The notes under the pieces: model-generated
The model's input: only the letters and a program-made list of their open reading frames with translations
Told to the model about the DNA's origin: nothing
Databases searched by the model: none
Made by a program: the position numbers and the translations under genes
Source of the DNA: Bacilli bacterium
GTDB lineage: Bacteria; Bacillota_I; Bacilli_A; RFN20; CAG-826
Direction of reading: 5' to 3'
NCBI GenBank assembly: GCA_024408335.1
Contig: JAKSVB010000001.1
Location: 186,001-250,000, forward strand
Length of the DNA: 64,000 bases
Shown here: positions 1 through 64,000 of the stretch, piece by piece
How positions within the stretch are numbered: position 1 is the stretch's first letter
Layout of the letters: every line of letters starts with the position of its first letter

Positions 1-299
1 TTCAAAGATCTTGGGGGAAGGCTGCAACAATTATTGTTATCTCTATCTAAAAAGCATCCGAATGGGTCGCTTTCTGAATAGAGGGCGCTGACGACAATGG
101 GATAGCCGTCATCTTTAGCGTCGCGCGCTTTGGTGACATCAACAGGCGAAAGATAGTGACAAACATCAGGGTCAGCGAAAACGCTATCGACCCATTTGAT
201 GTCGTTTAATTCAAGACCGCCTTTGATATTCTTCCTTAGACGTGCGCCTTCAAATGAATCGAAGCGCACGCCAGGAGCAAAGCGCACAAGCACTTTCAT
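1..299 (-). CDS. Partial protein, possibly a glycosyltransferase N-terminus
   Basis: An open frame starts with ATG at 299, two bases after the gyrA stop, and runs off the left edge; 99 residues are visible. It begins MKVLVRFAPG and contains a stretch ending in IVVSALYSESDPFG followed by an aspartate-rich segment. The alternating hydrophobic strands (VLVRF, IVVSAL) look like the first half of a Rossmann-type domain such as a GT-B glycosyltransferase, but no catalytic motif is visible, so this is a guess. No clear ribosome binding site precedes it, so translation is probably coupled to gyrA, placing it last in the S4/recF/gyrB/gyrA transcription unit. Confidence 0.5.
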   Translation of the reverse strand, partial: MKVLVRFAPGVRFDSFEGARLRKNIKGGLELNDIKWVDSVFADPDVCHYLSPVDVTKARDAKDDGYPIVVSALYSESDPFGCFLDRDNNNCCSLPPRSL

Positions 300-301
300 G
301 A

Positions 302-2932
302 TTATTCAACGTCGTTTGGAGTTGGGTTGTTGATTGGTTCAGCTGGTGCTGCTTCCTCTTCAACAACCGCTTCTTCTGCCATTTCTTCAGCGTCAACGTG
401 TGGAACGATTGCAAATGATGCAACCTTGTTCTTTGGATCGAGGTTGATGATCTTAACACCAACGGTGTTACGGCCTGCGATATGGACTTGTGATAATGGG
501 GTTCTGATAACGATACCTTTGTTGGTGATAACCATAAGATCTTCGTCACCGTGGATTGAACGCATGCCGGTTAATTCACCATTCTTTGCGTTTTCTTTAA
601 GTGAAAGGACACCTTTAGCGCCTCTAGAAGTGCGGCGGTAGCCATCGTAGTGTCTGGTTGTTCCGTCTTCTTGGAGAACGTCTGTTTCTTCAGCGTAGCT
701 GATCTTACCGTAACCAAGGGTTGTAAGGACAAGGATCTTATCACCTTCAAGTGATGTAGTTGCGTCGACGAGGTGTGAACCGTCTTTAAGATCCATACCT
801 GTGACACCGGCAGCGCTACGGCCCATTGAACGGACTTCTTTTTCGTCGAATGAACAGACTTTGCCATTGCTTGAAGCGAGTTTAATGATAGCGTTTCCGT
901 CTGTTTTCTTAACACAGAGGAGTTCGTCACCATCTCTTAAGGCAAGAGCTTTCTTACCATTTGAGTGGATGCTTTCGAATTCTGACATTGGTGTTCTCTT
1001 AACAACGCCGTTAACAGTAACGAAGAAGAGGTAGTTTTCTGCGCCATATTCGTCTGCTGGGACGATTGCGACAATCTTTTCTTCTTGTTCGAGGTTGAGA
1101 AGGTTGATGGCTGGCATACCTTTTGAGTCTCTTGCGCCATCTGGGATCATGTAACCACGCATTCTGTAAACCTTACCGAGTGATGAGAAGAACATGATGT
1201 CGGTGTGGGTCTTAGTGTGGAGCATGAGGTGGACGGTGTCACCGCTTGTGGTGGTAACGCCTTTAACGCCACGTCCTCCGCGGTTTTGGGTGCGGAAGGT
1301 TTGGTCATTCATTCTCTTAACGTAACCGTTCTTTGTAAGAACAACGATGATGTCTTCTTGTGGTAAGAGGTCTTCGTTTTCGATTGAAGCGGCTTCGTCT
1401 GTGATTTGAGTCTTACGTTCATCTCCGAAACGTTCGCGGATTTGAGTAAGTTCTTCGATCATAAGGTCGACGATGTTTTGTTTGTCGCTTAAGAGGAAGT
1501 TATAGTGTTCGATGTTTTTGACGAGTTCAGCGTGTTCGGCTTGGAGCTTATCTTGTTCCATGCCTTGTAAACGGCGGAGTGTCATAGCGAGGATTGAGTC
1601 GATTTGAGGTTTTGATAAACCAAATCTTGCTGCTAATTTCTCGCTTGATTCTTCATCGTTTTTGCTGCCACGGATGATGTCGATGACTTCATCGATGTTA
1701 TCGTGAGCAAGGATAAGACCGACGACGATGTGATCACGGTCGCTATCTCTCTTGAGGAGATATTTGGTTCTGTTTGTGAGAACTTCGAATTGGAAAGCGT
1801 TGTAGTTTTCAATGAGTTCTTTCATAGAAAGAACTTTTGGTTCGCCATTAACTAAGCAGAGGTTGATGACGCCATATGTGATTTGCATTGAAGTGTGTTT
1901 AAGAAGGTTATTTGCAACGACTTCTGGGATGAAGTCTTTCTTAACTTCAATGACAACACGTGTACCTTCTTTGTTTGATTCATCACGGATATCAGCAATA
2001 CCATCGATGACCTTATCACGAGCGAGGATAGCCATGTTTTCGATCATGGCAGCCTTGTTAACTTGATATGGGGTTTCGGTGATGATGATACGTGATTTGC
2101 CATTGTTCATTTCTTCGGTGTGGAATTTTGAACGAATAGCGACTGTGCCAGTACCTGTTGCGAAATAGTCAGCGATGCCTTTTCTTCCAAGGATAACGCC
2201 GCCTGTTGGGAAATCAGGACCATAGATGTAGTGTTGCATGAGTTCAAGAGGGGTGATTTCTGGGTTACGTGCAACAGCGATACATGCATTGATGGCTTCT
2301 GTGAGGTTGTGGGTTGGCATATTGGTTGCCATACCGACTGCAATACCTTCAGAACCGTTGACTAAAAGGTTAGGGAAACGGCTTGGGAGAACTGATGGTT
2401 CGATTTCTGTGCCGTCATAGTTGTCGACGAATCCGACGGTGTCTTTATCAAGATCGCGGACCATTTCGACTGAGAGGCGGTTCATTCTAGCCTCTGTGTA
2501 ACGCATAGCAGCTGCTTCATCTCCGTCGATGGAACCGAAGTTACCGTGACCATCAACGAGGGTATAACGCATTGCGAATGGTTGAGCCATACGAACAAGG
2601 GTACCATAAAGTGCTGAGTCGCCGTGTGGGTGATATTTACCCATGACGTCACCGACGATACGAGCGCTCTTTTTGTATGGTTTGCCAGGTTGCATGCCTG
2701 ACTCATTCATACCGTAAATAATACGTCTTTGAACTGGTTTTAAACCGTCACGAACATCTGGGATAGCACGTGCTTCAATGACGGACATTGAGTATGAGAG
2801 GAAGGCTGTTTGGACTTCGTTTGTGATCTCTCTGTCGATAAGACCAGCAGCAATGCCAGCAACAACTTCAGATGGTTCTTCTTTAGCTTCAACTTCTTGG
2901 TTTTCAGCTTCTAATTTCTTTTCTTCTGCCAT
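302..2932 (-). CDS. gyrA: DNA gyrase subunit A
   Basis: Breakage-reunion subunit of type II topoisomerase, 876 residues; with GyrB it introduces negative supercoils. The catalytic tyrosine is Y145 in the motif AAMRYTEAR, and the active-site helix reads [11 protein letters not shown] GyrA-box-like motif, QNRGGRG (about residues 549-555), marks the DNA-wrapping C-terminal domain and supports gyrase rather than topoisomerase IV. An acidic N-terminal extension of about 23 residues precedes the core and the tail is Glu/Ala rich. A strong Shine-Dalgarno (AAAGGAG) lies before the ATG, 17 bases after gyrB. Oddity: the residue equivalent to E. coli Asp87 is Gly110, while Ser83 is kept as Ser106. Confidence 0.97.
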
Positions 2933-2949
2933 AATCTGCTCCTTTCTCC

Positions 2950-5034
2950 TTAGATATCAAGGTTCTTAACGAATTTAGCGTTTTTGATGATGAAGTCACG
3001 ACGTGGTTCAACGTCATCACCCATGAGATCTGTGAATGCTTTGTCAGCCATTGCAGCATCATCAACAGTGATACGGATCATCTTTCTTGCGGCTGGATCC
3101 ATGGTTGTTTCCCAAAGTTGTTGGGCATCCATTTCACCAAGACCTTTATAACGTTGGAATGGGTAACCAGGTTTTAACTGGAGACCTTTCTTGAGTTGTT
3201 CAAGTTGCTCATCGTTATAGGCGTAATAGGCTTGGCCTTTGTACTCAATCTTGTAAAGTGGAGGTTGAGCGATGTAGACATATCCACCGTCGATGAGAGG
3301 TTTCATGAAGCGGTAGAAGAATGTTAAGAGGAGGATTCTGATGTGATCGCCGTCGACGTCAGCATCGGTCATGATGACGATTTTGTGATACCTGATCTTT
3401 TCGACGTTGAATTCATCACGGATACCAGCACCGATTGCGGTGATCATGTTTCCGATTTCAGCGTTTTTGAAGATTCTTTCTTCGGTTGCTTTCTCAACGT
3501 TAAGGATCTTACCTCTAAGTGGGAGGATTGCTTGGGTCTTTCTATCACGGCCGACCTTAGCGCTGCCGCCTGCTGAGTTACCCTCAACGATGTAGAGCTC
3601 ACATTCTTCTGGGATACGGCTTGAACAGTCAGCTAATTTACCTGGAAGGGTTGTGATGCTACCAGCGTTCTTTCTTGTTGCTTCACGAGCAGCTTGAGCA
3701 GCGACACGTCCTTTTGCCGCGCTACGAACTTTGGTAACGATTGCTTTAGCTTGATCTGGGTGTTCGAGAAGGAATTGTCTGAAATGTTCAGAAACGATTG
3801 TTGAAACAATCTTTCTAACTTCGGAGTTACCAAGTTTTGTCTTGGTTTGTCCTTCATATTGTGGGTTAGGGTGTTTGATTGAAATAACGCAGGTAAGACC
3901 TTCACGGCAGTCTTCTGTGGTGAAGTTATTTTCTTTCTCTTCTAAGAGTTTGAATTGTCTTGCATAAGCGTTGATTGCTTTATTTAACGCGATGTTGAAA
4001 CCTTCGACATGGGTACCACCTTCTTTGGTTGAGATGTTGTTACAGAATGAGTAAACACCATCGTTGTTGTAGTAGGTTGTCCATTGTAATGAGATTTCTG
4101 CGTAAATGATTTCTTTGGTAACGCCATCAAGAAGAGTAACTTCTTCAGCGCCACGGCAGTAGATGACGTCTTGGTTAATGATGTCTTTGCCTTGGTTGAT
4201 GAATGAAACATATTCACGGATACCACCGTTGAATTGGAATGTTTCTGAAACAGGGGTTTCTGGACGTTTATCGGTTAACGTGATCTTAACGCCACCATTG
4301 AGGAATGCCATCTGACGAAGGTGGTTTCTAATGGTTTCGTAGTTATAGATGGTTGTTTCGGTGAAGATCTCAGCGTCTGGTTTGAAGTGAACCATGGTTC
4401 CGTGTTCATTTGGACCGCAATCGCCGATTTTCTTTAAGTGTTCGACAATCTTACCGCCATCAACGAATTTGACGTAGTGAATGCCACCAGCTTTCTTAAC
4501 AGTGACTTCACAGAGAGTTGATAAAGCGTTAACGACAGATGCGCCAACACCGTGGAGACCACCTGAGACTTTATAACCGCCGCCTTCGCCGAACTTACCG
4601 CCAGCGTGGAGGATTGTGTATGCTGTTTCGACACCTGATAATCCTGATTTGGCAACAATATCAACTGGGATACCACGTCCGTTATCGCTAACGGTGATTG
4701 AGTTATCTGGTTCGATATAGACTTGAATGTCATCACAATATCCTGCTAAGGCTTCATCGATTGCGTTATCGACGATTTCCCAAACAAGGTGGTGGAGACC
4801 TGCAGCTGCGGTAGTAGCGATATACATACCTGGACGTTTTCTAACAGCTTCAAGACCTTCAAGAACTTGGATGTTTTCAGCTGTGTAATTAGCATCAGCT
4901 TTGACAAGTCCTTTTTCGTCACTGACATCTTCCTTTTTGTATTGGAAGCGGTCTTCCTCTGGCTCAACGGCTGGATTAACCACTTCCGGCTGTTTAGCTT
5001 CTTCGAGAACTTTTTCTTCGTTTTCGTTTGCCAT
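2950..5034 (-). CDS. gyrB: DNA gyrase subunit B
   Basis: ATPase subunit of gyrase, 694 residues. In order: a charged N-terminal extension (about 45 residues), the GHKL ATPase domain ([32 protein letters not shown]), the transducer, and the TOPRIM domain with the acidic metal site DADVDGDHI near residue 560, ending in the [21 protein letters not shown] region. The TOPRIM signature reads [10 protein letters not shown], with Asn486 where most bacteria have Asp. AAGGAGGT precedes the ATG. It sits 4 bases downstream of recF and directly upstream of gyrA, the standard Bacilli arrangement, so the three are co-transcribed. Confidence 0.97.
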
Positions 5035-5038
5035 TCTT

Positions 5039-6112
5039 TTACCTCCTTATAACGGTATTTTGGCTGGAGATTTCAATATATGAAGCTCCATCTATTTGTG
5101 CTCCCGTGGTTGTCACAAACACCTGTTTCAAATGTTTTGTGATTAGATTAGAGAGTCTTTTAGCGTGTTCAGCGTCTAATTCACTGTAGATGTCATCTAA
5201 TACGGTGATTGGACGTTTGTCCTCATCTTCGATTAGGAAGAAGGGGGCGATTTTTAAGGCGATTGCCGCTAAACGGTTTTCACCTTGACTTCCATACAGC
5301 GAGATATCAGATCCATCGAGGAGCAATGAGAAGTCTTCGCGGTGGATTCCAATCGAAGTCACTTTATGAGCTAAATCGCTTTCAAGTGATCGCTTATAGG
5401 CTTTTTCCATTTCATCTTTCCAGTTGTTTTGGTTTTTGATGAACGGTTTGTAAACGACGAGAATGCGTCTATCGTGCCCGTAGAGTTCGCTCGCAAGGCC
5501 GGATAGGATTTTATTCAAGCCATTAATGTATTCGCGTCTGTGGCGGCTTATAGGCTCACTAACCTCGATTATTTGATTTGTGAGCACTTGGATGAGTTCG
5601 ATGTCTGGCGTTGGAGCTTTGAGAGCTGCATTCCTTTCTTGAAGCAAATGGTTGTATTTACCGATGAGGGTGAAATACTCGTTTGATTTTTTGGAGAGGT
5701 TTGCATCTAGGAAGGATCTCCTATCCGCCGGTGAGTTTTTGAAGATGCTAACATCCTCAGGTGAGAAGAGTGTCACATTGAAGAGTTTTGAGAGTTCACT
5801 CAATCGGCGAGCTGGTTTGCCATTGATTGATATCTTTCTTCCTTTTGGGATGATTGAGATTTCAATCTGTCGTTTGATACCAGCTTCCTCAATCTTAGCT
5901 TTTATGTAAGCGTTTGATTGTCCTTCTTTGATGAGCGCGGACGCTTCATTCACTCTCCAACTCTTGGCGAAGCTTAGATAATAAACAGCTTCAACAAGAT
6001 TTGTTTTTCCAGAACCGTTAGTTCCTTGAATGACGGTGAGTCCATCATTGAAGTCGATCGATAGTGAATTGTAGTTTCGGAAATTTCTCAATTCTAAGTG
6101 AGTTAATCTCAT
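5039..6112 (-). CDS. recF: DNA replication/repair protein RecF
   Basis: SMC-like ATPase that helps load RecA at single-strand gaps, 357 residues, the usual size. It begins [14 protein letters not shown], has Walker A GTNGSGKT at residues 30-37, an ABC-type signature near YGSQGENRL, and Walker B followed by [12 protein letters not shown]. Its ATG overlaps the stop of the upstream S4 gene as ATGA, so the two are translationally coupled, and gyrB follows after 4 bases. Confidence 0.95.
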
Positions 6113-6333
6113 TCTTGGGTAATCTTGAACGTTCCTTCAACTAATTCAATAACGTCATCAACTCTTAATTTGCGGCCACGACGATTATCAGATTCACCGT
6201 TGATTAAGACTTCATGAGTAGCGAGATAAGATTTAGCTTCCCCGCCCCAAGAAATAACATCAGCGAATTTGAGTAATTGGCCTAAGGTTATGTATTCCGT
6301 GTTGATAGCGATCTCTTTGATTGTTTTTGACAC
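6109..6333 (-). CDS. yaaA: S4-domain RNA-binding protein YaaA/RlbA
   Basis: A 74-residue protein that is essentially one S4 RNA-binding fold (LGQLLKFADVISWGGEAK, then EVLINGE and RGRKLRVDDVIEL). In Bacilli this small protein lies between dnaN and recF, as here. The start is a GTG at 6333 preceded by AGAGGT about 8 bases upstream. The stop is TGA within the ATGA overlap with recF, which shows that TGA terminates translation in this genome. Its exact role is not established; binding to structured RNA is the family expectation. Confidence 0.88.
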   Translation of the reverse strand: MSKTIKEIAINTEYITLGQLLKFADVISWGGEAKSYLATHEVLINGESDNRRGRKLRVDDVIELVEGTFKITQE

Positions 6334-6346
6334 TATTTTGACCTCT

Positions 6347-6372
6347 ATAATAGTTTACTACTAAGTAGTAAA
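6347..6372 (-). promoter_or_regulatory. Putative promoter and palindromic operator of the yaaA-recF-gyrBA unit
   Basis: Read on the minus strand, a TATTAT box (6347-6352) lies 13 bases upstream of the GTG start of yaaA. Immediately upstream is a perfect inverted repeat, TTTACTAC-TAA-GTAGTAAA (6354-6372), filling the spacer where RNA polymerase would sit. No convincing -35 hexamer is seen. The repeat is a candidate operator; the regulator is unknown. Confidence 0.45.
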
Positions 6373-6399
6373 AAAAGGAATGATTAATTTCACTCCTTT
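6370..6399 (-). terminator. Rho-independent terminator after dnaN
   Basis: On the minus strand, AAAGGAGTGA pairs with TCATTCCTTT (one G-T pair) around a six-base loop and is followed by a run of T. It lies 35 bases after the dnaN stop and separates dnaN from the yaaA-recF-gyrBA unit. Confidence 0.75.
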
Positions 6400-6433
6400 T
6401 TAGCATGTAAATTTATTTAAATTTATTCGATGT

Positions 6434-7555
6434 TTAGCGTGTTCTCATTGGGGTGATGAGTTCAACGACGGAATCATCTTTTGGATCGAGAACAACGAAT
6501 GGTTTCATCTCACCGACGAATTTGAGGGTGACATCTTCCGCTCCTAAAGCTTTAACGGCTTGTGAAACGAAGAGAGCGTTGAACGCGACTTCTAATCTCT
6601 CGCCTTGATATTGGATGGTTGAGAGTTTTTCTGAACCAGAACCGTTTTGGTCGCCTGAAGAAGAGATTTCAATGCCTTCAGAATTCATAGAAAGCTTTAC
6701 TATGGCCGCGCGATCGCTGGAGAGGATGGAAACACGGTCGATAGCGTTAAGAAGCTGTGAGGCGTTAATTTGGAGCGAATAATTGAAGTTTTGAGGGATA
6801 ATTGAATTCTTAACTGGGTATTCACCACCAATGAGTCTGGTTGAGACAACGGTTTGGCCGAAAGAAAGGATCATCTTTTCGCCTGTTGAACAAACTTCAA
6901 CTTCATAATTGTTTTCAAAAAGCTTAACGATGTCAGTAATGGTCTTTGCAGAGACGTTAGCGTTGAAGACGATAGATGAGTCGATCGCCACCGCTTTTCT
7001 CGAAAGACGGGCACTATCTGTGGCTAATGCAGTGAATTGGCCGCCTTCGGCTTTGAGGTTAATTGCGTTTAAGATTGGTCTTGTATCTTTATCAAGTGCA
7101 GCAAAAGCTGTTTGCTCAACAAGTTTTGTTAATTCGGTACATCCGATTGAGAATGTTGAACCTGTCTTTTCGAGATCAATATCAGGATATTCATCTGAGT
7201 TCATGCATGGTAATTTGAAGACGGAGTTACCATCATCAATCTTTGCGATGCTTTCATCAATAACATCTAATGAAAGTTCACTTCCTTCCATCTTTCTAAC
7301 GATTTCGGTTAAGAAGTGAGCGTTGATTAAGGATGATCCTAAACTGTAATTTCTAATGATCTCTTTTTCGTTTAGTTTTAAAGGTACTCTTGTGAAAACA
7401 GTGACATCGCCATTAAAAGCTGTGATTTCCAAACCGATGGTTGTCATTTCTAATTTGAAACATAAGAGTTGTGGCATCGCGTTCTTTGGACTGATGCCTC
7501 TTCCAGCAATAAGAAGACCTTTCAAAAACTGTTCCTTATCAATCGTAAATCTCAT
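6434..7555 (-). CDS. dnaN: DNA polymerase III beta sliding clamp
   Basis: Ring-shaped processivity clamp, 373 residues, the typical length. It begins MRFTIDKEQFLKGL and has the three repeated clamp domains; the C-terminus ends LITPMRTR, as is characteristic of the family. AAAGGAGAGATCC precedes the ATG. It lies downstream of dnaA across a 150-base gap that holds DnaA-box-like sites and an AT-rich stretch, and is followed by its own terminator. Confidence 0.95.
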   Translation of the reverse strand: MRFTIDKEQFLKGLLIAGRGISPKNAMPQLLCFKLEMTTIGLEITAFNGDVTVFTRVPLKLNEKEIIRNYSLGSSLINAHFLTEIVRKMEGSELSLDVIDESIAKIDDGNSVFKLPCMNSDEYPDIDLEKTGSTFSIGCTELTKLVEQTAFAALDKDTRPILNAINLKAEGGQFTALATDSARLSRKAVAIDSSIVFNANVSAKTITDIVKLFENNYEVEVCSTGEKMILSFGQTVVSTRLIGGEYPVKNSIIPQNFNYSLQINASQLLNAIDRVSILSSDRAAIVKLSMNSEGIEISSSGDQNGSGSEKLSTIQYQGERLEVAFNALFVSQAVKALGAEDVTLKFVGEMKPFVVLDPKDDSVVELITPMRTR

Positions 7556-7580
7556 TTTGGATCTCTCCTTTTCTATTACT

Positions 7581-7635
7581 TAATTTTTATTATATTAATT
7601 ATATTAATAATATGTATTGTGGAAAATGTGGATAT
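7581..7635. other. Downstream half of bipartite oriC (DnaA boxes and AT-rich stretch)
   Basis: Between dnaA and dnaN there is an almost pure A/T run (7581-7616) directly beside two abutting DnaA-box-like sites, TGTGGAAAA (7618-7626) and TGTGGATAT (7627-7635), each with one mismatch to TGTGGATAA. In Bacillus subtilis the corresponding dnaA-dnaN gap (incC) holds the unwinding element next to DnaA boxes, so this is the likely unwinding site. Confidence 0.6.
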
Positions 7636-7705
7636 CTTTGTGATTTCTTATGAAATTGATGTTTGTTTGATATTTACAAAATCCACTAAACATTACTTAT
7701 ATCCT

Positions 7706-9067
7706 TTATTTTAGTTTACCTCTTAAAGTATTGATAGCATGTTCCATCTCTTTGTTAGTTCTACACTCGTTTTCCACTTTCGTGACAGCGTTCATAACAG
7801 TGGTGTGATCACGGCCTCCGAAATACTGGCCGATTTTCACAAACGGAACATCTAATAACATCCTTATTAAATACATAGCGATATGTCTTGCCATGGCTAT
7901 TTGAGCGGTTCTCACTTTACTTGTTAATTGGAATGGTGTGAGGTTGTAATACGCTGCAACGGTTTCAGTGATTCTCTTTTCTGAAAGCTTTTGCTCATCA
8001 TCTTTAACGTCTGTTAACGATTTAACTGCTTCCATAGCGGTATTTATATCGATGTGTTTTGTAGGTTTGATGTTGATAACGTAGAAGAGAAGTCTGGCTA
8101 AAGCGCCTTCAAGCTCTCTGATGTTTCTTCCAAACTTATCTGCTAAGAAAGAAATGACCTCTTCATCAAAATCAGAGATTTTTAACCCATCATCCGCTTC
8201 GATTTTCATTTTCAGAATAGCTTCACAGGTCTCTTTTTCCGGCGTGTTGATTGATAAAGGTAATCCTTGAGTGAATCTCGTTTTTAAACGATCATCGAGA
8301 TTATCTAATTTATTAGGATGTTGATCGCTGGTTAAAACGATCTGCTTATTCATTGAATAGAAGTTGTTATAAATAGAGAAGAAAGTCTCTTCCGTGGCTT
8401 TTTTGTTTGATAAGAATTGAACATCATCAACCAAAAGAACATCTACCGAATTCTTAAACCAATCAACGATGCTGATCCCCTCTTTATCTCCTTTTACATA
8501 TTTAACATATTCATCAAGGAACTCTTGAGCGTGAATATATAACACTCTTAAGGTTGGGAATCTTTGTTTTATAGCGTTCCCTATCGCATGGAGTAAATGT
8601 GTTTTTCCAAGACCGCTATCACTATATAAGAATAAAGGGTTATATAAATTACCTGGATTTTGGCTGATCATTAAGCTTGCTTGATAAGCTTCAAGGTTCG
8701 AATTACCAACAACAAAACTCTTAAATGTATAATTAGGATTCAACACAGAATCACTAAAATATGTTGGTTTTGCAGGCATTTTCTTAATTGAAAGGTTGCC
8801 TAAATCGCTTTCAGTCACAAAAAGAAAATCAAAATCACTACCAGTAACTTCATTGATGGATTGATTAACAACATCGATATATTTCATTTTGATAATAGTC
8901 GCTGCTAAACCACTATTAACAACCAAAACAATCTGATTTTTATCTACCTCGTGAATGTAGCTGTTTGCGAAAAACGAATCGTAAACAATGTTATCGTTCA
9001 ATTTCGCTTTTATCTTGTTTAGGGTTCGATCCCATAAAGCTGTTAATTCTGATACTGTTAATTCCAT
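7706..9067 (-). CDS. dnaA: Chromosomal replication initiator DnaA
   Basis: AAA+ initiator, 453 residues from ATG at 9067 (MELTVSELTALWDR). A TTG 21 bases upstream would add seven residues but lies at or before the expected transcript start. Domain I is at the N-terminus, with a short linker; the AAA+ domain has Walker A SDSGLGKTH, Walker B VLLVDDVQFL and the arginine-finger region FGRNIRELEGAL. Domain IV ends with the DnaA-box-reading motif GGRDHTTVMNAV. It is flanked on both sides by DnaA boxes, consistent with autoregulation. Confidence 0.96.
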   Translation of the reverse strand: MELTVSELTALWDRTLNKIKAKLNDNIVYDSFFANSYIHEVDKNQIVLVVNSGLAATIIKMKYIDVVNQSINEVTGSDFDFLFVTESDLGNLSIKKMPAKPTYFSDSVLNPNYTFKSFVVGNSNLEAYQASLMISQNPGNLYNPLFLYSDSGLGKTHLLHAIGNAIKQRFPTLRVLYIHAQEFLDEYVKYVKGDKEGISIVDWFKNSVDVLLVDDVQFLSNKKATEETFFSIYNNFYSMNKQIVLTSDQHPNKLDNLDDRLKTRFTQGLPLSINTPEKETCEAILKMKIEADDGLKISDFDEEVISFLADKFGRNIRELEGALARLLFYVINIKPTKHIDINTAMEAVKSLTDVKDDEQKLSEKRITETVAAYYNLTPFQLTSKVRTAQIAMARHIAMYLIRMLLDVPFVKIGQYFGGRDHTTVMNAVTKVENECRTNKEMEHAINTLRGKLK

Positions 9068-9090
9068 AAATAATCTTTCTGCGCCCAAAG

Positions 9091-9120
9091 ACTATAACAC
9101 ACATTAGTCATAAATATGAC
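9091..9120 (-). promoter_or_regulatory. dnaA promoter region with palindrome
   Basis: On the minus strand a TATAGT box (9091-9096) lies 23 bases before the dnaA ATG. Just upstream is a perfect 14-base palindrome, GTCATA-AA-TATGAC (9107-9120), positioned over the expected -35 region. No good -35 hexamer is visible. The palindrome is a candidate binding site for a regulator of replication initiation. Confidence 0.4.
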
Positions 9121-9400
9121 TGTGAAAAATACACCTAATTGAGTTTTCCACAATTCATATCCTAAAAACACCCATAAACACAATGATTTTTCAATTTGTC
9201 CATAATACCATTGTGGAAAACTTGTGGATAGATTGTAAAAATTAGTAATTTTGTGGATAAAAATTTAAATCAAAAACATATCCACAATTACAATTAATTC
9301 TAAAAAACACACATCAACTCTACATTTTTAAATAATCAACAATATTAACAACATTCAATTAACAGAAATGTGGATAAACTAATTTCACATTATTTTTCTT
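9121..9400. other. oriC: Replication origin oriC, upstream DnaA-box cluster
   Basis: The 578-base gap between dnaA and rpmH is AT rich and holds two perfect DnaA boxes (TGTGGATAA at 9252-9260 and 9369-9377). One-mismatch sites are TGTGGATAG (9223-9231), ATATCCACA (9278-9286), TGTGGAAAA (9212-9220) and TTTTCCACA (9144-9152). Genes on both sides point away from it. This matches the incAB half of a Bacilli-type bipartite origin. Nothing else was recognised between 9400 and 9575. Confidence 0.9.
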
Positions 9401-9580
9401 TTAATCAACCTATCAAAAAAAGTAAATATTACAAAATCGCCAACCTTTGAGTAAACACGAGGAAATCATGAAAATTGTAAATGTGTTTTTATATTGATTT
9501 TCCTCATCAACAGAAACCATGTTTTAGGCTTTTCGATAAGATGAAACACACACGCGCGAATAAAGAAGTGCAAAAAGAGT

Positions 9581-9609
9581 TTGCCTTAGAAGTTTGTAAA
9601 ACTTATAAT
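9581..9609 (+). promoter_or_regulatory. Promoter of rpmH-rnpA-yidC
   Basis: TTGCCT (9581-9586), a 17-base spacer and a perfect TATAAT (9604-9609) form a housekeeping sigma promoter. The predicted transcript start near 9616 leaves a leader of about 30 bases with a GGAGG site before rpmH. Confidence 0.85.
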
Positions 9610-9645
9610 CTATGCGCACATCAGTGAACCTCGGAGGAAACTATT

Positions 9646-9783
9646 ATGTCAAAGAAAACCTATCAACCATCAAAACTCAAACACGCCCATATGGCTGGCT
9701 TCCGCGCTAGAATGGCTACCCACAATGGCCGTAAAGTCTTAGCTGCACGCCGTGCAAAAGGCAGAGCCCGTATCGCTGCTTAA
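9646..9783 (+). CDS. rpmH: Ribosomal protein L34
   Basis: A 45-residue protein beginning [20 protein letters not shown] and ending in a basic Arg/Lys/Ala-rich tail, the canonical L34 sequence of the large ribosomal subunit. GGAGG lies 9 bases before the ATG. It is the first gene rightward of oriC and heads the rpmH-rnpA-yidC operon, as in nearly all bacteria. Confidence 0.96.
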
Positions 9784-9809
9784 TTTTCCACTCCATTTTT
9801 TGAAGCCTG

Positions 9810-10136
9810 ATGAAGAAAGAAAACAGAATTCTCACATACTCAGAGTTTTCTGAGATTATCTCGACAACCAGGCGTATAAGAACACCACATTTCTTAATTA
9901 ATTTTCGTGTTTCTAACGAAAACAAAGCTCGCATTGGTGTATCTGTGAGCAAAAGAAATGGCAATGCGGTCACCCGCAACAAAATCAAAAGACAAATCAG
10001 ATACATTGTAGGCAAGAATTTCGACATGAGTCGCCCAGTAGATCTTGTGATTGTGGCGCGTGCCACATACAACTACTTGGATTTTGCTCAGATAGAGAAT
10101 GAACTCATAGATGTTCTTTCCCACATCGGAGAATAA
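9810..10136 (+). CDS. rnpA: Ribonuclease P protein component
   Basis: Protein cofactor of RNase P, which matures tRNA 5' ends; 108 residues. It begins MKKENRILTYSEFSEI and carries the conserved basic helix RNKIKRQIRYIV (after SKRNGNAVT) that contacts the RNA subunit. It lies 26 bases after rpmH, and yidC starts 4 bases after its stop. The RNase P RNA gene was not seen in this window. Confidence 0.93.
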   Translation: MKKENRILTYSEFSEIISTTRRIRTPHFLINFRVSNENKARIGVSVSKRNGNAVTRNKIKRQIRYIVGKNFDMSRPVDLVIVARATYNYLDFAQIENELIDVLSHIGE

Positions 10137-10140
10137 AACA

Positions 10141-11757
10141 TTGGAAAAACGTACAAAATTCAAATTATTAGGAGTGTTTGGCCTTTTAGCAGGGGCTGTA
10201 ATGCTTTCAAGCTGTGTTTCGAATTTCTGTTCTGACGTTGAAAAAGCAAGAATTGCTTACCCATATGAGCAAGGCGTTACAGTTTATGTCGATGGACAAA
10301 GCGCCGTTCCTCAAGAATACAGAGATAATGGCTTAGCTTTTAACCCAATCGAAGGTAATACAGAGCTTTGGGCATACATCCCAGTTAACCCAACTGGCTA
10401 TTTTGCTGCAAACAAAGCATCGTTCTTAAACACAAATATCCTTGCTGCAGCTAAACAAAACGGAATCGCAACACCTTCCTACGATTACTTCAAACAACTC
10501 GACCAAAAGGTTTTAGAAACCGCTATTTCAGCCGCTAAAGCCGATGGTATTACAGTTAATGAAGCAACCTTAACAGCCGCACAAATCAACCCATTCAGCG
10601 TAGCTGACTGTATCGGTAATGAAAAAGGCGTCACAGAAAACAAAGATAGTATTCTTAGAAATTACGGCTACTTAAAATTCGTCACTGAAAAGAAAGATAG
10701 CGCCACAGCAAAGAACACCGTCACATTCGATTTCGGCAACTGGCAAAAATGGAATGATGAGATCGAACAAAAGATCGAAACCGAAAAACCAGGAAGCGGA
10801 TCTTCAAACGTTCCAAACGCCGAATACGTTACAATCTACAAAAAAGTCTTTAATGACTTAACTGCAAACATCCGTACTTGTATCACCACAAAAGAAGGCT
10901 CATATGGTCAATATGGTCCAAATTCAAATTGGTCGATCAAGATGGAAACAATCACTTGGGGAGACGCATGGTCACATGGTCTTTTCGAGGGTTTAATCGT
11001 CTACCCTGTATCCGCATTGATGGATAGCTTAAGTAATGCATTCGACCCAGGTTTATCTGGTATCGGTCAGATTTGGGCTTTAGTCATCACCACAATCATT
11101 GTTAGAGCGTTTGTTACTCTTCTCACTTTCAAGAGCACAATGGATCAACAAAAGATGCAGGCTCTTCAACCACAAATCGCAAGAATCCAAGCTAAATATC
11201 CTAACAGCAACACAAATAAAGCTGAACAGGCTAAGTTATCACAAGAGACAATGACTCTTTATAAGAGAAACAACATTAACATGTTCTCTTCAATCATCGC
11301 CCTCTTTGTTCAATTCCCTGTCTTCATTTCTGTTTGGGGTGGATTACAGGGGTCAGCCGCCTGATCAAGCGGTCAAGTCTTAGGACTTCGCTTATCAGAT
11401 ACAATTGCCAGCGTTTTAGGTAATTTCAGCGGAGCTTGGTACGCCAACGCTAATGGTTGGTGGACAGCAGCCATCCTCTTTGTTCTTATGGCAGCAATCC
11501 AATTCGTTGCTATGAAACTTCCACAATGGATCACAGCAAAGAGAACCAAGAAAATGTCAAAAACATCTGCAAATCCTGCAGCTGAGAAGTCAAACAAGAC
11601 CATGAAAAACGTCTCTTGGATCATGTTAATCATGACAATCGTTATGGGCTTCATGCTTCCAGCGGCAATGGGTGTCTATTGGGCAATCGGTGGCTTAGTC
11701 CAAATGGCTCAAACCGCTATTACACAAACAATCATGGCCCGCAAACAACGCAAATAA
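10141..11757 (+). CDS. yidC: Membrane insertase YidC (lipoprotein), interrupted by an in-frame TGA
   Basis: YidC/Oxa1 insertase that places proteins in the cytoplasmic membrane. The best start is TTG at 10141 with GGAG about 10 bases upstream; an ATG at 10111 lies inside rnpA. A lipobox (MLSSC) follows a signal segment. About 240 extracytoplasmic residues come before the first core helix, much more than in usual Gram-positive YidC. The core has the conserved MQALQPQIARIQAKYP loop and later helices to PAAMGVYWAIGGL. Codon 408 (11362-11364) is TGA, yet the frame continues unchanged with clear YidC sequence to TAA at 11757. TGA ends other genes here, so this is a nonsense mutation, a base-call error (for example from TTA) or programmed readthrough. 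Confidence 0.85.
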
Positions 11758-11775
11758 TCTTAGGAGATTTTGAAT

Positions 11776-12381
11776 ATGAAACACTTCACAAGCAAAACCG
11801 TCGAAGACGCAATTGAGGCAGCAAGTAAGGCCGTAGGCATTCCTGCTGAACAACTCATCTATAAAGTCATCGAAGAAAAGAAAGGCTTGTTCGGAATTGG
11901 CCGTGAAGCCACCATCGAAATTTACGATATTGATGATGCAGCAGCGTTTGCTGAAGAATACATCAAGACCGCTCTTGGCGGTATGGGTGTTGAAGCCGAA
12001 ACAACATCGACAATCGATGAAGGAATCATCCATTTAAACATCAATTCTGAAAGAAACCCTATTCTCATCGGTAAAAACGGCAGAACACTTCAAGCTCTTA
12101 ATGAGCTCACAAGATTAGCTGTCAGCAACAAATTCCACCACAGATACAGAATCCTTCTTGATGTCGGCGGATATAAAGAAGACAAATATGATCGTCTTGA
12201 ATGGATTGCTAAAAAGACAGCACGTGAGGTTCTTAAGACCAAAGTTGATGTCAAACTCGATCCAATGACAGCCGACGAAAGAAGAGTCGTTCACAACACT
12301 CTCAACGGCATGGCTCACATCAAAACCGAATCAAGCGGTGAAGGTCGCGATAGAGCTATCACAATCAAATACGTTGATTAA
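11776..12381 (+). CDS. jag: RNA-binding protein Jag/KhpB
   Basis: A 201-residue protein with an N-terminal Jag domain (KTVEDAIEAASKAVG, then EEKKGLFGIG), a KH domain with the GKNGRTLQALNEL loop, and a C-terminal R3H domain (DERRVVHNTL, ending RDRAITIKYV). In Firmicutes KhpB pairs with KhpA to bind RNA and influences cell elongation and division. The ATG at 11776 has AGGAGA upstream; an in-frame TTG two codons earlier is less likely. It follows yidC by 18 bases and ends just before a terminator, closing this operon. Confidence 0.93.
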   Translation: MKHFTSKTVEDAIEAASKAVGIPAEQLIYKVIEEKKGLFGIGREATIEIYDIDDAAAFAEEYIKTALGGMGVEAETTSTIDEGIIHLNINSERNPILIGKNGRTLQALNELTRLAVSNKFHHRYRILLDVGGYKEDKYDRLEWIAKKTAREVLKTKVDVKLDPMTADERRVVHNTLNGMAHIKTESSGEGRDRAITIKYVD

Positions 12382-12388
12382 TTAAACT

Positions 12389-12418
12389 AACAGGTCGAAA
12401 GGCCTGTTTTGTTTTTCT
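12389..12418 (+). terminator. Terminator after jag
   Basis: AACAGGTC pairs with GGCCTGTT (one G-T pair) around a GAAA tetraloop, followed by a T-rich tract. It closes the rpmH-rnpA-yidC-jag transcript. Confidence 0.88.
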
Positions 12419-12440
12419 AAGAAAATTTTTTCTTAGAATG

Positions 12441-12446
12441 TATAAT
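12441..12446 (+). promoter_or_regulatory. TATAAT box directly before mnmE (leaderless promoter)
   Basis: A perfect TATAAT lies six bases before the mnmE ATG at 12453, and no Shine-Dalgarno sequence is present. The expected transcript start coincides with the start codon, which predicts a leaderless mRNA. No strong -35 hexamer is visible. Confidence 0.65.
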
Positions 12447-12452
12447 GAGTAT

Positions 12453-13784
12453 ATGAATAACGTTATTATTGCTTTAGCCACACCACCACTTAAAGGAGCC
12501 CTTGCCCTGATTAGGCTCTCTGGAAACGGTGTTTTTGATATCACAGACCAAATATTCTCCAAAAAAGTCAGTGGAACAACCAATAGAGACATCTATTATG
12601 GCTCCATGAAGGATGAAGATGGAAACGTCATTGATATGGTCGTCGTTTACGCCTACAAAGGCCCAAATACCGCCACTGGAGAGGATGTAATTGAAATCTC
12701 CTGCCATGGCTCGATGCTTATCGTAAATCAAATCGTTGAAGCGTATCTAAAGAGAGGTGCAACATACGCCACAAGAGGAGAATTCTCTTCTAGGGCTTTT
12801 TATAACGGCAAGATGGACCTTATTGAGGCCGAATCAGTTAATGATTTAATTAACGCCACAACAATTGAAGCAAAAAACCTTAATTTGATGTCTTTAAGAG
12901 GAGAAACAAGCAGATTGGTGGATCCTCTTAAAAAGTCTATTGCGGACCTTCTTTCGCTTATCGAAGTTAATATCGATTATCCAGAATACGACGACATTGA
13001 AGAAGCAAACAAAGAGACAATTGCCCATAAGGTTGATGACATTAGAAAAACAATCGCTAACCTCATCAAAGGCGGCAAAGAAGGAAAAATTGTCAAAGAA
13101 GGCTTAAACGTAGCCATTGTTGGTGAACCTAACGTTGGCAAGTCTTCCCTCTTAAACGCTTTAATGAACGAAGATAAAGCTATAGTTTCTGATATTCCAG
13201 GCACAACAAGAGACGTTGTTGAAGGTGACATAGCAATCAAAGGCATCCAACTCCATCTTTTAGATACTGCTGGTATTAGAGAAAGCGATGACAAGATTGA
13301 GTCTTTAGGCATCGCAAAAAGCGAACAAATGATATCAAAAGCAGATTTAGTTATTCATGTTATTGACGCTAGAAAAGGCGAATCCGATGAGGATTTGCGC
13401 ATAAAATCGCTATCAGAAGGCAAAATTTATGTTCAAGTCTTTAATAAAGCAGACCTTATTTTAACTAAAGAAGAAGGGCACATCTATATAAGCGCACTCA
13501 ACAAAGACATAAAAACCCTTTTAGACCAAGTCTACGATGAGCTTGGCTTGTCAGACGACGCTTTCAAATCCCCTTCTCTTTCAAGCGCAAGACAACTTGG
13601 GCTTCTTATGAAGATTGACCAAGATCTTTTAAAAGCAAAAGAAGATGCTTTAAAGGAACTCCCAATAGATTTAGTTTCAGTTAGCTTAATGTCCGCCTAT
13701 AACGGCTCCAGGGAGCTTTTAGGCGAGGGAGCTACCATGGATTTGACTGATGAGATCTTCTCTCGTTTCTGCGTAGGTAAGTAA
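12453..13784 (+). CDS. mnmE: tRNA modification GTPase MnmE
   Basis: With MnmG it installs the cmnm5 group on wobble uridine of tRNAs; 443 residues. The N-terminal folate-binding domain contains ALALIRLSG. The G domain has P-loop GEPNVGKSSL, switch region PGTTRD, DTAGIRE and the NKAD base-recognition motif. The C-terminal helical domain ends with FCVGK, the expected catalytic Cys motif. The chosen start (MNNVIIALATPP) aligns with the family; an ATG five codons upstream would overlap the TATAAT box. tatD follows after one base. Confidence 0.95.
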   Translation: MNNVIIALATPPLKGALALIRLSGNGVFDITDQIFSKKVSGTTNRDIYYGSMKDEDGNVIDMVVVYAYKGPNTATGEDVIEISCHGSMLIVNQIVEAYLKRGATYATRGEFSSRAFYNGKMDLIEAESVNDLINATTIEAKNLNLMSLRGETSRLVDPLKKSIADLLSLIEVNIDYPEYDDIEEANKETIAHKVDDIRKTIANLIKGGKEGKIVKEGLNVAIVGEPNVGKSSLLNALMNEDKAIVSDIPGTTRDVVEGDIAIKGIQLHLLDTAGIRESDDKIESLGIAKSEQMISKADLVIHVIDARKGESDEDLRIKSLSEGKIYVQVFNKADLILTKEEGHIYISALNKDIKTLLDQVYDELGLSDDAFKSPSLSSARQLGLLMKIDQDLLKAKEDALKELPIDLVSVSLMSAYNGSRELLGEGATMDLTDEIFSRFCVGK

Positions 13785-13785
13785 G

Positions 13786-14559
13786 ATGTTAGACTCACAC
13801 TGCCACTTAGACGATTCTTCTATCTACGAAGATAGAGAAAGAATAGTAAAAGAAGCCAAAGAAGCAGGCGTTTCTTTAATGATCACTATCGGATGTGATT
13901 TGGAATCATCAAAGAGAGCCATAGAAATCGCCCACGAGTTTGAGGGTGTTTACGCTGCAATAGGCTTCCATCCGCAAAACCTTGAGAACGTTAGTGATGA
14001 TGCGCTAGAAGAAATAAGAAAAATGGCTTCTGATAAGAAGGTTGTCGCCATTGGTGAAATCGGCCTTGATTATCACTGGTTCAAAGAAAAGAGCGAACAC
14101 GATAATCAAAAGGTTTGGTTCAACAAACAAATCGATCTAGCAAACGAACTTCATTTACCTATATCAATTCACGCTAGAGACGCCACAGAAGACACATACG
14201 AAATGTTAGTAAACAACCCACCAAAATATGGCGCCGTCTTACACTGTTATAGCGGTTCAACCGAGATGATGGATAAGTTTGACAAGTTAGGTCTTTACTA
14301 TGGATTCGATGGCCCAATTACCTATAAAAATTCTGTAACTCCAAAAGAGAATGTTAAACGTTGTCCAATAGATAAGATACTTACCGAAACGGATTCGCCA
14401 TACCTTACTCCTACCCCGTTCCGCGGCACCTTAAATGGACCAAAACACATCAAGGAAATCCTTCAAGAAATGGCGAATTTGCGTGGGGTTTCTATAAATG
14501 AAATGGAAATTGCTGTGGAAAACAATTTCAAGAGGCTTTTTGAGACAAATGAAGATTAA
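13786..14559 (+). CDS. tatD: TatD family metal-dependent deoxyribonuclease
   Basis: A 257-residue TIM-barrel hydrolase of the amidohydrolase superfamily. Metal ligands are visible in MLDSHCHLD, in AIGEIGLDYHW and in the downstream His segments (PISIHARD, VLHCYSG) and TETDSPYL. The ATG comes one base after the mnmE stop and the 3' end overlaps rnmV by 11 bases. The tatD-rnmV-ksgA order is standard in Firmicutes, where the enzyme is assigned to nucleic-acid quality control. Confidence 0.93.
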   Translation: MLDSHCHLDDSSIYEDRERIVKEAKEAGVSLMITIGCDLESSKRAIEIAHEFEGVYAAIGFHPQNLENVSDDALEEIRKMASDKKVVAIGEIGLDYHWFKEKSEHDNQKVWFNKQIDLANELHLPISIHARDATEDTYEMLVNNPPKYGAVLHCYSGSTEMMDKFDKLGLYYGFDGPITYKNSVTPKENVKRCPIDKILTETDSPYLTPTPFRGTLNGPKHIKEILQEMANLRGVSINEMEIAVENNFKRLFETNED

Positions 14560-15091
14560 ATACCCAAACGTAATTGTTGTTGAAGGCAAGATGGACAAAG
14601 ACTTATTGGAGTCGTTTTTGGAAGTTGATATTGTAACTACAAATGGCTCTGAAGTTTCACGTGAAACCATAAATTATGTCAAAGAACTGTCCAAAAACAG
14701 AAATGTCGTAGTGCTTACTGACCCTGACGCTCCAGGAAAGAGAATCCGAGATATTTTGAACTCCGAAATTCCAGGTTTATATAACGCCTTCGTTCCAAAA
14801 GAGAAATCTATTAAAAAACATAAGGTTGGAGTCGCTGAATGCGACAAGAAAACGATTCTTGAAGCGTTAGAAAACCTGATGTGCCCAGTGGCAGATGTAC
14901 CAGATTCTGATTTAACGATGGCGGATTTGTTCGAATTTGGATTAACTGGCCATCAAAACTCTGTGGAGATTAGAAAAAAGCTTGAGAACGCTTTGCATAT
15001 TGATCAAGTTAATGGCAAGACCCTTCTTAAAAGGCTTAAGGCTCTTGGAATTAACAAAAAGGATTTAGAGGAGATTATCAAAAATGGATGA
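14549..15091 (+). CDS. rnmV: Ribonuclease M5
   Basis: TOPRIM nuclease that matures 5S rRNA, 180 residues from ATG at 14549. The TOPRIM motifs are VVEGKMDKD near the N-terminus and LTDPDAPGKRIR. The chosen start, MKIKYPNVIVVEG, matches the family; in-frame ATG codons further upstream lie deeper inside tatD. It ends with TGA, which overlaps the ksgA start. The product acts with the ribosome and KsgA neighbours in rRNA maturation. Confidence 0.92.
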   Translation: MKIKYPNVIVVEGKMDKDLLESFLEVDIVTTNGSEVSRETINYVKELSKNRNVVVLTDPDAPGKRIRDILNSEIPGLYNAFVPKEKSIKKHKVGVAECDKKTILEALENLMCPVADVPDSDLTMADLFEFGLTGHQNSVEIRKKLENALHIDQVNGKTLLKRLKALGINKKDLEEIIKNG

Positions 15092-15884
15092 AGCAAAATA
15101 TTTTGAAAAAGTTGCGGAATATAAACTCCTAGCAAAACATGAAGTTGGCCAAAACTTCTTGGTCGACCCTGTTGTCGCGCATAGAATCGTCGATCTTGCT
15201 GAGATTTCTGAAAGCGACAAGGTCTTAGAAATCGGTTCTGGAGCGGGATCTCTGTCTTTTTTCATCGAACAACAAGCCAAAGAAGCCGATTTAATTGACA
15301 TTGATGAAGGCCTCATTGCCAAAATCACCGAGGATTTCAAAGAGTCAAAAAACTTGAATATCCAATTAGGAAACGCGATGAAATGGGATTATGAGCCATA
15401 CACAAAAATCATCAGCAACCTTCCTTATTACATCACCAGCGCGATTCTTGAAAGAATCCTTTTGAATGCGAAAGCCTTGAAAAAAGGCGTTTTCATGGTT
15501 CAAAAAGAAGTTATCGCAAGACTGAACGCTCCTGTAGGAAACGACAATTACGGACCATTAACGATTTTAATAAAATACAGAACCAAATATTCAAAGGGTT
15601 TTGTTGTTTCACGTAACTCCTTCGTTCCTGCTCCACACATTGAATCTAGCGTCTTTGTGCTGGACGTTATTAATGACAACGTAGAAGAGGCCGTAAAGCT
15701 TTACTCATTATGTTCAGCGATGTTCCTCCACAAGAGAAAAACCATATTGAACAACCTCGGCTCTTATCTAAAAGATAACGAAAAAGCGAAAACCGTATTA
15801 GAGAAAGCGAAAATTCCTGAGAATAAACGCCCTCAAGAACTCGGTTTGGAGATGTATTTATCTCTTTTAAGCGCTTTGGAATAA
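15084..15884 (+). CDS. rsmA: 16S rRNA dimethyladenosine transferase KsgA
   Basis: S-adenosylmethionine-dependent enzyme that dimethylates two adjacent adenines near the 3' end of 16S rRNA; 266 residues. The SAM motif is VLEIGSGAGSL and the adenine-binding motif is NLPYYITS. The N-terminal segment has the usual KHEVGQNFLVDP. Its ATG overlaps the last 8 bases of rnmV. Resistance to kasugamycin arises when this gene is lost in other bacteria. Confidence 0.95.
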   Translation: MDEAKYFEKVAEYKLLAKHEVGQNFLVDPVVAHRIVDLAEISESDKVLEIGSGAGSLSFFIEQQAKEADLIDIDEGLIAKITEDFKESKNLNIQLGNAMKWDYEPYTKIISNLPYYITSAILERILLNAKALKKGVFMVQKEVIARLNAPVGNDNYGPLTILIKYRTKYSKGFVVSRNSFVPAPHIESSVFVLDVINDNVEEAVKLYSLCSAMFLHKRKTILNNLGSYLKDNEKAKTVLEKAKIPENKRPQELGLEMYLSLLSALE

Positions 15885-15932
15885 GTTTTGTTGATTTAAT
15901 AAATCAAACTAGTACAATTTCCTTACAAAATT

Positions 15933-16802
15933 ATGCTTTTTAACAAGAATATCCAAATTGTCAAATCCAGAGCCAAGATCAACCTATCCCTAAAAGTGGT
16001 TGGCACAAGAGAAAACGGTTACCACGATCTTGAAATGGTAATGGTTCCTCTTGAGATGCACGACGTCATTGAAATAGTTCGTAGACCTGGCGCTCTAGAC
16101 ACATACATCACATCAGACGACGTTGGTTTAGCTCACCTTCATAACAACCTTTGTACTGTTGCGGTTGAAGCCATGAGAAAAGAGTTTGGGTTCAAAGACA
16201 ACTTTGATATCAACATCCATAAAGAGATTCCTTTTGCTGCTGGTCTTGGTGGAGGTTCGTCAAACGCTGCCGCAGTTATTGAAAGCTTAATCAAGATTCT
16301 CGGCATCAAAACGGATGACGAAACAATCAATCGTATCGCTTTAAGCATTGGTGCAGACGTTCCTTTTTTCCTAAAAGGAAAACCATGTTTAGCCCAAGGC
16401 CTTGGAGAACAATTAACACCTATTGAAATCAAATCCCCATACCACTGTTTAATCGTCAAACCTCAACAAGGATTGAGTACAAAAGCAGTATATGAAGTAG
16501 CGGATAACTTTGATAAAGCGGATATAGACACCAATAAGATATTGGCTGCACTAAAGGAAGACGACATCGTCGAGCTTGGCAAAGACATCGGAAACGATTT
16601 ATATGCCCCTGCAAAAAGCCTTCTTCCTGAAGTCGAAAAGATCGTTGAATCGCTTAAGGCTGATGGGTTCCCTGTTGCCGCAATGACTGGAAGTGGATCA
16701 GCGTGTTTTGCGCTCTCGAAAGACAAGAAGCTCGTAAAAGAGAAAGCAAAGGATTACAGAAAACTCGGCTATATAGTCAAAGTCACAAAAACGATAATCT
16801 AA
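15933..16802 (+). CDS. ispE: 4-diphosphocytidyl-2-C-methyl-D-erythritol kinase
   Basis: GHMP kinase of the MEP isoprenoid pathway, 289 residues. It contains SRAKINLSLKV and GYHDLEMVM near the N-terminus, the ATP loop PFAAGLGGGSSNAAA and the C-terminal GSGSACFAL motif. No Shine-Dalgarno is seen; a TACAAT box (15913-15918) lies 14 bases before the ATG, so the leader would be only a few bases long. It implies that isoprenoids are made by the MEP route here. Confidence 0.94.
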   Translation: MLFNKNIQIVKSRAKINLSLKVVGTRENGYHDLEMVMVPLEMHDVIEIVRRPGALDTYITSDDVGLAHLHNNLCTVAVEAMRKEFGFKDNFDINIHKEIPFAAGLGGGSSNAAAVIESLIKILGIKTDDETINRIALSIGADVPFFLKGKPCLAQGLGEQLTPIEIKSPYHCLIVKPQQGLSTKAVYEVADNFDKADIDTNKILAALKEDDIVELGKDIGNDLYAPAKSLLPEVEKIVESLKADGFPVAAMTGSGSACFALSKDKKLVKEKAKDYRKLGYIVKVTKTII

Positions 16803-17110
16803 TTGAAACGACCTCTCGAAAAAGGTGTTTTCTAAAACCTTTAAAAAAGTTATCAATAAAGCGTTAATGGTTTTAATAGAAGAAAACGAATAGCGGCAAA
16901 ATAAAAAACCGCAAGCAATTTCATCTAACCATCGCTCGATCGGTAAAAATATTTTTTACCGCCCAACCCAAGGGCATTTTTATTAATTGCAGTTTTTTGC
17001 TGTTCTACTTAACTTTGCACAAAGTTAGGTTTTTTGATTGTCGATAGTATGATTTCTAACTTCCGAGACCTTCATATATGACTTGTTGCTTGATTTTAAA
17101 AATTTCTATA
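16803..17110 (+). other. Intergenic region with several small inverted repeats
   Basis: No gene was found. The region holds weak hairpins: GCGG/CCGC around an A-rich loop near 16892-16912, CGGTAAAAA-TAT-TTTTTACCG near 16958-16978, and GCCC/GGGC followed by ATTTTTATT near 16979-16996, then the terminator at 17008-17035. Together they probably end the ispE transcript. A small RNA cannot be excluded, but no family was recognised. Confidence 0.4.
17008..17035 (+). terminator. Rho-independent terminator
   Basis: TAACTTTG-CA-CAAAGTTA is a perfect palindrome, extended by a C-G pair and a T-G pair, and followed by GTTTTTT. It lies upstream of the antitoxin gene and probably ends rightward transcription from ispE. 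Confidence 0.7.
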
Positions 17111-17138
17111 TTGAAAGTAATGTAAAAAGCGTTACAAT
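17111..17138 (+). promoter_or_regulatory. Promoter of the RelB/DinJ-like gene with direct repeats
   Basis: TTGAAA (17111-17116), a 16-base spacer and TACAAT (17133-17138) form a promoter. The -10 region is embedded in a direct repeat, GCGTTACAA occurring twice 11 bases apart (from 17129), which could be an autoregulatory operator. The ATG at 17149 would be only about 4 bases from the transcript start. Confidence 0.6.
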
Positions 17139-17148
17139 AGCGTTACAA

Positions 17149-17433
17149 ATGAAAAATGAAAAAACATCGAAAACAACGCTGAATTTACGTATAGATAGCC
17201 AGCTTAAAAAACAAGCTGAATCTGTCTTTGAAAATTTAGGTATATCAATGTCATCTGGCGTTGTTTTGTATTTGAAATCCGTGGTTAGAGAACAGGGCAT
17301 TCCTTTTGATGTTAAGCTAGATAAAAAGTCGACCAAACCTACTGTTAAAGGAGAAAAGCATATAAAAATCGAATATTTAGAAGATGAGGTTTTAGATGAT
17401 GATTCCCTCTTGTCCGCGCTTAATAAATTATAG
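17149..17433 (+). CDS. RelB/DinJ-family antitoxin-like protein (orphan)
   Basis: A 94-residue protein whose N-terminal half (TTLNLRIDSQLKKQAESVFENLGISMSSGVVLYLK, split here as a ribbon strand and two helices) matches the ribbon-helix-helix fold of RelB/DinJ antitoxins, followed by the typical GIPF segment. The C-terminal tail is charged and would be the toxin-binding part. No toxin gene lies on either side: the downstream 280 bases contain no credible frame. The start at 17149 is chosen because the promoter lies directly upstream; an upstream in-frame start at 17083 would lie before that promoter. Confidence 0.75.
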   Translation: MKNEKTSKTTLNLRIDSQLKKQAESVFENLGISMSSGVVLYLKSVVREQGIPFDVKLDKKSTKPTVKGEKHIKIEYLEDEVLDDDSLLSALNKL

Positions 17434-17639
17434 TTAACACGCACAAGAGCACGTCCTTAAATATAATGACCCTAAGGGGCTTTTTTTGTTCCTTAAAAGT
17501 TCTCGCGAAAAATTGGTAAAGACCGAAATTTCTTTTTTTTATAAAAAATGATACACAAATTAGTGAATTATGGTTAGAATATAACCAACAAAGGCAAACG
17601 ATTGACTGTACAAGTGATTTTTTGCCGAATAAATCTTGT

Positions 17640-17714
17640 TGTGAATGGGGTCCAACAAGCTAATTCAAAACCCCAAGAAAGGATAATACTATCTAAAGTA
17701 TTAGTATTCATTTT
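17640..17714 (+). promoter_or_regulatory. Structured 5' leader of the repeat lipoprotein gene
   Basis: In the 281-base gap after the antitoxin gene, the last 80 bases hold two stem-loops. CTTGTTG pairs with CAACAAG (17635-17660 region), and TAATACT (17684-17690) pairs with AGTATTA (17697-17703). A Shine-Dalgarno-like AAAGGA (17678-17683) lies directly before the second stem, 31 bases from the ATG. Folding of the stem would bring it close to the start codon. The rest of the gap, 17434-17630, shows only a weak CCCT/AGGG hairpin with T tract near 17471-17488. Confidence 0.4.
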
Positions 17715-19643
17715 ATGAAGAAAAAGATTTTCGGCTTAGCTGCAATGATGTTCACAGCAGCTGCCCTCGTCGCTTGTGGTGGTAAACCAGGTGTTGAAAG
17801 CGATCACAAACACAAGTACGACACAGAAGACACAACAAAACGTGTCGAAGCTACTTGCCAAGCAGCTGGTAAGAAAGTTATGAAATGTTCTTGCGGCGAA
17901 ACCAAAGAACAAACCATCGCTAAATTAAGCCACCAATACGAAGACATCGCTGGTGGAACCGCAGCTACTTGTGATGCAGCTGGCGTCCAAAAGCAAAAGT
18001 GCAAACTTTGCCAAGGCTTAAATGACAAGACCCTTCCAGCTCTTGGTCACGACTACCAAGACCTCGCTGATCAAACCGGCGCTGTTGCAGCAACCTGTAC
18101 AACAGATGGCACCAAGAAACAAAAATGCTCACGTTGTACCTCAACCCAAGATGCTGTTGTCGAAAAACTCGGCCACGAATGGGAAGATGATTCAGATTTA
18201 GCTTCAGCAGAAGCTGCATCATGCACCTTCTCAGGCTCAGTCCCACAACACTGCAAACACGACGGTTGCCAAGAAAAGAACACAAGAAAAGTTACTGCTA
18301 CTGGTCACGAATTCACAGATCAAGGAAGCCCTGTTGCTGCTGTTGAAGATGAAACCGGCAAAACAGTTGGTGAGACAACCTACAAAGGCTACACCAAAGT
18401 TGGCTACAAGACAGAGTTCTGCGCTAAAGACAACGTTACCCGTGTTTCATGGGACGCAAAACAAGTCACAACAGACTGCAAAGCTCCATCAACCGAAAAC
18501 GTCGTTGTTGAAGGAACTGGTGAAGAAGCAACAAGAGAAGATAGATTAGAACCACACATCACCGAATCAGATGCAGGCGTCCAATTCTGGGGCCGTGCTA
18601 TCGGTAATGCTCAAATCCTTGATGAAAATGGTTCATCTTCAGCAAACTCACACGTCCACGAACCAGATGAGCGCATCGAAGGCTCATTCATGGAGTACAC
18701 CATCGATCTTGCAACTCCTCTTACCTCAGTTAAATTAGCTGCAAACCTCATCCCAGCTCAATACCTCTCAAATAATGACATTTGGCGTGCAGCAGGTGCA
18801 GCAAACGACTGGACCCCTGGTTACCAAAAAGGCGTTGACGGCGAAATGCACATTGTCAACGACTGGAGATACGTCATCACAATCGACGGTACTCAAATCC
18901 AACTCGACAGAACAGTCGACACCAAACTCATCCACTCTAACAGCGCTGACTGGTATTCAGTCCCAATGAAGGTTATGAACCTCGCAGCAGGCTCACACAC
19001 AATCAGAATTTCAATGGCTGGTGGTTACAGACACACATTTGTTAACTGGGCATTCGAAACTGGCATTGCACACGACCACGATGTCAAACTCAGTGAAAAG
19101 GCTGAAAACAGCGCACTCCACACCATCTCCTGTAAGTGTAACAAACTTGTTGGTTACGAACTCAAAGCAGCAGAAGCTACTGAAGGACAAAAAGCTCCTG
19201 TCGCAACCGATAAGGAAACTCGTTTAGGTAAAAACATCTTTGAAGACGTCTGGGCAATCAACGGCGCAGCAACTGGTATGTATGAAGTCTACCTCAACGC
19301 ACAATGCTCAGCAGGTAACGCTGACGCTGGTAAGTGGAAAGGCGACGGAACAAACGTTAACAACAATGGCGGCACAGCAGAACTTGCTAGCGAATACAAG
19401 TACAAGATTGCAATCGGTACTGGCGCAGAAGAAGAAGAACTCAACTGGGTCGGTCTTGGCGCAGTCGAAAGCTACTCAGCAGCTGGTATCAGCGAAAGCA
19501 AAGCAGCTTGGACAACAAAAGCTCTCGCAACCATCCCAGTCAACAACGGCGCAGCTACCCTTACCATCAAGAACATGAACAACGGCTACTCAATCTGGGT
19601 TTACGGCGTTCGTCTTGTCAAAGTCTCTGACTTCGTCTATTAA
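17715..19643 (+). CDS. Surface lipoprotein with Cys/His repeats and beta-sandwich modules
   Basis: A 642-residue predicted lipoprotein: signal segment and lipobox LVAC near residue 20. Residues of about 30-200 form four repeats of the pattern TC-x3-G-x5-C-x2-C followed by a hydrophobic strand and a GH[DE][YWF] motif, a zinc-ribbon-like unit common in gut Firmicutes surface proteins. The remaining two thirds contain two beta-rich modules with Trp/Tyr/Asn-rich segments (YVITIDGTQIQLD, HTIRISMAGGYRH; later ATLTIKNMNNGYSIWVYGVRLVKV) that resemble carbohydrate-binding CBM6/35-like sandwiches. Coding bias is strong (C-ending codons), suggesting high expression. A strong terminator follows. Function is unknown; glycan binding is inferred. 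Confidence 0.7.
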   Translation: MKKKIFGLAAMMFTAAALVACGGKPGVESDHKHKYDTEDTTKRVEATCQAAGKKVMKCSCGETKEQTIAKLSHQYEDIAGGTAATCDAAGVQKQKCKLCQGLNDKTLPALGHDYQDLADQTGAVAATCTTDGTKKQKCSRCTSTQDAVVEKLGHEWEDDSDLASAEAASCTFSGSVPQHCKHDGCQEKNTRKVTATGHEFTDQGSPVAAVEDETGKTVGETTYKGYTKVGYKTEFCAKDNVTRVSWDAKQVTTDCKAPSTENVVVEGTGEEATREDRLEPHITESDAGVQFWGRAIGNAQILDENGSSSANSHVHEPDERIEGSFMEYTIDLATPLTSVKLAANLIPAQYLSNNDIWRAAGAANDWTPGYQKGVDGEMHIVNDWRYVITIDGTQIQLDRTVDTKLIHSNSADWYSVPMKVMNLAAGSHTIRISMAGGYRHTFVNWAFETGIAHDHDVKLSEKAENSALHTISCKCNKLVGYELKAAEATEGQKAPVATDKETRLGKNIFEDVWAINGAATGMYEVYLNAQCSAGNADAGKWKGDGTNVNNNGGTAELASEYKYKIAIGTGAEEEELNWVGLGAVESYSAAGISESKAAWTTKALATIPVNNGAATLTIKNMNNGYSIWVYGVRLVKVSDFVY

Positions 19644-19679
19644 TCTAGACTAATTCACTAGACTTAACTAACACATTAA

Positions 19680-19707
19680 GGCTCGATAGAAATATCGGGC
19701 CTTTTTT
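19680..19707 (+). terminator. Strong terminator with GAAA tetraloop
   Basis: GGCTCGATA pairs with TATCGGGCC (one G-T pair) around GAAA, followed by six T. It terminates the surface lipoprotein gene. The following region to 19948 contains no recognisable gene. Confidence 0.9.
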
Positions 19708-19948
19708 CTATGCCTGCATCCTATGTATTCATTTCGTGCTTTGGATCTTACAATCTGTTTAGGAAGAATCGCACCAGGACCCTCAAATAGAAAACACGCC
19801 CTAAATGGGCGCATTAAGAGGCGCTTTCTTATTAATATAGGATTTATTACGGATTATTAAACGACAGGGCTAGAATCGCCTAAAAACAGTGTTATTCAAG
19901 CTCCTATATTTTATATAAGGCAAACGCTAAATTCGGTGTAGCAAGCAC

Positions 19949-19979
19949 AAAAAAAGCAGGCTGTTTTACGAGCCTGCTG
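19949..19979 (-). terminator. Terminator of ppdK
   Basis: On the minus strand GCAGGCT pairs with AGCCTGC and is followed by seven T. It lies about 20 bases after the ppdK stop. Confidence 0.88.
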
Positions 19980-19996
19980 ATTTTGTCTAGTTAAGA

Positions 19997-22639
19997 CTAT
20001 TTCTTTTTGTGAAGAATGTTTGCTTGAGCAGCAGCGAGTCTTGCAAGAGGGACACGGAATGGTGAGCAGCTGACATAGTCGAGGCCGACTTCATCATAGA
20101 ACATGATGGAAGCTGGATCGCCACCGGTTTCACCACAGACACCAACGAGGAGTTCTGGGCGAGTTGCACGACCACGTTCGACAGCGATCTTGACGAGTTC
20201 GCCAACACCGTTAACGTCGATTGTTTGGAATGGGTCGAATTCGTAGATCTTACGATCGTAGTAGAATGGTAAGAATTGACCTGCGTCATCACGGGAGAAG
20301 CCCATGGTGAGTTGGGTAAGGTCGTTAGTACCGAATGAGAAGAATTCTGCTTCTTTAGCGAGATCCCCAGCACGGAGAGCGCCTCTTGGGATTTCGATCA
20401 TTGTACCAACGTGGTAGTGGAGGTTGACGCCTGCCTTAGCCATTTCTTCTTCAACAGCTTTGACAACAACGTTCTTAGCCCACATGTATTCTTTGAGTTC
20501 GCCTGCGAGAGGAATCATGATTTCTGGTTCGACTTCGTGGCCAAGTTCCTTACCTGCTTTGATAGCAGCTTGGATGATAGCACGAGCGAGCATTGCATAG
20601 ATTTCTGGGTAGGCAACACAGAGACGGACACCACGGAAACCCATCATTGGGTTAGCTTGGAGAAGTTGGTTGATTCTGTCTTTGACCTTTTGGACATCAA
20701 CGTTGAGCTTTTCAGCGATGTCTTTGATGTTAGCTTCATCGTGGATTTCTGGTAAGAATTCGTGAAGTGGTGGGTCAAGTAAACGGATGTTAACAAGTGA
20801 ATCTGGGTTAGCAAGATACATTTGATAGAAGTCATCTGAGATGAATGGACGGATTCTCTCAAGAGCTGCTTCACGTTGTTCTGCGGTATCTGAAAGGATC
20901 ATTGATCTCATGTTGAGGATTCTTTCTGGAGCGAAGAACATACGTTCGGTACGGCAAAGACCGATACCTTCTGCGCCGAAGTTACGTGCGTTGTTTGCAT
21001 CTTCTGGGGTGTTGCAGTTTGCACGGATCTTTAAGCGGCGATATTTGTCAGCCCAACCCATTAAGCGGCCGAAGTCGCCACCGAGGTCAGCTGGGACCAT
21101 CTTGATTTCGCCTTCATAGACGAGACCGGTTGAACCGTTGACTGAAAGGATGTCGCCTTCGTGGTAGACTTTGTCACCAACTTTGACGATCTTGTTTTCT
21201 TCATCGACGACGATTTCAGTAGCACCTGCGACACAGCACTTACCCATTGAACGAGCAACGACAGCTGCGTGTGAGGTCATACCACCACGTGCGGTGAGGA
21301 TAGCTTCTGAGTTAACCATACCGATGATGTCTTCTGGTGAAGTTTCGGCACGGACGAGAACGACTTTCTTACCTGCATCGTGTTGTTCTTTACATTCTTC
21401 AGCGGTAAAGACGATAGCACCGGTACCTGCACCTGGAGATGCTGGAAGACCTTTGATGCATGGTGTGTGGGCCTTGAGGTCCTTTTCATCGAAGGTTGGG
21501 TGGAGTAAGTCGTTAAGTTGTTTTGGTTCGACACGGAGAACTGCTTCTTCTTCGGTGATTAAGCCTTCATCAACAAGGTCGCAAGCGATCTTGAGAGCGG
21601 CACGAGCGGTTCTCTTACCATTACGAGTTTGTAAGAAGAAGAGTTTACCTTTTTCGATGGTGTACTCCATATCTTGCATATCACGGAAGTAGTTTTCCAT
21701 GCTCTTAATGGTTTTCATGAATTCTTCGTAAACTTCTGGAAGTCTCTCTTTGAGAGCATCGATGTGAAGTGGGGTACGAACGCCTGCGACGACGTCTTCG
21801 CCTTGAGCGTTTGGTAAGAATTCTGCGTAAACTTCTTTGGTACCATCAGATGGGGAACGGCTGAAGGCGACGCCTGTACCGCAATCTTCACCCATGTTAC
21901 CGAAGACCATTGTTTGAACGTTGACAGCGGTGCCCCAGTCATATGGGATACCGTTCATTTGACGATAGATGTTTGCACGTTCGTTATCCCAGCTACGGAA
22001 GACAGCGGTGACTGCTTCTTTGAGTTGGAGATATGGATCTGAAGGGAAGTCTTCGCCGAAGACACCTTTGTAGTACTCTTTGTACTTAGCGACTAAGCCT
22101 TTGAGTTGTTCTGCGGTGACTTCTGTATCGAGTTTATAACCGTTTGCTTCTTTGAGTTCGTCGAGCATCTTATCCATAGCGGTTCTTGGGTGACCTTTGG
22201 CGATGTTTGTGAACATCAAGATGAAACGACGGTAGCTGTCGTAAGCGAAACGTTCGTTGTTGGTGGCTTTAGCCATAGCTTCGACGGTAACATCATTTAA
22301 ACCAAGGTTAAGAATGGTGTCCATCATACCAGGCATGGAGACACGAGCGCCTGAACGGACAGAAACGAGAAGTGGCATACCTTTGCCGCCGAACTCTTTT
22401 CCGTTGAGTTTTTCGACTTCGTGGAGATGTGCCACGACGTCTTCCCATACTTCATCAGGAATTTTCTTACCTGAAGCGTAGTAGAGATTGCAAGCTTCGG
22501 TGGAGATGGTGAAGCCAGCTGGGATGTTAATGCCAGCGGCGGTCATCTCGGCAAGACCAAAGCCTTTTCCACCAAGGATTTCCTTGCCAATTTTTTGTTC
22601 TTTGGCTTCCTTGAAGGAGAAAACATATTTTTTTGCCAT
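19997..22639 (-). CDS. ppdK: Pyruvate phosphate dikinase
   Basis: Interconverts PEP, AMP and PPi with pyruvate, ATP and Pi; 880 residues, the full family length. N-terminal ATP-grasp domain (EILGGKGFGLAEMTAAGINIPAGF, split across strands), the phosphohistidine domain with GGMTSHAAVVARSMGK near residue 450, and the C-terminal PEP/pyruvate barrel with SFGTNDLTQ and the catalytic Cys motif GVCGETGGDP. In anaerobic gut bacteria it often runs in the glycolytic direction to save ATP with pyrophosphate; that is inference here. It is monocistronic, with its own leader hairpin and terminator. Confidence 0.96.
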   Translation of the reverse strand: MAKKYVFSFKEAKEQKIGKEILGGKGFGLAEMTAAGINIPAGFTISTEACNLYYASGKKIPDEVWEDVVAHLHEVEKLNGKEFGGKGMPLLVSVRSGARVSMPGMMDTILNLGLNDVTVEAMAKATNNERFAYDSYRRFILMFTNIAKGHPRTAMDKMLDELKEANGYKLDTEVTAEQLKGLVAKYKEYYKGVFGEDFPSDPYLQLKEAVTAVFRSWDNERANIYRQMNGIPYDWGTAVNVQTMVFGNMGEDCGTGVAFSRSPSDGTKEVYAEFLPNAQGEDVVAGVRTPLHIDALKERLPEVYEEFMKTIKSMENYFRDMQDMEYTIEKGKLFFLQTRNGKRTARAALKIACDLVDEGLITEEEAVLRVEPKQLNDLLHPTFDEKDLKAHTPCIKGLPASPGAGTGAIVFTAEECKEQHDAGKKVVLVRAETSPEDIIGMVNSEAILTARGGMTSHAAVVARSMGKCCVAGATEIVVDEENKIVKVGDKVYHEGDILSVNGSTGLVYEGEIKMVPADLGGDFGRLMGWADKYRRLKIRANCNTPEDANNARNFGAEGIGLCRTERMFFAPERILNMRSMILSDTAEQREAALERIRPFISDDFYQMYLANPDSLVNIRLLDPPLHEFLPEIHDEANIKDIAEKLNVDVQKVKDRINQLLQANPMMGFRGVRLCVAYPEIYAMLARAIIQAAIKAGKELGHEVEPEIMIPLAGELKEYMWAKNVVVKAVEEEMAKAGVNLHYHVGTMIEIPRGALRAGDLAKEAEFFSFGTNDLTQLTMGFSRDDAGQFLPFYYDRKIYEFDPFQTIDVNGVGELVKIAVERGRATRPELLVGVCGETGGDPASIMFYDEVGLDYVSCSPFRVPLARLAAAQANILHKKK

Positions 22640-22659
22640 ATTGTCCTCCTATTGACAAT
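22640..22659 (-). promoter_or_regulatory. Hairpin enclosing the ppdK ribosome binding site
   Basis: On the minus strand, ATTGTC-AATAGGAG-GACAAT ends directly before the ATG of ppdK. The arms are perfect 6-base complements and the Shine-Dalgarno (AGGAGG) sits in the loop and the edge of the 3' arm. A second inverted repeat, AGGGTT/AACCCT, lies at 22664-22680. The arrangement could modulate translation. Confidence 0.4.
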
Positions 22660-22773
22660 CTATAGGGTTCTTTAAACCCTTGCGTGTTAATGTTACCACT
22701 TCATTATTCTTCTTTAAAGAAGAAGACAATTTGAGTTAATAGTCTTTTTGCAAAAAGGTTTATAATCATTAGT

Positions 22774-23496
22774 ATGAAGAAACACGAACATCTGTTTGGA
22801 AAAGACTTTTTTGGTCCAATTGCCCATAGAGGGTTACATGATTCTGTTTTAACAGAAAACGGGATGAAAGCGTTCGAAAAAGCCGTTTCGAACAACCTTC
22901 CTTTTGAATTCGACATCCATTTAACCAAAGATGGGGAGCTTGTTGTTTGTCACGATGACGACTTGATTAGAACCACAGGCAAAGCCGGAATTATCGAAGA
23001 ACTCACTTTGAAAGAGATCAAAGAGAATTACCGTCTTTTAGACGGCGGGGAAATTCCAACATTAAAAGAAGTAATGGATATGAACCAAGAAAGAAGCCTG
23101 ATGGTTATCGAACTCAAGGTTCACGAAGGAAAAAACTATAAAGAACTAGGCAAAGCAGCCGTTAAAGCTCTCAAAAACGTCAAAGACAAAAAGAAATACA
23201 CAATTATTTCGTTCGATCCTAGGGCTTTGGCACAATTCCTTTTCAAAGGGTTTGCCTTGCAGCTTCTTGTATGCAAAAAGTACGAAAACGCATGGAAATT
23301 TAAATGGTTATTTGGTTCCGTAGATGTCGAATCGTGTATGTTAAAAGAGCCTAAAGTTATCAAATACAGGAAGAAACACATCGTAAATGTTTGGACGATA
23401 GAGTCTGAACAAGAAATGATAGACTACAAAGAATATGCGGATGCTCAAACATTCCAATTCATTCCGCCAGATAGAGTAAAAGAGATACTTTTGTGA
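22774..23496 (+). CDS. Glycerophosphodiester phosphodiesterase
   Basis: A 240-residue TIM-barrel enzyme of the GDPD family. It shows the catalytic IAHRGLHDS...TENGMKAF segment, the metal ligands FEFDIHLTKDGELVVCHD, and ends with the family-typical VNVWTIESE. No signal peptide, so it should act in the cytoplasm, releasing glycerol 3-phosphate from glycerophosphodiesters. TATAAT at 22761-22766 lies 7 bases before the ATG without a Shine-Dalgarno, predicting a leaderless start. The stop is TGA. The FGGY kinase gene follows after 25 bases. Confidence 0.9.
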   Translation: MKKHEHLFGKDFFGPIAHRGLHDSVLTENGMKAFEKAVSNNLPFEFDIHLTKDGELVVCHDDDLIRTTGKAGIIEELTLKEIKENYRLLDGGEIPTLKEVMDMNQERSLMVIELKVHEGKNYKELGKAAVKALKNVKDKKKYTIISFDPRALAQFLFKGFALQLLVCKKYENAWKFKWLFGSVDVESCMLKEPKVIKYRKKHIVNVWTIESEQEMIDYKEYADAQTFQFIPPDRVKEILL

Positions 23497-23521
23497 TAAT
23501 ATTTTTCGAACGGAGAACAGT

Positions 23522-25054
23522 ATGAGCGAACCAATAATCTTTACCATAGACTTTGGCACGCAAAGTGTTAGGGTCGCCCTTTTTGATAAAAAAGGGACTC
23601 TTTTAGCCATAAAACAAAAGGAATATGTTGAACCATATTTCTCAAAAGAGACTAATTACGCGGAGAAAAACCCTTTTGATTACTACAAAGATCTTTGCGA
23701 ATGTAGCCAAGCAATCGTTAAAGAGAATCCTGAGCTTATTAAAGGCGTTAAAGGCATCACTCTTACCTGTTTCCGTGATTCAGCCGTTTTACTAGATAAG
23801 GATTTGAAGGTAATTAGACCAACTGTTCTTTGGCTTGATCAAAGAAACGCAAAATGCGAAAAACCATTACCTTTGATTTCTAGATTCTTGTTTAGACTCG
23901 TTGGCAAAACAGACACGATTGTCTTCAACCGTCGCAGATGCGTTGCAAATTGGATTCAAGAAAATGAACCAGAAAACTGGAAGAAGGTATACAAATACGT
24001 CCCTATTTCAACTTATCTCCACTATCTTTTGACTGGCGAACTCAAAGAAGTTGCCTCCAATTGCGCAGGCCACTATCCTATCGATTTCAAGAGAAAACAA
24101 TGGTACGCAAAACCTGAAAAGCACCTTACAGGCCAAATCTTTGGCATAACAAGGGATCTTTTGCCTGAAATCGTTAAGGAAGGAAGCCAAATCGGAGGCT
24201 TAACCAAGCAAGCTGCAACCGATATGGGGCTTCCTGAAGGAACGCCATTCTTCGTGGGCGGCTCAGACAAATCCTGCGAAACGCTAGGTCTAGGAGTTAT
24301 AGACGAGACCTGCGGAGCCATTAGTTTTGGAACAGCATCAACAATTGAAACAACCTCAAAGAAATACCACGAATCCGAGCCTTTCCTCCCTGGATACCCA
24401 ACTCCTGTTGACGGTTTATATAACATGGATATCCAAATCTACCGTGGTTTCTGGATGATGAAATGGTTTACTGAAGTAATTCTCCAAGGAAACAAGGAAT
24501 TAGGACTAAAACACTTTGACAAACATTTGTTTGATGTCCCCGCTGGATCGGATGGCTTAATCGTTCAACCTTACTGGGGTCCAGGCCTCTCAAAACCGTT
24601 ATCTAAAGGCGGAATGATTGGCTTTAGTGACGCAATCACAACAGAACATATCTATAAAGCGATCGTTGAAGGCAACTGTTATGCTCTCAGAGAAGGGTTA
24701 GAACACTTTGAAAAAGCGTTAGGACACAAGATTCCTGAACTTCGTGTTTCTGGTGGCGGATCAAAGAGCGATGAAGTGTGCCAAATCGCTGCTGACATAT
24801 TCAATAGACCTGTTTCAAGGGTCCAAACGTTCGAAACATCATCACTTGGTGCTGCGATAAGTGGCTTCTTGTCCATTGGTGAATTCAAAAACGTTGAAGA
24901 AGCTGTTGAGGCTATGGTTAGAAAAGGCGACACCTTCCTTCCAAATCAAGAAAACGTGAAAGATTACGAGTATTTGTTCAAGAACGTATACCTTAAAATG
25001 TTCAAAGCAAACAAAAAACTCTACGCCAACATCAAGCGTTTCAATCAAAAATAA
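23522..25054 (+). CDS. FGGY-family carbohydrate kinase
   Basis: A 510-residue sugar or polyol kinase with the actin-like fold: phosphate-1 motif DFGTQSVRVALFD at the N-terminus, the GGSDKSCETLGLG and SFGTAST segments, and the C-terminal adenosine motif RVSGGGSKSDEVCQIAADIFNRPV. The sequence does not allow the substrate (glycerol, xylulose, erythritol or another) to be named; the overall look is closer to the YgcE/xylulokinase branch. GGAG precedes the ATG. Linkage with GDPD hints at glycerol or phosphodiester scavenging, which is inference. It converges on a TetR gene 3 bases away. Confidence 0.85.
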   Translation: MSEPIIFTIDFGTQSVRVALFDKKGTLLAIKQKEYVEPYFSKETNYAEKNPFDYYKDLCECSQAIVKENPELIKGVKGITLTCFRDSAVLLDKDLKVIRPTVLWLDQRNAKCEKPLPLISRFLFRLVGKTDTIVFNRRRCVANWIQENEPENWKKVYKYVPISTYLHYLLTGELKEVASNCAGHYPIDFKRKQWYAKPEKHLTGQIFGITRDLLPEIVKEGSQIGGLTKQAATDMGLPEGTPFFVGGSDKSCETLGLGVIDETCGAISFGTASTIETTSKKYHESEPFLPGYPTPVDGLYNMDIQIYRGFWMMKWFTEVILQGNKELGLKHFDKHLFDVPAGSDGLIVQPYWGPGLSKPLSKGGMIGFSDAITTEHIYKAIVEGNCYALREGLEHFEKALGHKIPELRVSGGGSKSDEVCQIAADIFNRPVSRVQTFETSSLGAAISGFLSIGEFKNVEEAVEAMVRKGDTFLPNQENVKDYEYLFKNVYLKMFKANKKLYANIKRFNQK

Positions 25055-25057
25055 AGG

Positions 25058-25630
25058 TTATTTAGAAATAAAATCAAACAACGAGGTAGGTAAAACTTCT
25101 CGTTGTTTTTCGTTTCCGTTAATGAATCTGCTTAATAAACCTGTAACGAGATCGAGGAATAGCGTTGCTTTGTTTTCAGGGTTAGCAAAACCTGCCTGTC
25201 CAAATAGGCAAGCTAAGGTTTTGAATGGACTCTCACCATCAAGTTCTTTGACGGCAGAATTGGTAATATAATCGCGATTTGCGTCGATTTTTGCGAAAAA
25301 TAAGTGGTTTTTGCTGAGGTTTTTGAGGTTTTCATAATGCTCACAAACAATCTTTAAACCTTCGTTTCCTCCAGCGTTTAATGCAGCTTCTTTTGGGAAA
25401 AGGGATTCTTGATATTCCTCTTTTTGAATCTTGAGGAGTTCGTTAAAGATGTCGTCTTTTTTCTCGAAATAGTGATATACCAAGCCGTGTGAGCAGTTGC
25501 TTTCGTTTGAAATATCATCAATTGTGACCTCATCAAAGCCTTGGCATGCAAAAATCTTTAGGGTCTTCATTAAGATTTTTGTTTTTCTTTTGTCTCTGAT
25601 GATTGCGTTTTGCGCGGCGGTTCTAGGCAT
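25058..25630 (-). CDS. TetR-family transcriptional regulator
   Basis: A 190-residue regulator with a typical N-terminal helix-turn-helix (MKTLKIFACQGFDEVTIDDI, then SNCSHGLVYHYFEKKDDIFNELL) and an all-helical C-terminal ligand domain. CGGAGAA precedes the ATG. It is convergent with the FGGY kinase and has the DUF368 gene upstream on the same strand (87-base gap), which it might control. Ligand unknown. Confidence 0.85.
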   Translation of the reverse strand: MPRTAAQNAIIRDKRKTKILMKTLKIFACQGFDEVTIDDISNESNCSHGLVYHYFEKKDDIFNELLKIQKEEYQESLFPKEAALNAGGNEGLKIVCEHYENLKNLSKNHLFFAKIDANRDYITNSAVKELDGESPFKTLACLFGQAGFANPENKATLFLDLVTGLLSRFINGNEKQREVLPTSLFDFISK

Positions 25631-25717
25631 AATATTTCTCCGAAGTACGTCTTATCTTATTCAATACGAAAAATTAGTCAATTAAAAAATGCTGAAAAGA
25701 CTGATTTTTTGGTGTTT

Positions 25718-26653
25718 TTACTCTGCAGCCTTTTCTTTTAGGGAGAGAGATTTTTTGGAAAGGAAGAAGAACAATGCGGCCGATCCGATTAAGAGTAATG
25801 AGCCGACAATCCATTCAACAGTTGTGACCGATGAGTATTTCCACACAAGGGTGTCGTTTGTGATCATGCTTTGGTTGAGATACATCGAAACGAGGGACCC
25901 GACAATAAAGCCAAATACTGCGAAATATGTTTCGTCATGGAACTTAGCTAAAAGACCCTTCATGAGCTTGCTTGTGAGGATAAAGCCTGCAACGATTCCA
26001 ACGAGGAGAGAAAGGGTTAAGAACATGCCGCTGACAAGTCTAGCGTGGTTATGAAGAATTGAGTTTTCGCCAACGTAAATGTTGAGGACAGGGTCATATA
26101 GTCCAGCAACAAAGAGGATCATAGCACCGCTTATTCCAGGGATGATACAGGCCATGGCTGCAATGAATCCAGCCACGAAAACGCCTATATAAGTCCACCA
26201 TTCTCCAGCCACAAACGCAGCATCAAAATTGCCCCAGTTGTTTAACTTAGCAATTGCACTTAATACGCCAATACCTGCAGCAAACAAGGCACCAATAATA
26301 ACTAAAAAGATAGGTTTTGCAGTGATTTTGACACCCTTAAGCTCTTTGGTTATGACTGGCAATGAACCAATAATCAAGCCGGCAAAAAGGGAGATAATTG
26401 CAAAAGGAGCATAGTCCAAACCGAATCTAACTCCAAGCATACAGATGATAGCAGAAACGACCGCGCCAATACCTAAAGGAAGAAGAGAGACAAAACTCTT
26501 TTTGAACTCTTTTCTTAAGGCTGATATGCCGTCAATCAAACGATCATAAATACCAGCAATGAGGCCCATTGTACCTGCGCTAACACCAGGAATCATTCCA
26601 AGGCCTAAGGAACCGCCTTTAAGGACGTCTAATAACCACTTCTTATATTTCAT
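25718..26653 (-). CDS. DUF368 (PopT-type) undecaprenyl phosphate flippase
   Basis: A 311-residue polytopic membrane protein of about eight to ten helices. It carries the family signature GMIPGVSAGTMGLIAGIYDRL at the N-terminus and the repeated IIPGISGAMILFVAGLYDPVL in the middle, the inverted-repeat hallmark of DUF368. Members (PopT) have been shown to recycle undecaprenyl phosphate across the membrane for wall synthesis. A TATTAT box lies 6 bases before the ATG with no Shine-Dalgarno, suggesting a leaderless start, divergent from the flavodoxin gene. Confidence 0.88.
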   Translation of the reverse strand: MKYKKWLLDVLKGGSLGLGMIPGVSAGTMGLIAGIYDRLIDGISALRKEFKKSFVSLLPLGIGAVVSAIICMLGVRFGLDYAPFAIISLFAGLIIGSLPVITKELKGVKITAKPIFLVIIGALFAAGIGVLSAIAKLNNWGNFDAAFVAGEWWTYIGVFVAGFIAAMACIIPGISGAMILFVAGLYDPVLNIYVGENSILHNHARLVSGMFLTLSLLVGIVAGFILTSKLMKGLLAKFHDETYFAVFGFIVGSLVSMYLNQSMITNDTLVWKYSSVTTVEWIVGSLLLIGSAALFFFLSKKSLSLKEKAAE

Positions 26654-26713
26654 GAGTAAATAATAACTTCTTCAACTCCATTTATCCATCAAAGCGTGAT
26701 AATATTTCATTAT

Positions 26714-27244
26714 ATGAAAACCTTAGTCCTTCACGAAAGCAAAACAGGCAGCACAGAGAAATATGCCGAAGACATCGCGAAAAGAGTTGGCGCGGATGTT
26801 TACCCACTTAAAAAATTCAAACTCAGCAAGATGGCCGAATACGATACTATCGTTTTTGGAGGCTGGATTAGAGGAGGCGAAGTCAAAGGTCTCAACAAGT
26901 TTTTACAAGCTTGGGACTCGATTTCAGCCAAGAACGTCCTTATTTTTGGCGTTGGAATGAGCATTGCTACAAAAGAAGGAAGAGATCAGCTCATTAACCA
27001 AAATCTTTTAGATATGTATCATGTTCGCTTCTACCAAGTTAGAGGCTCTTTCCATTTCGAAAAGCTTGGTTTCTTAGAGAAAATGATGATCAAGGCTTCG
27101 GTTAAACAGTTACAAGGCGGCGATTTGTCACCAGAACAATCCGCGTTAGCGACAATCATCGATAATCCTATCGAGTGGTATGACAAAGAGAAGATCGATC
27201 GCATCGTTAACGTTATCGAGGCATTAAAGGTTGAGGTCAAATAA
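26714..27244 (+). CDS. Flavodoxin-domain protein (HemG-like)
   Basis: A 176-residue flavodoxin-fold protein. The FMN phosphate loop is ESKTGSTEKYAEDIAK and the FMN ring region is FGGWIRGGEVKG. Related proteins are annotated as protoporphyrinogen oxidase HemG-like or plain flavodoxin-domain proteins; no haem genes are nearby, so a general redox role is the safer call. The start at 26714 is chosen over an in-frame start 18 bases upstream because it matches the fold. A GATAAT box lies 10 bases before it without a Shine-Dalgarno. pth follows immediately. Confidence 0.82.
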   Translation: MKTLVLHESKTGSTEKYAEDIAKRVGADVYPLKKFKLSKMAEYDTIVFGGWIRGGEVKGLNKFLQAWDSISAKNVLIFGVGMSIATKEGRDQLINQNLLDMYHVRFYQVRGSFHFEKLGFLEKMMIKASVKQLQGGDLSPEQSALATIIDNPIEWYDKEKIDRIVNVIEALKVEVK

Positions 27245-27820
27245 ATGAAACTCTACGTTGGTTTAGGAAATCCTGGAAAACAATATGAAGGAACTCGCCA
27301 TAACATGGGATTTATGGCGGTCGATAAATTTATGGAGCTTGCTCACGGCGACTTCGATCGTCAAGGCTTTCATGGCACCTATGGAATCGTGAAAAACCCT
27401 GCATTTTCCGAGCCAATTGTTGTTTTAAAACCAGAAACATTCATGAATTTGTCCGGAACAAGCGTTTCCGAATGCGTTTCATTCTTCAAGATTGATCCAG
27501 AAGACATCGTCGTTGTTTATGACGATATGGCAATCGAGGAAGGCCTTATTAGAATCCGCCAAGATGGTTCAAGCGGCGGGCATAAAGGAATGCAAAACAT
27601 TATCGATCAGCTAGGAACACAAAAGATTAAGCGCATAAGGGTTGGAATTGGAGAACCAAAGTTCAATACAATCGACTTCGTGCTTGGCAAACCATCAAAA
27701 GAAAGCGCCCCCCTCATCGAAGCGGCACTCGATAACGCAGCAAAGGCGCTTCGCGACATTGACATTCAGGGCTTCCAAAAAGCCATGAACGTATACAATT
27801 CAATCAAAAAGGCTAAATAG
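27245..27820 (+). CDS. pth: Peptidyl-tRNA hydrolase
   Basis: Recycles peptidyl-tRNA that drops off ribosomes; 191 residues. It begins MKLYVGLGNPGKQYEGTRHN, with the catalytic His in TRHNMGFM, and has the conserved KPETFMNLSG and VVYDDMAI segments and GGHKGMQNI. The ATG abuts the flavodoxin stop. The pth-mfd-rqcP-tilS-ftsH series is the Bacilli order. Confidence 0.95.
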   Translation: MKLYVGLGNPGKQYEGTRHNMGFMAVDKFMELAHGDFDRQGFHGTYGIVKNPAFSEPIVVLKPETFMNLSGTSVSECVSFFKIDPEDIVVVYDDMAIEEGLIRIRQDGSSGGHKGMQNIIDQLGTQKIKRIRVGIGEPKFNTIDFVLGKPSKESAPLIEAALDNAAKALRDIDIQGFQKAMNVYNSIKKAK

Positions 27821-27835
27821 CCATAGGAGGCATTT

Positions 27836-30800
27836 ACGGATTTATTTGAAAGCTTAAAAAACTTAGATTTGACCACCCCCCTCTCGAACAAAAGGGGTCA
27901 TTTTGTCGTGGACGATACTATTGGAGCGGCGCTTCTTATTGCTTCGTTATACGGCCAAAAGAAGGATAACTATTCAATCGTTGCAACAAATCTCTATAGC
28001 GCTCAAAAAATCTACGAATTCCTGCTTAATTTCTTGCCAGAAAACAAATTGATATTCTTTCCTGCAGATGAGCTTCTTAGAGCAGAAGCTTTATCGTCCT
28101 CAAAAGAGCTTATGGCCCAAAGACTGTATGCCATGGGACAAGCAATAGAGGCAAAGGATTCCATTTTGATTACGCATCCATCTGCGGCGATGCGTTTCTT
28201 GCCTTCAAAAGAAGAGTTTAAGAGGCACGTTCTCGAGTTTGAGAAAGGAAAAAAGCTTAGTGTCACCGAAGTTAGAAAAAGACTAACGGAGATGGGGTAC
28301 CGCAGAGTCAACAAAATTGACCAAACGCTTCAATTTGCATCCCGCGGCGACATCCTTGATATCTATTCGGTAAACTACCCAAAACCTATACGTATTGAGT
28401 TCTTTGATGATGATATCGAAGCAATCAAATTTTTTGAAATTTCCAGTCAAATCTCGGCTGAATCACTGGAAAAGGTTACTGTTTTGCCAGCATCTGACAT
28501 CTTTTTATCAGATTCAGAAATCGCTGAATTTAAAACAAAAATCGTCGCTTTATTAGAAAACGACAGGAAACACCTATCCCCAACGTCTTATGAAGATCTT
28601 GTAAGAAACGTCGAAAATGATATTGCCGATATCTCTGAGAGGTCTTATAAGCCAATTCTCTACAAGTATTTGGGTTTTGCTCTTGGAAAAAACTCAAATA
28701 TCTTCTCCTATTTCAATTCGTCTTTTACTTATGTTGCTGAGAAGAATACGTTCGATGAATCCTGCGGCTCTCTTTTCGATGAGGCAATGGTTTATTACTC
28801 AGAGCTTCATGAGAGCCTACGTATCCCAACACATTTGGCTGAATATCTCTCTCCGGATAGCGTTCTTCCAACAAAAGGAGTTAGATACGGCAGCAAGTTT
28901 GCCACTTCGGCAGATGATTTTGCGTTAATTGTCAGACACATCGTTTCTGCCGGTGTTGGAATAGCCGCTATGGTGCCAACAATCGAGAGTTACCTCAAAA
29001 CAAACAAGAAGGTCATAATCGCTCTTGAACAATCGCAGCAAAGAAAAACATGTATGTCTTTCCTTGATGAGGCAGGCATTAAATACGAGGAAACCAGAGG
29101 TTTTGAGCTCCCTAAAGGCAGTTTAGGCATCACCAGCGCAACCCTAAACGAAGGTTTTGAGATACCTTCCCTTGAGCTTGCTGTTTTATCCGCTTCAGAG
29201 CTTTATGGAAAGAGAGTTGCGACCACCCGTTTCTCGTCAAGGTTCAAAGACGCAGTTATTTTAAAGAATCACGATGATCTAAAACCAGGCGATTACGTGG
29301 TCCACGAATACAACGGAATCGGCCAGTTTATTGAAGTTACTACACTCCTTGTTGATGGCAATCATAGAGATTATTTGAGAATCGCATATGCAAACAATGA
29401 AACACTATATGTTCCTTTGGAACAATTTAGATTAGTCAGAAAATATTCGGGAAGAGAAGGCGCAGCGCCTCGTTTATCACACCTTTACAGTGGCGAATGG
29501 GAGAAAAAGAAGGCCCATATCAAAGAAAGGGTCAACGATCTTGCTGATAGACTTTTAACTTTATATGGGACGAGAGCCAAAAAAGAAGGCTTTGCCTTCC
29601 CGCCAGACGACGAATTGCAGCGTGACTTTGAGATGCAGTTCCCATACGACTTAACTAAAGACCAGCAAAAGTCAGTCGACGAAATCAAAGCCGACATGGA
29701 AAAGCCTGAGATCATGGATCGTCTTTTGATTGGAGACGTTGGTTTTGGAAAGACGGAAATCGCGTTTAGAGCCGCGTTTAAAGCTATTTCTGCTGGAAAA
29801 CAGGTAGCGTTATTAGCCCCAACGACTCTTTTAGCAAGGCAACATTACGAGGTCGCGATGCAAAGATTCGCCCGTTTTGGGGTACGTATCGCCGTTCTTT
29901 CGAGAATGGTTTCGAACCAAAGACAAAAAGAATTCATCCAAAGAATCCAAGAAGGCAAAATCGATTTAGTTGTTGGAACTCACAGAATTCTTTCTAAAGA
30001 AATCATTTGGAGAGACCTTGGTCTTTTGATAGTTGATGAAGAGCAACGTTTCGGCGTTGAGCAAAAAGAGAGGATCAAGGAAATGAAGAATACGGTAGAC
30101 GTTCTTTCACTTTCTGCCACCCCAATCCCTAGAACACTCCAGATGTCCTTGGTAGGAATCAGGCCTCTTTCTCAAATCAACACAGCGCCTCAGACAAGAA
30201 TGCCTATCCAAACATATGTCACGCCATATAGGGAAGAGGCAATTATTGAACTCATCAACCGTGAATTAGGAAGAAACGGTCAGGTCTTCTACGTATATAA
30301 CAAAGTCGCATCGATTTACGCTAAAGCAAACGAGCTTTCCCGCGCTCTTCCATACGCAAATATTGGGGTTGTGCATGGAAAAATGGAGAAAGATGAGGTC
30401 GAAGACGTTATGCAGAAGTACTACGACAACGAGATCAATATCCTCGTTTGTACTTCGATTGTTGAAAACGGAATCGACGTCCCTAATGCGAATATGATCA
30501 TTGTCGAAGACGCAGATCATTTTGGCCTTTCTCAGCTATATCAAATCAAGGGTCGTGTTGGTCGTGGAGATCGAATCGCCTATGCTTATTTGACATACAA
30601 ACCTCAAAAGGAAATGAGGGAAGATGCCGTCAAACGTCTGCAAGCAATCCAGGAATTCACTGAACTCGGAAGCGGTTATAAGATTGCCCAAAGAGACCTA
30701 ATGATTAGAGGCGCTGGCGATATGCTTGGACCCGAACAAGCTGGTTTTATTGACTCAATCGGCCTCGATCTCTATCTCAAAATGCTTAATGAGGCTATCG

Positions 30801-31300
30801 AAGAGAAAAAGACCGGTGAGGTTAAAGCCCCGCCGAAAGCTAAGAGTGTGTTTAAAATCGACGCGTATATTCCGAAGGAATACGCAATTAATAGCGATAA
30901 GATTCAGTTATATCAAGAACTCGAAAACGCTAAGACAGAAGAAGAGCTTGATACGATCGCAAAAAATATGAGAGACGTATATGGTAAACTACCTGATCAG
31001 GTTTCTTTGCTTGTCCTCAAAAAGAAAATCGATCTTTTGAGCGAGAAAGAAGAGTTCTCGAAAGTTGATGAAAGCGACACGTATCTCGACGTTTATATGA
31101 GCGATGCTTTCTCAAGAGTAAACGGCATTGGTGTCGACCTTTTTAACTTGCTCGCTCCATACCTGTCTTTCATGAAAGTCAACTTTGTTGACAAGAAGGT
31201 TCACATCAGAATGATGAAGAGGCGCGACTGGATCCATGACATCTATCGCTTGCTTGTTGTCATAGATAAACTATATTTCCGTAGGAAAAACGAACATTAG
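27836..31300 (+). CDS. mfd: Transcription-repair coupling factor Mfd
   Basis: Removes RNA polymerase stalled at lesions and recruits the Uvr enzymes; about 1154 residues. UvrB-like N-terminal module, the polymerase-interacting CarD-like domain (PGDYVVHEYNGIGQF, near residue 485), RecG-like helicase with Walker A GDVGFGKTEIAFRAAF (near residue 635), DEEQRFGV, and a C-terminal TRCF domain. Start: AGGAGG (27825-27830) is placed for an ACG at 27836, giving a natural Mfd N-terminus (after the start, DLFESLKNLDL). The next usable start, TTG at 27869, lacks a ribosome site. ACG is very rare as a start codon and may be an ATG with one base changed. Confidence 0.92.
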   Translation, partial: TDLFESLKNLDLTTPLSNKRGHFVVDDTIGAALLIASLYGQKKDNYSIVATNLYSAQKIYEFLLNFLPENKLIFFPADELLRAEALSSSKELMAQRLYAMGQAIEAKDSILITHPSAAMRFLPSKEEFKRHVLEFEKGKKLSVTEVRKRLTEMGYRRVNKIDQTLQFASRGDILDIYSVNYPKPIRIEFFDDDIEAIKFFEISSQISAESLEKVTVLPASDIFLSDSEIAEFKTKIVALLENDRKHLSPTSYEDLVRNVENDIADISERSYKPILYKYLGFALGKNSNIFSYFNSSFTYVAEKNTFDESCGSLFDEAMVYYSELHESLRIPTHLAEYLSPDSVLPTKGVRYGSKFATSADDFALIVRHIVSAGVGIAAMVPTIESYLKTNKKVIIALEQSQQRKTCMSFLDEAGIKYEETRGFELPKGSLGITSATLNEGFEIPSLELAVLSASELYGKRVATTRFSSRFKDAVILKNHDDLKPGDYVVHEYNGIGQFIEVTTLLVDGNHRDYLRIAYANNETLYVPLEQFRLVRKYSGREGAAPRLSHLYSGEWEKKKAHIKERVNDLADRLLTLYGTRAKKEGFAFPPDDELQRDFEMQFPYDLTKDQQKSVDEIKADMEKPEIMDRLLIGDVGFGKTEIAFRAAFKAISAGKQVALLAPTTLLARQHYEVAMQRFARFGVRIAVLSRMVSNQRQKEFIQRIQEGKIDLVVGTHRILSKEIIWRDLGLLIVDEEQRFGVEQKERIKEMKNTVDVLSLSATPIPRTLQMSLVGIRPLSQINTAPQTRMPIQTYVTPYREEAIIELINRELGRNGQVFYVYNKVASIYAKANELSRALPYANIGVVHGKMEKDEVEDVMQKYYDNEINILVCTSIVENGIDVPNANMIIVEDADHFGLSQLYQIKGRVGRGDRIAYAYLTYKPQKEMREDAVKRLQAIQEFTELGSGYKIAQRDLMIRGAGDMLGPEQAGFIDSIGLDLYLKMLNEAIEEKKTGEVKAPPKAKSVFKIDAYIPKEYAINSDKIQLYQELENAKTEEELDTIAKNMRDVYGKLPDQVSLLVLKKKIDLLSEKEEFSKVDESDTYLDVYMSDAFSRVNGIGVDLFNLLAPYLSFMKVNFVDKKVHIRMMKRRDWIHDIYRLLVVIDKLYFRRKNEH

Positions 31301-31315
31301 TGGTACAATAAGGCA

Positions 31316-31588
31316 ATGAGAATTGATAAATACCTAAAGGTCACCCGTCTAACAAAGAGAAGGGAAACCGCAAAAGAACTTTGTGAAGACGGAGACGTCA
31401 TAATCAACGGCAAAGTCGCAAAGCCTATGACTGAAGTCAAAGTGGGCGATGAGCTTGTTTTGATGCTTGGAAAACACAAAATCACTTCAAAAGTGCTAGA
31501 AATCCGTGAATTTGCAAGAAAAGATGAAGCAAAAGGGATGTATGAAATAGTTAACGATGAAATAATTTCAAGGGGAGAAGAACAATGA
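31316..31588 (+). CDS. rqcP: S4-domain protein RqcP (YabO)
   Basis: A 90-residue heat-shock-15-like S4 protein beginning MRIDKYLKVTRLTKRRETAKELC. RqcP works with RqcH on stalled 50S subunits to add alanine tails to nascent chains. Position between mfd and tilS is as in Bacillus (yabO). An extended -10 element, TGG-TACAAT (31301-31309), ends 6 bases before the ATG with no Shine-Dalgarno, predicting a leaderless transcript. The stop TGA overlaps the tilS start as ATGA. Confidence 0.88.
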   Translation: MRIDKYLKVTRLTKRRETAKELCEDGDVIINGKVAKPMTEVKVGDELVLMLGKHKITSKVLEIREFARKDEAKGMYEIVNDEIISRGEEQ

Positions 31589-32835
31589 TTAATCTTGAAG
31601 TACAAAAAGACGTCACTTACGTGCTTGCCGCAAACTATGGCCCAGATTCAATGGCCTTAACTCACGCTTTGAAGAAAGCAGAAGCCAATTTCGTAATGGC
31701 TTACGTTAACTACAAATTAGACCCATCATGGGATGCCGCAGAAGAAGGTCTTAAAAAATATTGCGAACAATACGGAATCGCCATTGAGATTTTAAATGCC
31801 GGAGAAGGCCGCCCAGAAAACGAAGAAGAATTTGAGAAATGGGCTCACAAAGTCCGTTATGATTTCTTTGAAGAAATCTACAAGAAATATGATGCAGCCG
31901 CTCTTTTTATTCCACACCAACAAGACGACGTCATTGAAGCGCACTTAGTTGCAAAAGAGACAGGCGTTAAAACCTCAAAATATGGTCTTAACGCAGTTAC
32001 AACTGCCCGTGACATGATTGTCAGAAGACCTTTGATCAATTACTCAAGAGAAGATCTTGTTGAATACTGCAGAAGACACATCGTTCCTTTCGATGAGAAC
32101 TTCAGCAACTACCAACAAGATAAGTCAAAGAGCAAAATCAGACGTGAAGTCGTTTCCAAACTCGACGTTGTCGAGCGTGAAAGAATCATTGAAGAGATGA
32201 AAAGAAGAAAGAGTGACGTCATCGATTTCGCAACAAGACTTAAGAAGCATACGGAGAAAGGCGAGAGCCTTAATGTTCGCGAGATCATTGCTCTCGACGC
32301 AGGAGAATTTGCTGAAACACTCATCAAATTCGTCAAAGCAAAGACCGGAAAAGCAACAAAGCTTACTCCAAAAATCATCGCAGATTGCCGTGCAATGTGC
32401 CTTGATCCAAAACCTAACATGACCCTCAAAATCAGAGGAAACGTGTATTTCACAAAGGAATACGACGAGATTTCAGTCGATACCGATGGCCTTGAGATGC
32501 CATACCAATACGAACTTGAAAAACCATGCAAATTCGCATGTGAAAACTTCGAATTAGATTTCACAATGGGCGCCGAGGATAGAAACATCCATATGGAGGA
32601 CTATCCAATCACCGTCAGAAGCATCCTTCCTCAAGATGTATATCTTTTCGGAGGATATTCCGTTAACGCTAAAGCGATGCTTGTTGCAGCAGGCGTTTCC
32701 GAAAGATTGCTCCACGTTTGGCCAGTATTCCTCAACAAAAATGGCAAAATCATCTACATTCCAAGATACAAAAAAGGGTTCTTTGAGTACCACAAGAGCC
32801 GTTTGAACATCTTCGTCAAAGAAGAAGAGAAGTAA
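31585..32835 (+). CDS. tilS: tRNA(Ile)-lysidine synthase, divergent
   Basis: A 416-residue PP-loop ATPase placed exactly where tilS lies in Bacilli, and expected to modify the wobble C of tRNA-Ile(CAU). The fold is recognisable: a PP-loop at residues near 15 (ANYGPDSMAL), the region IPHQQDDVIEA, RPLINYSREDLVEYC, and FDENFSNYQQDKSKSKIR. However, the canonical SGGxDS reads NYGPDS and the HHxDDxxET-like motif reads PHQQDDVIEA, so two key motifs are altered. The enzyme is normally essential, so it is probably functional but unusual. Confidence 0.8.
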   Translation: MINLEVQKDVTYVLAANYGPDSMALTHALKKAEANFVMAYVNYKLDPSWDAAEEGLKKYCEQYGIAIEILNAGEGRPENEEEFEKWAHKVRYDFFEEIYKKYDAAALFIPHQQDDVIEAHLVAKETGVKTSKYGLNAVTTARDMIVRRPLINYSREDLVEYCRRHIVPFDENFSNYQQDKSKSKIRREVVSKLDVVERERIIEEMKRRKSDVIDFATRLKKHTEKGESLNVREIIALDAGEFAETLIKFVKAKTGKATKLTPKIIADCRAMCLDPKPNMTLKIRGNVYFTKEYDEISVDTDGLEMPYQYELEKPCKFACENFELDFTMGAEDRNIHMEDYPITVRSILPQDVYLFGGYSVNAKAMLVAAGVSERLLHVWPVFLNKNGKIIYIPRYKKGFFEYHKSRLNIFVKEEEK

Positions 32836-32923
32836 TTTATAACACTTGTGTTATTTACACAAAAGTTGTATTGTGCAGTTGATTTAATAATTTATTAAAT
32901 GCACCAACGAAAGGAGTAGCAAC

Positions 32924-35116
32924 ATGAAAGATGAAAACAAACAACAACATGGACGTAGTTGGTTTAGCTACTTGCTCCCATACTTATTAACCGGTGGCAT
33001 CGTAGTTATTCTCATAATTCTTGTCTTCAGCAGAGTCTCACAAGGAACCAGCAATTGGAAGGTTGGCGAAATCGACAACTATGTTGGCTACACCTTGCCT
33101 ACTGACAATTCAACAGAAGGAACAATCAACACTGAAGAAGGCGATTTCTACATTTCATATTTTGCCGCAACAGACCGCTATGGAAGCGTTGTTTACGTCC
33201 AAGGTAGAGCTTACGAAAAAGGCAAAACCAACAACAACTTCACATTCCAAGTTACAATCAGCAGTGATCAATGGAACAACGCATTCGAAGTTCAAAACCA
33301 AGATTCTCAAGAAGTCGTCAAACACTGGTCATATAGCACCATTTTCCAAAGCAAAGTCGCTGAATGGAATGCAAACCAAGACCTTGTTGGAAGATTCGGC
33401 AAAGGATCCTTCGAAGAAGGTGACGCATACTATGTTAGCTTCTGGGATGTTTGGGGCCCAACAATCATCACTGTTGCTGGTGTCATTCTTATCTCTGTCT
33501 TCATCCTCTCTCGTATAAATAGCTCCGTTAGTGGCGCAAACCGCCAAGCAATGGACTTCAACAAATCCCCAGCACGTCGCGAAGACGCTTCAAAAGTTCG
33601 CTTTGCTGATGTTGCAGGATGCGATGAAGAAAAAGCCGAAATGGTTGAAATGGTTGATTACCTCAAAGAACCAAAGAAGTATTCACGCTGTGGCGCAAGA
33701 CTTCCAAAAGGCGTTCTTTTAATCGGTCCTCCAGGCACTGGTAAAACACTTTTAGCTAAAGCTGTTGCAGGCGAAGCAGGTGTTCCTTTCTACAGCATCT
33801 CAGGTTCCGACTTTGTCGAAATGTTCGTTGGCGTCGGTGCAGGACGTGTCCGTGATTTATTCAAAAAAGCTAAGCAAACCGCACCTTGCATCATCTTCAT
33901 CGATGAAATCGATGCAGTTGGTCGTCAACGTGGCGCTGGTTTAGGTGGCGGTAACGACGAACGCGAACAAACCCTTAACCAACTCCTTGTCGAAATGGAT
34001 GGTTTTGAATACAACTCAGGCATCTTGGTCATGGCTGCAACAAACAGAGATGACGTTCTTGACCCAGCCCTTCTCCGTCCAGGACGTTTCGACCGCGTTG
34101 TTACAGTTGGTTTACCAGACAAGAACGGTCGTGAAGCCATCTTCAAAGTTCACGCTAGAAACAAAAAGATCGCTCTAGAAGTCGATTTCTCTGCTCTTTC
34201 ACAAAGAACCGTTGGCTTCTCAGGTGCTGATATTGAAAACATTCTTAACGAAGCCGCAATCCTCGCGGTCCGTTTCAAGAAAGAGTTTGTTGGAATGGAA
34301 GAAATCGATGAGGCTATTGACCGCCGCATCGCTGGCCCAGCCAAGAGCTCAAAAGGCCTTAACGAGAAAGAACGTAAGCAAATCGCTTTCCACGAATCTG
34401 GCCACGCTGTCATTGGCCTTGTCCTTCCAAACGCAGACAAAGTCCAAAAGATCACCATCATTCCTCGCGGAAATACCGGTGGCCACGTCTTAATGACGCC
34501 AGAATCTGATAGATTCCTTTTAACCAAGAAAGAACTCATTGCAGAGATCACTGGTTTACTAGGCGGTCGTACATCTGAAGAAATCTTCTTCGACGATGTT
34601 TCAACTGGCGCTTCAAATGATATCCAAGAAGCAACAAGAATCGCTCGTTCAATGGTCACGATGTACGGTATGTCCGACCTTGGCCCTATCCAATACGAAC
34701 AAAGCAATGGTTCAGTCTTCCTTGGAAGAGACTACGCCAACACCACAAAGAACTTCTCTTCCGCTATGGCACTTGAAATCGATAAAGCAGTTCGCGAAAT
34801 CGTTGATAATGCCCACGCAGAAGCCAAGAGAATCCTTACAGAACACAAAGCAGACGTTATTCTCATCGCTGAGACTCTTCTTGCAAAAGAAACAATCACA
34901 GCAGAAGAGATTGACTCTTTGATCAAAACCGGAAAGCTTCCTTCAAAAGAGAAAGCCGAAGTCGGTGCAAACGAAACGCTTTCTGACAAGGAAAAAGCTG
35001 TTATCGAAGCCCCTAAACAAGAAGAAACAGCGACTCCTATAGAAGCGGCCCCAAAGAAGCCAAGAGCTCCTAGAAAGAAAAAAGCTCCTGCTCCAGAAGA
35101 AAAGGAAGAAAAATAA
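32924..35116 (+). CDS. ftsH: ATP-dependent zinc metalloprotease FtsH
   Basis: Membrane-bound AAA+ protease that degrades damaged membrane proteins and regulators; 730 residues. Two transmembrane segments (about 15-37 and 180-200) flank an extracytoplasmic domain. The AAA module has Walker A GPPGTGKT near residue 267, Walker B and the second region of homology (RPGRFDR). The zinc site HESGH is near residue 489. The tail is a charged Lys/Glu/Pro/Ala-rich stretch longer than in Bacillus. GAAAGGAG precedes the ATG. A small inverted repeat, TTGTGT-TATTT-ACACAA, lies at 32846-32862 upstream. Confidence 0.96.
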
Positions 35117-35118
35117 GA

Positions 35119-35140
35119 GGAGGCCTTAGGGCCTTCTTTT
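35119..35140 (+). terminator. Terminator after ftsH
   Basis: GGAGGCC pairs with GGCCTTC (one G-T pair) around TTAG, followed by TTTT. It ends only one base before the dus ATG, so dus would need its own promoter inside ftsH or depend on readthrough. Confidence 0.75.
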
Positions 35141-35141
35141 A

Positions 35142-36128
35142 ATGAAAATTATGATCAAAATCGGAGACGTTGAAATCAAAGGAAAAGTAGTCCTTGGTCC
35201 GATGGCGGGTGTTACAACCCTAGCGTATCGTGACTTTATGAAGCCTTTCGGGGTTGCTCTTTCCTATAGCGAAATGATCTCCGACTGCGGAATTGACTAC
35301 GAAAACAAAAAGACCTACGCATATCTCATTACTTCAAAAGTCGATAGGCCGGTTGGCTTACAGCTTTTCGGTTCGTCGATTGAAAACACTGTCAAAGCAA
35401 TCGGCCTTATTGAAAAAGTGGCGGATTATGACATCTTAGACATCAATCTAGGCTGCCCTGTAGCAAAGGTAACAAAGACCGGCGCAGGCTCTTCATGGCT
35501 TGCTAGACCAGATGCCCTTGAAGAATATATGAAAGCAGTTGTAGCGGCCTCACATAAGCCTGTTACAGCGAAGATTCGTCTAGGAAAAGACGATAAGTCA
35601 ATTAATGTTTGGGAAGTCGCCAAAATGCTCGAAAGAGTAGGCGTTAAAATGGTTACAGTTCACGCTAGAACGGCTGCTCAAATGTATGCAGGTGTTCCTG
35701 ATTTTGAATGTATTAGGGATCTTGGGAAGTCCTTAAACATCCCACTTTGTATATCGGGAGACATATTTAGTGCTGACGCAGCGGTTAACGCCATGGAGAT
35801 AACTGGCGCTAGCCTTGTTATGGTCGCTAGAGGAGGTTTAGGGAACCCTAGACTCGTTACAAACATCAACAATCGCCTAGAGGGAAAAGAAGAATACCCT
35901 GAACCAACCATTCTTGAGCAGGCAACATGGGCAAAGCAATTCTCTGAAATGCTTATGGCCCAACTTGGCGAAAGAGTGGCGGTCAATCAGCTTAGGGGAC
36001 TTATTCCTCACTTCTTTAGCGGATTCCCAGGCTATAAGAAAATTAGGGGCCAAATTTCCACCAACATCCATTCCGCTGAAGACTTATACAAAATCTTGAA
36101 CGGTATTATTGACAGATACAGCAAATAA
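35142..36128 (+). CDS. dus: tRNA-dihydrouridine synthase
   Basis: FMN enzyme that reduces uridines in the tRNA D-loop; 328 residues. It has the FMN motif GPMAGVTTLAYRDF, the DINLGCPVAKVTKTGAGSSW signature split over the catalytic Cys, and VHARTAAQMYAG. The start is either ATG at 35142 or the in-frame ATG at 35151; neither has a Shine-Dalgarno. The DusB subfamily is most likely given the ftsH/lysS neighbourhood. Confidence 0.93.
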   Translation: MKIMIKIGDVEIKGKVVLGPMAGVTTLAYRDFMKPFGVALSYSEMISDCGIDYENKKTYAYLITSKVDRPVGLQLFGSSIENTVKAIGLIEKVADYDILDINLGCPVAKVTKTGAGSSWLARPDALEEYMKAVVAASHKPVTAKIRLGKDDKSINVWEVAKMLERVGVKMVTVHARTAAQMYAGVPDFECIRDLGKSLNIPLCISGDIFSADAAVNAMEITGASLVMVARGGLGNPRLVTNINNRLEGKEEYPEPTILEQATWAKQFSEMLMAQLGERVAVNQLRGLIPHFFSGFPGYKKIRGQISTNIHSAEDLYKILNGIIDRYSK

Positions 36129-36153
36129 GCGGATTATTCTTTGAATAAAAATT

Positions 36154-37932
36154 ATGAAAGACATCATCAAGTTATCGAAATATGTTAAAGGCTACTGGAA
36201 GGAAGCAGTAATAACCTGGCTCTCAGTCTTTGTTGAATGCATTGCTGAGGTTCTCGTTGCTTTCTTTATGCAGTACGTTCTCAACAATGTCCAAGGCTTA
36301 ATTGACAAAGCGACTGGAGAATTTGTTCCAGAGGCGATGAATGCGATTATCCTCTATAGTTGCTTAGTTGCCTCGATGGCCATAATTGCGGCCGTTACAG
36401 GTATTATTGCGGGCATATTTGCCGCTACGGCAGCAGCGGGATTTGGCAAGAACCTCCGCGAAGCCATCTTTACCCATATTCAAGATTACTCGTTTAAGAA
36501 TATCGACAAGTTCTCAACTAGCTCTTTGGTCACAAGAATTACCACCGACGTCACAAACGTCCAAGGCGCCTTCCAAATGATCATCAGAATGGTTGTTAGG
36601 GCTCCTTTGATTATGACTTTTGCACTCGTTATGTGTTTTGTCACATATTGGCCTGCCGCTCTCATTTTCCTCGGCATAGTCCCAGTGGTTTTTGTTGCGC
36701 TTATTCTCATCGCAAACAAAGCTCATCCGGTTTTTGTCAGGGTTTTTGAAGCGTATGACGACTTAAATGAAGCAGTTAGCCAGGATGTTGATGGCATCCG
36801 CGTAGTCAAATCGTTCAACCGCGAAAAGCTTCAAAAAGAGAAGTTTGGTGGGGTTTCAGGCTTCATTTATAAAAACTTCAAAAAAGCTGAGAAGAGAGTC
36901 GCTTTAAACGGCCCAATCCTTAATCTCGCAATTTATGGCGCCATCATCGCGATATCAGCGATTATGTGTAATGCCATCCTTAAAGTTCCTGCAGACGTAT
37001 TAGGCGTTGGCTCATTAAGTACCATGATCACTTACGTCATGATGATCATGATGTCTCTTATGATGATTTCTATGGTCTACGTCACTCTTATCATCGGTAA
37101 GAACTCAACCGTTCGTATTTTGGAGGCTCTTGAAGAAGAACCTGATATTAAAAACCCAGAAAACCCAATCACAGAAGTCCCTAATGGCGAAATCGAATTC
37201 AAAAATGTCGATTTTGGGTATCACAAAAACAAAAATGTCCTTACTGGCGTTAACCAAAAGGTCGAATCAGGCAAGACAATAGGCATTCTTGGCTCTACGG
37301 GCTCAAGCAAGACCACTCTTGTCTCTTTAATCGCTCGTTTATTTGACGTAACAGAAGGCGAAGTTCTTGTTGGAGGACATAACGTTAAGGAATACGATCT
37401 CAAAGTTCTTCGCGATTCCGTTGCAGTCGTTCTTCAAAAGAACACCTTATTCTCTGGAACAATTAGAGAAAACCTTTTATGGGGCAACGAAAGCGCCACG
37501 GAAGAAGAAATAGCCAAAGCGTGTGAAATCGCTCAAGTAACGTCTTTCCTCAAGGATTTACCTAACGGTCTTGAGACTAAGCTTGACGAAGGCGGAACAA
37601 ACGTTTCTGGCGGCCAAAAGCAAAGGCTTTGTATCGCTAGGGCCCTTCTCAAGAATCCTAAGATTTTAATCTTAGATGACTCTACAAGCGCTTGTGATAC
37701 ACATACAGACGCATTGATCCGTGAAGGCCTCCAAAAGTACCGTCCAGACGTCACCAAGTTCATAATTGCTCAACGCGTCCTTTCAGTTAAGGAATGCGAT
37801 GAAATTTGGGTTATGAATGAAGGCAGAATCCTTGAAACAGGTGATAACGCCACCCTTATGAAGACCAGCAAGGTTTATAAAGAACTCTTTGATTCACAAA
37901 ACGGAGGAGGTGATTTCGATGCCGCCAATTAA
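36154..37932 (+). CDS. ABC exporter half-transporter with degenerate ATP site
   Basis: A 592-residue type IV ABC exporter subunit: six membrane helices in the first 320 residues, then the nucleotide-binding domain. Walker A reads GSTGSSKTT (Ser replaces the last Gly of GxxGxGK), the signature is VSGGQKQR, Walker B ends in LDDSTSACD (Asp replaces the catalytic Glu) and the H-loop His is Gln (IIAQR). These are the marks of the degenerate site of heterodimeric exporters such as LmrCD/TM287-288. The next gene overlaps it by 14 bases and supplies the partner. Substrate unknown; drug or lipid export is the family norm. Confidence 0.9.
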   Translation: MKDIIKLSKYVKGYWKEAVITWLSVFVECIAEVLVAFFMQYVLNNVQGLIDKATGEFVPEAMNAIILYSCLVASMAIIAAVTGIIAGIFAATAAAGFGKNLREAIFTHIQDYSFKNIDKFSTSSLVTRITTDVTNVQGAFQMIIRMVVRAPLIMTFALVMCFVTYWPAALIFLGIVPVVFVALILIANKAHPVFVRVFEAYDDLNEAVSQDVDGIRVVKSFNREKLQKEKFGGVSGFIYKNFKKAEKRVALNGPILNLAIYGAIIAISAIMCNAILKVPADVLGVGSLSTMITYVMMIMMSLMMISMVYVTLIIGKNSTVRILEALEEEPDIKNPENPITEVPNGEIEFKNVDFGYHKNKNVLTGVNQKVESGKTIGILGSTGSSKTTLVSLIARLFDVTEGEVLVGGHNVKEYDLKVLRDSVAVVLQKNTLFSGTIRENLLWGNESATEEEIAKACEIAQVTSFLKDLPNGLETKLDEGGTNVSGGQKQRLCIARALLKNPKILILDDSTSACDTHTDALIREGLQKYRPDVTKFIIAQRVLSVKECDEIWVMNEGRILETGDNATLMKTSKVYKELFDSQNGGGDFDAAN

Positions 37933-39913
37933 GCATAGAAACGTGGCTAAGGTATCGGGAAAAGCCAAATTAGCCGCAGTAGGAAGACTCCTTCGCTACA
38001 TTTTCAAATATTACCCAGTTCAATTTATCGTCGTTCTTGTATGCGTTCTCGCGTCTAGTGGTGCCAACGTCATCGGATCAGCTTTCGTTGGACAAGTCAT
38101 CGTTGATGCATATTTAACGCCGTCGTTTGAGGCTGGTTCCCTCTTAATTCTTACTCCAACTGTCGCTAGCGCAAAAACTGCAGTGTCACAAATGTTTATA
38201 GGCGTTCCTTTCGGAGTTGCTCTTGGCATTATGGGCGGCATTTACGTATTAGGCATTATCTGCTTATATGCCTATAACATTTTGATGTCGATTATCGGGC
38301 AAGGCGCCCAAAAGAAGATTCGTGATGAGCTCTTCGATCATATGCAAGACCTCCCAATCTCATACTTCGATAGAAGAGGACATGGCGACATCATGTCGGT
38401 ATACACAAACGACGTTGATGCACTTCGTGAAATGCTTTCAAGAGCCATCCCTATGATCTCTAGTTCAATCGTTACGATGATTGTTTGTTTGGTCATGATG
38501 CTTTCAACAGACTTAATCCTTACAGGAGTTGTTTTATCGGTAGCAATACTCATCTTCTTCATCATCTTCTTCTTCACAAGAATGAGTGCGAAGTTCTTCG
38601 TTGCCCAACAAATCGAACTCGGAAAGATGAATGGCTACATCGAAGAATTAACCAAAGGACAACGCGTTGTTAAGGTTTTCAACTACGAAGAGAGAAATAT
38701 CGAAGGATTCAAAAAGCACAACAACGAATTTTTTAGTTTCTCCGTTAAGGCTAACAAGTACGCTAACTTGCTTATGCCTACCGTTAACCAAATCGGCAAC
38801 CTCCAATACGTTTTAATCGCCCTTGTCGGTGCAATTGCTATAGCAAATCAGTGGACTGGCTTATCTTTATCAGGGACATTCAAATATAGCACCGCTTCAA
38901 TTGGCGTTATTGTTTCATTCCTCCTTCTCTCGAAAGCCTTTATTCAACCTATCGGACAAGTTTCACAACAACTCAACCTAATCGCTCTTGCTTTGGCAGG
39001 CGCAACCAGAATCTTTGATATCATTGACGAACCAGCAGAAGTCGATGATGGTTATGTCGAGCTTGTTAATGCAAAAGAAGACGAAAACGGCAATCCTGTA
39101 GAGTGCAAAGAAAGAACAGGACGTTGGGCATGGAAGCATCCTCATACAGACGGATCTCAAACCACATACACCTGGTTAAAGGGCCAGATCACCTTTGACG
39201 GCGTTGATTTTGGCTACGTTCCTGGCAAAATCGTTCTTCACGACGTGACAATGTACGCAAAACCTGGACAAAAGATTGCGTTCGTTGGTCCAACAGGCGC
39301 AGGTAAAACAACAATCACAAACCTCATTAACCGTTTCTACGACATCGAAGACGGCAAGGTTAGATATGACGATATCAATATCAACAAAATTAAAAAGAAG
39401 GACTTGCGTCGTTCATTAGGCATCGTTTTACAAGAAACCAAACTCTTTACAGGAACCGTTATGGAAAACATTAGGTTTGGTAACCTTGAAGCGACTGACG
39501 AAGAAGTTATAAACGCTGCAAAACTCGCTAACGCACATAACTTCATCTCTCTTCTTCCTGATGGATATAACACGGTTCTTACAGGCGGAGGAGCTTCGCT
39601 TTCACAAGGACAAAGGCAACTTATTGCCATTGCCCGTGCTGCTGTTGCAGATCCGCCAGTCATGATTCTTGATGAAGCTACCTCATCAATCGACAGCCGT
39701 ACCGAATCGCTTGTCCAAAAAGGCATGGATGCAATCATGAAAGGACGCACTGTCTTCGTCATTGCTCACCGCTTATCAACAATCAAGAACAGCGACGTCA
39801 TTATGGTTCTTGAAAACGGCCACGTTATTGAGCGCGGCAACCACGAACAATTGCTCGCTCAAAAAGGCAAGTACTATCAACTTTATACTGGCAACACAAT
39901 CGCTAATGAATAA
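37919..39913 (+). CDS. ABC exporter half-transporter, catalytic partner
   Basis: A 664-residue subunit with six membrane helices and a canonical nucleotide-binding domain: Walker A GPTGAGKTT, Walker B ILDEATSSID with the catalytic Glu, and H-loop IAHRLSTI. The signature is LSQGQRQ rather than LSGGQ, which pairs with the degenerate site of the upstream subunit. GGAGGAGGTGA before ATG 37919 makes this start certain; an earlier in-frame ATG (37889) is inside the first gene without such a site. An extra segment of about 35 residues sits between membrane and ATPase domains. Confidence 0.92.
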   Translation: MPPIKHRNVAKVSGKAKLAAVGRLLRYIFKYYPVQFIVVLVCVLASSGANVIGSAFVGQVIVDAYLTPSFEAGSLLILTPTVASAKTAVSQMFIGVPFGVALGIMGGIYVLGIICLYAYNILMSIIGQGAQKKIRDELFDHMQDLPISYFDRRGHGDIMSVYTNDVDALREMLSRAIPMISSSIVTMIVCLVMMLSTDLILTGVVLSVAILIFFIIFFFTRMSAKFFVAQQIELGKMNGYIEELTKGQRVVKVFNYEERNIEGFKKHNNEFFSFSVKANKYANLLMPTVNQIGNLQYVLIALVGAIAIANQWTGLSLSGTFKYSTASIGVIVSFLLLSKAFIQPIGQVSQQLNLIALALAGATRIFDIIDEPAEVDDGYVELVNAKEDENGNPVECKERTGRWAWKHPHTDGSQTTYTWLKGQITFDGVDFGYVPGKIVLHDVTMYAKPGQKIAFVGPTGAGKTTITNLINRFYDIEDGKVRYDDININKIKKKDLRRSLGIVLQETKLFTGTVMENIRFGNLEATDEEVINAAKLANAHNFISLLPDGYNTVLTGGGASLSQGQRQLIAIARAAVADPPVMILDEATSSIDSRTESLVQKGMDAIMKGRTVFVIAHRLSTIKNSDVIMVLENGHVIERGNHEQLLAQKGKYYQLYTGNTIANE

Positions 39914-39961
39914 ATACAATTATTGTATTAAACTATCAATACACTTTATGGAGGAATAACC

Positions 39962-41485
39962 ATGGAAGAAGAGAAATTAAATGACCAAGAGCTAGCTCGT
40001 CGTAATAAGCTTGCTCGCTACGAAGAACTCGGCGTTGACCCATTCGGATCACGTTATGAATGGAAAGACCAAATCAAAGATTTGCGTACAAAATACGCCG
40101 GTAAAACCGAAGAAGAACTTTATCCAAACGTTGAGGTTCTTGTTAAGGTTGCAGGCCGTCTTATGTCAATTAGACGTATGGGTAAGGCCAGCTTCGTTAA
40201 TATCAAAGACGAATACGGCAATATGCAAGCTTGGATTGGTATGAACGTTATCGGCGAACACGATTACGATGTTTTCAAACTTGCTGATATCGGCGATATC
40301 GTCGGTCTTGAAGGCCACCTTATGGTCACAAGAACCGGTGAGCTTACAATCCGCGTTAGCAAATACACTCACATCACCAAATGTCTTAAACCTCTCCCAG
40401 AAAAATTCCACGGCTTAACTGACCTCGAAGAAAGATGCCGCCGTCGTTATGTTGACCTCATCATCAACGACCAATCACGTAAGAACGCTCTTACAAGAAG
40501 CGCAATCATCAAAGGTATCAGAAACTACTGTGATGGCCTTGGCTTCGTCGAAGTCGAAACACCAGTCCTTTCTCCAATCGCAGGCGGTGCTTCAGCTCGT
40601 CCATTCATCACCCACCACAACACATTAGACAAGGATTTCTTCCTCCGTATCGCTACTGAGCTTAACCTCAAGAAATGCATGGTTGGTGGCATCGACCGCG
40701 TTTATGAGATCGGCCGTATCTTCCGTAACGAAGGTATGGATAACAGACATAACCCAGAATTCACCACAATCGAGCTCTATCAAGCATATGGCGACCTCTC
40801 AGATATGAAGGCATGGTGCGAAGGATTATTCCACTATATTGCCGAGAACGTCATGCATAAAGACGTCTTTGAATGGAACGGACACCAAATCGATGTCTCC
40901 AAGCCATTCGCTGCTATCAGCATGGCAGACGCCATCAAAGAGAAGTGTGGCGTTGACTTCAACCAACAAATTCCTTTTGAAGAAGCCGTTAAGCTTGCAA
41001 AAGAACACAATGTTCCACTTGAGCAATCATGGAATAGCACAGGTTACATCATGCAAGCCTTCTTCGATGAACTTGTTGAGCCAACCCTTATCCAACCTAC
41101 ATTCATTCACACATACCCAATTGAAGTTTCCCCATTAACAAAGAAGACAGCTGATCCACGTTTCGTTGATCGTTTCGAACTCTTCATTGCAGGAACCGAA
41201 TTCGGTAACGCTTATAGCGAACTCAACAACCCATTCGACCAAGAAGAGAGATTCAAAGCTCAACTCGCTGCTCGTGAAAGAGGAGACGATGAAGCTGCAG
41301 ATATCGACTTTAGCTTCCTTGACGCTCTCATCTACGGTATGCCTCCAGCAGGTGGTATTGGCGTTGGCGTTGACCGTCTCTGCATGCTCTTCGCTGAAGA
41401 AAGCACAATCCGTGAAGTCCTTCTTTTCCCAACAATGAAAGACGAAGTCGTTGCTCAAAAGAAAGAAGCAGCAGACAAAGAATAA
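39962..41485 (+). CDS. lysS: Lysyl-tRNA synthetase (class II)
   Basis: Charges tRNA-Lys; 507 residues. N-terminal OB-fold anticodon domain (VKVAGRLMSIRRMGKASFVNI region) and class II catalytic core with motif 2 FRNEGMDNRHNPEFT and motif 3 GIGVGVDRL. TGGAGGAA precedes the ATG 48 bases after the ABC pair. A strong terminator follows. Confidence 0.97.
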   Translation: MEEEKLNDQELARRNKLARYEELGVDPFGSRYEWKDQIKDLRTKYAGKTEEELYPNVEVLVKVAGRLMSIRRMGKASFVNIKDEYGNMQAWIGMNVIGEHDYDVFKLADIGDIVGLEGHLMVTRTGELTIRVSKYTHITKCLKPLPEKFHGLTDLEERCRRRYVDLIINDQSRKNALTRSAIIKGIRNYCDGLGFVEVETPVLSPIAGGASARPFITHHNTLDKDFFLRIATELNLKKCMVGGIDRVYEIGRIFRNEGMDNRHNPEFTTIELYQAYGDLSDMKAWCEGLFHYIAENVMHKDVFEWNGHQIDVSKPFAAISMADAIKEKCGVDFNQQIPFEEAVKLAKEHNVPLEQSWNSTGYIMQAFFDELVEPTLIQPTFIHTYPIEVSPLTKKTADPRFVDRFELFIAGTEFGNAYSELNNPFDQEERFKAQLAARERGDDEAADIDFSFLDALIYGMPPAGGIGVGVDRLCMLFAEESTIREVLLFPTMKDEVVAQKKEAADKE

Positions 41486-41502
41486 GCTTCATAAAAAATC
41501 AA

Positions 41503-41534
41503 AATACGCGGCAAAAACCGCGTATTTTTTCTTT
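41503..41534 (+). terminator. Terminator after lysS
   Basis: AATACGCGG pairs perfectly with CCGCGTATT around CAAAAA, followed by a long T-rich tract. Confidence 0.92.
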
Positions 41535-41637
41535 TTTCTATGCAAAACCGCATTATTTTTAATTGCAAATTGCTTCTTTCTTGGTGGAGGTGAAAAACTA
41601 ACTAAAGTTAAAAGTTTACAATTTGCTCAAGTCGCAA

Positions 41638-41666
41638 TTGATTAAGGGCGGTCGTCATAGTATGAT
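41638..41666 (+). promoter_or_regulatory. Promoter of rpsF-ssb-rpsR
   Basis: TTGATT (41638-41643), a 17-base spacer and TATGAT (41661-41666) form a housekeeping promoter with a predicted start near 41673. Confidence 0.8.
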
Positions 41667-41672
41667 ATTTGG

Positions 41673-41757
41673 GCTTTAGGGAAGGACTAAAGCATACATG
41701 CTTCTATGGCCGCACGGTTAAACGAGGCGGTCCTTAGACCAAAATTAGGAGGTGCTA
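41673..41757 (+). promoter_or_regulatory. rpsF leader (S6:S18-binding autoregulatory RNA)
   Basis: The leader folds into CTTTAG/CTAAAG near 41677-41695 and a longer GC-rich stem in which GGCCGC pairs with GCGGTCC around 41716-41740, with a CACGG/ACGAGG element in the loop. In most bacteria the rpsF transcript carries a stem with a CCG element bound by the S6:S18 complex to repress the operon; the position and composition fit. The exact consensus could not be tested here. GGAGGTG follows before rpsF. Confidence 0.65.
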
Positions 41758-41760
41758 ATC

Positions 41761-42048
41761 ATGAAAAAGTACGAAATTATGTACATCCTTAGCGCAGCTC
41801 TCGAAGAAGAAGCTCGCAAGGAAGAGATCACCAAGCTCCAAGGTATTCTTGAAGGCGGCAACGCTAAAGTTCTCGAAACCAAGGAATGGGGACTCAGAGA
41901 CTTCGCCAGCATCATCAAGAAGCAAACCAAAGGTTACTACGTTATCCTCAAAGTTAACGCTGAAAAACCAGCCCTTGATGAATTTGAGCGTTTGGCAAAA
42001 CTCAACCAAAACGTACTCCGCCACTTGATCACAGTTGCTCAAGACTAA
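41761..42048 (+). CDS. rpsF: Ribosomal protein S6
   Basis: A 95-residue small-subunit protein beginning MKKYEIMYILSAALEEEA, with the conserved GLRDFASIIKKQTKGYYVIL segment split by a turn. GGAGGTG lies upstream; a GTG nine bases earlier is not needed. It heads the rpsF-ssb-rpsR operon, and with S18 probably represses it. Confidence 0.95.
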   Translation: MKKYEIMYILSAALEEEARKEEITKLQGILEGGNAKVLETKEWGLRDFASIIKKQTKGYYVILKVNAEKPALDEFERLAKLNQNVLRHLITVAQD

Positions 42049-42077
42049 GCAACGTTATTGGAGGATGGTAATACAAA

Positions 42078-42530
42078 ATGCTTAACCATGTCATTCTTAT
42101 TGGTCGTTTGACCCGTGACCCAGAGTTACGTAAAACCACATCAGGACTCTCAGTAGCTTCCTTCACTGTTGCGGTTGACGACACATATAGCAGAGGCCCA
42201 AACGGAGAAAAGAACACATTATTCATGGGTTGCTCAATCTTCGGAAACAAGGCTGACAATGTCGCCAAATTCGTCAGAAAAGGCTCGTTAGTAGCAGTTT
42301 CAGGACGTCTTAATCAAAGAAAATACACCAACAAGGACAATGTCCAGGTTACAGTCATTGAAACCATCGCGGACAACGTCGACTTCTTAGAACCAAAAGG
42401 CCAAAGTGCAGCAGGCCCTGAGGACAACTTCCGTCAGGTTGCTCCACAACAAACCTATTCACAAGTCGACACAGCTGCTAGCAGCAACTTAGATGGACTC
42501 GATGTCGTAGACGACGATCTCCCATTCTAA
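42078..42530 (+). CDS. ssb: Single-stranded DNA-binding protein
   Basis: A 150-residue SSB: N-terminal OB-fold (MLNHVILIGRLTRDPELRKT, VSGRLNQRKY) and a flexible tail ending in the acidic protein-interaction tip DDDLPF. It sits between rpsF and rpsR, the usual place, with TTGGAGG upstream. Confidence 0.96.
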   Translation: MLNHVILIGRLTRDPELRKTTSGLSVASFTVAVDDTYSRGPNGEKNTLFMGCSIFGNKADNVAKFVRKGSLVAVSGRLNQRKYTNKDNVQVTVIETIADNVDFLEPKGQSAAGPEDNFRQVAPQQTYSQVDTAASSNLDGLDVVDDDLPF

Positions 42531-42561
42531 AAAATAATTTCATTAAAGAAAGGAAATAATT

Positions 42562-42792
42562 ATGGCTTTCAAGAAAATGAGACCAAAGAGAAAGGTCTGC
42601 TTCTTCACCAAGAACCACGTTAAATACATTGACTACAAGGATGTCGAAACTCTTCAAAGATTCGTCACACCAGACGGCAAGATCCTTGCTCGTAGCTCAA
42701 CCGGCACATCAGCTAAGTATCAACGCCAACTCGCCAAAGCTATCAAGAATGCCCGTTTTATGGGTCTTCTTCCAGAAGTTGGCCAAAGATAA
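42562..42792 (+). CDS. rpsR: Ribosomal protein S18
   Basis: A 76-residue basic protein with the S18 core ([20 protein letters not shown], then the [17 protein letters not shown] helix). AGAAAGGA precedes the ATG. Only one Cys (KVCFF) is present near the N-terminus, so it lacks a full zinc-binding set. It ends the operon before a strong terminator. Confidence 0.95.
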
Positions 42793-42814
42793 TATCTTTG
42801 TTCTAAACAAAATC

Positions 42815-42841
42815 AAGACAGGCAATCGCCTGTCTTTTTTG
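42815..42841 (+). terminator. Terminator of rpsF-ssb-rpsR
   Basis: AAGACAGGC pairs with GCCTGTCTT around AATC, followed by a T run. Confidence 0.92.
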
Positions 42842-43004
42842 TTCCTAAACATATTTTTGTGGCTTTAAACGAATCGCCAAATACCAATACCAAAGCCATA
42901 ACGCCAAAAACGACGAATGCCTTTCTTCCTTTGCTCCTTCTAAGGATTAAAATCCCAATAACTGTTGTTGCTATTAAATAAAATACGCAAAACAGCGCTT
43001 CCAT
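42841..43004 (-). pseudogene. N-terminal remnant of a small multi-spanning membrane protein
   Basis: From ATG at 43004, preceded by GGGAAAG, an open frame encodes two hydrophobic segments (FYLIATTVIGILIL and a helix ending MALVLVFGDSF). The pattern of first helix, short basic loop RRSKGRK and FGDSF resembles the N-terminus of an uncharacterised Firmicutes membrane family in which GDxFH is followed by further helices. Here the frame instead runs into the rpsR terminator and stops, so it looks like a truncated leftover. The family match is from memory and weak. Confidence 0.35.
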
Positions 43005-43176
43005 TATCTTTCCCGTAAACGTCGCTCAATTGTTTTTAGTATGTATCATTTTCTAGGGCCTTTGTGTTCGGGAAAACTAGAGGAAGCAGGACATTATGCT
43101 TTAAAAACTTCTTATCTATTTTTGTTTATAGGCGATTATCGTATACGTTTTCGGACAAAACGATCAAAAACAATTA

Positions 43177-43205
43177 TTGACATGCCTTTAAAAACGTTTT
43201 AAAAA
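43177..43205 (+). promoter_or_regulatory. Promoter of the 43226 lipoprotein gene
   Basis: A perfect TTGACA (43177-43182), 17-base spacer and TAAAAA (43200-43205) precede the gene. The 14-base word TTTTAAAAATGCGT at 43197-43210 recurs at 44121-44134 upstream of the next lipoprotein gene. Confidence 0.5.
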
Positions 43206-43225
43206 TGCGTAAAAGGGGCATAGTT

Positions 43226-44047
43226 ATGAGAAAAATTAGTGCATTGTTCGCTTCAGTGTTGTTCTTGTTAATGACTACTGCCTGCACAAAATTCGAAGAA
43301 CAATCATCGGTGAAATCCGAAGATATATCTTCGATATCAGAGGAAGAAAGCACATCTTCAACATTAGGAACCGAAAGCGATACTTTAGAGTCCAAAATAT
43401 TCCATTTGGAGGTTATTAATAAGCTTTCGGAATTCGAGTCTCCGGATTTCCCCGCCACAGGAGATTATGAATATGGGCACGTTTTTAACTTTAAGGTCGC
43501 AAGAGTCGATGACGGAGGGTACGCGCCTTATTTGAACGATGAAAGACTAGCCCCTTCAAAATATGACCGCGATTATCTCTCCTATTCGTTTTCAATGCCA
43601 AAATGCAAATCGGTTTTAAAGTTGGTTGAGGAAGGCGGAATGCATGTTCATAACGAGAAGACACGTTTCGATTTAGATGAAGTGTTTCCATGGATACAAG
43701 ACGTAACGGAAACCACTCTAAAAGGCATTTCGATTGAATACGGATGGGTAGGGGCCAATCCGGAAATTCATGTTCCTAAAATCAAATCTAGCGAAAGACA
43801 AGAAGACATTATGTATAACCTCACCATTCTCAAAAACACGACGCTTATCAAGGCGGATGATGAAATGGTCGAAGGGGGCTGGTATAGAAACGTTACATAT
43901 ATTCTTAGCGACGGGACGCATCGCTCCATAATGATTGAAAACGGGTACCTGGTCGGCAGGTATTCCTCGGCGTTTATAAGATTAAAATTCTTTGGCGACA
44001 ACCCGAATTACCCCGATATCATTACTGATGATTCGTTATTGAATTAG
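43226..44047 (+). CDS. Hypothetical lipoprotein
   Basis: A 273-residue predicted lipoprotein: MRKISALFASVLFLLMTTAC gives a signal peptide and lipobox with Cys20, then a Ser/Glu-rich linker and a folded domain. The start at 43226 is chosen because AAGGGG lies 8 bases upstream; an in-frame ATG at 43205 overlaps the promoter. No family was recognised. Codon usage is less biased than in neighbouring housekeeping genes, which fits low expression or later acquisition. Confidence 0.7.
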   Translation: MRKISALFASVLFLLMTTACTKFEEQSSVKSEDISSISEEESTSSTLGTESDTLESKIFHLEVINKLSEFESPDFPATGDYEYGHVFNFKVARVDDGGYAPYLNDERLAPSKYDRDYLSYSFSMPKCKSVLKLVEEGGMHVHNEKTRFDLDEVFPWIQDVTETTLKGISIEYGWVGANPEIHVPKIKSSERQEDIMYNLTILKNTTLIKADDEMVEGGWYRNVTYILSDGTHRSIMIENGYLVGRYSSAFIRLKFFGDNPNYPDIITDDSLLN

Positions 44048-44169
44048 AGCCAGCGGTACCATTCCTGGGCCGATTATTAATCTGCCAATGTTGCGAGATG
44101 CCTATTTACGTTTTTATATATTTTAAAAATGCGTTCCCCATATTAATATAGAGTTGAGGAATAAAATAT

Positions 44170-45237
44170 ATGAAAAGAATCTCTGTTTTTACATTGCTAT
44201 CAGCTTTGTCTTTGTGTGGCTGTTCATCTAATAACAACGCCAAAGAATCAAACCAAGCACCTAAGCCAAAGGAAGTCAGCGTTTTCCTTATGGGCGGTCA
44301 ATCAAATATGGAAGGAAATACATATTTCAAAGATGACGATGGCAAAGATTGGTTGAAAGACGCTTTTGAAGAATTAGGAATAGATGACGGCGATTGCTGC
44401 TATGAAGGAATCAAAGAAGTTAAGACTTCGTTCTATGGAGGAGCTACATGGTTTATTGGCGGAAACTCCATGAGAGGAAGCAATACCGAAAATCCAGCAG
44501 AAGGGAAATTCCTTGATACCAAAGTAGGATTTGGGTGTGGCGTTCCTGCATTAGGAGGAATAGGCCCAGAAGTCGGTTTAGCCTATAATTTGAAAGAACA
44601 CGCATCAGAAGACAACCCTGTATATTTAATCAAATGCGCTTTTGGTGGCAGTAGCATGAGCGGTGGTGGAAGCTGGGGTTGGGATCCAACCATTTCCAAT
44701 GGCAAAAGCATATATAAAGACCAATTCAAACCATTCGTTGATAAGAATTTGGCGGATATTGAAAGAATAGAAGGCATGAAGCCTACTATTAAAGGTTTCT
44801 TATGGCATCAAGGCGAAAATGATTCAAGTACATCTGCGGCCAGCCAATACAAAACAAACTTAGAAAAATTGGTGGGTCAAGTTAGAGAAGACTATGCGCT
44901 ATATGCGACCGAAGAAGAAGGGGATAACATTGCGTTTGTGGATTGTTATATCTATGACAAAGGCACAGATGACAACGCCACCATGCCTTCAGGCTCAAAA
45001 CTTTCTGATATTAAAACATTAAACGCACAGAAAAAGGCGTTCTCTGAAGAAAGCGACATGAATTTTGTCGTTAATTCTTCATGGCAATACGAGGACGGTT
45101 TAAAGCTTCAAATTCAAACGGTTGACGGCGGAACGGTAAACGGCGCCATCGGTCAACAACACTATCAAACAAAAGATATGTTCTTATTAGGGCAAGCGTA
45201 CGCCGACATCATCATAGAAAACTCATTGCTTGATTAA
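44170..45237 (+). CDS. Lipoprotein sialate O-acetylesterase/CE6-like esterase
   Basis: A 355-residue lipoprotein (lipobox LCGC, Cys18) with an SGNH-type esterase domain of the SASA/acetyl xylan esterase group. The nucleophile motif GGQSNMEG is near residue 42, the oxyanion/Asn region KCAFGGSSMSGG is central, the WHQGENDS motif follows, and the catalytic His is probably in GQQHYQTKDMFLLGQ. It would act outside the cell on O-acetylated glycans such as host sialic acids or plant xylan. TTGAGGAA precedes the ATG and a strong terminator follows. Confidence 0.82.
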   Translation: MKRISVFTLLSALSLCGCSSNNNAKESNQAPKPKEVSVFLMGGQSNMEGNTYFKDDDGKDWLKDAFEELGIDDGDCCYEGIKEVKTSFYGGATWFIGGNSMRGSNTENPAEGKFLDTKVGFGCGVPALGGIGPEVGLAYNLKEHASEDNPVYLIKCAFGGSSMSGGGSWGWDPTISNGKSIYKDQFKPFVDKNLADIERIEGMKPTIKGFLWHQGENDSSTSAASQYKTNLEKLVGQVREDYALYATEEEGDNIAFVDCYIYDKGTDDNATMPSGSKLSDIKTLNAQKKAFSEESDMNFVVNSSWQYEDGLKLQIQTVDGGTVNGAIGQQHYQTKDMFLLGQAYADIIIENSLLD

Positions 45238-45241
45238 AAAT

Positions 45242-45274
45242 AGATCGTGGCGCTAAAAAAGCCACGGTCTTTTT
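45242..45274 (+). terminator. Terminator after the SASA lipoprotein gene
   Basis: AGATCGTGGC pairs with GCCACGGTCT (one T-G pair) around a nine-base loop, followed by TTTTT. Confidence 0.88.
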
Positions 45275-45331
45275 AAAAAACGCCCTATTTGTTGGAAAAT
45301 GGAAAGATAATAAAAACAAGGAGACAAATCA

Positions 45332-45604
45332 ATGGCCGAGTATAAAGTCCCAGAATACATATATGAAACCTATAATTACTCAATGAACCAAGGCAATATT
45401 TGGTTGTCGGGAAAGAATGTAAGCGACACCCCTCCGGCGTTTTTTGTTGAGTCTGTCGAAGGGTTTTCAGATAAGAAAGTTAAAGTCCCAGAGAGCATTA
45501 AAACAAAAGAAGACCTAATCAGGTTTGTGCTTAAAAATTATACTGATGATTATCTCATCCAAATTGATGGAAAATTAGTGCTTAGAAAAGATTGGCAAAA
45601 ATAG
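45332..45604 (+). CDS. Hypothetical protein, 90 residues
   Basis: A small soluble protein with AAGGAGACAA upstream of its ATG, so it is probably expressed. It contains a charged, Tyr-rich N-terminus (YIYETYNYSMNQGNIW) and a C-terminal segment (DLIRFVLKNYTDDYLIQIDGKL) that looks like helix-strand-turn. No signal peptide, Cys or membrane segment. No family was recognised. It is convergent with the next gene, 3 bases between stops. Confidence 0.6.
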   Translation: MAEYKVPEYIYETYNYSMNQGNIWLSGKNVSDTPPAFFVESVEGFSDKKVKVPESIKTKEDLIRFVLKNYTDDYLIQIDGKLVLRKDWQK

Positions 45605-45607
45605 TCT

Positions 45608-46723
45608 TTATCGTGTTACACAAGAAAGCTGGAATTTGATTGACGCATCTTTTCCTTTTACGGTTTCTTGGCTGTTAACCAAATAAATATCGGTCCCTTT
45701 TTTCGCGTAAGCGCGATACGAGATATCTGAATCATAATCTATGGTTGCATCGACGATTAGGTCAGCGTAGTTTTTGACGACCAATTCGTCTCCAGAATAA
45801 TCTTTATCAAAGCCTAAGTTATAGAGGCAGTTTGTGAATGTTTCGAATTGGTTAATATAGGTATCGTTTCCGCTGTTAACCCTATCTTTGTATTCGATGT
45901 TGTATTCAACCATTTTGTTATTGGACCATTTGGTTGAGCATGTAGCTATTGGGAGTTGTGGTGTGGTTAGTTCGCCAGCAAAGCCAAGGCTTTCAATCAT
46001 GGTTGAATTGAGCACTGTAGCAGCCACCTTATTGATGTCTTCTTCTATCTTGCTTTTGGCGGCGTTACCTAAAAGAAGTTCTTTTACCTCAAACTTAAAG
46101 TCTACTGGCTTTTCCGCTTGTGTTCTCGAATCGACTAAATGGTCAATATCAAGGCGAAGGATGAAGTTTGTTTCTTTGTCCACGATTAAAGAGCCTTTTG
46201 AGGCGCTTTCCCAGCTCTCTTCGTTGCAATACTCCATGCAATTCCTGCCTAAAAACGTTGTTTCTCTGTTTAACGAGAAGCAGAAAGATTGACCTGCAAA
46301 GCATGAAACATAGGCTTGCCTATATAGTTCTTCTTGGTTGAGTTCCTCACAGACAAAACTTGAAAAAAGGCCATCGTCGTCTTTTGAGTAGAATAGTGAT
46401 CCTTCGGGACTATTTTTAATGAAGAGGTCACGTCCATTGGACTCGCTTGTGTCAACAAACTTAACGTATTCGTTATAGCGGACAAAATTGAGGTTCTCCT
46501 TCTTGTCTCCCTTTTCGTATTCAAGGGCAACACTGTATTGTTGGCCGAGCTTTTGATCGATCGAAAACGCTGAAGGGAAAGCGACGAGGTTTGGATCAAT
46601 AAAAACGCTTTCGGAAGATGATTGTTCTTCGCTAGGTTTGCTTTCGTCTTTTGAGGTACAAGAAGGTACTAATAGCAAAGCTGAAGCGGCGATAAATGTT
46701 TTTAATAAGAGTCTAGTTTTCAT
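45608..46723 (-). CDS. Hypothetical lipoprotein
   Basis: A 371-residue predicted lipoprotein with signal MKTRLLLKTFIAASALLLVPSC (lipobox VPSC) and a Ser/Glu linker, followed by a mixed alpha/beta exterior domain. Scattered Cys residues (for example ELNQEELYRQAYVSCFAGQSFCF, split) occur in the middle. No family was recognised. A TATAAT-like box lies about 13 bases before the ATG without a Shine-Dalgarno. Confidence 0.65.
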   Translation of the reverse strand: MKTRLLLKTFIAASALLLVPSCTSKDESKPSEEQSSSESVFIDPNLVAFPSAFSIDQKLGQQYSVALEYEKGDKKENLNFVRYNEYVKFVDTSESNGRDLFIKNSPEGSLFYSKDDDGLFSSFVCEELNQEELYRQAYVSCFAGQSFCFSLNRETTFLGRNCMEYCNEESWESASKGSLIVDKETNFILRLDIDHLVDSRTQAEKPVDFKFEVKELLLGNAAKSKIEEDINKVAATVLNSTMIESLGFAGELTTPQLPIATCSTKWSNNKMVEYNIEYKDRVNSGNDTYINQFETFTNCLYNLGFDKDYSGDELVVKNYADLIVDATIDYDSDISYRAYAKKGTDIYLVNSQETVKGKDASIKFQLSCVTR

Positions 46724-46799
46724 AAGGCTAGATTAGATTATATATGTAACGGCGTTCCATTCAACAAAAGGCAACGAAGGCAAAGACACAAAACGGATT

Positions 46800-46822
46800 T
46801 TTTGTATTTTAAACATACAAAA
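46800..46822. repeat. Perfect inverted repeat between divergent genes
   Basis: TTTTGTAT-TTTAAAC-ATACAAAA has 8-base perfect arms. It lies between the divergent lipoprotein gene and the dual-sensor MscS gene, about 40 bases upstream of a TATACT box (46860-46865). Candidate operator; a weak terminator is less likely because the stem has only two G/C pairs. Confidence 0.45.
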
Positions 46823-46900
46823 TAGTGTTAATGAAGGCGTGCGTTTTTTGCGGTTTCGTATATACTAAAATTGATTATCTAACTTTGTTAGGAGAGTGCT

Positions 46901-49900
46901 ATGGCAAAGATAAGTAAGAAAACTAAAGAACGAATTGAAAAATCGAGTAAAAGCTACCGCAGAAAGAACGTAGCCACTATCAGCATTTTGGTAGGTGGTG
47001 CCGTTATTCTTTGTGCGTTCCTTGGATTTATGCAGAACTATTCTGCAGAGCAAAGCCAAAAGAAGTCGTCTCAGAAGATTCTTGATGAAGTCACTGAGAC
47101 AATGGAAATCAATGACAAAGCAGTCAAATCAATCACATGGGAATTCAACGATCTCAACCAATCTACTCTCCAAACCCTTGGCACCTACATTACAACCGAG
47201 TTTAATAGTTTCTTTGGCGAAAACGCTGTAAGTAAGCCAGGCAAAGACCCACAAATCGAAATGAGTAAGTCATTTACCGTTCTTGCTGAAGAAATCGATT
47301 CTGACGGTGTTTTCGTTATTAACAAGACAGGCGACATCATCCTCTCTTCAGAAAAAGAACTGATCAACCAAAAGATCACTGCTGTTTTTGGTGATGGATG
47401 CATTGAACGATTCACAGCCTACACCATTGATCAAACAAGCGGAGAAGTTACTGTTAACGGCACCGTTTCATATAGAGGCGAAAAGGTCTTCTCTCCAATA
47501 GAGCACAAAACAGAAAATGGAAGATTCTTCGGATACAGCACTTTCTTCTCTCAATCTAACGGAGTCGACTATTTCTTAATTAACAGAGTTGAATCGGCCC
47601 TTCTCGATACTGAGCTTTCTTCAATTAAGGAAATCTCATCGGTTTTGGATGGAATCACCGTTGGAAAAACCGGCTTCCTTTTCGCTGTTGATTCAGAAAC
47701 CAAGACATTCTCGTATTTCGACGATGGAAAAAATAAATTAACTGGCACCGAATACCAATCAGCAGGTTTATCTGATAGCGCAGTAAGAGATTCGTATGTT
47801 GGATATCAAACAATCAAAGGAACCAAGTATTTCTGCCTTTCTCAAAAATATTCAAGTGAGACCTTTGGCGAATTCACAGTTATCGCAGCGGTTGTCGCCG
47901 CAGATGAAATCGTTGGCAAAATCGCAATGACTGTTGGCATTTCATGCTTTGCCTTCGTTATTGTCGCCGCAATTGTCATTGGTTATGGAATGATCATTAG
48001 ACGTGATATCGGCGACCACTCAATCCACATCGAAAACCAATACACAAACGACATCAAAGAAGAAAATTTAGATAACAAGATCAGATTCACCGACGAAGAG
48101 ATTCAAGAGAGAGTGAAAATCAAAATCGATGACTCCATCGAAAGAAAACAAGACATCCAATTAAGAAGAGTCAACATCGGAACCAGAAACGCCAAAGGCG
48201 TTCAATCATATTTCTCAACATATGTTGCTAAAAAGATTGCTCCGGTTATCGTTGTCGGTTCTGCCATCATTTTCGGTATTTCCTTCTTCTCACAGACCCT
48301 TATGTCTTACCAAGAGGCGATTACCGTTTCTGCAACTAGAATCACCGACGTTCAACAAATCATCAGAAACAACGAGGAAACAGATGCTTCTATCCGCGAA
48401 TATATCTCAGACCAGTATCTTTCAAAGTCAAAGCTCATCTCATACATGATCGAATCCAGCCCTGAAAGGATCCTCATGTACAACGAAAATGACTATGAGG
48501 TTTACGGAAAAGCCCTTTACGCTGATGAAAGCGATGAAGTTAAGGCAACCATCTCAGAGGAAGACTACATTCTCGAGAATTATGAAAAGTATTCCAAGAA
48601 CGTACACCCTGTTGTTATTAGAAACGAAAAAGGCGAGAGAGATTACGCTAAAGACGATTATGGCAACGTAATCTACTCTGTTGGAAGAAGCGAAATGCTC
48701 GAGAAGATTTGCGAGCTCAACAACCTCAAGTCGATTTCAATTTATAACGACCAAGGCTACGTTATCGCAACAAATACAGATTATTGGTACGAAGCCATCA
48801 CAAACGATCCTTCATCAAGACTCCACCCACTTAACGACATTATCGACAGCAAAACGAATTTCGTAGTTGAGGATGTCGACTTTGGCGAAGACGAAACCGC
48901 TAGCAAGCAGTTCATCGCCTATGCTCAGTATTATTACACATACCAAGCTCCTGATGGCAGAACCGCATTCGCAAGCCAAGCCGAATACAAAAACCAAACA
49001 GCAGCAAACCCTATCACCAGACACCGCTCCGTTGTTCAAATTGAAATAGGAATCGATGACTTCAGAGAGCTATTTGAAGTCACAAGAATCGGCTACGTCT
49101 TGAATAACATGCACGTTTCTGGCGATGATTCTTTCTTCATCGCCTTTGATTCAAGCGACGAACACCGCTGCGTGTATTCGCCAGTTCCAACCTCGATTGG
49201 TAAAACAGCAGCCGATCTTGGACTTGATTCAAAGATGTTCAAGCTCGCCGGTACATTCAATGGATTCATCACCGTTAATGGTGTTGAGTATTATCAATCG
49301 TTGTCATTGATTGGCGACTATTATTTCGGCGCTACAATCCCAACTTCATCAATCAACTCAAGCAGAAATCAGAATTCCTTATACACCTTGTTATTCTCCG
49401 TCGTTTTCATCCTTATTGCCTCTTCCTTCTATACAATTTCTAGCGATAAGGCAGACAAAGAATATGTCGACTTCTTAAAGGGAAAGCAAATCAAGGAAGA
49501 CACAGAAAAGAACTCCTTCTTCATCAAGACTGCTTCAGGTACGACAAAAACCAGCAGCGCTTCCTCAAGATACAAGAAGATCTTATGGAGAAATAAGACT
49601 GTTGAACAAAAGCTTAACGCCATTCTTATGGGTTACCTTTTCGCAGCATCCCTTATCATCGGCATCGTATTATTGAACGTCATCATCACAAGAGATCAGG
49701 ATTCAATATTCACATACATCTTCTCTGGCGAATGGGACAGGGGGCTCAACATCTTCTCAATAACCGCGGCAATGATGGTCATCGTTCTTATCATTGCAGC
49801 ATCGAACCTTATCAGAGTTCTCGTTAAGTCGTTCTGTTCATCGCTTGGTGCTAGAGTTGAAACGCTTGGCAACTTATTCATATCAATCGCTAAATACGGA

Positions 49901-50605
49901 GGCACAATTGGAGGTGCCTTCTACTGCCTCTACTTATTTGGATTTGATACGACTTCACTTCTTACCTCGGCAGGTATTCTTACAATCGTCGTTGGTTTAG
50001 GTTCCCAAAGCCTCATCAGCGATATTATTGCAGGTATGTTCATCGTCTTCGAAGGCGAATTCAGAGTCGGCGATATCGTTACCATTGGAGACTTCCGTGG
50101 ACAAGTCCTTGAAATTGGTCTTAGAACCACAAAAATCATGGACATCTCTAACAACATCAAGATTTTCAATAACGCATCTATATCGGGCGTCCTTAACATG
50201 ACCAAAGAATCGTCATTTGCTTTCGTCACTGTTGGAGTCGAGTATGGCGAATCTCTTGAAAGAGTTGAAGCGGTTCTCGCTAAAGGATTCCCAGAGATCA
50301 AAAAGAAGCTTCCTGCTATCGTTGAAGGACCATTCTACAAAGGCGTCCTTGAACTCAATACAAGCTCAGTCGATCTTGGCATCGTTGCAAAGTGTGCTGA
50401 AGAAGACAGAGTCCAACTTGCTAGAGACCTCAATAGAGAAATCTTCATTCTCTTTGGCAAGAACAACATTAACATTCCATTCCCACAAGTTACTGTTTCG
50501 TATCTAGATGAGAAGGAACATCAAGACGCTACAAAGAGCGAAATCGCAAGAAGCAAAGCATGCCTCGAAGAGGGCAAAACCATCGCGGAATGCGAAGGTG
50601 AATAA
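46901..50605 (+). CDS. MscS-family channel with two extracytoplasmic sensor-like domains
   Basis: A 1234-residue membrane protein. TM1 (about 26-45), a large exterior domain (to about 340), TM2 (about 342-366), a charged cytoplasmic linker, TM3 (446-470), a second exterior domain of about 350 residues, TM4 (827-846), another linker, then an MscS channel: three helices (907-929, 953-973, 990-1013), pore helix and beta domain (LLTSAGILTIVVGLGSQSLI, FEGEFRVGDIVTIGDFRGQVLEIGLRTTKI, near 1019-1080) and alpha/beta cage. The exterior parts look like Cache-type sensors of chemoreceptors (long helix, then strands such as GVFVINKTGDIILSS and SISIYNDQGYVIATN). So a ligand-sensing, pressure-gated channel is suggested. 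GTTAGGAGAG precedes the ATG. DegV and a small secreted protein follow. Confidence 0.8.
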   Translation: MAKISKKTKERIEKSSKSYRRKNVATISILVGGAVILCAFLGFMQNYSAEQSQKKSSQKILDEVTETMEINDKAVKSITWEFNDLNQSTLQTLGTYITTEFNSFFGENAVSKPGKDPQIEMSKSFTVLAEEIDSDGVFVINKTGDIILSSEKELINQKITAVFGDGCIERFTAYTIDQTSGEVTVNGTVSYRGEKVFSPIEHKTENGRFFGYSTFFSQSNGVDYFLINRVESALLDTELSSIKEISSVLDGITVGKTGFLFAVDSETKTFSYFDDGKNKLTGTEYQSAGLSDSAVRDSYVGYQTIKGTKYFCLSQKYSSETFGEFTVIAAVVAADEIVGKIAMTVGISCFAFVIVAAIVIGYGMIIRRDIGDHSIHIENQYTNDIKEENLDNKIRFTDEEIQERVKIKIDDSIERKQDIQLRRVNIGTRNAKGVQSYFSTYVAKKIAPVIVVGSAIIFGISFFSQTLMSYQEAITVSATRITDVQQIIRNNEETDASIREYISDQYLSKSKLISYMIESSPERILMYNENDYEVYGKALYADESDEVKATISEEDYILENYEKYSKNVHPVVIRNEKGERDYAKDDYGNVIYSVGRSEMLEKICELNNLKSISIYNDQGYVIATNTDYWYEAITNDPSSRLHPLNDIIDSKTNFVVEDVDFGEDETASKQFIAYAQYYYTYQAPDGRTAFASQAEYKNQTAANPITRHRSVVQIEIGIDDFRELFEVTRIGYVLNNMHVSGDDSFFIAFDSSDEHRCVYSPVPTSIGKTAADLGLDSKMFKLAGTFNGFITVNGVEYYQSLSLIGDYYFGATIPTSSINSSRNQNSLYTLLFSVVFILIASSFYTISSDKADKEYVDFLKGKQIKEDTEKNSFFIKTASGTTKTSSASSRYKKILWRNKTVEQKLNAILMGYLFAASLIIGIVLLNVIITRDQDSIFTYIFSGEWDRGLNIFSITAAMMVIVLIIAASNLIRVLVKSFCSSLGARVETLGNLFISIAKYGGTIGGAFYCLYLFGFDTTSLLTSAGILTIVVGLGSQSLISDIIAGMFIVFEGEFRVGDIVTIGDFRGQVLEIGLRTTKIMDISNNIKIFNNASISGVLNMTKESSFAFVTVGVEYGESLERVEAVLAKGFPEIKKKLPAIVEGPFYKGVLELNTSSVDLGIVAKCAEEDRVQLARDLNREIFILFGKNNINIPFPQVTVSYLDEKEHQDATKSEIARSKACLEEGKTIAECEGE

Positions 50606-50622
50606 TAGGAGGGGAAACGACT

Positions 50623-51516
50623 ATGAGAAACATTAGAATCATGACAGACTCCTGTGCTGACCTACCAGTCAGTTACCAGGAAGAAAAGAACATCGCCGTA
50701 ATCAACTTCTCCATTTACCTTAATGGCCAAGAAATCTATGTCGACCCAGCTTGGAGCAACATCTCTAGCGCTTCGCTTTATGGCTTCCTCCGTAAAGGAG
50801 TTAGAGTTTGGACCCTTCCTGCAACTCTCCACGAAATCAGAACAAGAATGAGAGAGGTTTTAGAAGAAGGAAGCGACATCATCTACATTGGAACATCGGA
50901 AAGACAATCAACCACTGTTACCAAAGCAAGAAGAGTCGCTAAATCACTTCAAAAGGATTTCCCTGATGCAAGAATCGCAATCGTGGATAGCCTTAACGCA
51001 TCTATTGGCATCACCTTATGTGTCAAACACGCAGTCGAATGTCTAGAAAAAGGAATGGATTTTGACGAAATCGTTGCCTCAACTGAAGCAATGAGAAACA
51101 ACGTCATCCAATTCGCAACAGTTGACACTTTGACATATCTTTCAAAAGCCAACAAAATCAACGCAAGAAGTGCTGCGCTTGGCAACTTGTTCAAGGTCAA
51201 ACCAATTCTCATTTCTGATGCTCTTGGCAACCAAACCGCTATGAGCAGAGTTAAAGGGCGTGAGAATAGCATTAACGAAATCGTAAGACTATTCTTAGAA
51301 AACATAGTTGAACCAGAAAACCAAGTTATCTATATCATTCATGGTGACGATGCTGCTGTTGCCAAAACCGTCAAAGATAAACTTAAGCAGTCAGGCGTGA
51401 CTTTCAAAGGAATCGAGACCATTTGTATTGGTGCGGTAGTCGGAGTCACAACCGGACCTGGTATGGTTGGTTTATTTGGACTTGGAAAAGAAGTCACATT
51501 TAAGGCTGAAGAATAA
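50623..51516 (+). CDS. DegV-family fatty-acid-binding protein
   Basis: A 297-residue two-domain protein of the DegV/FakB family, which binds a fatty acid and presents it to the kinase FakA. It begins RNIRIMTDSCADLPVSY; the conserved segments IYIGTSERQSTTVTKA, IVDSLNASIG and the C-terminal IHGDDAAVA and GAVVGVTTGPGMVGLFGLG are visible. TAGGAGGGG lies before the ATG, 17 bases after the MscS gene, so they form an operon. Its last base is shared with the next start (TAATG). Confidence 0.9.
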   Translation: MRNIRIMTDSCADLPVSYQEEKNIAVINFSIYLNGQEIYVDPAWSNISSASLYGFLRKGVRVWTLPATLHEIRTRMREVLEEGSDIIYIGTSERQSTTVTKARRVAKSLQKDFPDARIAIVDSLNASIGITLCVKHAVECLEKGMDFDEIVASTEAMRNNVIQFATVDTLTYLSKANKINARSAALGNLFKVKPILISDALGNQTAMSRVKGRENSINEIVRLFLENIVEPENQVIYIIHGDDAAVAKTVKDKLKQSGVTFKGIETICIGAVVGVTTGPGMVGLFGLGKEVTFKAEE

Positions 51517-51791
51517 TGAAAAGTCTTCTCTTCCTTTTGGCGTTACCTCTTATGGCGGCTCCAGCAGCCGTTTCTTTTGAGGCACAGGAGAATGAGGTTA
51601 TTCTCTCTCCTATGATGGCTGCAAAGGAAGACGAGAAGGAAGAAGATCCAGCCGTTGGTGCGTGGATTGGAGGAGGACTTGTAACTGCTGCAGGAATTGG
51701 GGCAGGAGTCACGGTTTTCAATAACAAAAACCGCGTAATGAACGAGCCTCGCAAAGAAAAGAAAAAGAAAGATAAGCAGGATTTGCAGTAA
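51516..51791 (+). CDS. Small membrane or secreted protein
   Basis: A 91-residue protein that starts within the DegV stop codon (TAATG). It has a short N-terminal hydrophobic signal (KSLLFLLALPLMAAPAAVSF), an acidic middle (KEDEKEEDP), a second hydrophobic Gly/Ala-rich helix (GAWIGGGLVTAAGIGAGVTVF) and a strongly basic Lys-rich tail. The topology would place the tail inside. No family was recognised; its coupling to DegV and the MscS gene suggests a linked membrane role. Confidence 0.6.
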   Translation: MKSLLFLLALPLMAAPAAVSFEAQENEVILSPMMAAKEDEKEEDPAVGAWIGGGLVTAAGIGAGVTVFNNKNRVMNEPRKEKKKKDKQDLQ

Positions 51792-51855
51792 AAACATCAA
51801 CCCTTAAATAGTTTTACAAAAGATGCCGCAAGCTTCGTTATGAAGCCATAATGGT

Positions 51856-52866
51856 TTATAAGACAAAATTAACAACTACGATGACTGCGATTAAAGCGGC
51901 TATCATGACAATAGGTAAAACGATATTCTTAAGGATTTTTACTGATTTCTTTTCTTTAACTATAACGTCAGTTGGTTCTTGAACGACCTTTTCGCCATGA
52001 ATCTCTTTGAGGATGTTTTTGAAATCGATCGCATGGAATGCGCATGATTTTTGGCATTCGCCACACATGATGCATTCATGATCGCCGACTTTCTTGACGT
52101 CCATTTTGCATTCGCTTACGCACTTGCCACAGTTTTTGCAGTTCTCTTCAATGACCTCGACACCTAAGATTGAGAACTTATTAAATAATCCAAATAACGC
52201 GCCGAGAGGGCAAAGGAACCTACAGAAAAATCTGTAAATGAAGACCGATGCGACAATGACCGCGACCATCACGAAGAACTTCCACGTGAATAGCGATCCT
52301 AAGTTATCAAGAAGGAAACCTTTACTAGGGTTTGATAATAAGAATAACGACGCCTCAAACGTTCCAACAGGACATACGTATTTGCAGAACGTAGGGACAC
52401 CGGTGTTCATGAAAATGCCATAGCCCAAAGGAACTCCTATGACGAGGACAAGAAGAAGTAAGTATTTGAAATAGCTTAAGACTCTTGTGACTTTGCTTTT
52501 CTTAAGTTTTGGAGTCTTGATTTTGTATGCGAGTTCTTGGAGAAGCCCGGCAGGGCAAAGCCATCCACACATGGTTCTTCCTAGAATAACAGCTTCAAGA
52601 AGGATGATGCCAAGAACGTATGCAGGCCATGTTGCTCCGCTTTCGCTTAAGGCAGCTTGAAGAGAACCGATTGGACACGCTCCTATTGCGCCAGGGCAGG
52701 AATAGCAGTTCATGCCAGGAACGCAAACTGACTTTGAGTCGCCTTTAAAAATGTTTCCAGTGATGAAGCCCTTGATATTCGCGTTATATAAAAGAGCCGC
52801 GTATATTTGAATCAGCCTTCTCTTAGTCGGCATTATCTTCGAAAAGAATTCTTTGATCTTGCTCAT
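51856..52866 (-). CDS. NapH/YccM-like 4Fe-4S membrane protein
   Basis: A 336-residue polytopic membrane protein with several Cys clusters. GMNCYSCPGAIGACPIG is near the N-terminus, CGWLCPAG, CKYVCPVG and CRFLCPLG are at helix ends, and a ferredoxin-like pair CKNCGKCVSECKMDV and CIMCGECQKSC lies in the C-terminal half, before a final helix. NapH-type proteins pass electrons from the cytoplasm toward extracytoplasmic enzymes. It is the third gene of a tight minus-strand cluster (spacings 5 bases and 1 base) with a CXXC membrane protein and a TlpA-like lipoprotein. Confidence 0.85.
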   Translation of the reverse strand: MSKIKEFFSKIMPTKRRLIQIYAALLYNANIKGFITGNIFKGDSKSVCVPGMNCYSCPGAIGACPIGSLQAALSESGATWPAYVLGIILLEAVILGRTMCGWLCPAGLLQELAYKIKTPKLKKSKVTRVLSYFKYLLLLVLVIGVPLGYGIFMNTGVPTFCKYVCPVGTFEASLFLLSNPSKGFLLDNLGSLFTWKFFVMVAVIVASVFIYRFFCRFLCPLGALFGLFNKFSILGVEVIEENCKNCGKCVSECKMDVKKVGDHECIMCGECQKSCAFHAIDFKNILKEIHGEKVVQEPTDVIVKEKKSVKILKNIVLPIVMIAALIAVIVVVNFVL

Positions 52867-52867
52867 A

Positions 52868-53503
52868 CTAACCTATTCCTATGCATTCTAAGCAGATCAT
52901 AGTGGCTTTGGATAAAACCATACCTGCTTGTTTGTTTAAGACACCAATAACGATGAACGTTAAGGCAACAAGAATGACGCCTGCTCTTACTCCATTAACT
53001 ATCATTCTTTCTTTCTTGCTTTTGGTTTTTGCTTCTTTTGGCTTTGGAGCCGTAACAAAAGCGGCTCTAACAAGAGAAGCGACAAGAAGGATTATTACAA
53101 AAGGCAAAAGATAATACATGAAAGCCAAGAAGTCTTTGTTGTACTCATATGAGAAATGTTTCTTTTGGACTAAGTAACCGATGGTGAACACTGCGCAAGC
53201 AAGGATAAGAACGAGATAGGCAATGTTGATTATGAAATATGTCTTTTCTGACACGATTTTCTTAAAATACCTTGTTTTTGCAGGTGTTTTTTTCGTTTCT
53301 GACTTAGTAAACATGGAAATTACGAAGACAACAGCCCAAAGAATAACAATAGCGAGGATTTGCAAAAACACCTTTGCTATTAGCTTTTTTGTGTAATGGC
53401 TGTTAAGCCTTATTGCTTGAATAATAAAGAGCAAGCCTAAAACGACCGTAAGAACGGCTAATACGATGTTGATTATCTTGTTGAAGAGCTTGTTCTTAAT
53501 CAT
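52868..53503 (-). CDS. Membrane protein ending in a CD1871A-type CXXC motif
   Basis: A 211-residue protein with about four helices (for example IINIVLAVLTVVLGLLFII, FLAFMYYLLPFVIILLVA), a Lys-rich loop, and a last helix (AGVILVALTFIVIGVLNKQ) that ends ATMICLECIGIG. The final part matches the small stand-alone CD1871A-family CXXC proteins, which occur beside TlpA and 4Fe-4S genes in clostridia; here it appears fused to a membrane domain. The two Cys residues may shuttle electrons between the neighbours. The family match is from memory. Confidence 0.65.
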   Translation of the reverse strand: MIKNKLFNKIINIVLAVLTVVLGLLFIIQAIRLNSHYTKKLIAKVFLQILAIVILWAVVFVISMFTKSETKKTPAKTRYFKKIVSEKTYFIINIAYLVLILACAVFTIGYLVQKKHFSYEYNKDFLAFMYYLLPFVIILLVASLVRAAFVTAPKPKEAKTKSKKERMIVNGVRAGVILVALTFIVIGVLNKQAGMVLSKATMICLECIGIG

Positions 53504-53508
53504 CTTGC

Positions 53509-54126
53509 CTACATGTATAAGTTTATCGCATTAACTATGGCTTTGTTCCATTGTGATTCTGTCATGCTGCCGGTGATTGCTTCTCCTAATTGGTGGCCAT
53601 GCTCATCGATAAAGATGGAATATGGAATGTATTCGGTACTTGCGATGAAGTTTCTTAGACCGGCGCAAGGATAGAGACTAGGATAGGTAACGCCTGTTTG
53701 TTTAACGATTGCGTCAGCCTGAGTCTTCTTATTTGGAAGGAGGTCTCCGGTGCTTGGGTCGAAAATGTCGCTTAGAACGCCTACAACTTGGAAATCGACT
53801 TCTGCAAAATACCTATGGAATTCTCCCAAATATGGCATTTCTTTAACGCAAGGACCGCAGAAAGTGCCCCAAAGATTCAAAAGAGTTAGTTTTCCAGCAA
53901 ATAAAGTTTGGTCATATGTTTTGCCATCAAGACCTTGGGTTGTGAATTCTCCAACAACTTGTGTGAGTCCTTCGCATTTGTCTTTGCGGCTAACTGAAGC
54001 TGTAGGGTTCTCTGGTATTGAAGGAGCCAAGGAGGTTGATGATTGATCGTCCTCGACTTCATAGAAGTTACAGCTAGTGCAAATTAGTGCTGCCATTAAT
54101 AACGCTGATAATCTAAGTTTTTTCAT
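53509..54126 (-). CDS. TlpA-like thiol-disulfide lipoprotein
   Basis: A 205-residue thioredoxin-fold lipoprotein: signal with Cys residues at ICTSC, linker, then the domain with the active site GTFCGPCVKEMP and the cis-Pro region STEYIPYSIFIDEHG. It should act outside the membrane as an oxidoreductase fed with electrons by the two downstream membrane proteins. AGGAGGA precedes the ATG; a 143-base gap separates it from the TetR gene upstream. Confidence 0.88.
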   Translation of the reverse strand: MKKLRLSALLMAALICTSCNFYEVEDDQSSTSLAPSIPENPTASVSRKDKCEGLTQVVGEFTTQGLDGKTYDQTLFAGKLTLLNLWGTFCGPCVKEMPYLGEFHRYFAEVDFQVVGVLSDIFDPSTGDLLPNKKTQADAIVKQTGVTYPSLYPCAGLRNFIASTEYIPYSIFIDEHGHQLGEAITGSMTESQWNKAIVNAINLYM

Positions 54127-54205
54127 TTTTGAAGTCCTCCTGAAAATATTTTTTATATAAACTCACAAAAAGAAGGAATTTGCACTTGTTAATTTTGAAT
54201 TATGA

Positions 54206-54230
54206 AAAGAAAAGTGCCCTAAAGGCACAG
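54206..54230 (-). terminator. Terminator of the TetR gene
   Basis: On the minus strand GTGCC-TTTAG-GGCAC is followed by TTTTCTTTT. It lies about 40 bases beyond the TetR stop. Confidence 0.6.
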
Positions 54231-54270
54231 TTATTGATACTCATCTGTCAATTTCTAATGGGTTATTAGC

Positions 54271-54801
54271 TTAATCTTTGCCTAAAAGGTTTAATAGAAG
54301 CTCAGAGATAACTTTTTTCGATTCGACTTTCCCGCCTTCGATCCACCTTGAAATGATTGCAAAAATACCTGAGACGAAGAAATCTTGGTAATAAAGCTTA
54401 AGGTTAGGGTCTTTGATGATGACGGCCCTTGTCTTTTCCAAGTATTTCATGCACTCATTTTTGAAAGAGGCTGAGTTTGTCTTTAAAAGAACCATCATCT
54501 TATCGCTTTCCTTGTCATAGTAGTCAACGGCTCTGTTGATTAAGTCTTCGTAAGTTGTTCTTTTTGCGTTAATCTCGTCGATGTTTTTGACGATAAAACT
54601 CGTCATGCTTTGCTCGATTTCCTTATACAAATCCAAAGGGCTCATGTAATGAGCGTAAAATGTGCTTCTGTTGACATCAGCGATATCGCAAAGCTTTTTG
54701 ACTGTCACACTTTCTAAAGGCATGGTTTGTAAATACTCGACCATCGCGTCTGTTAGTCTTTCTTTTGAGTGCTTGATTCTTTTATCAACTTGGCTTGCCA
54801 T
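54271..54801 (-). CDS. TetR/AcrR-family regulator
   Basis: A 176-residue regulator from ATG at 54801 (MASQVDKRIKHSKERLTDA). The helix-turn-helix is SVTVKKLCDIADVNRSTFYAHY, and the C-terminal half is helical with HY/FY segments as in the TetR_C group found near SDR genes. An open frame extends upstream to 54963, but that part would pass through the divergent promoter. It faces the SDR gene, with a palindrome between them, and probably controls it. Confidence 0.82.
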   Translation of the reverse strand: MASQVDKRIKHSKERLTDAMVEYLQTMPLESVTVKKLCDIADVNRSTFYAHYMSPLDLYKEIEQSMTSFIVKNIDEINAKRTTYEDLINRAVDYYDKESDKMMVLLKTNSASFKNECMKYLEKTRAVIIKDPNLKLYYQDFFVSGIFAIISRWIEGGKVESKKVISELLLNLLGKD

Positions 54802-54891
54802 GATGTAATTCCCAAGAAATTTTATTACTAAACCCAACAAACTACAACATTGTGTTGGATAACCGACATAATATTCAAGTTTAATGATATT

Positions 54892-54906
54892 CAATACTTC
54901 GTATTG
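54892..54906. promoter_or_regulatory. Palindromic operator candidate between TetR and SDR genes
   Basis: CAATAC-TTC-GTATTG is a perfect 15-base palindrome 40 bases before the SDR ATG and within the divergent promoter region. Size and position fit a TetR-family operator. Confidence 0.5.
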
Positions 54907-54946
54907 GGTATATAAAGAGTATGTCAAAAAATTTGAAAGGAAAATT

Positions 54947-55720
54947 ATGACAAATTTATTCAATTTACAAGGTAAAGTCGCTCTCGTTACAGGCGCTTCA
55001 TCAGGCTTAGGCGTTCAATTCGCAAAAGCATTAGCAGGTCAAGGTGCTGACGTCGTTATCGCAGCAAGAAGACTTGAAAAGCTCGAAGCTGTTAAAAAAG
55101 AAATCGAAGCTATGGGTGTCAAATGCCACGCTGTTAAGTGTGACGTCACCGATACTGCAAACGTCATCGCTATGGTTGCAGAAGCAGAAGCAGTCATGGG
55201 CAAAATCGACATCTTAGTTAACAACGCAGGCGTTGGTGACACCGCTCCAGCAACTGACATGCCAGAAGATATGTGGAACAGAGTTATCAACACCAACCTC
55301 AACTCATTATTCTTCGTCGCAAGAGAATGTGCTAAAGGCATGATCAAACGTGGTTATGGTAAGATCGTCAACATCGGTTCAATCCACTCAGAAGTCGTTA
55401 TGAACAATGCTACCTGGCCAGTTACAGCATATGCTGCAGCTAAAGGCGGCGTTAAGATGCTCACCAAAGGCTTAGCAAGCGAATGGGCAAAGCACGGTAT
55501 CACCGTTAACGCAATCGGCCCTGCATATTTCGAATCAGAAATGACAGACGCTATCTTCCAATCTGGCGGACTCGATCCAGTCGAAAGCATGTACTGCCCA
55601 ATGGGCCGTGCAGGTAAGCCAGGCGAATTAGATGGTGCTTTAATCTACTTCGCATCAGATGCTTCAAGCTACACCTCAGGTCAATTATTATTAGTTGACG
55701 GTGGCTGGACCACTCTCTAA
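54947..55720 (+). CDS. Short-chain dehydrogenase/reductase
   Basis: A 257-residue NAD(P)-dependent SDR. Glycine motif TGASSGLG, NNAG, catalytic Ser in NIGSIHSE, and YAAAK supply the Ser-Tyr-Lys set; it ends with LLLVDGGWTTL, as in gluconate 5-dehydrogenase and related enzymes. Substrate not deducible. Codons are strongly biased to highly expressed choices. GAAAGGAAAATT before the ATG fixes this start over an in-frame ATG 63 bases upstream. A terminator follows. Confidence 0.9.
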   Translation: MTNLFNLQGKVALVTGASSGLGVQFAKALAGQGADVVIAARRLEKLEAVKKEIEAMGVKCHAVKCDVTDTANVIAMVAEAEAVMGKIDILVNNAGVGDTAPATDMPEDMWNRVINTNLNSLFFVARECAKGMIKRGYGKIVNIGSIHSEVVMNNATWPVTAYAAAKGGVKMLTKGLASEWAKHGITVNAIGPAYFESEMTDAIFQSGGLDPVESMYCPMGRAGKPGELDGALIYFASDASSYTSGQLLLVDGGWTTL

Positions 55721-55744
55721 TCCTAACAATTAGGAACTCAATCA

Positions 55745-55772
55745 AGGGGCCATTTAAACTGGCCTCTTTTTT
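55745..55772 (+). terminator. Terminator after the SDR gene
   Basis: AGGGGCCA pairs with TGGCCTCT (one G-T pair) around TTTAAAC, followed by TTTTTT. Confidence 0.88.
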
Positions 55773-55854
55773 GTTTCGATGGTGAAGGCAGAAACATACG
55801 TTTTTTTGGCAAGACTTTTAACTTGTCATTGAAGACGAGATTTCATGTTCCTAA

Positions 55855-55860
55855 TATAAT
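55855..55860 (+). promoter_or_regulatory. TATAAT box 7 bases before the RCK_C membrane gene
   Basis: Perfect TATAAT with the ATG at 55868 and no Shine-Dalgarno between. Predicts a leaderless or nearly leaderless transcript. Confidence 0.6.
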
Positions 55861-55867
55861 TATTCTT

Positions 55868-56872
55868 ATGAATACCGTTACGATTTTGATTTTATTTATG
55901 GCGATTGTCGTCGTATATGTCGCCCTTATCAGCGTCTTCTCAACTCTCTTTCAAATCACCGGTCTTGCGAAAGACAAGGCACGTTTCCAAACTATTTCGC
56001 TTTTAACCGGCGTTGGTTTTACTACTGCAGAGAGCGAAACTGTCACAAATAACCCAGTAAGAAGAAAGCTTGCGATTGCCTGTATGTTCGTTGGTCATTT
56101 GTTATCGATCGTCATCCTTTCTTTGGTTGTTGATACAATTGCTTTCTTTGATATCGCTAACCTTGAGAATTCATGGGAAATCCTTCTTATTTCGTTTGGC
56201 GCATTTGCTGCGATCATTATCGTTTTCAATCTTCCGTTCATCAAAAAGCCAATCAATTCTTTAATCAAACGAATTGGTTTCGTTTTGTATTTCAAAAAAG
56301 GAAAGGAAAACGTTCTTACTATGATGGACCGTTATGATAAGGAATCCATCTACCAAATCAAAATTAACGTTCTTCCTGAAAACCTTAAAGACAAGACCCT
56401 TTTTAAGTCGAAGTTAAAGGAAGATTACAACATTAACGTCATGCTTATTAGACGTGATAACAGAAACATCACTATCTCTAAGTCAACGATGATTCAAGAA
56501 GGCGACACTGTTGTCGTATTTGGAAACAGCCACAATATCAATACCGTTTTCGGAACAAAACATCCTGGTGCTCAAAAAGAAGAACTTAATGAAGCAAAGC
56601 TTCGTAACGCAATCCACATCATGGAGAACTACCAAGACAAGGCTATGGTTGAGATCATGGTGCACAAAGTTCCTGAGATCTTAAAAGAAACCACTCTTTA
56701 TAACTCATCAATCAAAGGCCAATATGGCATCAATATCATGCTCATCAAAAGAAAAGAGCTCATTATCGACATCAACCAAGACACCACTATTGAAGTTGGC
56801 GATACATTAGTCCTTTTTGGCCCATATAAGAACATCGAATACTTGTTCGATAACGAAGAGCCAAACAAATAA
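55868..56872 (+). CDS. Membrane protein with two TrkA-C (RCK_C) domains
   Basis: A 334-residue protein: three hydrophobic segments in the first 140 residues (VTILILFMAIVVVYVALISV, LAIACMFVGHLLSIVILSLVV, ILLISFGAFAAIIIVFNLPF), then two tandem RCK_C units of about 70 residues, each with the pattern TLYNSSI...INIMLIKR...I..GDT(L/V)V(L/V)FG. RCK_C domains regulate potassium or other ion transporters and often bind c-di-AMP in Firmicutes. An element TGVGFTTAESE follows the first helix and faintly recalls a K+ transporter filter. Whether it is a regulator or a transporter cannot be decided. Confidence 0.75.
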   Translation: MNTVTILILFMAIVVVYVALISVFSTLFQITGLAKDKARFQTISLLTGVGFTTAESETVTNNPVRRKLAIACMFVGHLLSIVILSLVVDTIAFFDIANLENSWEILLISFGAFAAIIIVFNLPFIKKPINSLIKRIGFVLYFKKGKENVLTMMDRYDKESIYQIKINVLPENLKDKTLFKSKLKEDYNINVMLIRRDNRNITISKSTMIQEGDTVVVFGNSHNINTVFGTKHPGAQKEELNEAKLRNAIHIMENYQDKAMVEIMVHKVPEILKETTLYNSSIKGQYGINIMLIKRKELIIDINQDTTIEVGDTLVLFGPYKNIEYLFDNEEPNK

Positions 56873-56884
56873 ATTGAAAATCGG

Positions 56885-56905
56885 TCCTATTGATAATAGG
56901 ATTTT
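56885..56905 (+). terminator. Weak terminator after the RCK_C gene
   Basis: TCCTATT-GAT-AATAGGA followed by TTTT. The stem is short and AT rich. Confidence 0.5.
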
Positions 56906-56960
56906 CTCATAGGATTACTTAATACTTATCGCCTTCTTTTTGGCGAGTTAGGAGAACAAA

Positions 56961-57892
56961 ATGAAATTTGCAAAGCTTAGTGGCATCGCTATTTTGTCTG
57001 TCGCTCTTTTAGCGTCTTGCGGAAATAACTGCGAACACGAACACTATCTTAAAGTCGCCGGCGACCCAACAACCACATATGAGTCAGGAGACCACTTCTC
57101 AACAGACGGATTACAAGTCTATTTATGCTGTGACAAGTGCGGCCAGGAAAAAGAGCTCAAGAAATATGATGTGAATGAACATGACGATTACCTCAAAACA
57201 AAAACTAAGTTTGTCACAATCGAATATGGCGATCTTACATACAATATTGATGTTGAAGTAACCTTTGATTACACATTCACTGGCACAATCACCTGTGTCG
57301 GCGATTCATTAACAGAAGGTCACAACTGGCCAAACCAATCATACCAAACTACATCAACGAAAACCTTCCAGAAGGTTCCAACGCCAAGGTTATCAACTGC
57401 GGCAAGAACGGCGCCTCATTTAAAACTTTCGGCCAATATAACCCTGCATATAACACAACCCCACAATACACAAACTCACTTAAAGAAAAACCAGACATCG
57501 TCACAATCCTCTTAGGCACTAACGACGCCACAAACTGGGCAAACGAAAAAGATGATTTCTATCAAGACTATGTTGATTTGATTCATCTCTACCAAACCCA
57601 CTGGGGAACCGATGAACAACCACAAATCATTCTCTTAACTTCTCCAACGACTAAGGAAAGCAACTCATTTGGCATTCCAAACGAAGTCATCCGTGATTCA
57701 GTTAACCCAATTCAAAGACAAGTTGCTGAAGAACTCGATTTACCATTAATCGATCTTAGAAAGATCTTCGATAGCTATGAAGGTGGACTTGACGCTCTTG
57801 TTAGACCAAACGACGGCGTTCACTTCAGCGTTGAGGCAGCAAAGCTTGTTGCAGGCCTTATTGCTGACGAAATTGTTTATCTAGCAGAGTAA
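56961..57892 (+). pseudogene. SGNH/GDSL hydrolase lipoprotein with a one-base frameshift
   Basis: A lipoprotein (lipobox LASC) followed by an Ig-like domain with Cys pairs (YLCCDKCGQEKEL) and an SGNH hydrolase. Nucleophile motif GDSLTEGH is in the first frame, which goes wrong after WPNQSY at 57344; the expected sequence (NYINENLPEG, then LLGTNDATNW and the catalytic DGVHFS) continues in another frame to TAA at 57892. Restoring a third C at 57344-57345 would rejoin both parts into one protein of about 310 residues. It is either a recent pseudogene or a base-call error in a short C run. GTTAGGAGAA precedes the ATG. Confidence 0.82.
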
Positions 57893-57908
57893 GCAGCAAA
57901 TCATACAA

Positions 57909-57936
57909 AACGCGTCATCTGTGTGGCGCGTTTTTA
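57909..57936 (+). terminator. Terminator after the SGNH gene
   Basis: AACGCGTCA pairs with TGGCGCGTT (one T-G pair) around TCTGTG and is followed by five T. Confidence 0.85.
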
Positions 57937-58064
57937 GTTAAAAAATTTGTCACATATTTGTTGCTTAAAACATAAGTTTATTTTAACATAAATAAAACAC
58001 GCAAAACGTAAAATCGCATGGATTTACTTTTTGCAAATGCAATTTAATTGCGGAAAGAGAAAGT

Positions 58065-61000
58065 ATGTTTAAAAAATTATTACTCACACTTTTGATAAGC
58101 GGTCTTTCTGCTCCAGTACTTGCAGCTAGCGAGCCAACACAACTCGTTACAAATGACTTTATTGCCAAGTACACTGACAGAAACTCCTATATCAAAGCCG
58201 GTTCTGCTTTAAACAACAGAATCTGTGACGAAGGTTTTACTCTTCTCAAAAACTTAGATGGCTTCCTCCCAATGGAAGGTGTCGAAAAGATTTCTGTTTT
58301 TGGTAAGAGCAGCACAAGCCTTGTCTATGGCGGTGGCGGATCAGGTAGTGGTCACGTCAGCGGTGAAACCCAAATCGACTTACAAAAGTCACTTACAAAC
58401 GTAGGCTTCGAACTTAACGATGCCCTTACAAGTTTCTACAAGGACAACAGCAAATCCGGCAGTGGCCGTACAAACGGTAACGATGGCTGGAAGGGAAACT
58501 CAGAAGTTACCATTGGTGAAACTCCAATCGAAAAATACGACGCTACATTAAAATCAACATTCAGCGAGTATAACGATGCCGCTATCATGGTTCTTAGCCG
58601 TGAAGGTTCAGAAGGCTGCGACGTCTTAACAATCGACGCAACAGACTCAACCAAATATGGTTTCTCAGAGAAACATGCTCTCGAATTATCAGATAACGAA
58701 CAAGCCTTATTTGATATGATCAAAGAGAACTTTGAAAACATCATCATCCTTATCAACTCAGGTAACATTTTCCAATGTGATAAGTTCGAAAACGATGATC
58801 AAGTCAAAGGCATTCTTTGGATGGGTAACCCAGGTGCTACCGGCGCTTCAGCTGTTGGCCGTATCTTATGTGGTGATGTTAACCCATCAGGCCACACCGT
58901 TGATACTTGGACCCGTGATTTCTCAAAAGATCCAACTTGGCAAAACTTCTCAGACAACCGTCACACTGGCGAAGCTATTCCAAACACCAGCAACAGATTA
59001 AAGCATGCTTCACAAGATACCATGTTTAACCCAGACGGAACTCCAGTCGTTAGCCATGGTACATTAAAGACCGATCCAAGATATATCGAAGAAGCTCAAA
59101 AGGTTGTCGAAGGCGGCCTTAACGGTGTCAAACCATCTTCATATGTCTCATACGAAGAAGGTGTTTACCTCGACTACCGTTACTACGAAACTCGCTACCA
59201 AGACATGATCAAAGCTGATGGTCAAAAAGCGGCAGATGATTGGTACGAAAGCGAAAACGGCGTAATCTTCCCATTCGGTTATGGCTTAAGCTACACCGAA
59301 TTCGAACAAGAAATCGTCGGCGCTACAGTCACCAACAGAACTCTTGAAAGCGAAAAAGAAGAAATCAGAGTTAAAGTTAAAGTCACAAACACTGGCTCAG
59401 TCCCTGGTAAGGATGTTGTTCAACTTTACTGGAAAGCTCCATACATCTCAGGCGAAATCGAAAAAGCCGACCGTGTCTTATGTGCTTTCGACAAGACCGA
59501 TATTCTTGAACCAAATGAGTCAGCAGTCTATGAATTAACATTCGCTCTCGCTGATGTCGCTAACTATGACTACAGCGATGCTAACAAGAACAACTTCAAA
59601 GGCTACGAACTCGATGAAGGCAAATACGAAATCAGCGCTAACAAGAACGCTCACGAAGAATTTGACTCAGTTAAGTTCAATGTCAAGAAAGGCGGCATCA
59701 AGTTCGAAAACGACCGTTTCACCGGTAACAAAGTCGAAAACCGCTTCTCTGGCAATGACTTCTACAGCTCATTACCATTAGAAAACGACATCGGATTCGA
59801 TCACTTCTCACGTGAAGATTTCGATGAAACATTCCCAACCCACCCAACTATTGCTGACCGTACTCTCAAAGAAGGCAGCAGAGTTCCAGAATTCTACAAC
59901 CACGAATTCAACCTCGACGACGTCGAATTCGATGAAGAGTTCTTATATGTTCCTGCAGCAACAAAGAAGACCAAGGAAGACATTGAAGCCTTAGGTTGGA
60001 CACAAGCAGAAACAACCTTAACCAAGGACCAATCAATCCAATTCAAAGAAATGGTCGGTTTATCATTGGATGACCCAAAATGGGAAGAATTCATGAACCA
60101 AATGACCTATGCTGAAATGCTTCAATTCGTTACTGGTGGTAGCTCACACAACCCAGCTATCAGCAGAATGGATAAGCCATCATCAGGCGACTCAGACGGC
60201 CCTTCACAATTCCAAATCATCTGGTGGACAGGCGCCCCAATCGTTGCAGCAACCTTCAACGTTGAACTTGCAAAAGAACAAGGCGAAATGGTCGGTACCG
60301 AAGCACACCTTACTGGTACTTATGGTTGGGCAGGCCCAGCATGTAACTTACACCGTTCACCATTCGGTGGTCGTAACTTCGAATACTACTCAGCAGACGC
60401 TTTCTTAAGCGGCCGTATGTGTGGCAGAGTTGTCGCAGGCGCTACAGACTTAGGTATGTACTGCTTCTTCAAACACTTCGCTGTCAACGATCAAGAAAAG
60501 AACCGTGAAGGCGTTACCGTTTACCTCTCAGAGCAAACACTCCGTGAGTTATACCTCAAACCATTCCAAATGGCAGTCCAAGAAGGCAAAGCTACTGGCA
60601 TCATGTCTTCCTACAACCGTTTAGGCTTAATGGAAACCGCAGCATCATACCCATTATTAACCGAAGTCTTAAGAAATGAATGGGGCTTCAAAGGCTCAAT
60701 CATCTCCGACATGACCCACCGTGGAAACAGCAGCATGAATGGTAAGTGCTACGAAAACATCAACAACCGTGTCTTATCAGGCTGTAACAACCAACTTGAT
60801 AGCCAAAACTACTCCGATGACTGCAACGCAAAATGGAGCAAAGAATTACACTGCCCAGTCTACAAGAGCAAGACCCATGGCGAAAACACCCCATCATACT
60901 CATGGTGGTATGCTGTCCGTACATGCGCTAAAGAAGCTATGTGGATGTGTGCAAACTCAGGTGCAATGAAAACTGCTCTCACCCCTGAATTAGACGTTAC

Positions 61001-61469
61001 ATTAACCAACGTTATCGATGAACGCTTAGAAGCTAAAGTCGGTGATGCTATCAACGTTGAAATCGTTCTCCCAGAAGAAGCTGAAGTTGGCGCAACCCTT
61101 AATGGTAAGGTCGTTGCAGGCGTTGAAACATCAATCAGCGCAGCAACCCCACTTCCAGAAGGACTCAAATTAGAAGGAAATGTCATCTCTGGCACCGTCA
61201 ATAAAGAATGGAACGGATTCGTTCACATCTTATTCGACGTTACCTTCGAAGGCCAATCAGACCCAGTTAGATATGGTTACTCATTCGAATTATATGTCGC
61301 AAAAGATAAATTAGTTCAAGAGTACGTCTCAGGAACTGGTAGCAACAAGGGCGAAGCAAACGTTGGCTTAATCGCTGGCGTCGCTGCAGGCTCAGTTGTC
61401 GTCGTCGCAGCTGCAGCAGTTGCTGTCGTCTTAGTTATGAAAAAGAAAAAGGCAGCTAAAGCTGACTAA
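58065..61469 (+). CDS. Glycoside hydrolase family 3 with permuted domains, cell-anchored
   Basis: A 1134-residue enzyme. Signal peptide (1-20, ending VLAAS); the usual C-terminal GH3 domain comes first (EGFTLLKN near residue 60 to FPFGYGLSYTEFE near 405), then a fibronectin-like domain (VRVKVTNTGSVPGKDVVQLY region), then the TIM-barrel nucleophile domain from about residue 676 (KHFAVNDQEKNR; nucleophile Asp882 in GSIISDMTHR). The order is the reverse of common GH3, as in some Ruminococcus beta-glucosidases. A further beta domain and a C-terminal membrane helix with a Lys-rich tail (VVVVAAAAVAVVLVMKKKK) hold it on the cell surface. Likely substrates are beta-glucosides or xylosides. Strong codon bias suggests high expression. 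Confidence 0.88.
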   Translation: MFKKLLLTLLISGLSAPVLAASEPTQLVTNDFIAKYTDRNSYIKAGSALNNRICDEGFTLLKNLDGFLPMEGVEKISVFGKSSTSLVYGGGGSGSGHVSGETQIDLQKSLTNVGFELNDALTSFYKDNSKSGSGRTNGNDGWKGNSEVTIGETPIEKYDATLKSTFSEYNDAAIMVLSREGSEGCDVLTIDATDSTKYGFSEKHALELSDNEQALFDMIKENFENIIILINSGNIFQCDKFENDDQVKGILWMGNPGATGASAVGRILCGDVNPSGHTVDTWTRDFSKDPTWQNFSDNRHTGEAIPNTSNRLKHASQDTMFNPDGTPVVSHGTLKTDPRYIEEAQKVVEGGLNGVKPSSYVSYEEGVYLDYRYYETRYQDMIKADGQKAADDWYESENGVIFPFGYGLSYTEFEQEIVGATVTNRTLESEKEEIRVKVKVTNTGSVPGKDVVQLYWKAPYISGEIEKADRVLCAFDKTDILEPNESAVYELTFALADVANYDYSDANKNNFKGYELDEGKYEISANKNAHEEFDSVKFNVKKGGIKFENDRFTGNKVENRFSGNDFYSSLPLENDIGFDHFSREDFDETFPTHPTIADRTLKEGSRVPEFYNHEFNLDDVEFDEEFLYVPAATKKTKEDIEALGWTQAETTLTKDQSIQFKEMVGLSLDDPKWEEFMNQMTYAEMLQFVTGGSSHNPAISRMDKPSSGDSDGPSQFQIIWWTGAPIVAATFNVELAKEQGEMVGTEAHLTGTYGWAGPACNLHRSPFGGRNFEYYSADAFLSGRMCGRVVAGATDLGMYCFFKHFAVNDQEKNREGVTVYLSEQTLRELYLKPFQMAVQEGKATGIMSSYNRLGLMETAASYPLLTEVLRNEWGFKGSIISDMTHRGNSSMNGKCYENINNRVLSGCNNQLDSQNYSDDCNAKWSKELHCPVYKSKTHGENTPSYSWWYAVRTCAKEAMWMCANSGAMKTALTPELDVTLTNVIDERLEAKVGDAINVEIVLPEEAEVGATLNGKVVAGVETSISAATPLPEGLKLEGNVISGTVNKEWNGFVHILFDVTFEGQSDPVRYGYSFELYVAKDKLVQEYVSGTGSNKGEANVGLIAGVAAGSVVVVAAAAVAVVLVMKKKKAAKAD

Positions 61470-61508
61470 TTCTCATCAGCACTAAACATACTTAATTTAT
61501 AAGAAATT

Positions 61509-61544
61509 GCCTCCTATCGCCTAATCGCTTTAGGAGGCTTTTTT
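61509..61544 (+). terminator. Terminator after the GH3 gene
   Basis: GCCTCCTA pairs perfectly with TAGGAGGC across a 14-base loop and is followed by TTTTTT. Confidence 0.88.
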
Positions 61545-61592
61545 GAATAAAATTGGTACACCTTGTACGGAAGGTCATATAATAATTAACGT

Positions 61593-61928
61593 ATGAAAAA
61601 GAAAAGCAATCTAATCAAATTGTTTCTAGTTATACAAACAGTTTTGCTTGGACTTCTTTTCTTTTTAGATCTCACACACACTTGTAGTGATCCGGCCTGT
61701 GAAATCTGCTGCTTCATCTCGTTTTTAGAATACGCCTTACGTTTTGTATACATTCTTTTCGCGTCAGCCTATGTCGCAATTAACATCTATGAGTCTGTCA
61801 CTTTAGGAAGAGCAGGGCCAAAACTCGAACCATTCGAAGCAGAATCAAATATCGAAGAGACACACATCTTTTCAGTAAGAAAGGAAACTTTAGTTAACTT
61901 AAAAGTTAAGCTTCTAGTCGCAATGTAA
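61593..61928 (+). CDS. Small Cys-rich membrane protein
   Basis: A 111-residue protein with two membrane helices (LIKLFLVIQTVLLGLLFFLDL and FVYILFASAYVAINIY) and, between them on the exterior side, the motif HTCSDPACEICC. A His-Cys-x(4-5)-Cys-x2-Cys element of this kind is seen in small Firmicutes membrane proteins near zinc transport genes. The C-terminal tail is soluble. TATAAT (61578-61583) lies 9 bases before the ATG without a Shine-Dalgarno. It precedes an ABC/FtsX system by 42 bases. Confidence 0.6.
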   Translation: MKKKSNLIKLFLVIQTVLLGLLFFLDLTHTCSDPACEICCFISFLEYALRFVYILFASAYVAINIYESVTLGRAGPKLEPFEAESNIEETHIFSVRKETLVNLKVKLLVAM

Positions 61929-61970
61929 TTCATTTATTTTTTCTATTTTCAAAAAACAAGGAGACAATAA

Positions 61971-62618
61971 ATGATTACAGTCAAAAATGTAGTCAAGAAA
62001 TATAAAAACGAGAAGGAAATCGCCTATCGTGATTACACTTTTCTTGACGGTAAAAGTTATATTATTTTAGGCGCCTCAGGATGCGGAAAGTCCACATTAC
62101 TCAACATGATTTGTGGAATCCTTTCGCCAAACAAAGGCCAAATTATCATTGATGGAATTGAAATAACATCATTATCACAAAAGCAAAAAGACAAGATTAG
62201 AATTCAGAAAATCGGGTACGTTTACCAGGATTTTAAACTCATAAAAAACATGTCCGTTATGGATAACATCAACATTCTTAGGTTAGAGAACATTGATGTC
62301 TCATCAAGCGAAGAGCTTCTAAAAAAGCTTGGAATTGATGATAAAAAGAACAAAAAGGTCGCAAATCTTTCAGGCGGCGAATCCCAAAGAGTGGCCATCG
62401 TTAGAGCCCTCGCAAAAAAGCCTGACATCATCCTTTGCGATGAGCCAACTGGCAATCTTAATTATGAGATTGGCCGCAAAGTCATGGAGGAGCTTCTTGA
62501 ATGTTCCAAAGGCAAGATTTTGATTGTCGTAAGCCACGACGAAAGGCTCGTTGATTTGTTTGACGAAGTAATCCACATGGAAGACTTCATGGTGAAAGAA
62601 GGTGAACAACATGCTTAA
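61971..62618 (+). CDS. ABC transporter ATPase, MacB/LolD type
   Basis: A 215-residue stand-alone ATPase with Walker A GASGCGKST, Q-loop YVYQDFKLI, signature LSGGESQR, Walker B ILCDEPTGNL and H-loop VVSHDERL. This subfamily drives mechanotransmission by FtsX-like permeases rather than classical uptake. AAGGAGACAA precedes the ATG. It overlaps the permease start by 8 bases. Confidence 0.92.
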   Translation: MITVKNVVKKYKNEKEIAYRDYTFLDGKSYIILGASGCGKSTLLNMICGILSPNKGQIIIDGIEITSLSQKQKDKIRIQKIGYVYQDFKLIKNMSVMDNINILRLENIDVSSSEELLKKLGIDDKKNKKVANLSGGESQRVAIVRALAKKPDIILCDEPTGNLNYEIGRKVMEELLECSKGKILIVVSHDERLVDLFDEVIHMEDFMVKEGEQHA

Positions 62619-63819
62619 GTTTGCCCTCAAAAACACGATGATCAAGATCGTCCAGGTAATCTTGGTATGTGTCTCAATCGTCCTTTCATGCGGAACTGCT
62701 GTTCTTGCGTTTAACACTTCAAAACAGATCGAAGACGGCATCACTACAAACGCTGCCTATTATTCGGCAATTATCGGTCCAGCCGGATCACAAACCCAAC
62801 TTGTCATGAATACGGTGTATTTTACTGACAGTCCTGTAGGAACGATTCCTTATGAACTCGTTTCCGAGCTTTCACAAGATAGCAGAGTAGAAAAGGCTAT
62901 TCCTTTTGCGATGGCAGATAGCTATAAAGGCTTCAACATCGTTGGCACCACAAAAGATTACTTTGAAGAAAAAGAACTACTTAACGGCAATATCTTCTCA
63001 ATTCCTAAGGAAGGTGACGAAGGCTTCGAAATCGTTGTTGGATATAACGTCTATAGAGCGGCCGGACTCAAAATCGGTCAAAAGATCTATACTTCACACT
63101 CAGTTGGTGATGAACACCATACACCTTTCATCGTCACGGGTGTCTTAAAAGAAACTCATTCGATGTCAGACGACATCCTCTACACCCATTTAAAGAGCAT
63201 TTGGCTCGTTCACGAAGAAGAGGAAGAACATGGCCACGAAGAGCATGACCATGAAGAACTTAACAACATGGTTTGTTCTATCATCATCAAGGCCAAAAAC
63301 CCTAGCGCCGCTCTTAGCGTTGTAAATGAATACAACGGCAAGCTCTTTAGTGGTCATGACGCTAAAACTTACTCTCTTCAAGCTGTTGAACCTATGGCAG
63401 TCATCCGTTCGGTGTTAAATGACGCCGACTCGACTCGCTATATCGTCTATGCGTTATGCGCAGTAATTCTTGTGATGAACATCATGATTATCTCAGTTGT
63501 CACTGTCCTTAACATGATCCATAGCGTTCCAGAAATCAAAATGATGCGACTCATCGGCATCTCCGTAAAGAAAATCAACCTTCTCTACTTATTGCAAAAT
63601 AGCATCATAGGAGCCGTCTCAATCGGTCTCTCGTTCTTGTTCTCAAGAATCGGTCTCCTCTTTGTTGGCGGTTACGCCAAGAGTATGGGCGCGGTATTAA
63701 GCTTAGGCGCCGTCTACCCGCTTGAATTCATCATCATGGTTGGAGTGTTCGTAATCTCCGTTCTTCCAACTGCAATAGCAACCTTTGTTTTATCGAGAAA
63801 GGACAGCATAGCTGAATAA
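62611..63819 (+). CDS. FtsX-like ABC permease with His-rich exterior loop
   Basis: A 402-residue permease of the MacB/FtsX class: one N-terminal helix, a large exterior domain (about 45-270) and three C-terminal helices (YALCAVILVMNIMIISVVTVL; SIIGAVSIGLSFLFSRIGLL; LEFIIMVGVFVISVLPTAIATFV). Around residues 201-217 the exterior domain has HEEEEEHGHEEHDHEE, a metal-binding-looking insertion. The start is taken as ATG 62611, with AAGAAGG 8 bases upstream; GTG 62602 is a possible alternative. A lipoprotein gene follows after 3 bases. Confidence 0.85.
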   Translation: MLKFALKNTMIKIVQVILVCVSIVLSCGTAVLAFNTSKQIEDGITTNAAYYSAIIGPAGSQTQLVMNTVYFTDSPVGTIPYELVSELSQDSRVEKAIPFAMADSYKGFNIVGTTKDYFEEKELLNGNIFSIPKEGDEGFEIVVGYNVYRAAGLKIGQKIYTSHSVGDEHHTPFIVTGVLKETHSMSDDILYTHLKSIWLVHEEEEEHGHEEHDHEELNNMVCSIIIKAKNPSAALSVVNEYNGKLFSGHDAKTYSLQAVEPMAVIRSVLNDADSTRYIVYALCAVILVMNIMIISVVTVLNMIHSVPEIKMMRLIGISVKKINLLYLLQNSIIGAVSIGLSFLFSRIGLLFVGGYAKSMGAVLSLGAVYPLEFIIMVGVFVISVLPTAIATFVLSRKDSIAE

Positions 63820-63822
63820 TTT

Positions 63823-64000
63823 ATGAATACATTTGTCAAATCACTCATGTGCGGACTTATGTCCCTTACTCTTCTTGGATGCAGCAACGCCGATACAAGT
63901 CCAAACGTCTCGTCAGTTACAAGCTCAAACCCTGCTCTCCAAGGAGCGACAAGACTCAATTTCAAAGATTCCTTGAGTTTCGAGTACCTTAAAAGTCTTG
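63823..64000 (+). CDS. Partial lipoprotein (runs off the window)
   Basis: From ATG 63823, 3 bases after the permease stop, 59 residues are visible. The N-terminus MNTFVKSLMCGLMSLTLLGC is a signal with lipobox LLGC, then a Ser/Asn/Thr linker and the start of a folded domain. Only the N-terminus is seen, so the family is unknown; its position makes it the exterior partner of the ABC/FtsX system. Confidence 0.7.
   Translation, partial: MNTFVKSLMCGLMSLTLLGCSNADTSPNVSSVTSSNPALQGATRLNFKDSLSFEYLKSL

Follow-up and report, generated by a model that had tools for sequence, protein, structure and literature searches.

The order rnpA, jag and mnmE around yidC is the usual setting of the spoIIIJ-type gene in Gram-positive bacteria. 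The self-regulating programmed frameshift of prfB at CTT-TGA-C is a classic, known case of TGA-dependent recoding; where TGA serves as an ordinary stop, a T after it makes an efficient termination context. For the insertase itself, passages of PMC7618853 describe severe impairment of energy metabolism and growth when YidC is lost or depleted, and in passages of that paper and of PMC4124156 the segments TM5 and TM6 (E. coli numbering) are said to border the groove or to pack against TM2 and TM3.

In the window analysed here, a stretch of 64,000 nucleotides from the assembly of a Bacilli bacterium, this gene neighbourhood holds a yidC reading frame with a sole interruption, a TGA at codon 408 of 538 counted from a TTG start (Table 1); a same-frame ATG lies upstream of that start, at 10111. 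When the TGA is read as a residue, the product is recognised as a member of PF02096 with 113.6 bits against a cut-off of 35, over positions 2-162 of the 163 in the profile, and the TGA breaks the coding frame within this domain. The 60KD_IMP profile matches at positions 2-87 before the TGA (4.1e-23) and at positions 100-162 after it (2.2e-7; 31.4 bits when scanned alone, the curated cut-off being 35). The 130 codons 3' of the TGA have gene-like codon usage and can be aligned to the YidC of two relatives, which excludes a chance open frame; the homologue in one genome, G028, aligns over 10141-11754 at 53%, with a single stop. Structures of B. halodurans YidC2 (3wo6 and 3wo7) also align on both sides of the TGA, at residues 278-399 and 469-526. 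An earlier note on this DNA had described an insertase frame that stays in register across codon 408, with clear family sequence for 130 codons beyond it, and both statements hold. From the structure alignment and the hydrophobic stretches, the TGA would lie past the second core transmembrane segment, and a 407-residue product ending there would be without the final three segments, probably including the equivalents of TM5 and TM6 in E. coli numbering.

Table 1. Features of the window around the interrupted yidC, and other open reading frames ending in TGA
Feature	Position	Strand	Basis or remark
rnpA (Ribonuclease_P), upstream neighbour of yidC	9810-10136	+	Pfam
yidC reading frame	10141-11757	+	TTG start, final stop 11755-11757, one interruption
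In-frame TGA, codon 408, Leu in relatives	11362-11364	+	sequence and relatives' loci
130 post-stop codons, homologous to the YidC C-terminal transmembrane part	11365-11754	+	profile, codon usage, relatives, structures
jag/khpB (Jag_N, KH, R3H), downstream neighbour of yidC	11770-12381	+	Pfam
mnmE (TrmE_N, MnmE_helical)	12438-13784	+	Pfam
TGA-ended ORF, S4_2	6109-6333	-	Pfam
TGA-ended ORF, Toprim/DUF4093	14498-15091	+	Pfam
TGA-ended ORF, GDPD	22774-23496	+	Pfam
TGA-ended ORF, S4	31316-31588	+	Pfam
Fifth TGA-ended ORF	25689-26054		no Pfam match

Upstream of this group, minus-strand genes (302-9088) face the plus-strand rnpA-yidC-jag-mnmE series across a low-GC gap (GC 0.262 at 9000-9499). The part of the window from 302 to 9640 looks like a replication-origin region; the S4_2 gene is the only one that Pfam identified in it.

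That TGA is reassigned in this genome, or decoded as selenocysteine, is scarcely credible, even though TGA is uncommon as a stop and ends just 38 of the 259 stop-to-stop frames that reach 150 codons (some of them not genes) in a 318,779-base sample, which comprised the window and 13 further stretches and amounts to 23.6% of the assembly. RF2 is neither lost nor altered: prfB scores 460.3 bits against a cut-off of 370, and its coding sequence, starting at position 1434 of locus L032 (G000:C12), runs for 25 codons ending in CTT TGA C, after which homology goes on at +1. Such a frameshift is sensible only where TGA is a stop, which argues against reassignment. ARAGORN, run on the stretches around 44 Rfam places, returned 43 distinct tRNAs (the tRNA-Asp(GUC) on C6 and that on C17 are one sequence), none with a UCA anticodon, and the single tRNA-Trp has CCA. 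For selA there was no match in the genome, and all eight matches to tRNA-Sec were below cut-off, the best reaching 43.6 bits against 47 at C15:100605, a place that ARAGORN assigns to tRNA-Ser(UGA); of the gene and the tRNA expected alongside a selenoprotein, neither gave a match over the cut-off. The earlier note had counted at least four other genes here for which TGA is a true stop and had considered a code change unlikely. Four domain-bearing genes of the window do end in TGA, and relatives have Leu at the yidC site rather than Trp, Cys or Gly. Release factor, tRNAs, tRNA-Sec, selA and stop usage all lead us to reject recoding. The prfB profile also has a second, sub-threshold match of 286 bits at C1:133861, which we take for a putative RF1.

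The residue at the interrupted site is uniform among close relatives. Leu stands there in all 29 aligned congeneric loci, encoded by CTT, CTC, CTA, CTG, TTA or TTG. A yidC match was found in 58 of the 61 genomes searched, the window's own included (G024, G027 and G047 gave none), and the matches in the 57 others contain no internal stop, two of them (G019 and G030) being partial and ending short of the TGA site. A wider set of 80 named loci, which shares some genomes with the congeneric set, has Leu in 52, Val in four, Ile and Ser in one each and no residue at the site in 22 alignments; in its Bacilli-type loci (L034-L076) the residue is Leu in 43 of 43. Among the assemblies examined, the TGA is thus peculiar to this one. 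TTA, which ranks second among the Leu codons in the long frames of the window (417 TTA, 536 CTT), is a single base away from it, and its history is explained most simply by one substitution at 11363. The nearest relatives reach 70% identity in a scan of genome contigs, a set that may omit the organism's own or very near genomes; by DNA the best is 72% (36 relatives, 22 congeners, with G023 and G031, whose proteins rank among the closest, outside the set), and the best protein identity of a yidC match among the genomes searched is 76%. With these figures (72% and 76% at best), neither the DNA nor the protein comparison turned up another genome of the species. A pattern of the site that allowed any base in the middle of the codon had no match in viral_contigs, and megablast against phages had none either.

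Two of the relatives' loci deserve mention in their own right. In the congeneric genome G019, which is 96% complete, the YidC match consists of 58 C-terminal residues in a 60-residue frame (G019:C9:38200-38373). The record CAMBSI010000026.1 (L072) is titled as a Staphylococcus epidermidis metagenome-assembled genome and holds a yidC of this uncultured Bacilli kind, with 45% identity across residues 2-266 of the 268 in the query; the record is probably mistitled.

Beyond the TGA the gene carries no sign of decay. Against the eight nearest aligned relatives, identity is 0.75-0.78 before the TGA and 0.72-0.76 after it, pS is 0.63-0.78 before and 0.63-0.71 after, and pN is 0.15-0.17 before and 0.20-0.22 after. 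Against 21 congeners that lie further off, the downstream 124 codons have a mean identity of 0.600, where the eight relatives' own values are 0.590-0.622; for the upstream part the figure is 0.645, and 0.664-0.672 for the eight. Since the downstream identity to distant congeners matches that of species with intact genes, the sequence after the TGA is, by this measure, without excess decay. The TGA is recent or not real.

The yidC gene is not alone in being interrupted in this assembly. A BPD-type permease, presumably PotB-like, lies on the minus strand at G000:C16:54746-55597 (L175:14746-15597) and has an in-frame TAG at residue 137 of its frame; with X in place of the stop it scores 26.0 bits for BPD_transp_1, the cut-off being 26.4, and 34.3 bits in another scan. 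At the TAG site, 27 of 29 loci fetched from other genomes could be aligned, with Arg in 16, Lys in 10 and Thr in one; Lys is the residue in each of the five nearest. Because stop, ancestral residue and contig all differ between the two genes, no single recoding rule explains both, and the two stops fit isolated substitutions, whether errors in the consensus, minority variants or true nulls. These are the two clear stop-interrupted genes among 14 pairs of adjacent frames that passed a screen of the 318,779 bases, which took open frames of at least 50 and at least 100 codons with gene-like codon usage and so overlooks frameshifts and any shorter pieces. Five pairs other than that of yidC were checked by Pfam: that of the permease; L167 and L170, which proved to be separate neighbouring genes; window 27827-31585, whose second piece, scanned alone, has an S4 domain of its own; and L165, which has no Pfam domain. 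The remaining eight were set aside solely for a start codon 0-6 codons from the stop.

Other checks gave few interruptions. None of the 37 ABC_tran matches genome-wide has an internal stop. A tblastn comparison with two relatives flagged 33 of 92 ORFs from these genomes, either for stops or for matching in two frames; judged by their positions, most look like ORFs on the wrong strand of a gene or in a wrong frame of it. The best non-overlapping intervals number 29 and cover 34,506 bases, none past 42,789, and three of them contain stops, of which we read a within-gene interruption in yidC only. At 5105-6376 the frame of the relative extends past the gene at 5039-6112 on its upstream side, across the intact S4_2 gene, and at 42511-42789 the stops, at columns 9 and 12, come ahead of the first ATG. 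The alignment of 37817-39901 with G028 was also flagged, for a stop at column 15; the G007 match there starts at 37910 and has none. The assembly is mostly sound, with occasional stop-making substitutions.

We consider it probable that the TGA is not biology of the genome, its likeliest source being either a consensus error or a minority variant. An isolated substitution at 11363 would then have turned a Leu codon of the sole yidC found into TGA in the assembled consensus, either as a plain error or because the assembler put a minority variant into the draft while most cells keep an intact gene, and the consensus base would be wrong or unrepresentative. The assembly is probably metagenome-derived, to judge by how the records of related genomes are titled. 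Leu in the relatives, the 57 genomes with no stop, the lack of decay and the second, unrelated stop in the permease all support an error or variant. The scarcity of interruptions speaks against error, with only two clear ones in the sampled bases, 0/37 in ABC_tran and 28 of 29 window intervals free of a within-gene stop, as does the position of both genes away from contig ends, where errors would be commoner. What tips the balance towards error is that no spare gene was found, since a search for a second yidC in the assembly (96.44% complete) gave a single PF02096 match, taken together with the severe harm of YidC loss described in those passages of PMC7618853. A real and recent nonsense mutation is the more doubtful reading, even if the base is there in the assembly. 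The cell would be left with a 407-residue YidC, with little or no activity tolerated, or the TGA would be a costly segregating variant. The interrupted permease is what a strain accumulating nulls would be expected to show, and the absence of downstream decay is also compatible with a very recent mutation; a true null is nonetheless hard to reconcile with the single PF02096 match, with the damage that YidC loss does in the bacteria studied (PMC7618853, in the parts cited) and with the loss of helices that include TM5 and TM6, placed along the groove or packed on the core according to the same parts of that paper and of PMC4124156.

Readings in which a real TGA still allows the second half of the protein to be made are far less likely. 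Readthrough at some level by a near-cognate tRNA, enough to supply full-length YidC, would agree with an intact downstream frame free of excess decay and with a single yidC, and is improbable all the same: a stop used in this way would be conserved in relatives, where a sense codon stands in 29 of 29 congeneric loci and none of the matches has a stop; the base after the TGA is T, an efficient termination context; no UCA tRNA was found; and the RNA 3' of the TGA folds not clearly better than its shuffles (z -1.14, with 26 of 200 at least as good). That the TGA is fixed in the species, with tuned readthrough giving mostly the 407-residue form and little full-length insertase, is even harder to credit. 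A split YidC, its second half made by translation restart after the TGA, has very little in its favour beyond recognisable domain sequence in both halves, given that the first in-frame ATG, GTG or TTG comes 41 codons on, at 11488, that by eye the 20 bases before it hold no Shine-Dalgarno-like sequence, and that the relatives' matches have no stop here. Our literature search found no paper on an in-frame stop codon or readthrough in yidC, which does not imply absence from print. The earlier note had left a single-base change, a consensus error and readthrough side by side, and had proposed looking at the residue in related genomes and for a second gene copy; relatives do show a sense codon, for Leu, at the site, an outcome that the note had named as refuting its observation and that makes the TGA peculiar to this assembly among those examined; readthrough has become unlikely, and the search for another copy came back empty.

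A wrong base would matter for annotation alone, where it leads gene callers to a truncated YidC. Should the base be right, a bacterium whose single YidC is broken would offer a useful way to ask how much of the insertase is needed. Nothing found favours such a single broken YidC over an error or a recent null.

Set beside known systems, the gene is a YidC/SpoIIIJ-type insertase by its 60KD_IMP domain, its neighbours rnpA, jag and mnmE, its alignment to YidC2 and, by eye, a lipoprotein-like N-terminus with LSSC, but it differs in having one in-frame TGA at residue 408, the place of a Leu in relatives. With the prfB frameshift it shares an in-frame TGA ahead of continuing homologous sequence, whereas in yidC the homology stays in register and the TGA follows GCC, not CTT. 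The interruption also resembles a nonsense substitution or draft consensus error, an isolated base change in one genome whose assembly has a second, unrelated stop, although here the gene that it strikes is usually indispensable.

Follow-up and report, generated by a model that had tools for sequence, protein, structure and literature searches.

Positions 46901-50605 of the window (the whole 64,000-nucleotide stretch of a Bacilli bacterium contig analysed here) encode a long protein that the earlier note read as an MscS channel behind two extracytoplasmic sensor domains. Its opening was proposed to be tuned by two external ligands, and a co-transcribed DegV fatty-acid-binding protein was proposed to tie it to membrane lipid state. 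The locus raises the question of whether a receptor and a mechanosensitive channel are truly joined in one chain, and what the exterior domains might do to the pore.

The gene was read as a single unbroken ORF of 1234 codons with an ATG start. Hydropathy of the 1234-aa protein placed four TMs before the channel module, bearing out the two successive TM-sensor-TM units; later peaks fell at 907-925 (TM5) and 949-967, followed by MscS TM2 and TM3. Given a cytosolic N-terminus, hydropathy and the helix count would place the MscS vestibule in the cytosol, as expected. The features of the gene are as follows.

46890..46894, + strand: RBS-like AGGAG, 5' of the channel ATG (sequence)
46901..50605, + strand: two-sensor MscS channel gene, 1234 aa (open frame; one-frame homologs in G052, G034, G128 and G107)
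46970..47026, + strand: TM1, residues 24-42, N-terminus cytosolic (hydropathy)
47036..47920, + strand: sensor 1, extracytoplasmic, dCache-type, residues 46-340 (hhalign, AF2, link to a PF02743 protein in G384)
47921..47986, + strand: TM2, residues ~341-362 (hydropathy, 341-359)
47987..48229, + strand: cytosolic loop joining the sensor units, residues 363-443 (37-47% identity among full-length homologs)
48230..48298, + strand: TM3, residues ~444-466 (hydropathy, 446-464)
48299..49381, + strand: sensor 2, extracytoplasmic, dCache-type, residues 467-827 (hhalign, AF2, Foldseek)
49382..49444, + strand: TM4, residues ~828-848 (hydropathy, 829-847)
49445..49609, + strand: cytosolic linker between sensor unit 2 and the channel, residues 849-903 (27-44% identity)
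49610..50518, + strand: channel module with extra TM5, MscS TM1-TM3, beta domain and alpha/beta vestibule, residues 904-1206 (PF00924, PDB MscS alignments)
49943..50038, + strand: pore-lining helix, residues 1015-1046, with gate residues I1029 and L1033 (mapped on a conserved Q)

Pfam Cache models gave no match at E<=1 in any family member, PF02743 matched nothing anywhere in the source genome, and a PDB profile search with the sensor alignment returned chance matches only. Because the Pfam Cache models were silent, more sensitive comparisons with controls were applied. The reference for profile comparison by hhalign was a set of 23 dCache_1 domains taken from genomes within the class. Sensor 1 matched this set at P 9e-5 and sensor 2 at P 1.5e-4, and the two sensors matched each other at P 1.4e-9; the matches were colinear across 175-202 columns. 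Ten column-shuffled controls gave values of 0.36-0.92, and the MscS region gave 0.43. Profile searching linked sensor 1 to a PF02743 protein in G384. Among the proteins that such searches reached were one of dCache_1-PAS-GGDEF-HD architecture (PF02743 E 7.7e-23), other proteins with GGDEF and a hybrid histidine kinase.

Structure prediction pointed the same way. AF2 models of residues 1-880 (pLDDT 77) and of sensor 2 alone (pLDDT 76) showed in each unit a long N-terminal helix, then two alpha/beta modules, distal and proximal, and an exit helix. Foldseek against the PDB gave a best E of 3.5e-6 for the two-sensor model, with the matched sensor not specified by the output, and for sensor 2 alone a top match to the tandem Cache domain of PscC (6mni, E 2.0e-8), with probability 1.00 for these best matches. 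Nearly all matches were dCache domains of chemoreceptors or histidine kinases. Target-normalised TM-scores were low, about 0.2-0.46 with an rmsd of ~10 A, so it is the profiles and local 3Di similarity, rather than superposition, that carry the fold assignment, and the module orientation in the AF2 models is not trustworthy. Profiles with null controls, AF2 and Foldseek agree: residues 46-340 and 467-827 are strongly supported as divergent dCache sensors, and the Cache resemblance described in the earlier note is supported.

The TM-dCache-TM unit is shared with PscC (6mni), McpH (8bmv) and Mlp37 (6iov), at Foldseek E of 2e-8 to 1e-7. Such chemoreceptors and kinases have one sensor per chain and a chemotaxis or kinase output, whereas the window protein has two sensors and a channel. 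The motif R-x-W-Y is the signature of amino-acid dCache domains (dCache_1AA). It is absent from both sensors, WY alone being conserved in sensor 2, and therefore no ligand can be named for them.

Of the readings considered, the best, which we find somewhat probable, is a tension-type MscS channel in which ligands outside the cell modulate the threshold by way of the two tandem dCache modules. Identity to the nearer homologs was 36-42% in the sensors and ~75% in the channel, the better conserved part; the pore and vestibule (residues 976-1206) reached 71-78% in the nearer homologs and ~50% in G107. In the aligned sequences this pattern would fit a channel that stays constant while its sensing surfaces change faster, and it would fit tethers too. 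The dCache units might be wall or partner anchors, or force tethers, on an MscS channel that responds to tension only, with gating by wall strain and not by a soluble ligand. In the AF2 models very long helices extend outward from TM1 and TM3, which is consistent with such anchoring, as are the faster divergence of the sensors and the missing ligand motif. The closest folds, however, are ligand-binding domains of chemoreceptors and kinases, and within the class related sensors are joined to GGDEF and kinase outputs. We regard an anchoring role as rather unlikely, and a ligand-modulated channel as the better account of the exterior domains.

Downstream of the channel gene lie two further genes on the same strand.

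50607..50612, + strand: RBS-like AGGAGG, 5' of degV (sequence)
50623..51516, + strand: degV-family gene, 297 aa, of the channel-linked clade (PF02645 E 3.4e-50; clade 100/99)
51516..51791, + strand: gene of a small protein, 91 aa (directly 3' of degV in 7/7 loci with sequence)

The degV start follows the channel stop by 17 bp, and degV and the small gene overlap by 1 nt (TAATG). In all seven loci the small protein combines a signal-peptide-like N-terminus with a stretch of acidic residues, a TM rich in Gly (like GLVAVGGAGAGV) and a tail rich in Lys; the G128 gene is apparently split across two frames. In each of the eight family-f1 loci with sequence available (G000, G052, G034, G036, G128, G107 in part, G117 and G156), a degV gene lies directly 3' of the channel. 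The distant locus G263 has an aldolase-like gene in this place, so that adjacency overall is 8/9. A promoter scan found 8 sites against 12.0 in shuffles, no excess, and terminator-like sites fell mostly within genes; both were uninformative on the operon. Spacing and conservation nevertheless make co-transcription of the channel, degV and small genes likely. The grouping with degV and a small membrane protein described in the earlier note stood up in the survey, and a conserved three-gene unit is strongly supported.

The window DegV is a clear family member (PF02645, 171 bits), homologous over its whole length to DegV/FakB proteins (1pzx; FakB1, 5woo/6alw). In the DegV tree the channel-linked proteins form their own clade (100/99). 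They are 39-54% identical to the window DegV, and the five other DegVs compared from the same genome are 21-26% identical to it; seven DegV loci were found in that genome, along with two strong FakA-like (PF13684) loci, one of which adjoins another DegV. The fatty-acid carboxylate network of FakB1 consists of Thr62, Ser95, Ser171 and His270 (PMC8892158). At the His270 position all seven complete linked DegVs have Ser or Thr; His is kept in the five other DegVs compared from the source genome. The Ser171 and Thr62 positions are likewise replaced, the Thr62 mapping coming from a weak pairwise stretch. With His270 and other carboxylate-network residues replaced relative to FakB1, the term "fatty-acid-binding protein" is here a family-level guess.

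These residues also bear on whether the locus could be a module of membrane-lipid homeostasis, in which the channel would report lipid state through the linked DegV as fatty-acid carrier. The 8/8 adjacency, the separate clade of the linked DegVs and the FakA homologs of the source genome would suit such a module. So would a DegV protein of S. pyogenes, which has no major part in exogenous fatty-acid use and affects membrane lipids (PMC10138225). On the other hand, the linked DegVs lack His270, Ser171 and Thr62 while the five others retain the His, a FakA gene adjoins a different DegV, and no degV lies beside the G263 channel. A lipid-reporting module appears improbable. Of the tie to membrane lipids proposed earlier, the conserved adjacency remains and the functional reading is weakened by the loss of the three FakB1 residues.

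In the channel module, PF00924 (the MscS beta domain) matched at 1038-1099 with E 8e-13 and 48.7 bits (cut-off 20.2), and the MscS structure 3udc aligned with residues 984-1207 at E 4e-37. The extension of this alignment to 1207 supports the C-terminal alpha/beta vestibule. PF21082 was above its cut-off in P0002, P0003 and G128 and not listed for the window protein, in which PF21088 scored 20.7, under its own cut-off of 23.1. I1029 and L1033 occupy the positions of the E. coli L105/L109 gate; the hydrophobic gate and the pore glycines are retained, with Ser1037 replacing E. coli Gly113. Judged from these alignments, residues ~904-1206 are a bona fide MscS pore and vestibule, in agreement with the pore homology first claimed.

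The best solved relative of the module is Thermoanaerobacterial MscS (3udc/3t9n). The NCBIfam model MscSThanab matched the window protein at E 3.1e-43, yet with 148 bits against a 500-bit cut-off, and the Thermoanaerobacterial chains, unlike the window protein, have 282-285 residues and no sensor domains. Similar in layout are E. coli MscK and MscM, likewise chains of >1000 aa that end C-terminally in the MscS core; MscK can be aligned with the window protein over the channel part alone (948-1206). To our knowledge, Cache-type sensors have not been reported in MscK/MscM. In the bacterial cyclic-nucleotide-gated (bCNG) MscS family the channel is fused to a ligand-binding domain. Both bCNG and the window protein are MscS-sensor fusions, but the bCNG sensor is cytosolic and C-terminal, whereas the window protein has two extracytoplasmic N-terminal modules. 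The premise that MscS channels normally open by tension alone proved too strict: MscK responds to K+ in addition to pressure in its gating, and in MscK mutants the K+ requirement is modified (PMC1890815). This K+ effect is a precedent for outside chemistry acting on an MscS-type channel.

The retained gate and pore residues make it very improbable that the MscS part serves as a non-conducting oligomeric scaffold for the receptor. Ser in place of E. coli Gly113 and the extra TM5 before the core could be taken in favour of a scaffold, but the hydrophobic gate residues and the pore glycines persist, and no other part of the protein is as well conserved as the pore/beta region (71-78%).

The fusion was found in 11/279 genomes of the order, spanning three families. 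One-frame homologs are present in G052 (1210 aa), G034 (1185 aa), G128 (1202 aa) and G107 (1185 aa); partial, masked or contig-cut copies are present in G036, G015, G117, G156, G071 and G263. A twelfth profile match, in G012, was a GGDEF protein and not a channel. Beyond this set, no fused channels were found in a class sample (395 genomes) or a phylum sample (392). Among the matches listed in a PF00924 survey of the phylum (295 genomes), which do not extend to G107, the other MscS frames were 191-459 aa and the fused frame 1237. In the channel-domain tree a 99/99 branch split nine fused channels from 26 stand-alone MscS, ordinary paralogs of ~350 aa, a pattern compatible with a single origin; one ancestral fusion, retained in several genera, is strongly supported.

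The source genome, a 1.35 Mb draft in 18 contigs, additionally contains three ordinary MscS genes. An apparent second fusion in it (G000:C13:79987-81048, listed as a 1377-aa frame) was rejected: it consists of a separate 349-aa MscS beside a 1008-aa ORF, with stops between. In a draft of 18 contigs one might suspect that an assembly chimera or a frame error had fused separate receptor and MscS genes, but the identical join, in one frame and with the same downstream genes, in four other genomes refutes this.

From the observed architecture we infer an effect of ligand on the channel, which might proceed as follows. Each subunit would contribute two sensors around the pore. Outside small molecules, or wall or membrane components, would bind one or both dCache modules, and binding would shift the dCache TM helices in a chemoreceptor-like manner. 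The cytosolic loop and the linker would relay the shift to TM5/TM6 of the MscS core and so change the tension needed for opening; solutes would then be released, or their release halted, in response both to turgor and to the chemistry outside. On the cytosolic and membrane sides, DegV and the small TM protein may take part as regulators or in assembly. The coupling geometry was counted against this ligand-tuned channel: dCache domains are often dimeric and MscS is 7-fold. The lower conservation of the sensors (~40%) than of the channel (~75%) was also counted against it, as were the missing R-x-W-Y signature, the silent Pfam Cache models and the low Foldseek TM-scores.

Cache domains are described as the largest superfamily of prokaryotic extracellular sensors; most of the outputs listed for them are enzymes, chemotaxis proteins and transcription factors, and for ion channels the 2016 Cache census gives VWA_N and VGCC_alpha2 outputs only (PMC4822843). 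We found no description of an MscS and Cache combination in the open-access literature, which is not all literature. Tentatively, and with less confidence than in ligand modulation itself, the fused proteins may be a previously undescribed receptor-channel family in which two extracytoplasmic dCache modules bind chemical ligands and gate MscS directly, with no kinase or methyl-accepting intermediates and in a three-gene unit with a repurposed DegV and the Gly-rich small membrane protein. A Cache-MscS chain would link solute flux and turgor directly to the sensing of chemicals; it would also offer a testable model for a ligand that resets a mechanosensitive threshold from outside. Together with the channel, the divergent DegV and the small TM protein, both conserved, form a ready-made genetic unit.

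Immediately downstream of the two-sensor MscS channel gene lie two further genes:

50623-51516, channel-linked degV, of a clade without the FakB carboxylate-network histidine
51516-51791, small-protein gene, with family members also at loci L037, L038, L039, L062 and L064

The histidine missing from this DegV clade belongs to the residues that hold the fatty acid in FakB-type proteins, and the clade is a DegV subfamily whose ligand or role probably differs. The small proteins form a conserved family of about 85-127 aa, encoded downstream of the channel-linked degV in every case. Each has a signal-peptide-like start followed by an acidic stretch, a Gly-rich TM and a Lys tail; Pfam and NCBIfam searches of the members tested gave no family over cut-off.

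Elsewhere in the window, a convergent cluster at 51856-54126 (-) encodes two membrane proteins, one polyferredoxin-like and the other of 211 aa, together with a thioredoxin-like lipoprotein, and is possibly an extracytoplasmic redox module. The GH3 glycosidase at 58065-61469 showed reversed domain order: C-terminal domain (59-313), Fn3, then N-terminal catalytic domain (727-916). Pfam returned no matches for the 642-aa protein at 17715-19643.

Contig C13 of the same genome carries two MscS paralogs. The first, of 349 aa, lies in the gene group at L035 3937-11883, where it adjoins a 1008-aa ORF; a membrane protein of 218 aa is also beside it, as is a GH3-like protein. The second, of 338 aa, lies in the gene group at L036 5103-10309 and is flanked by an aquaporin/GlpF-like gene and two secreted/membrane proteins, a possible osmotic-response cluster.

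Sensor domains akin to the channel's second sensor were seen in GGDEF proteins at L066 2346-4190 and L071 1414-2871. Pfam did not recognise these domains; they are a Cache-like subfamily without annotation.
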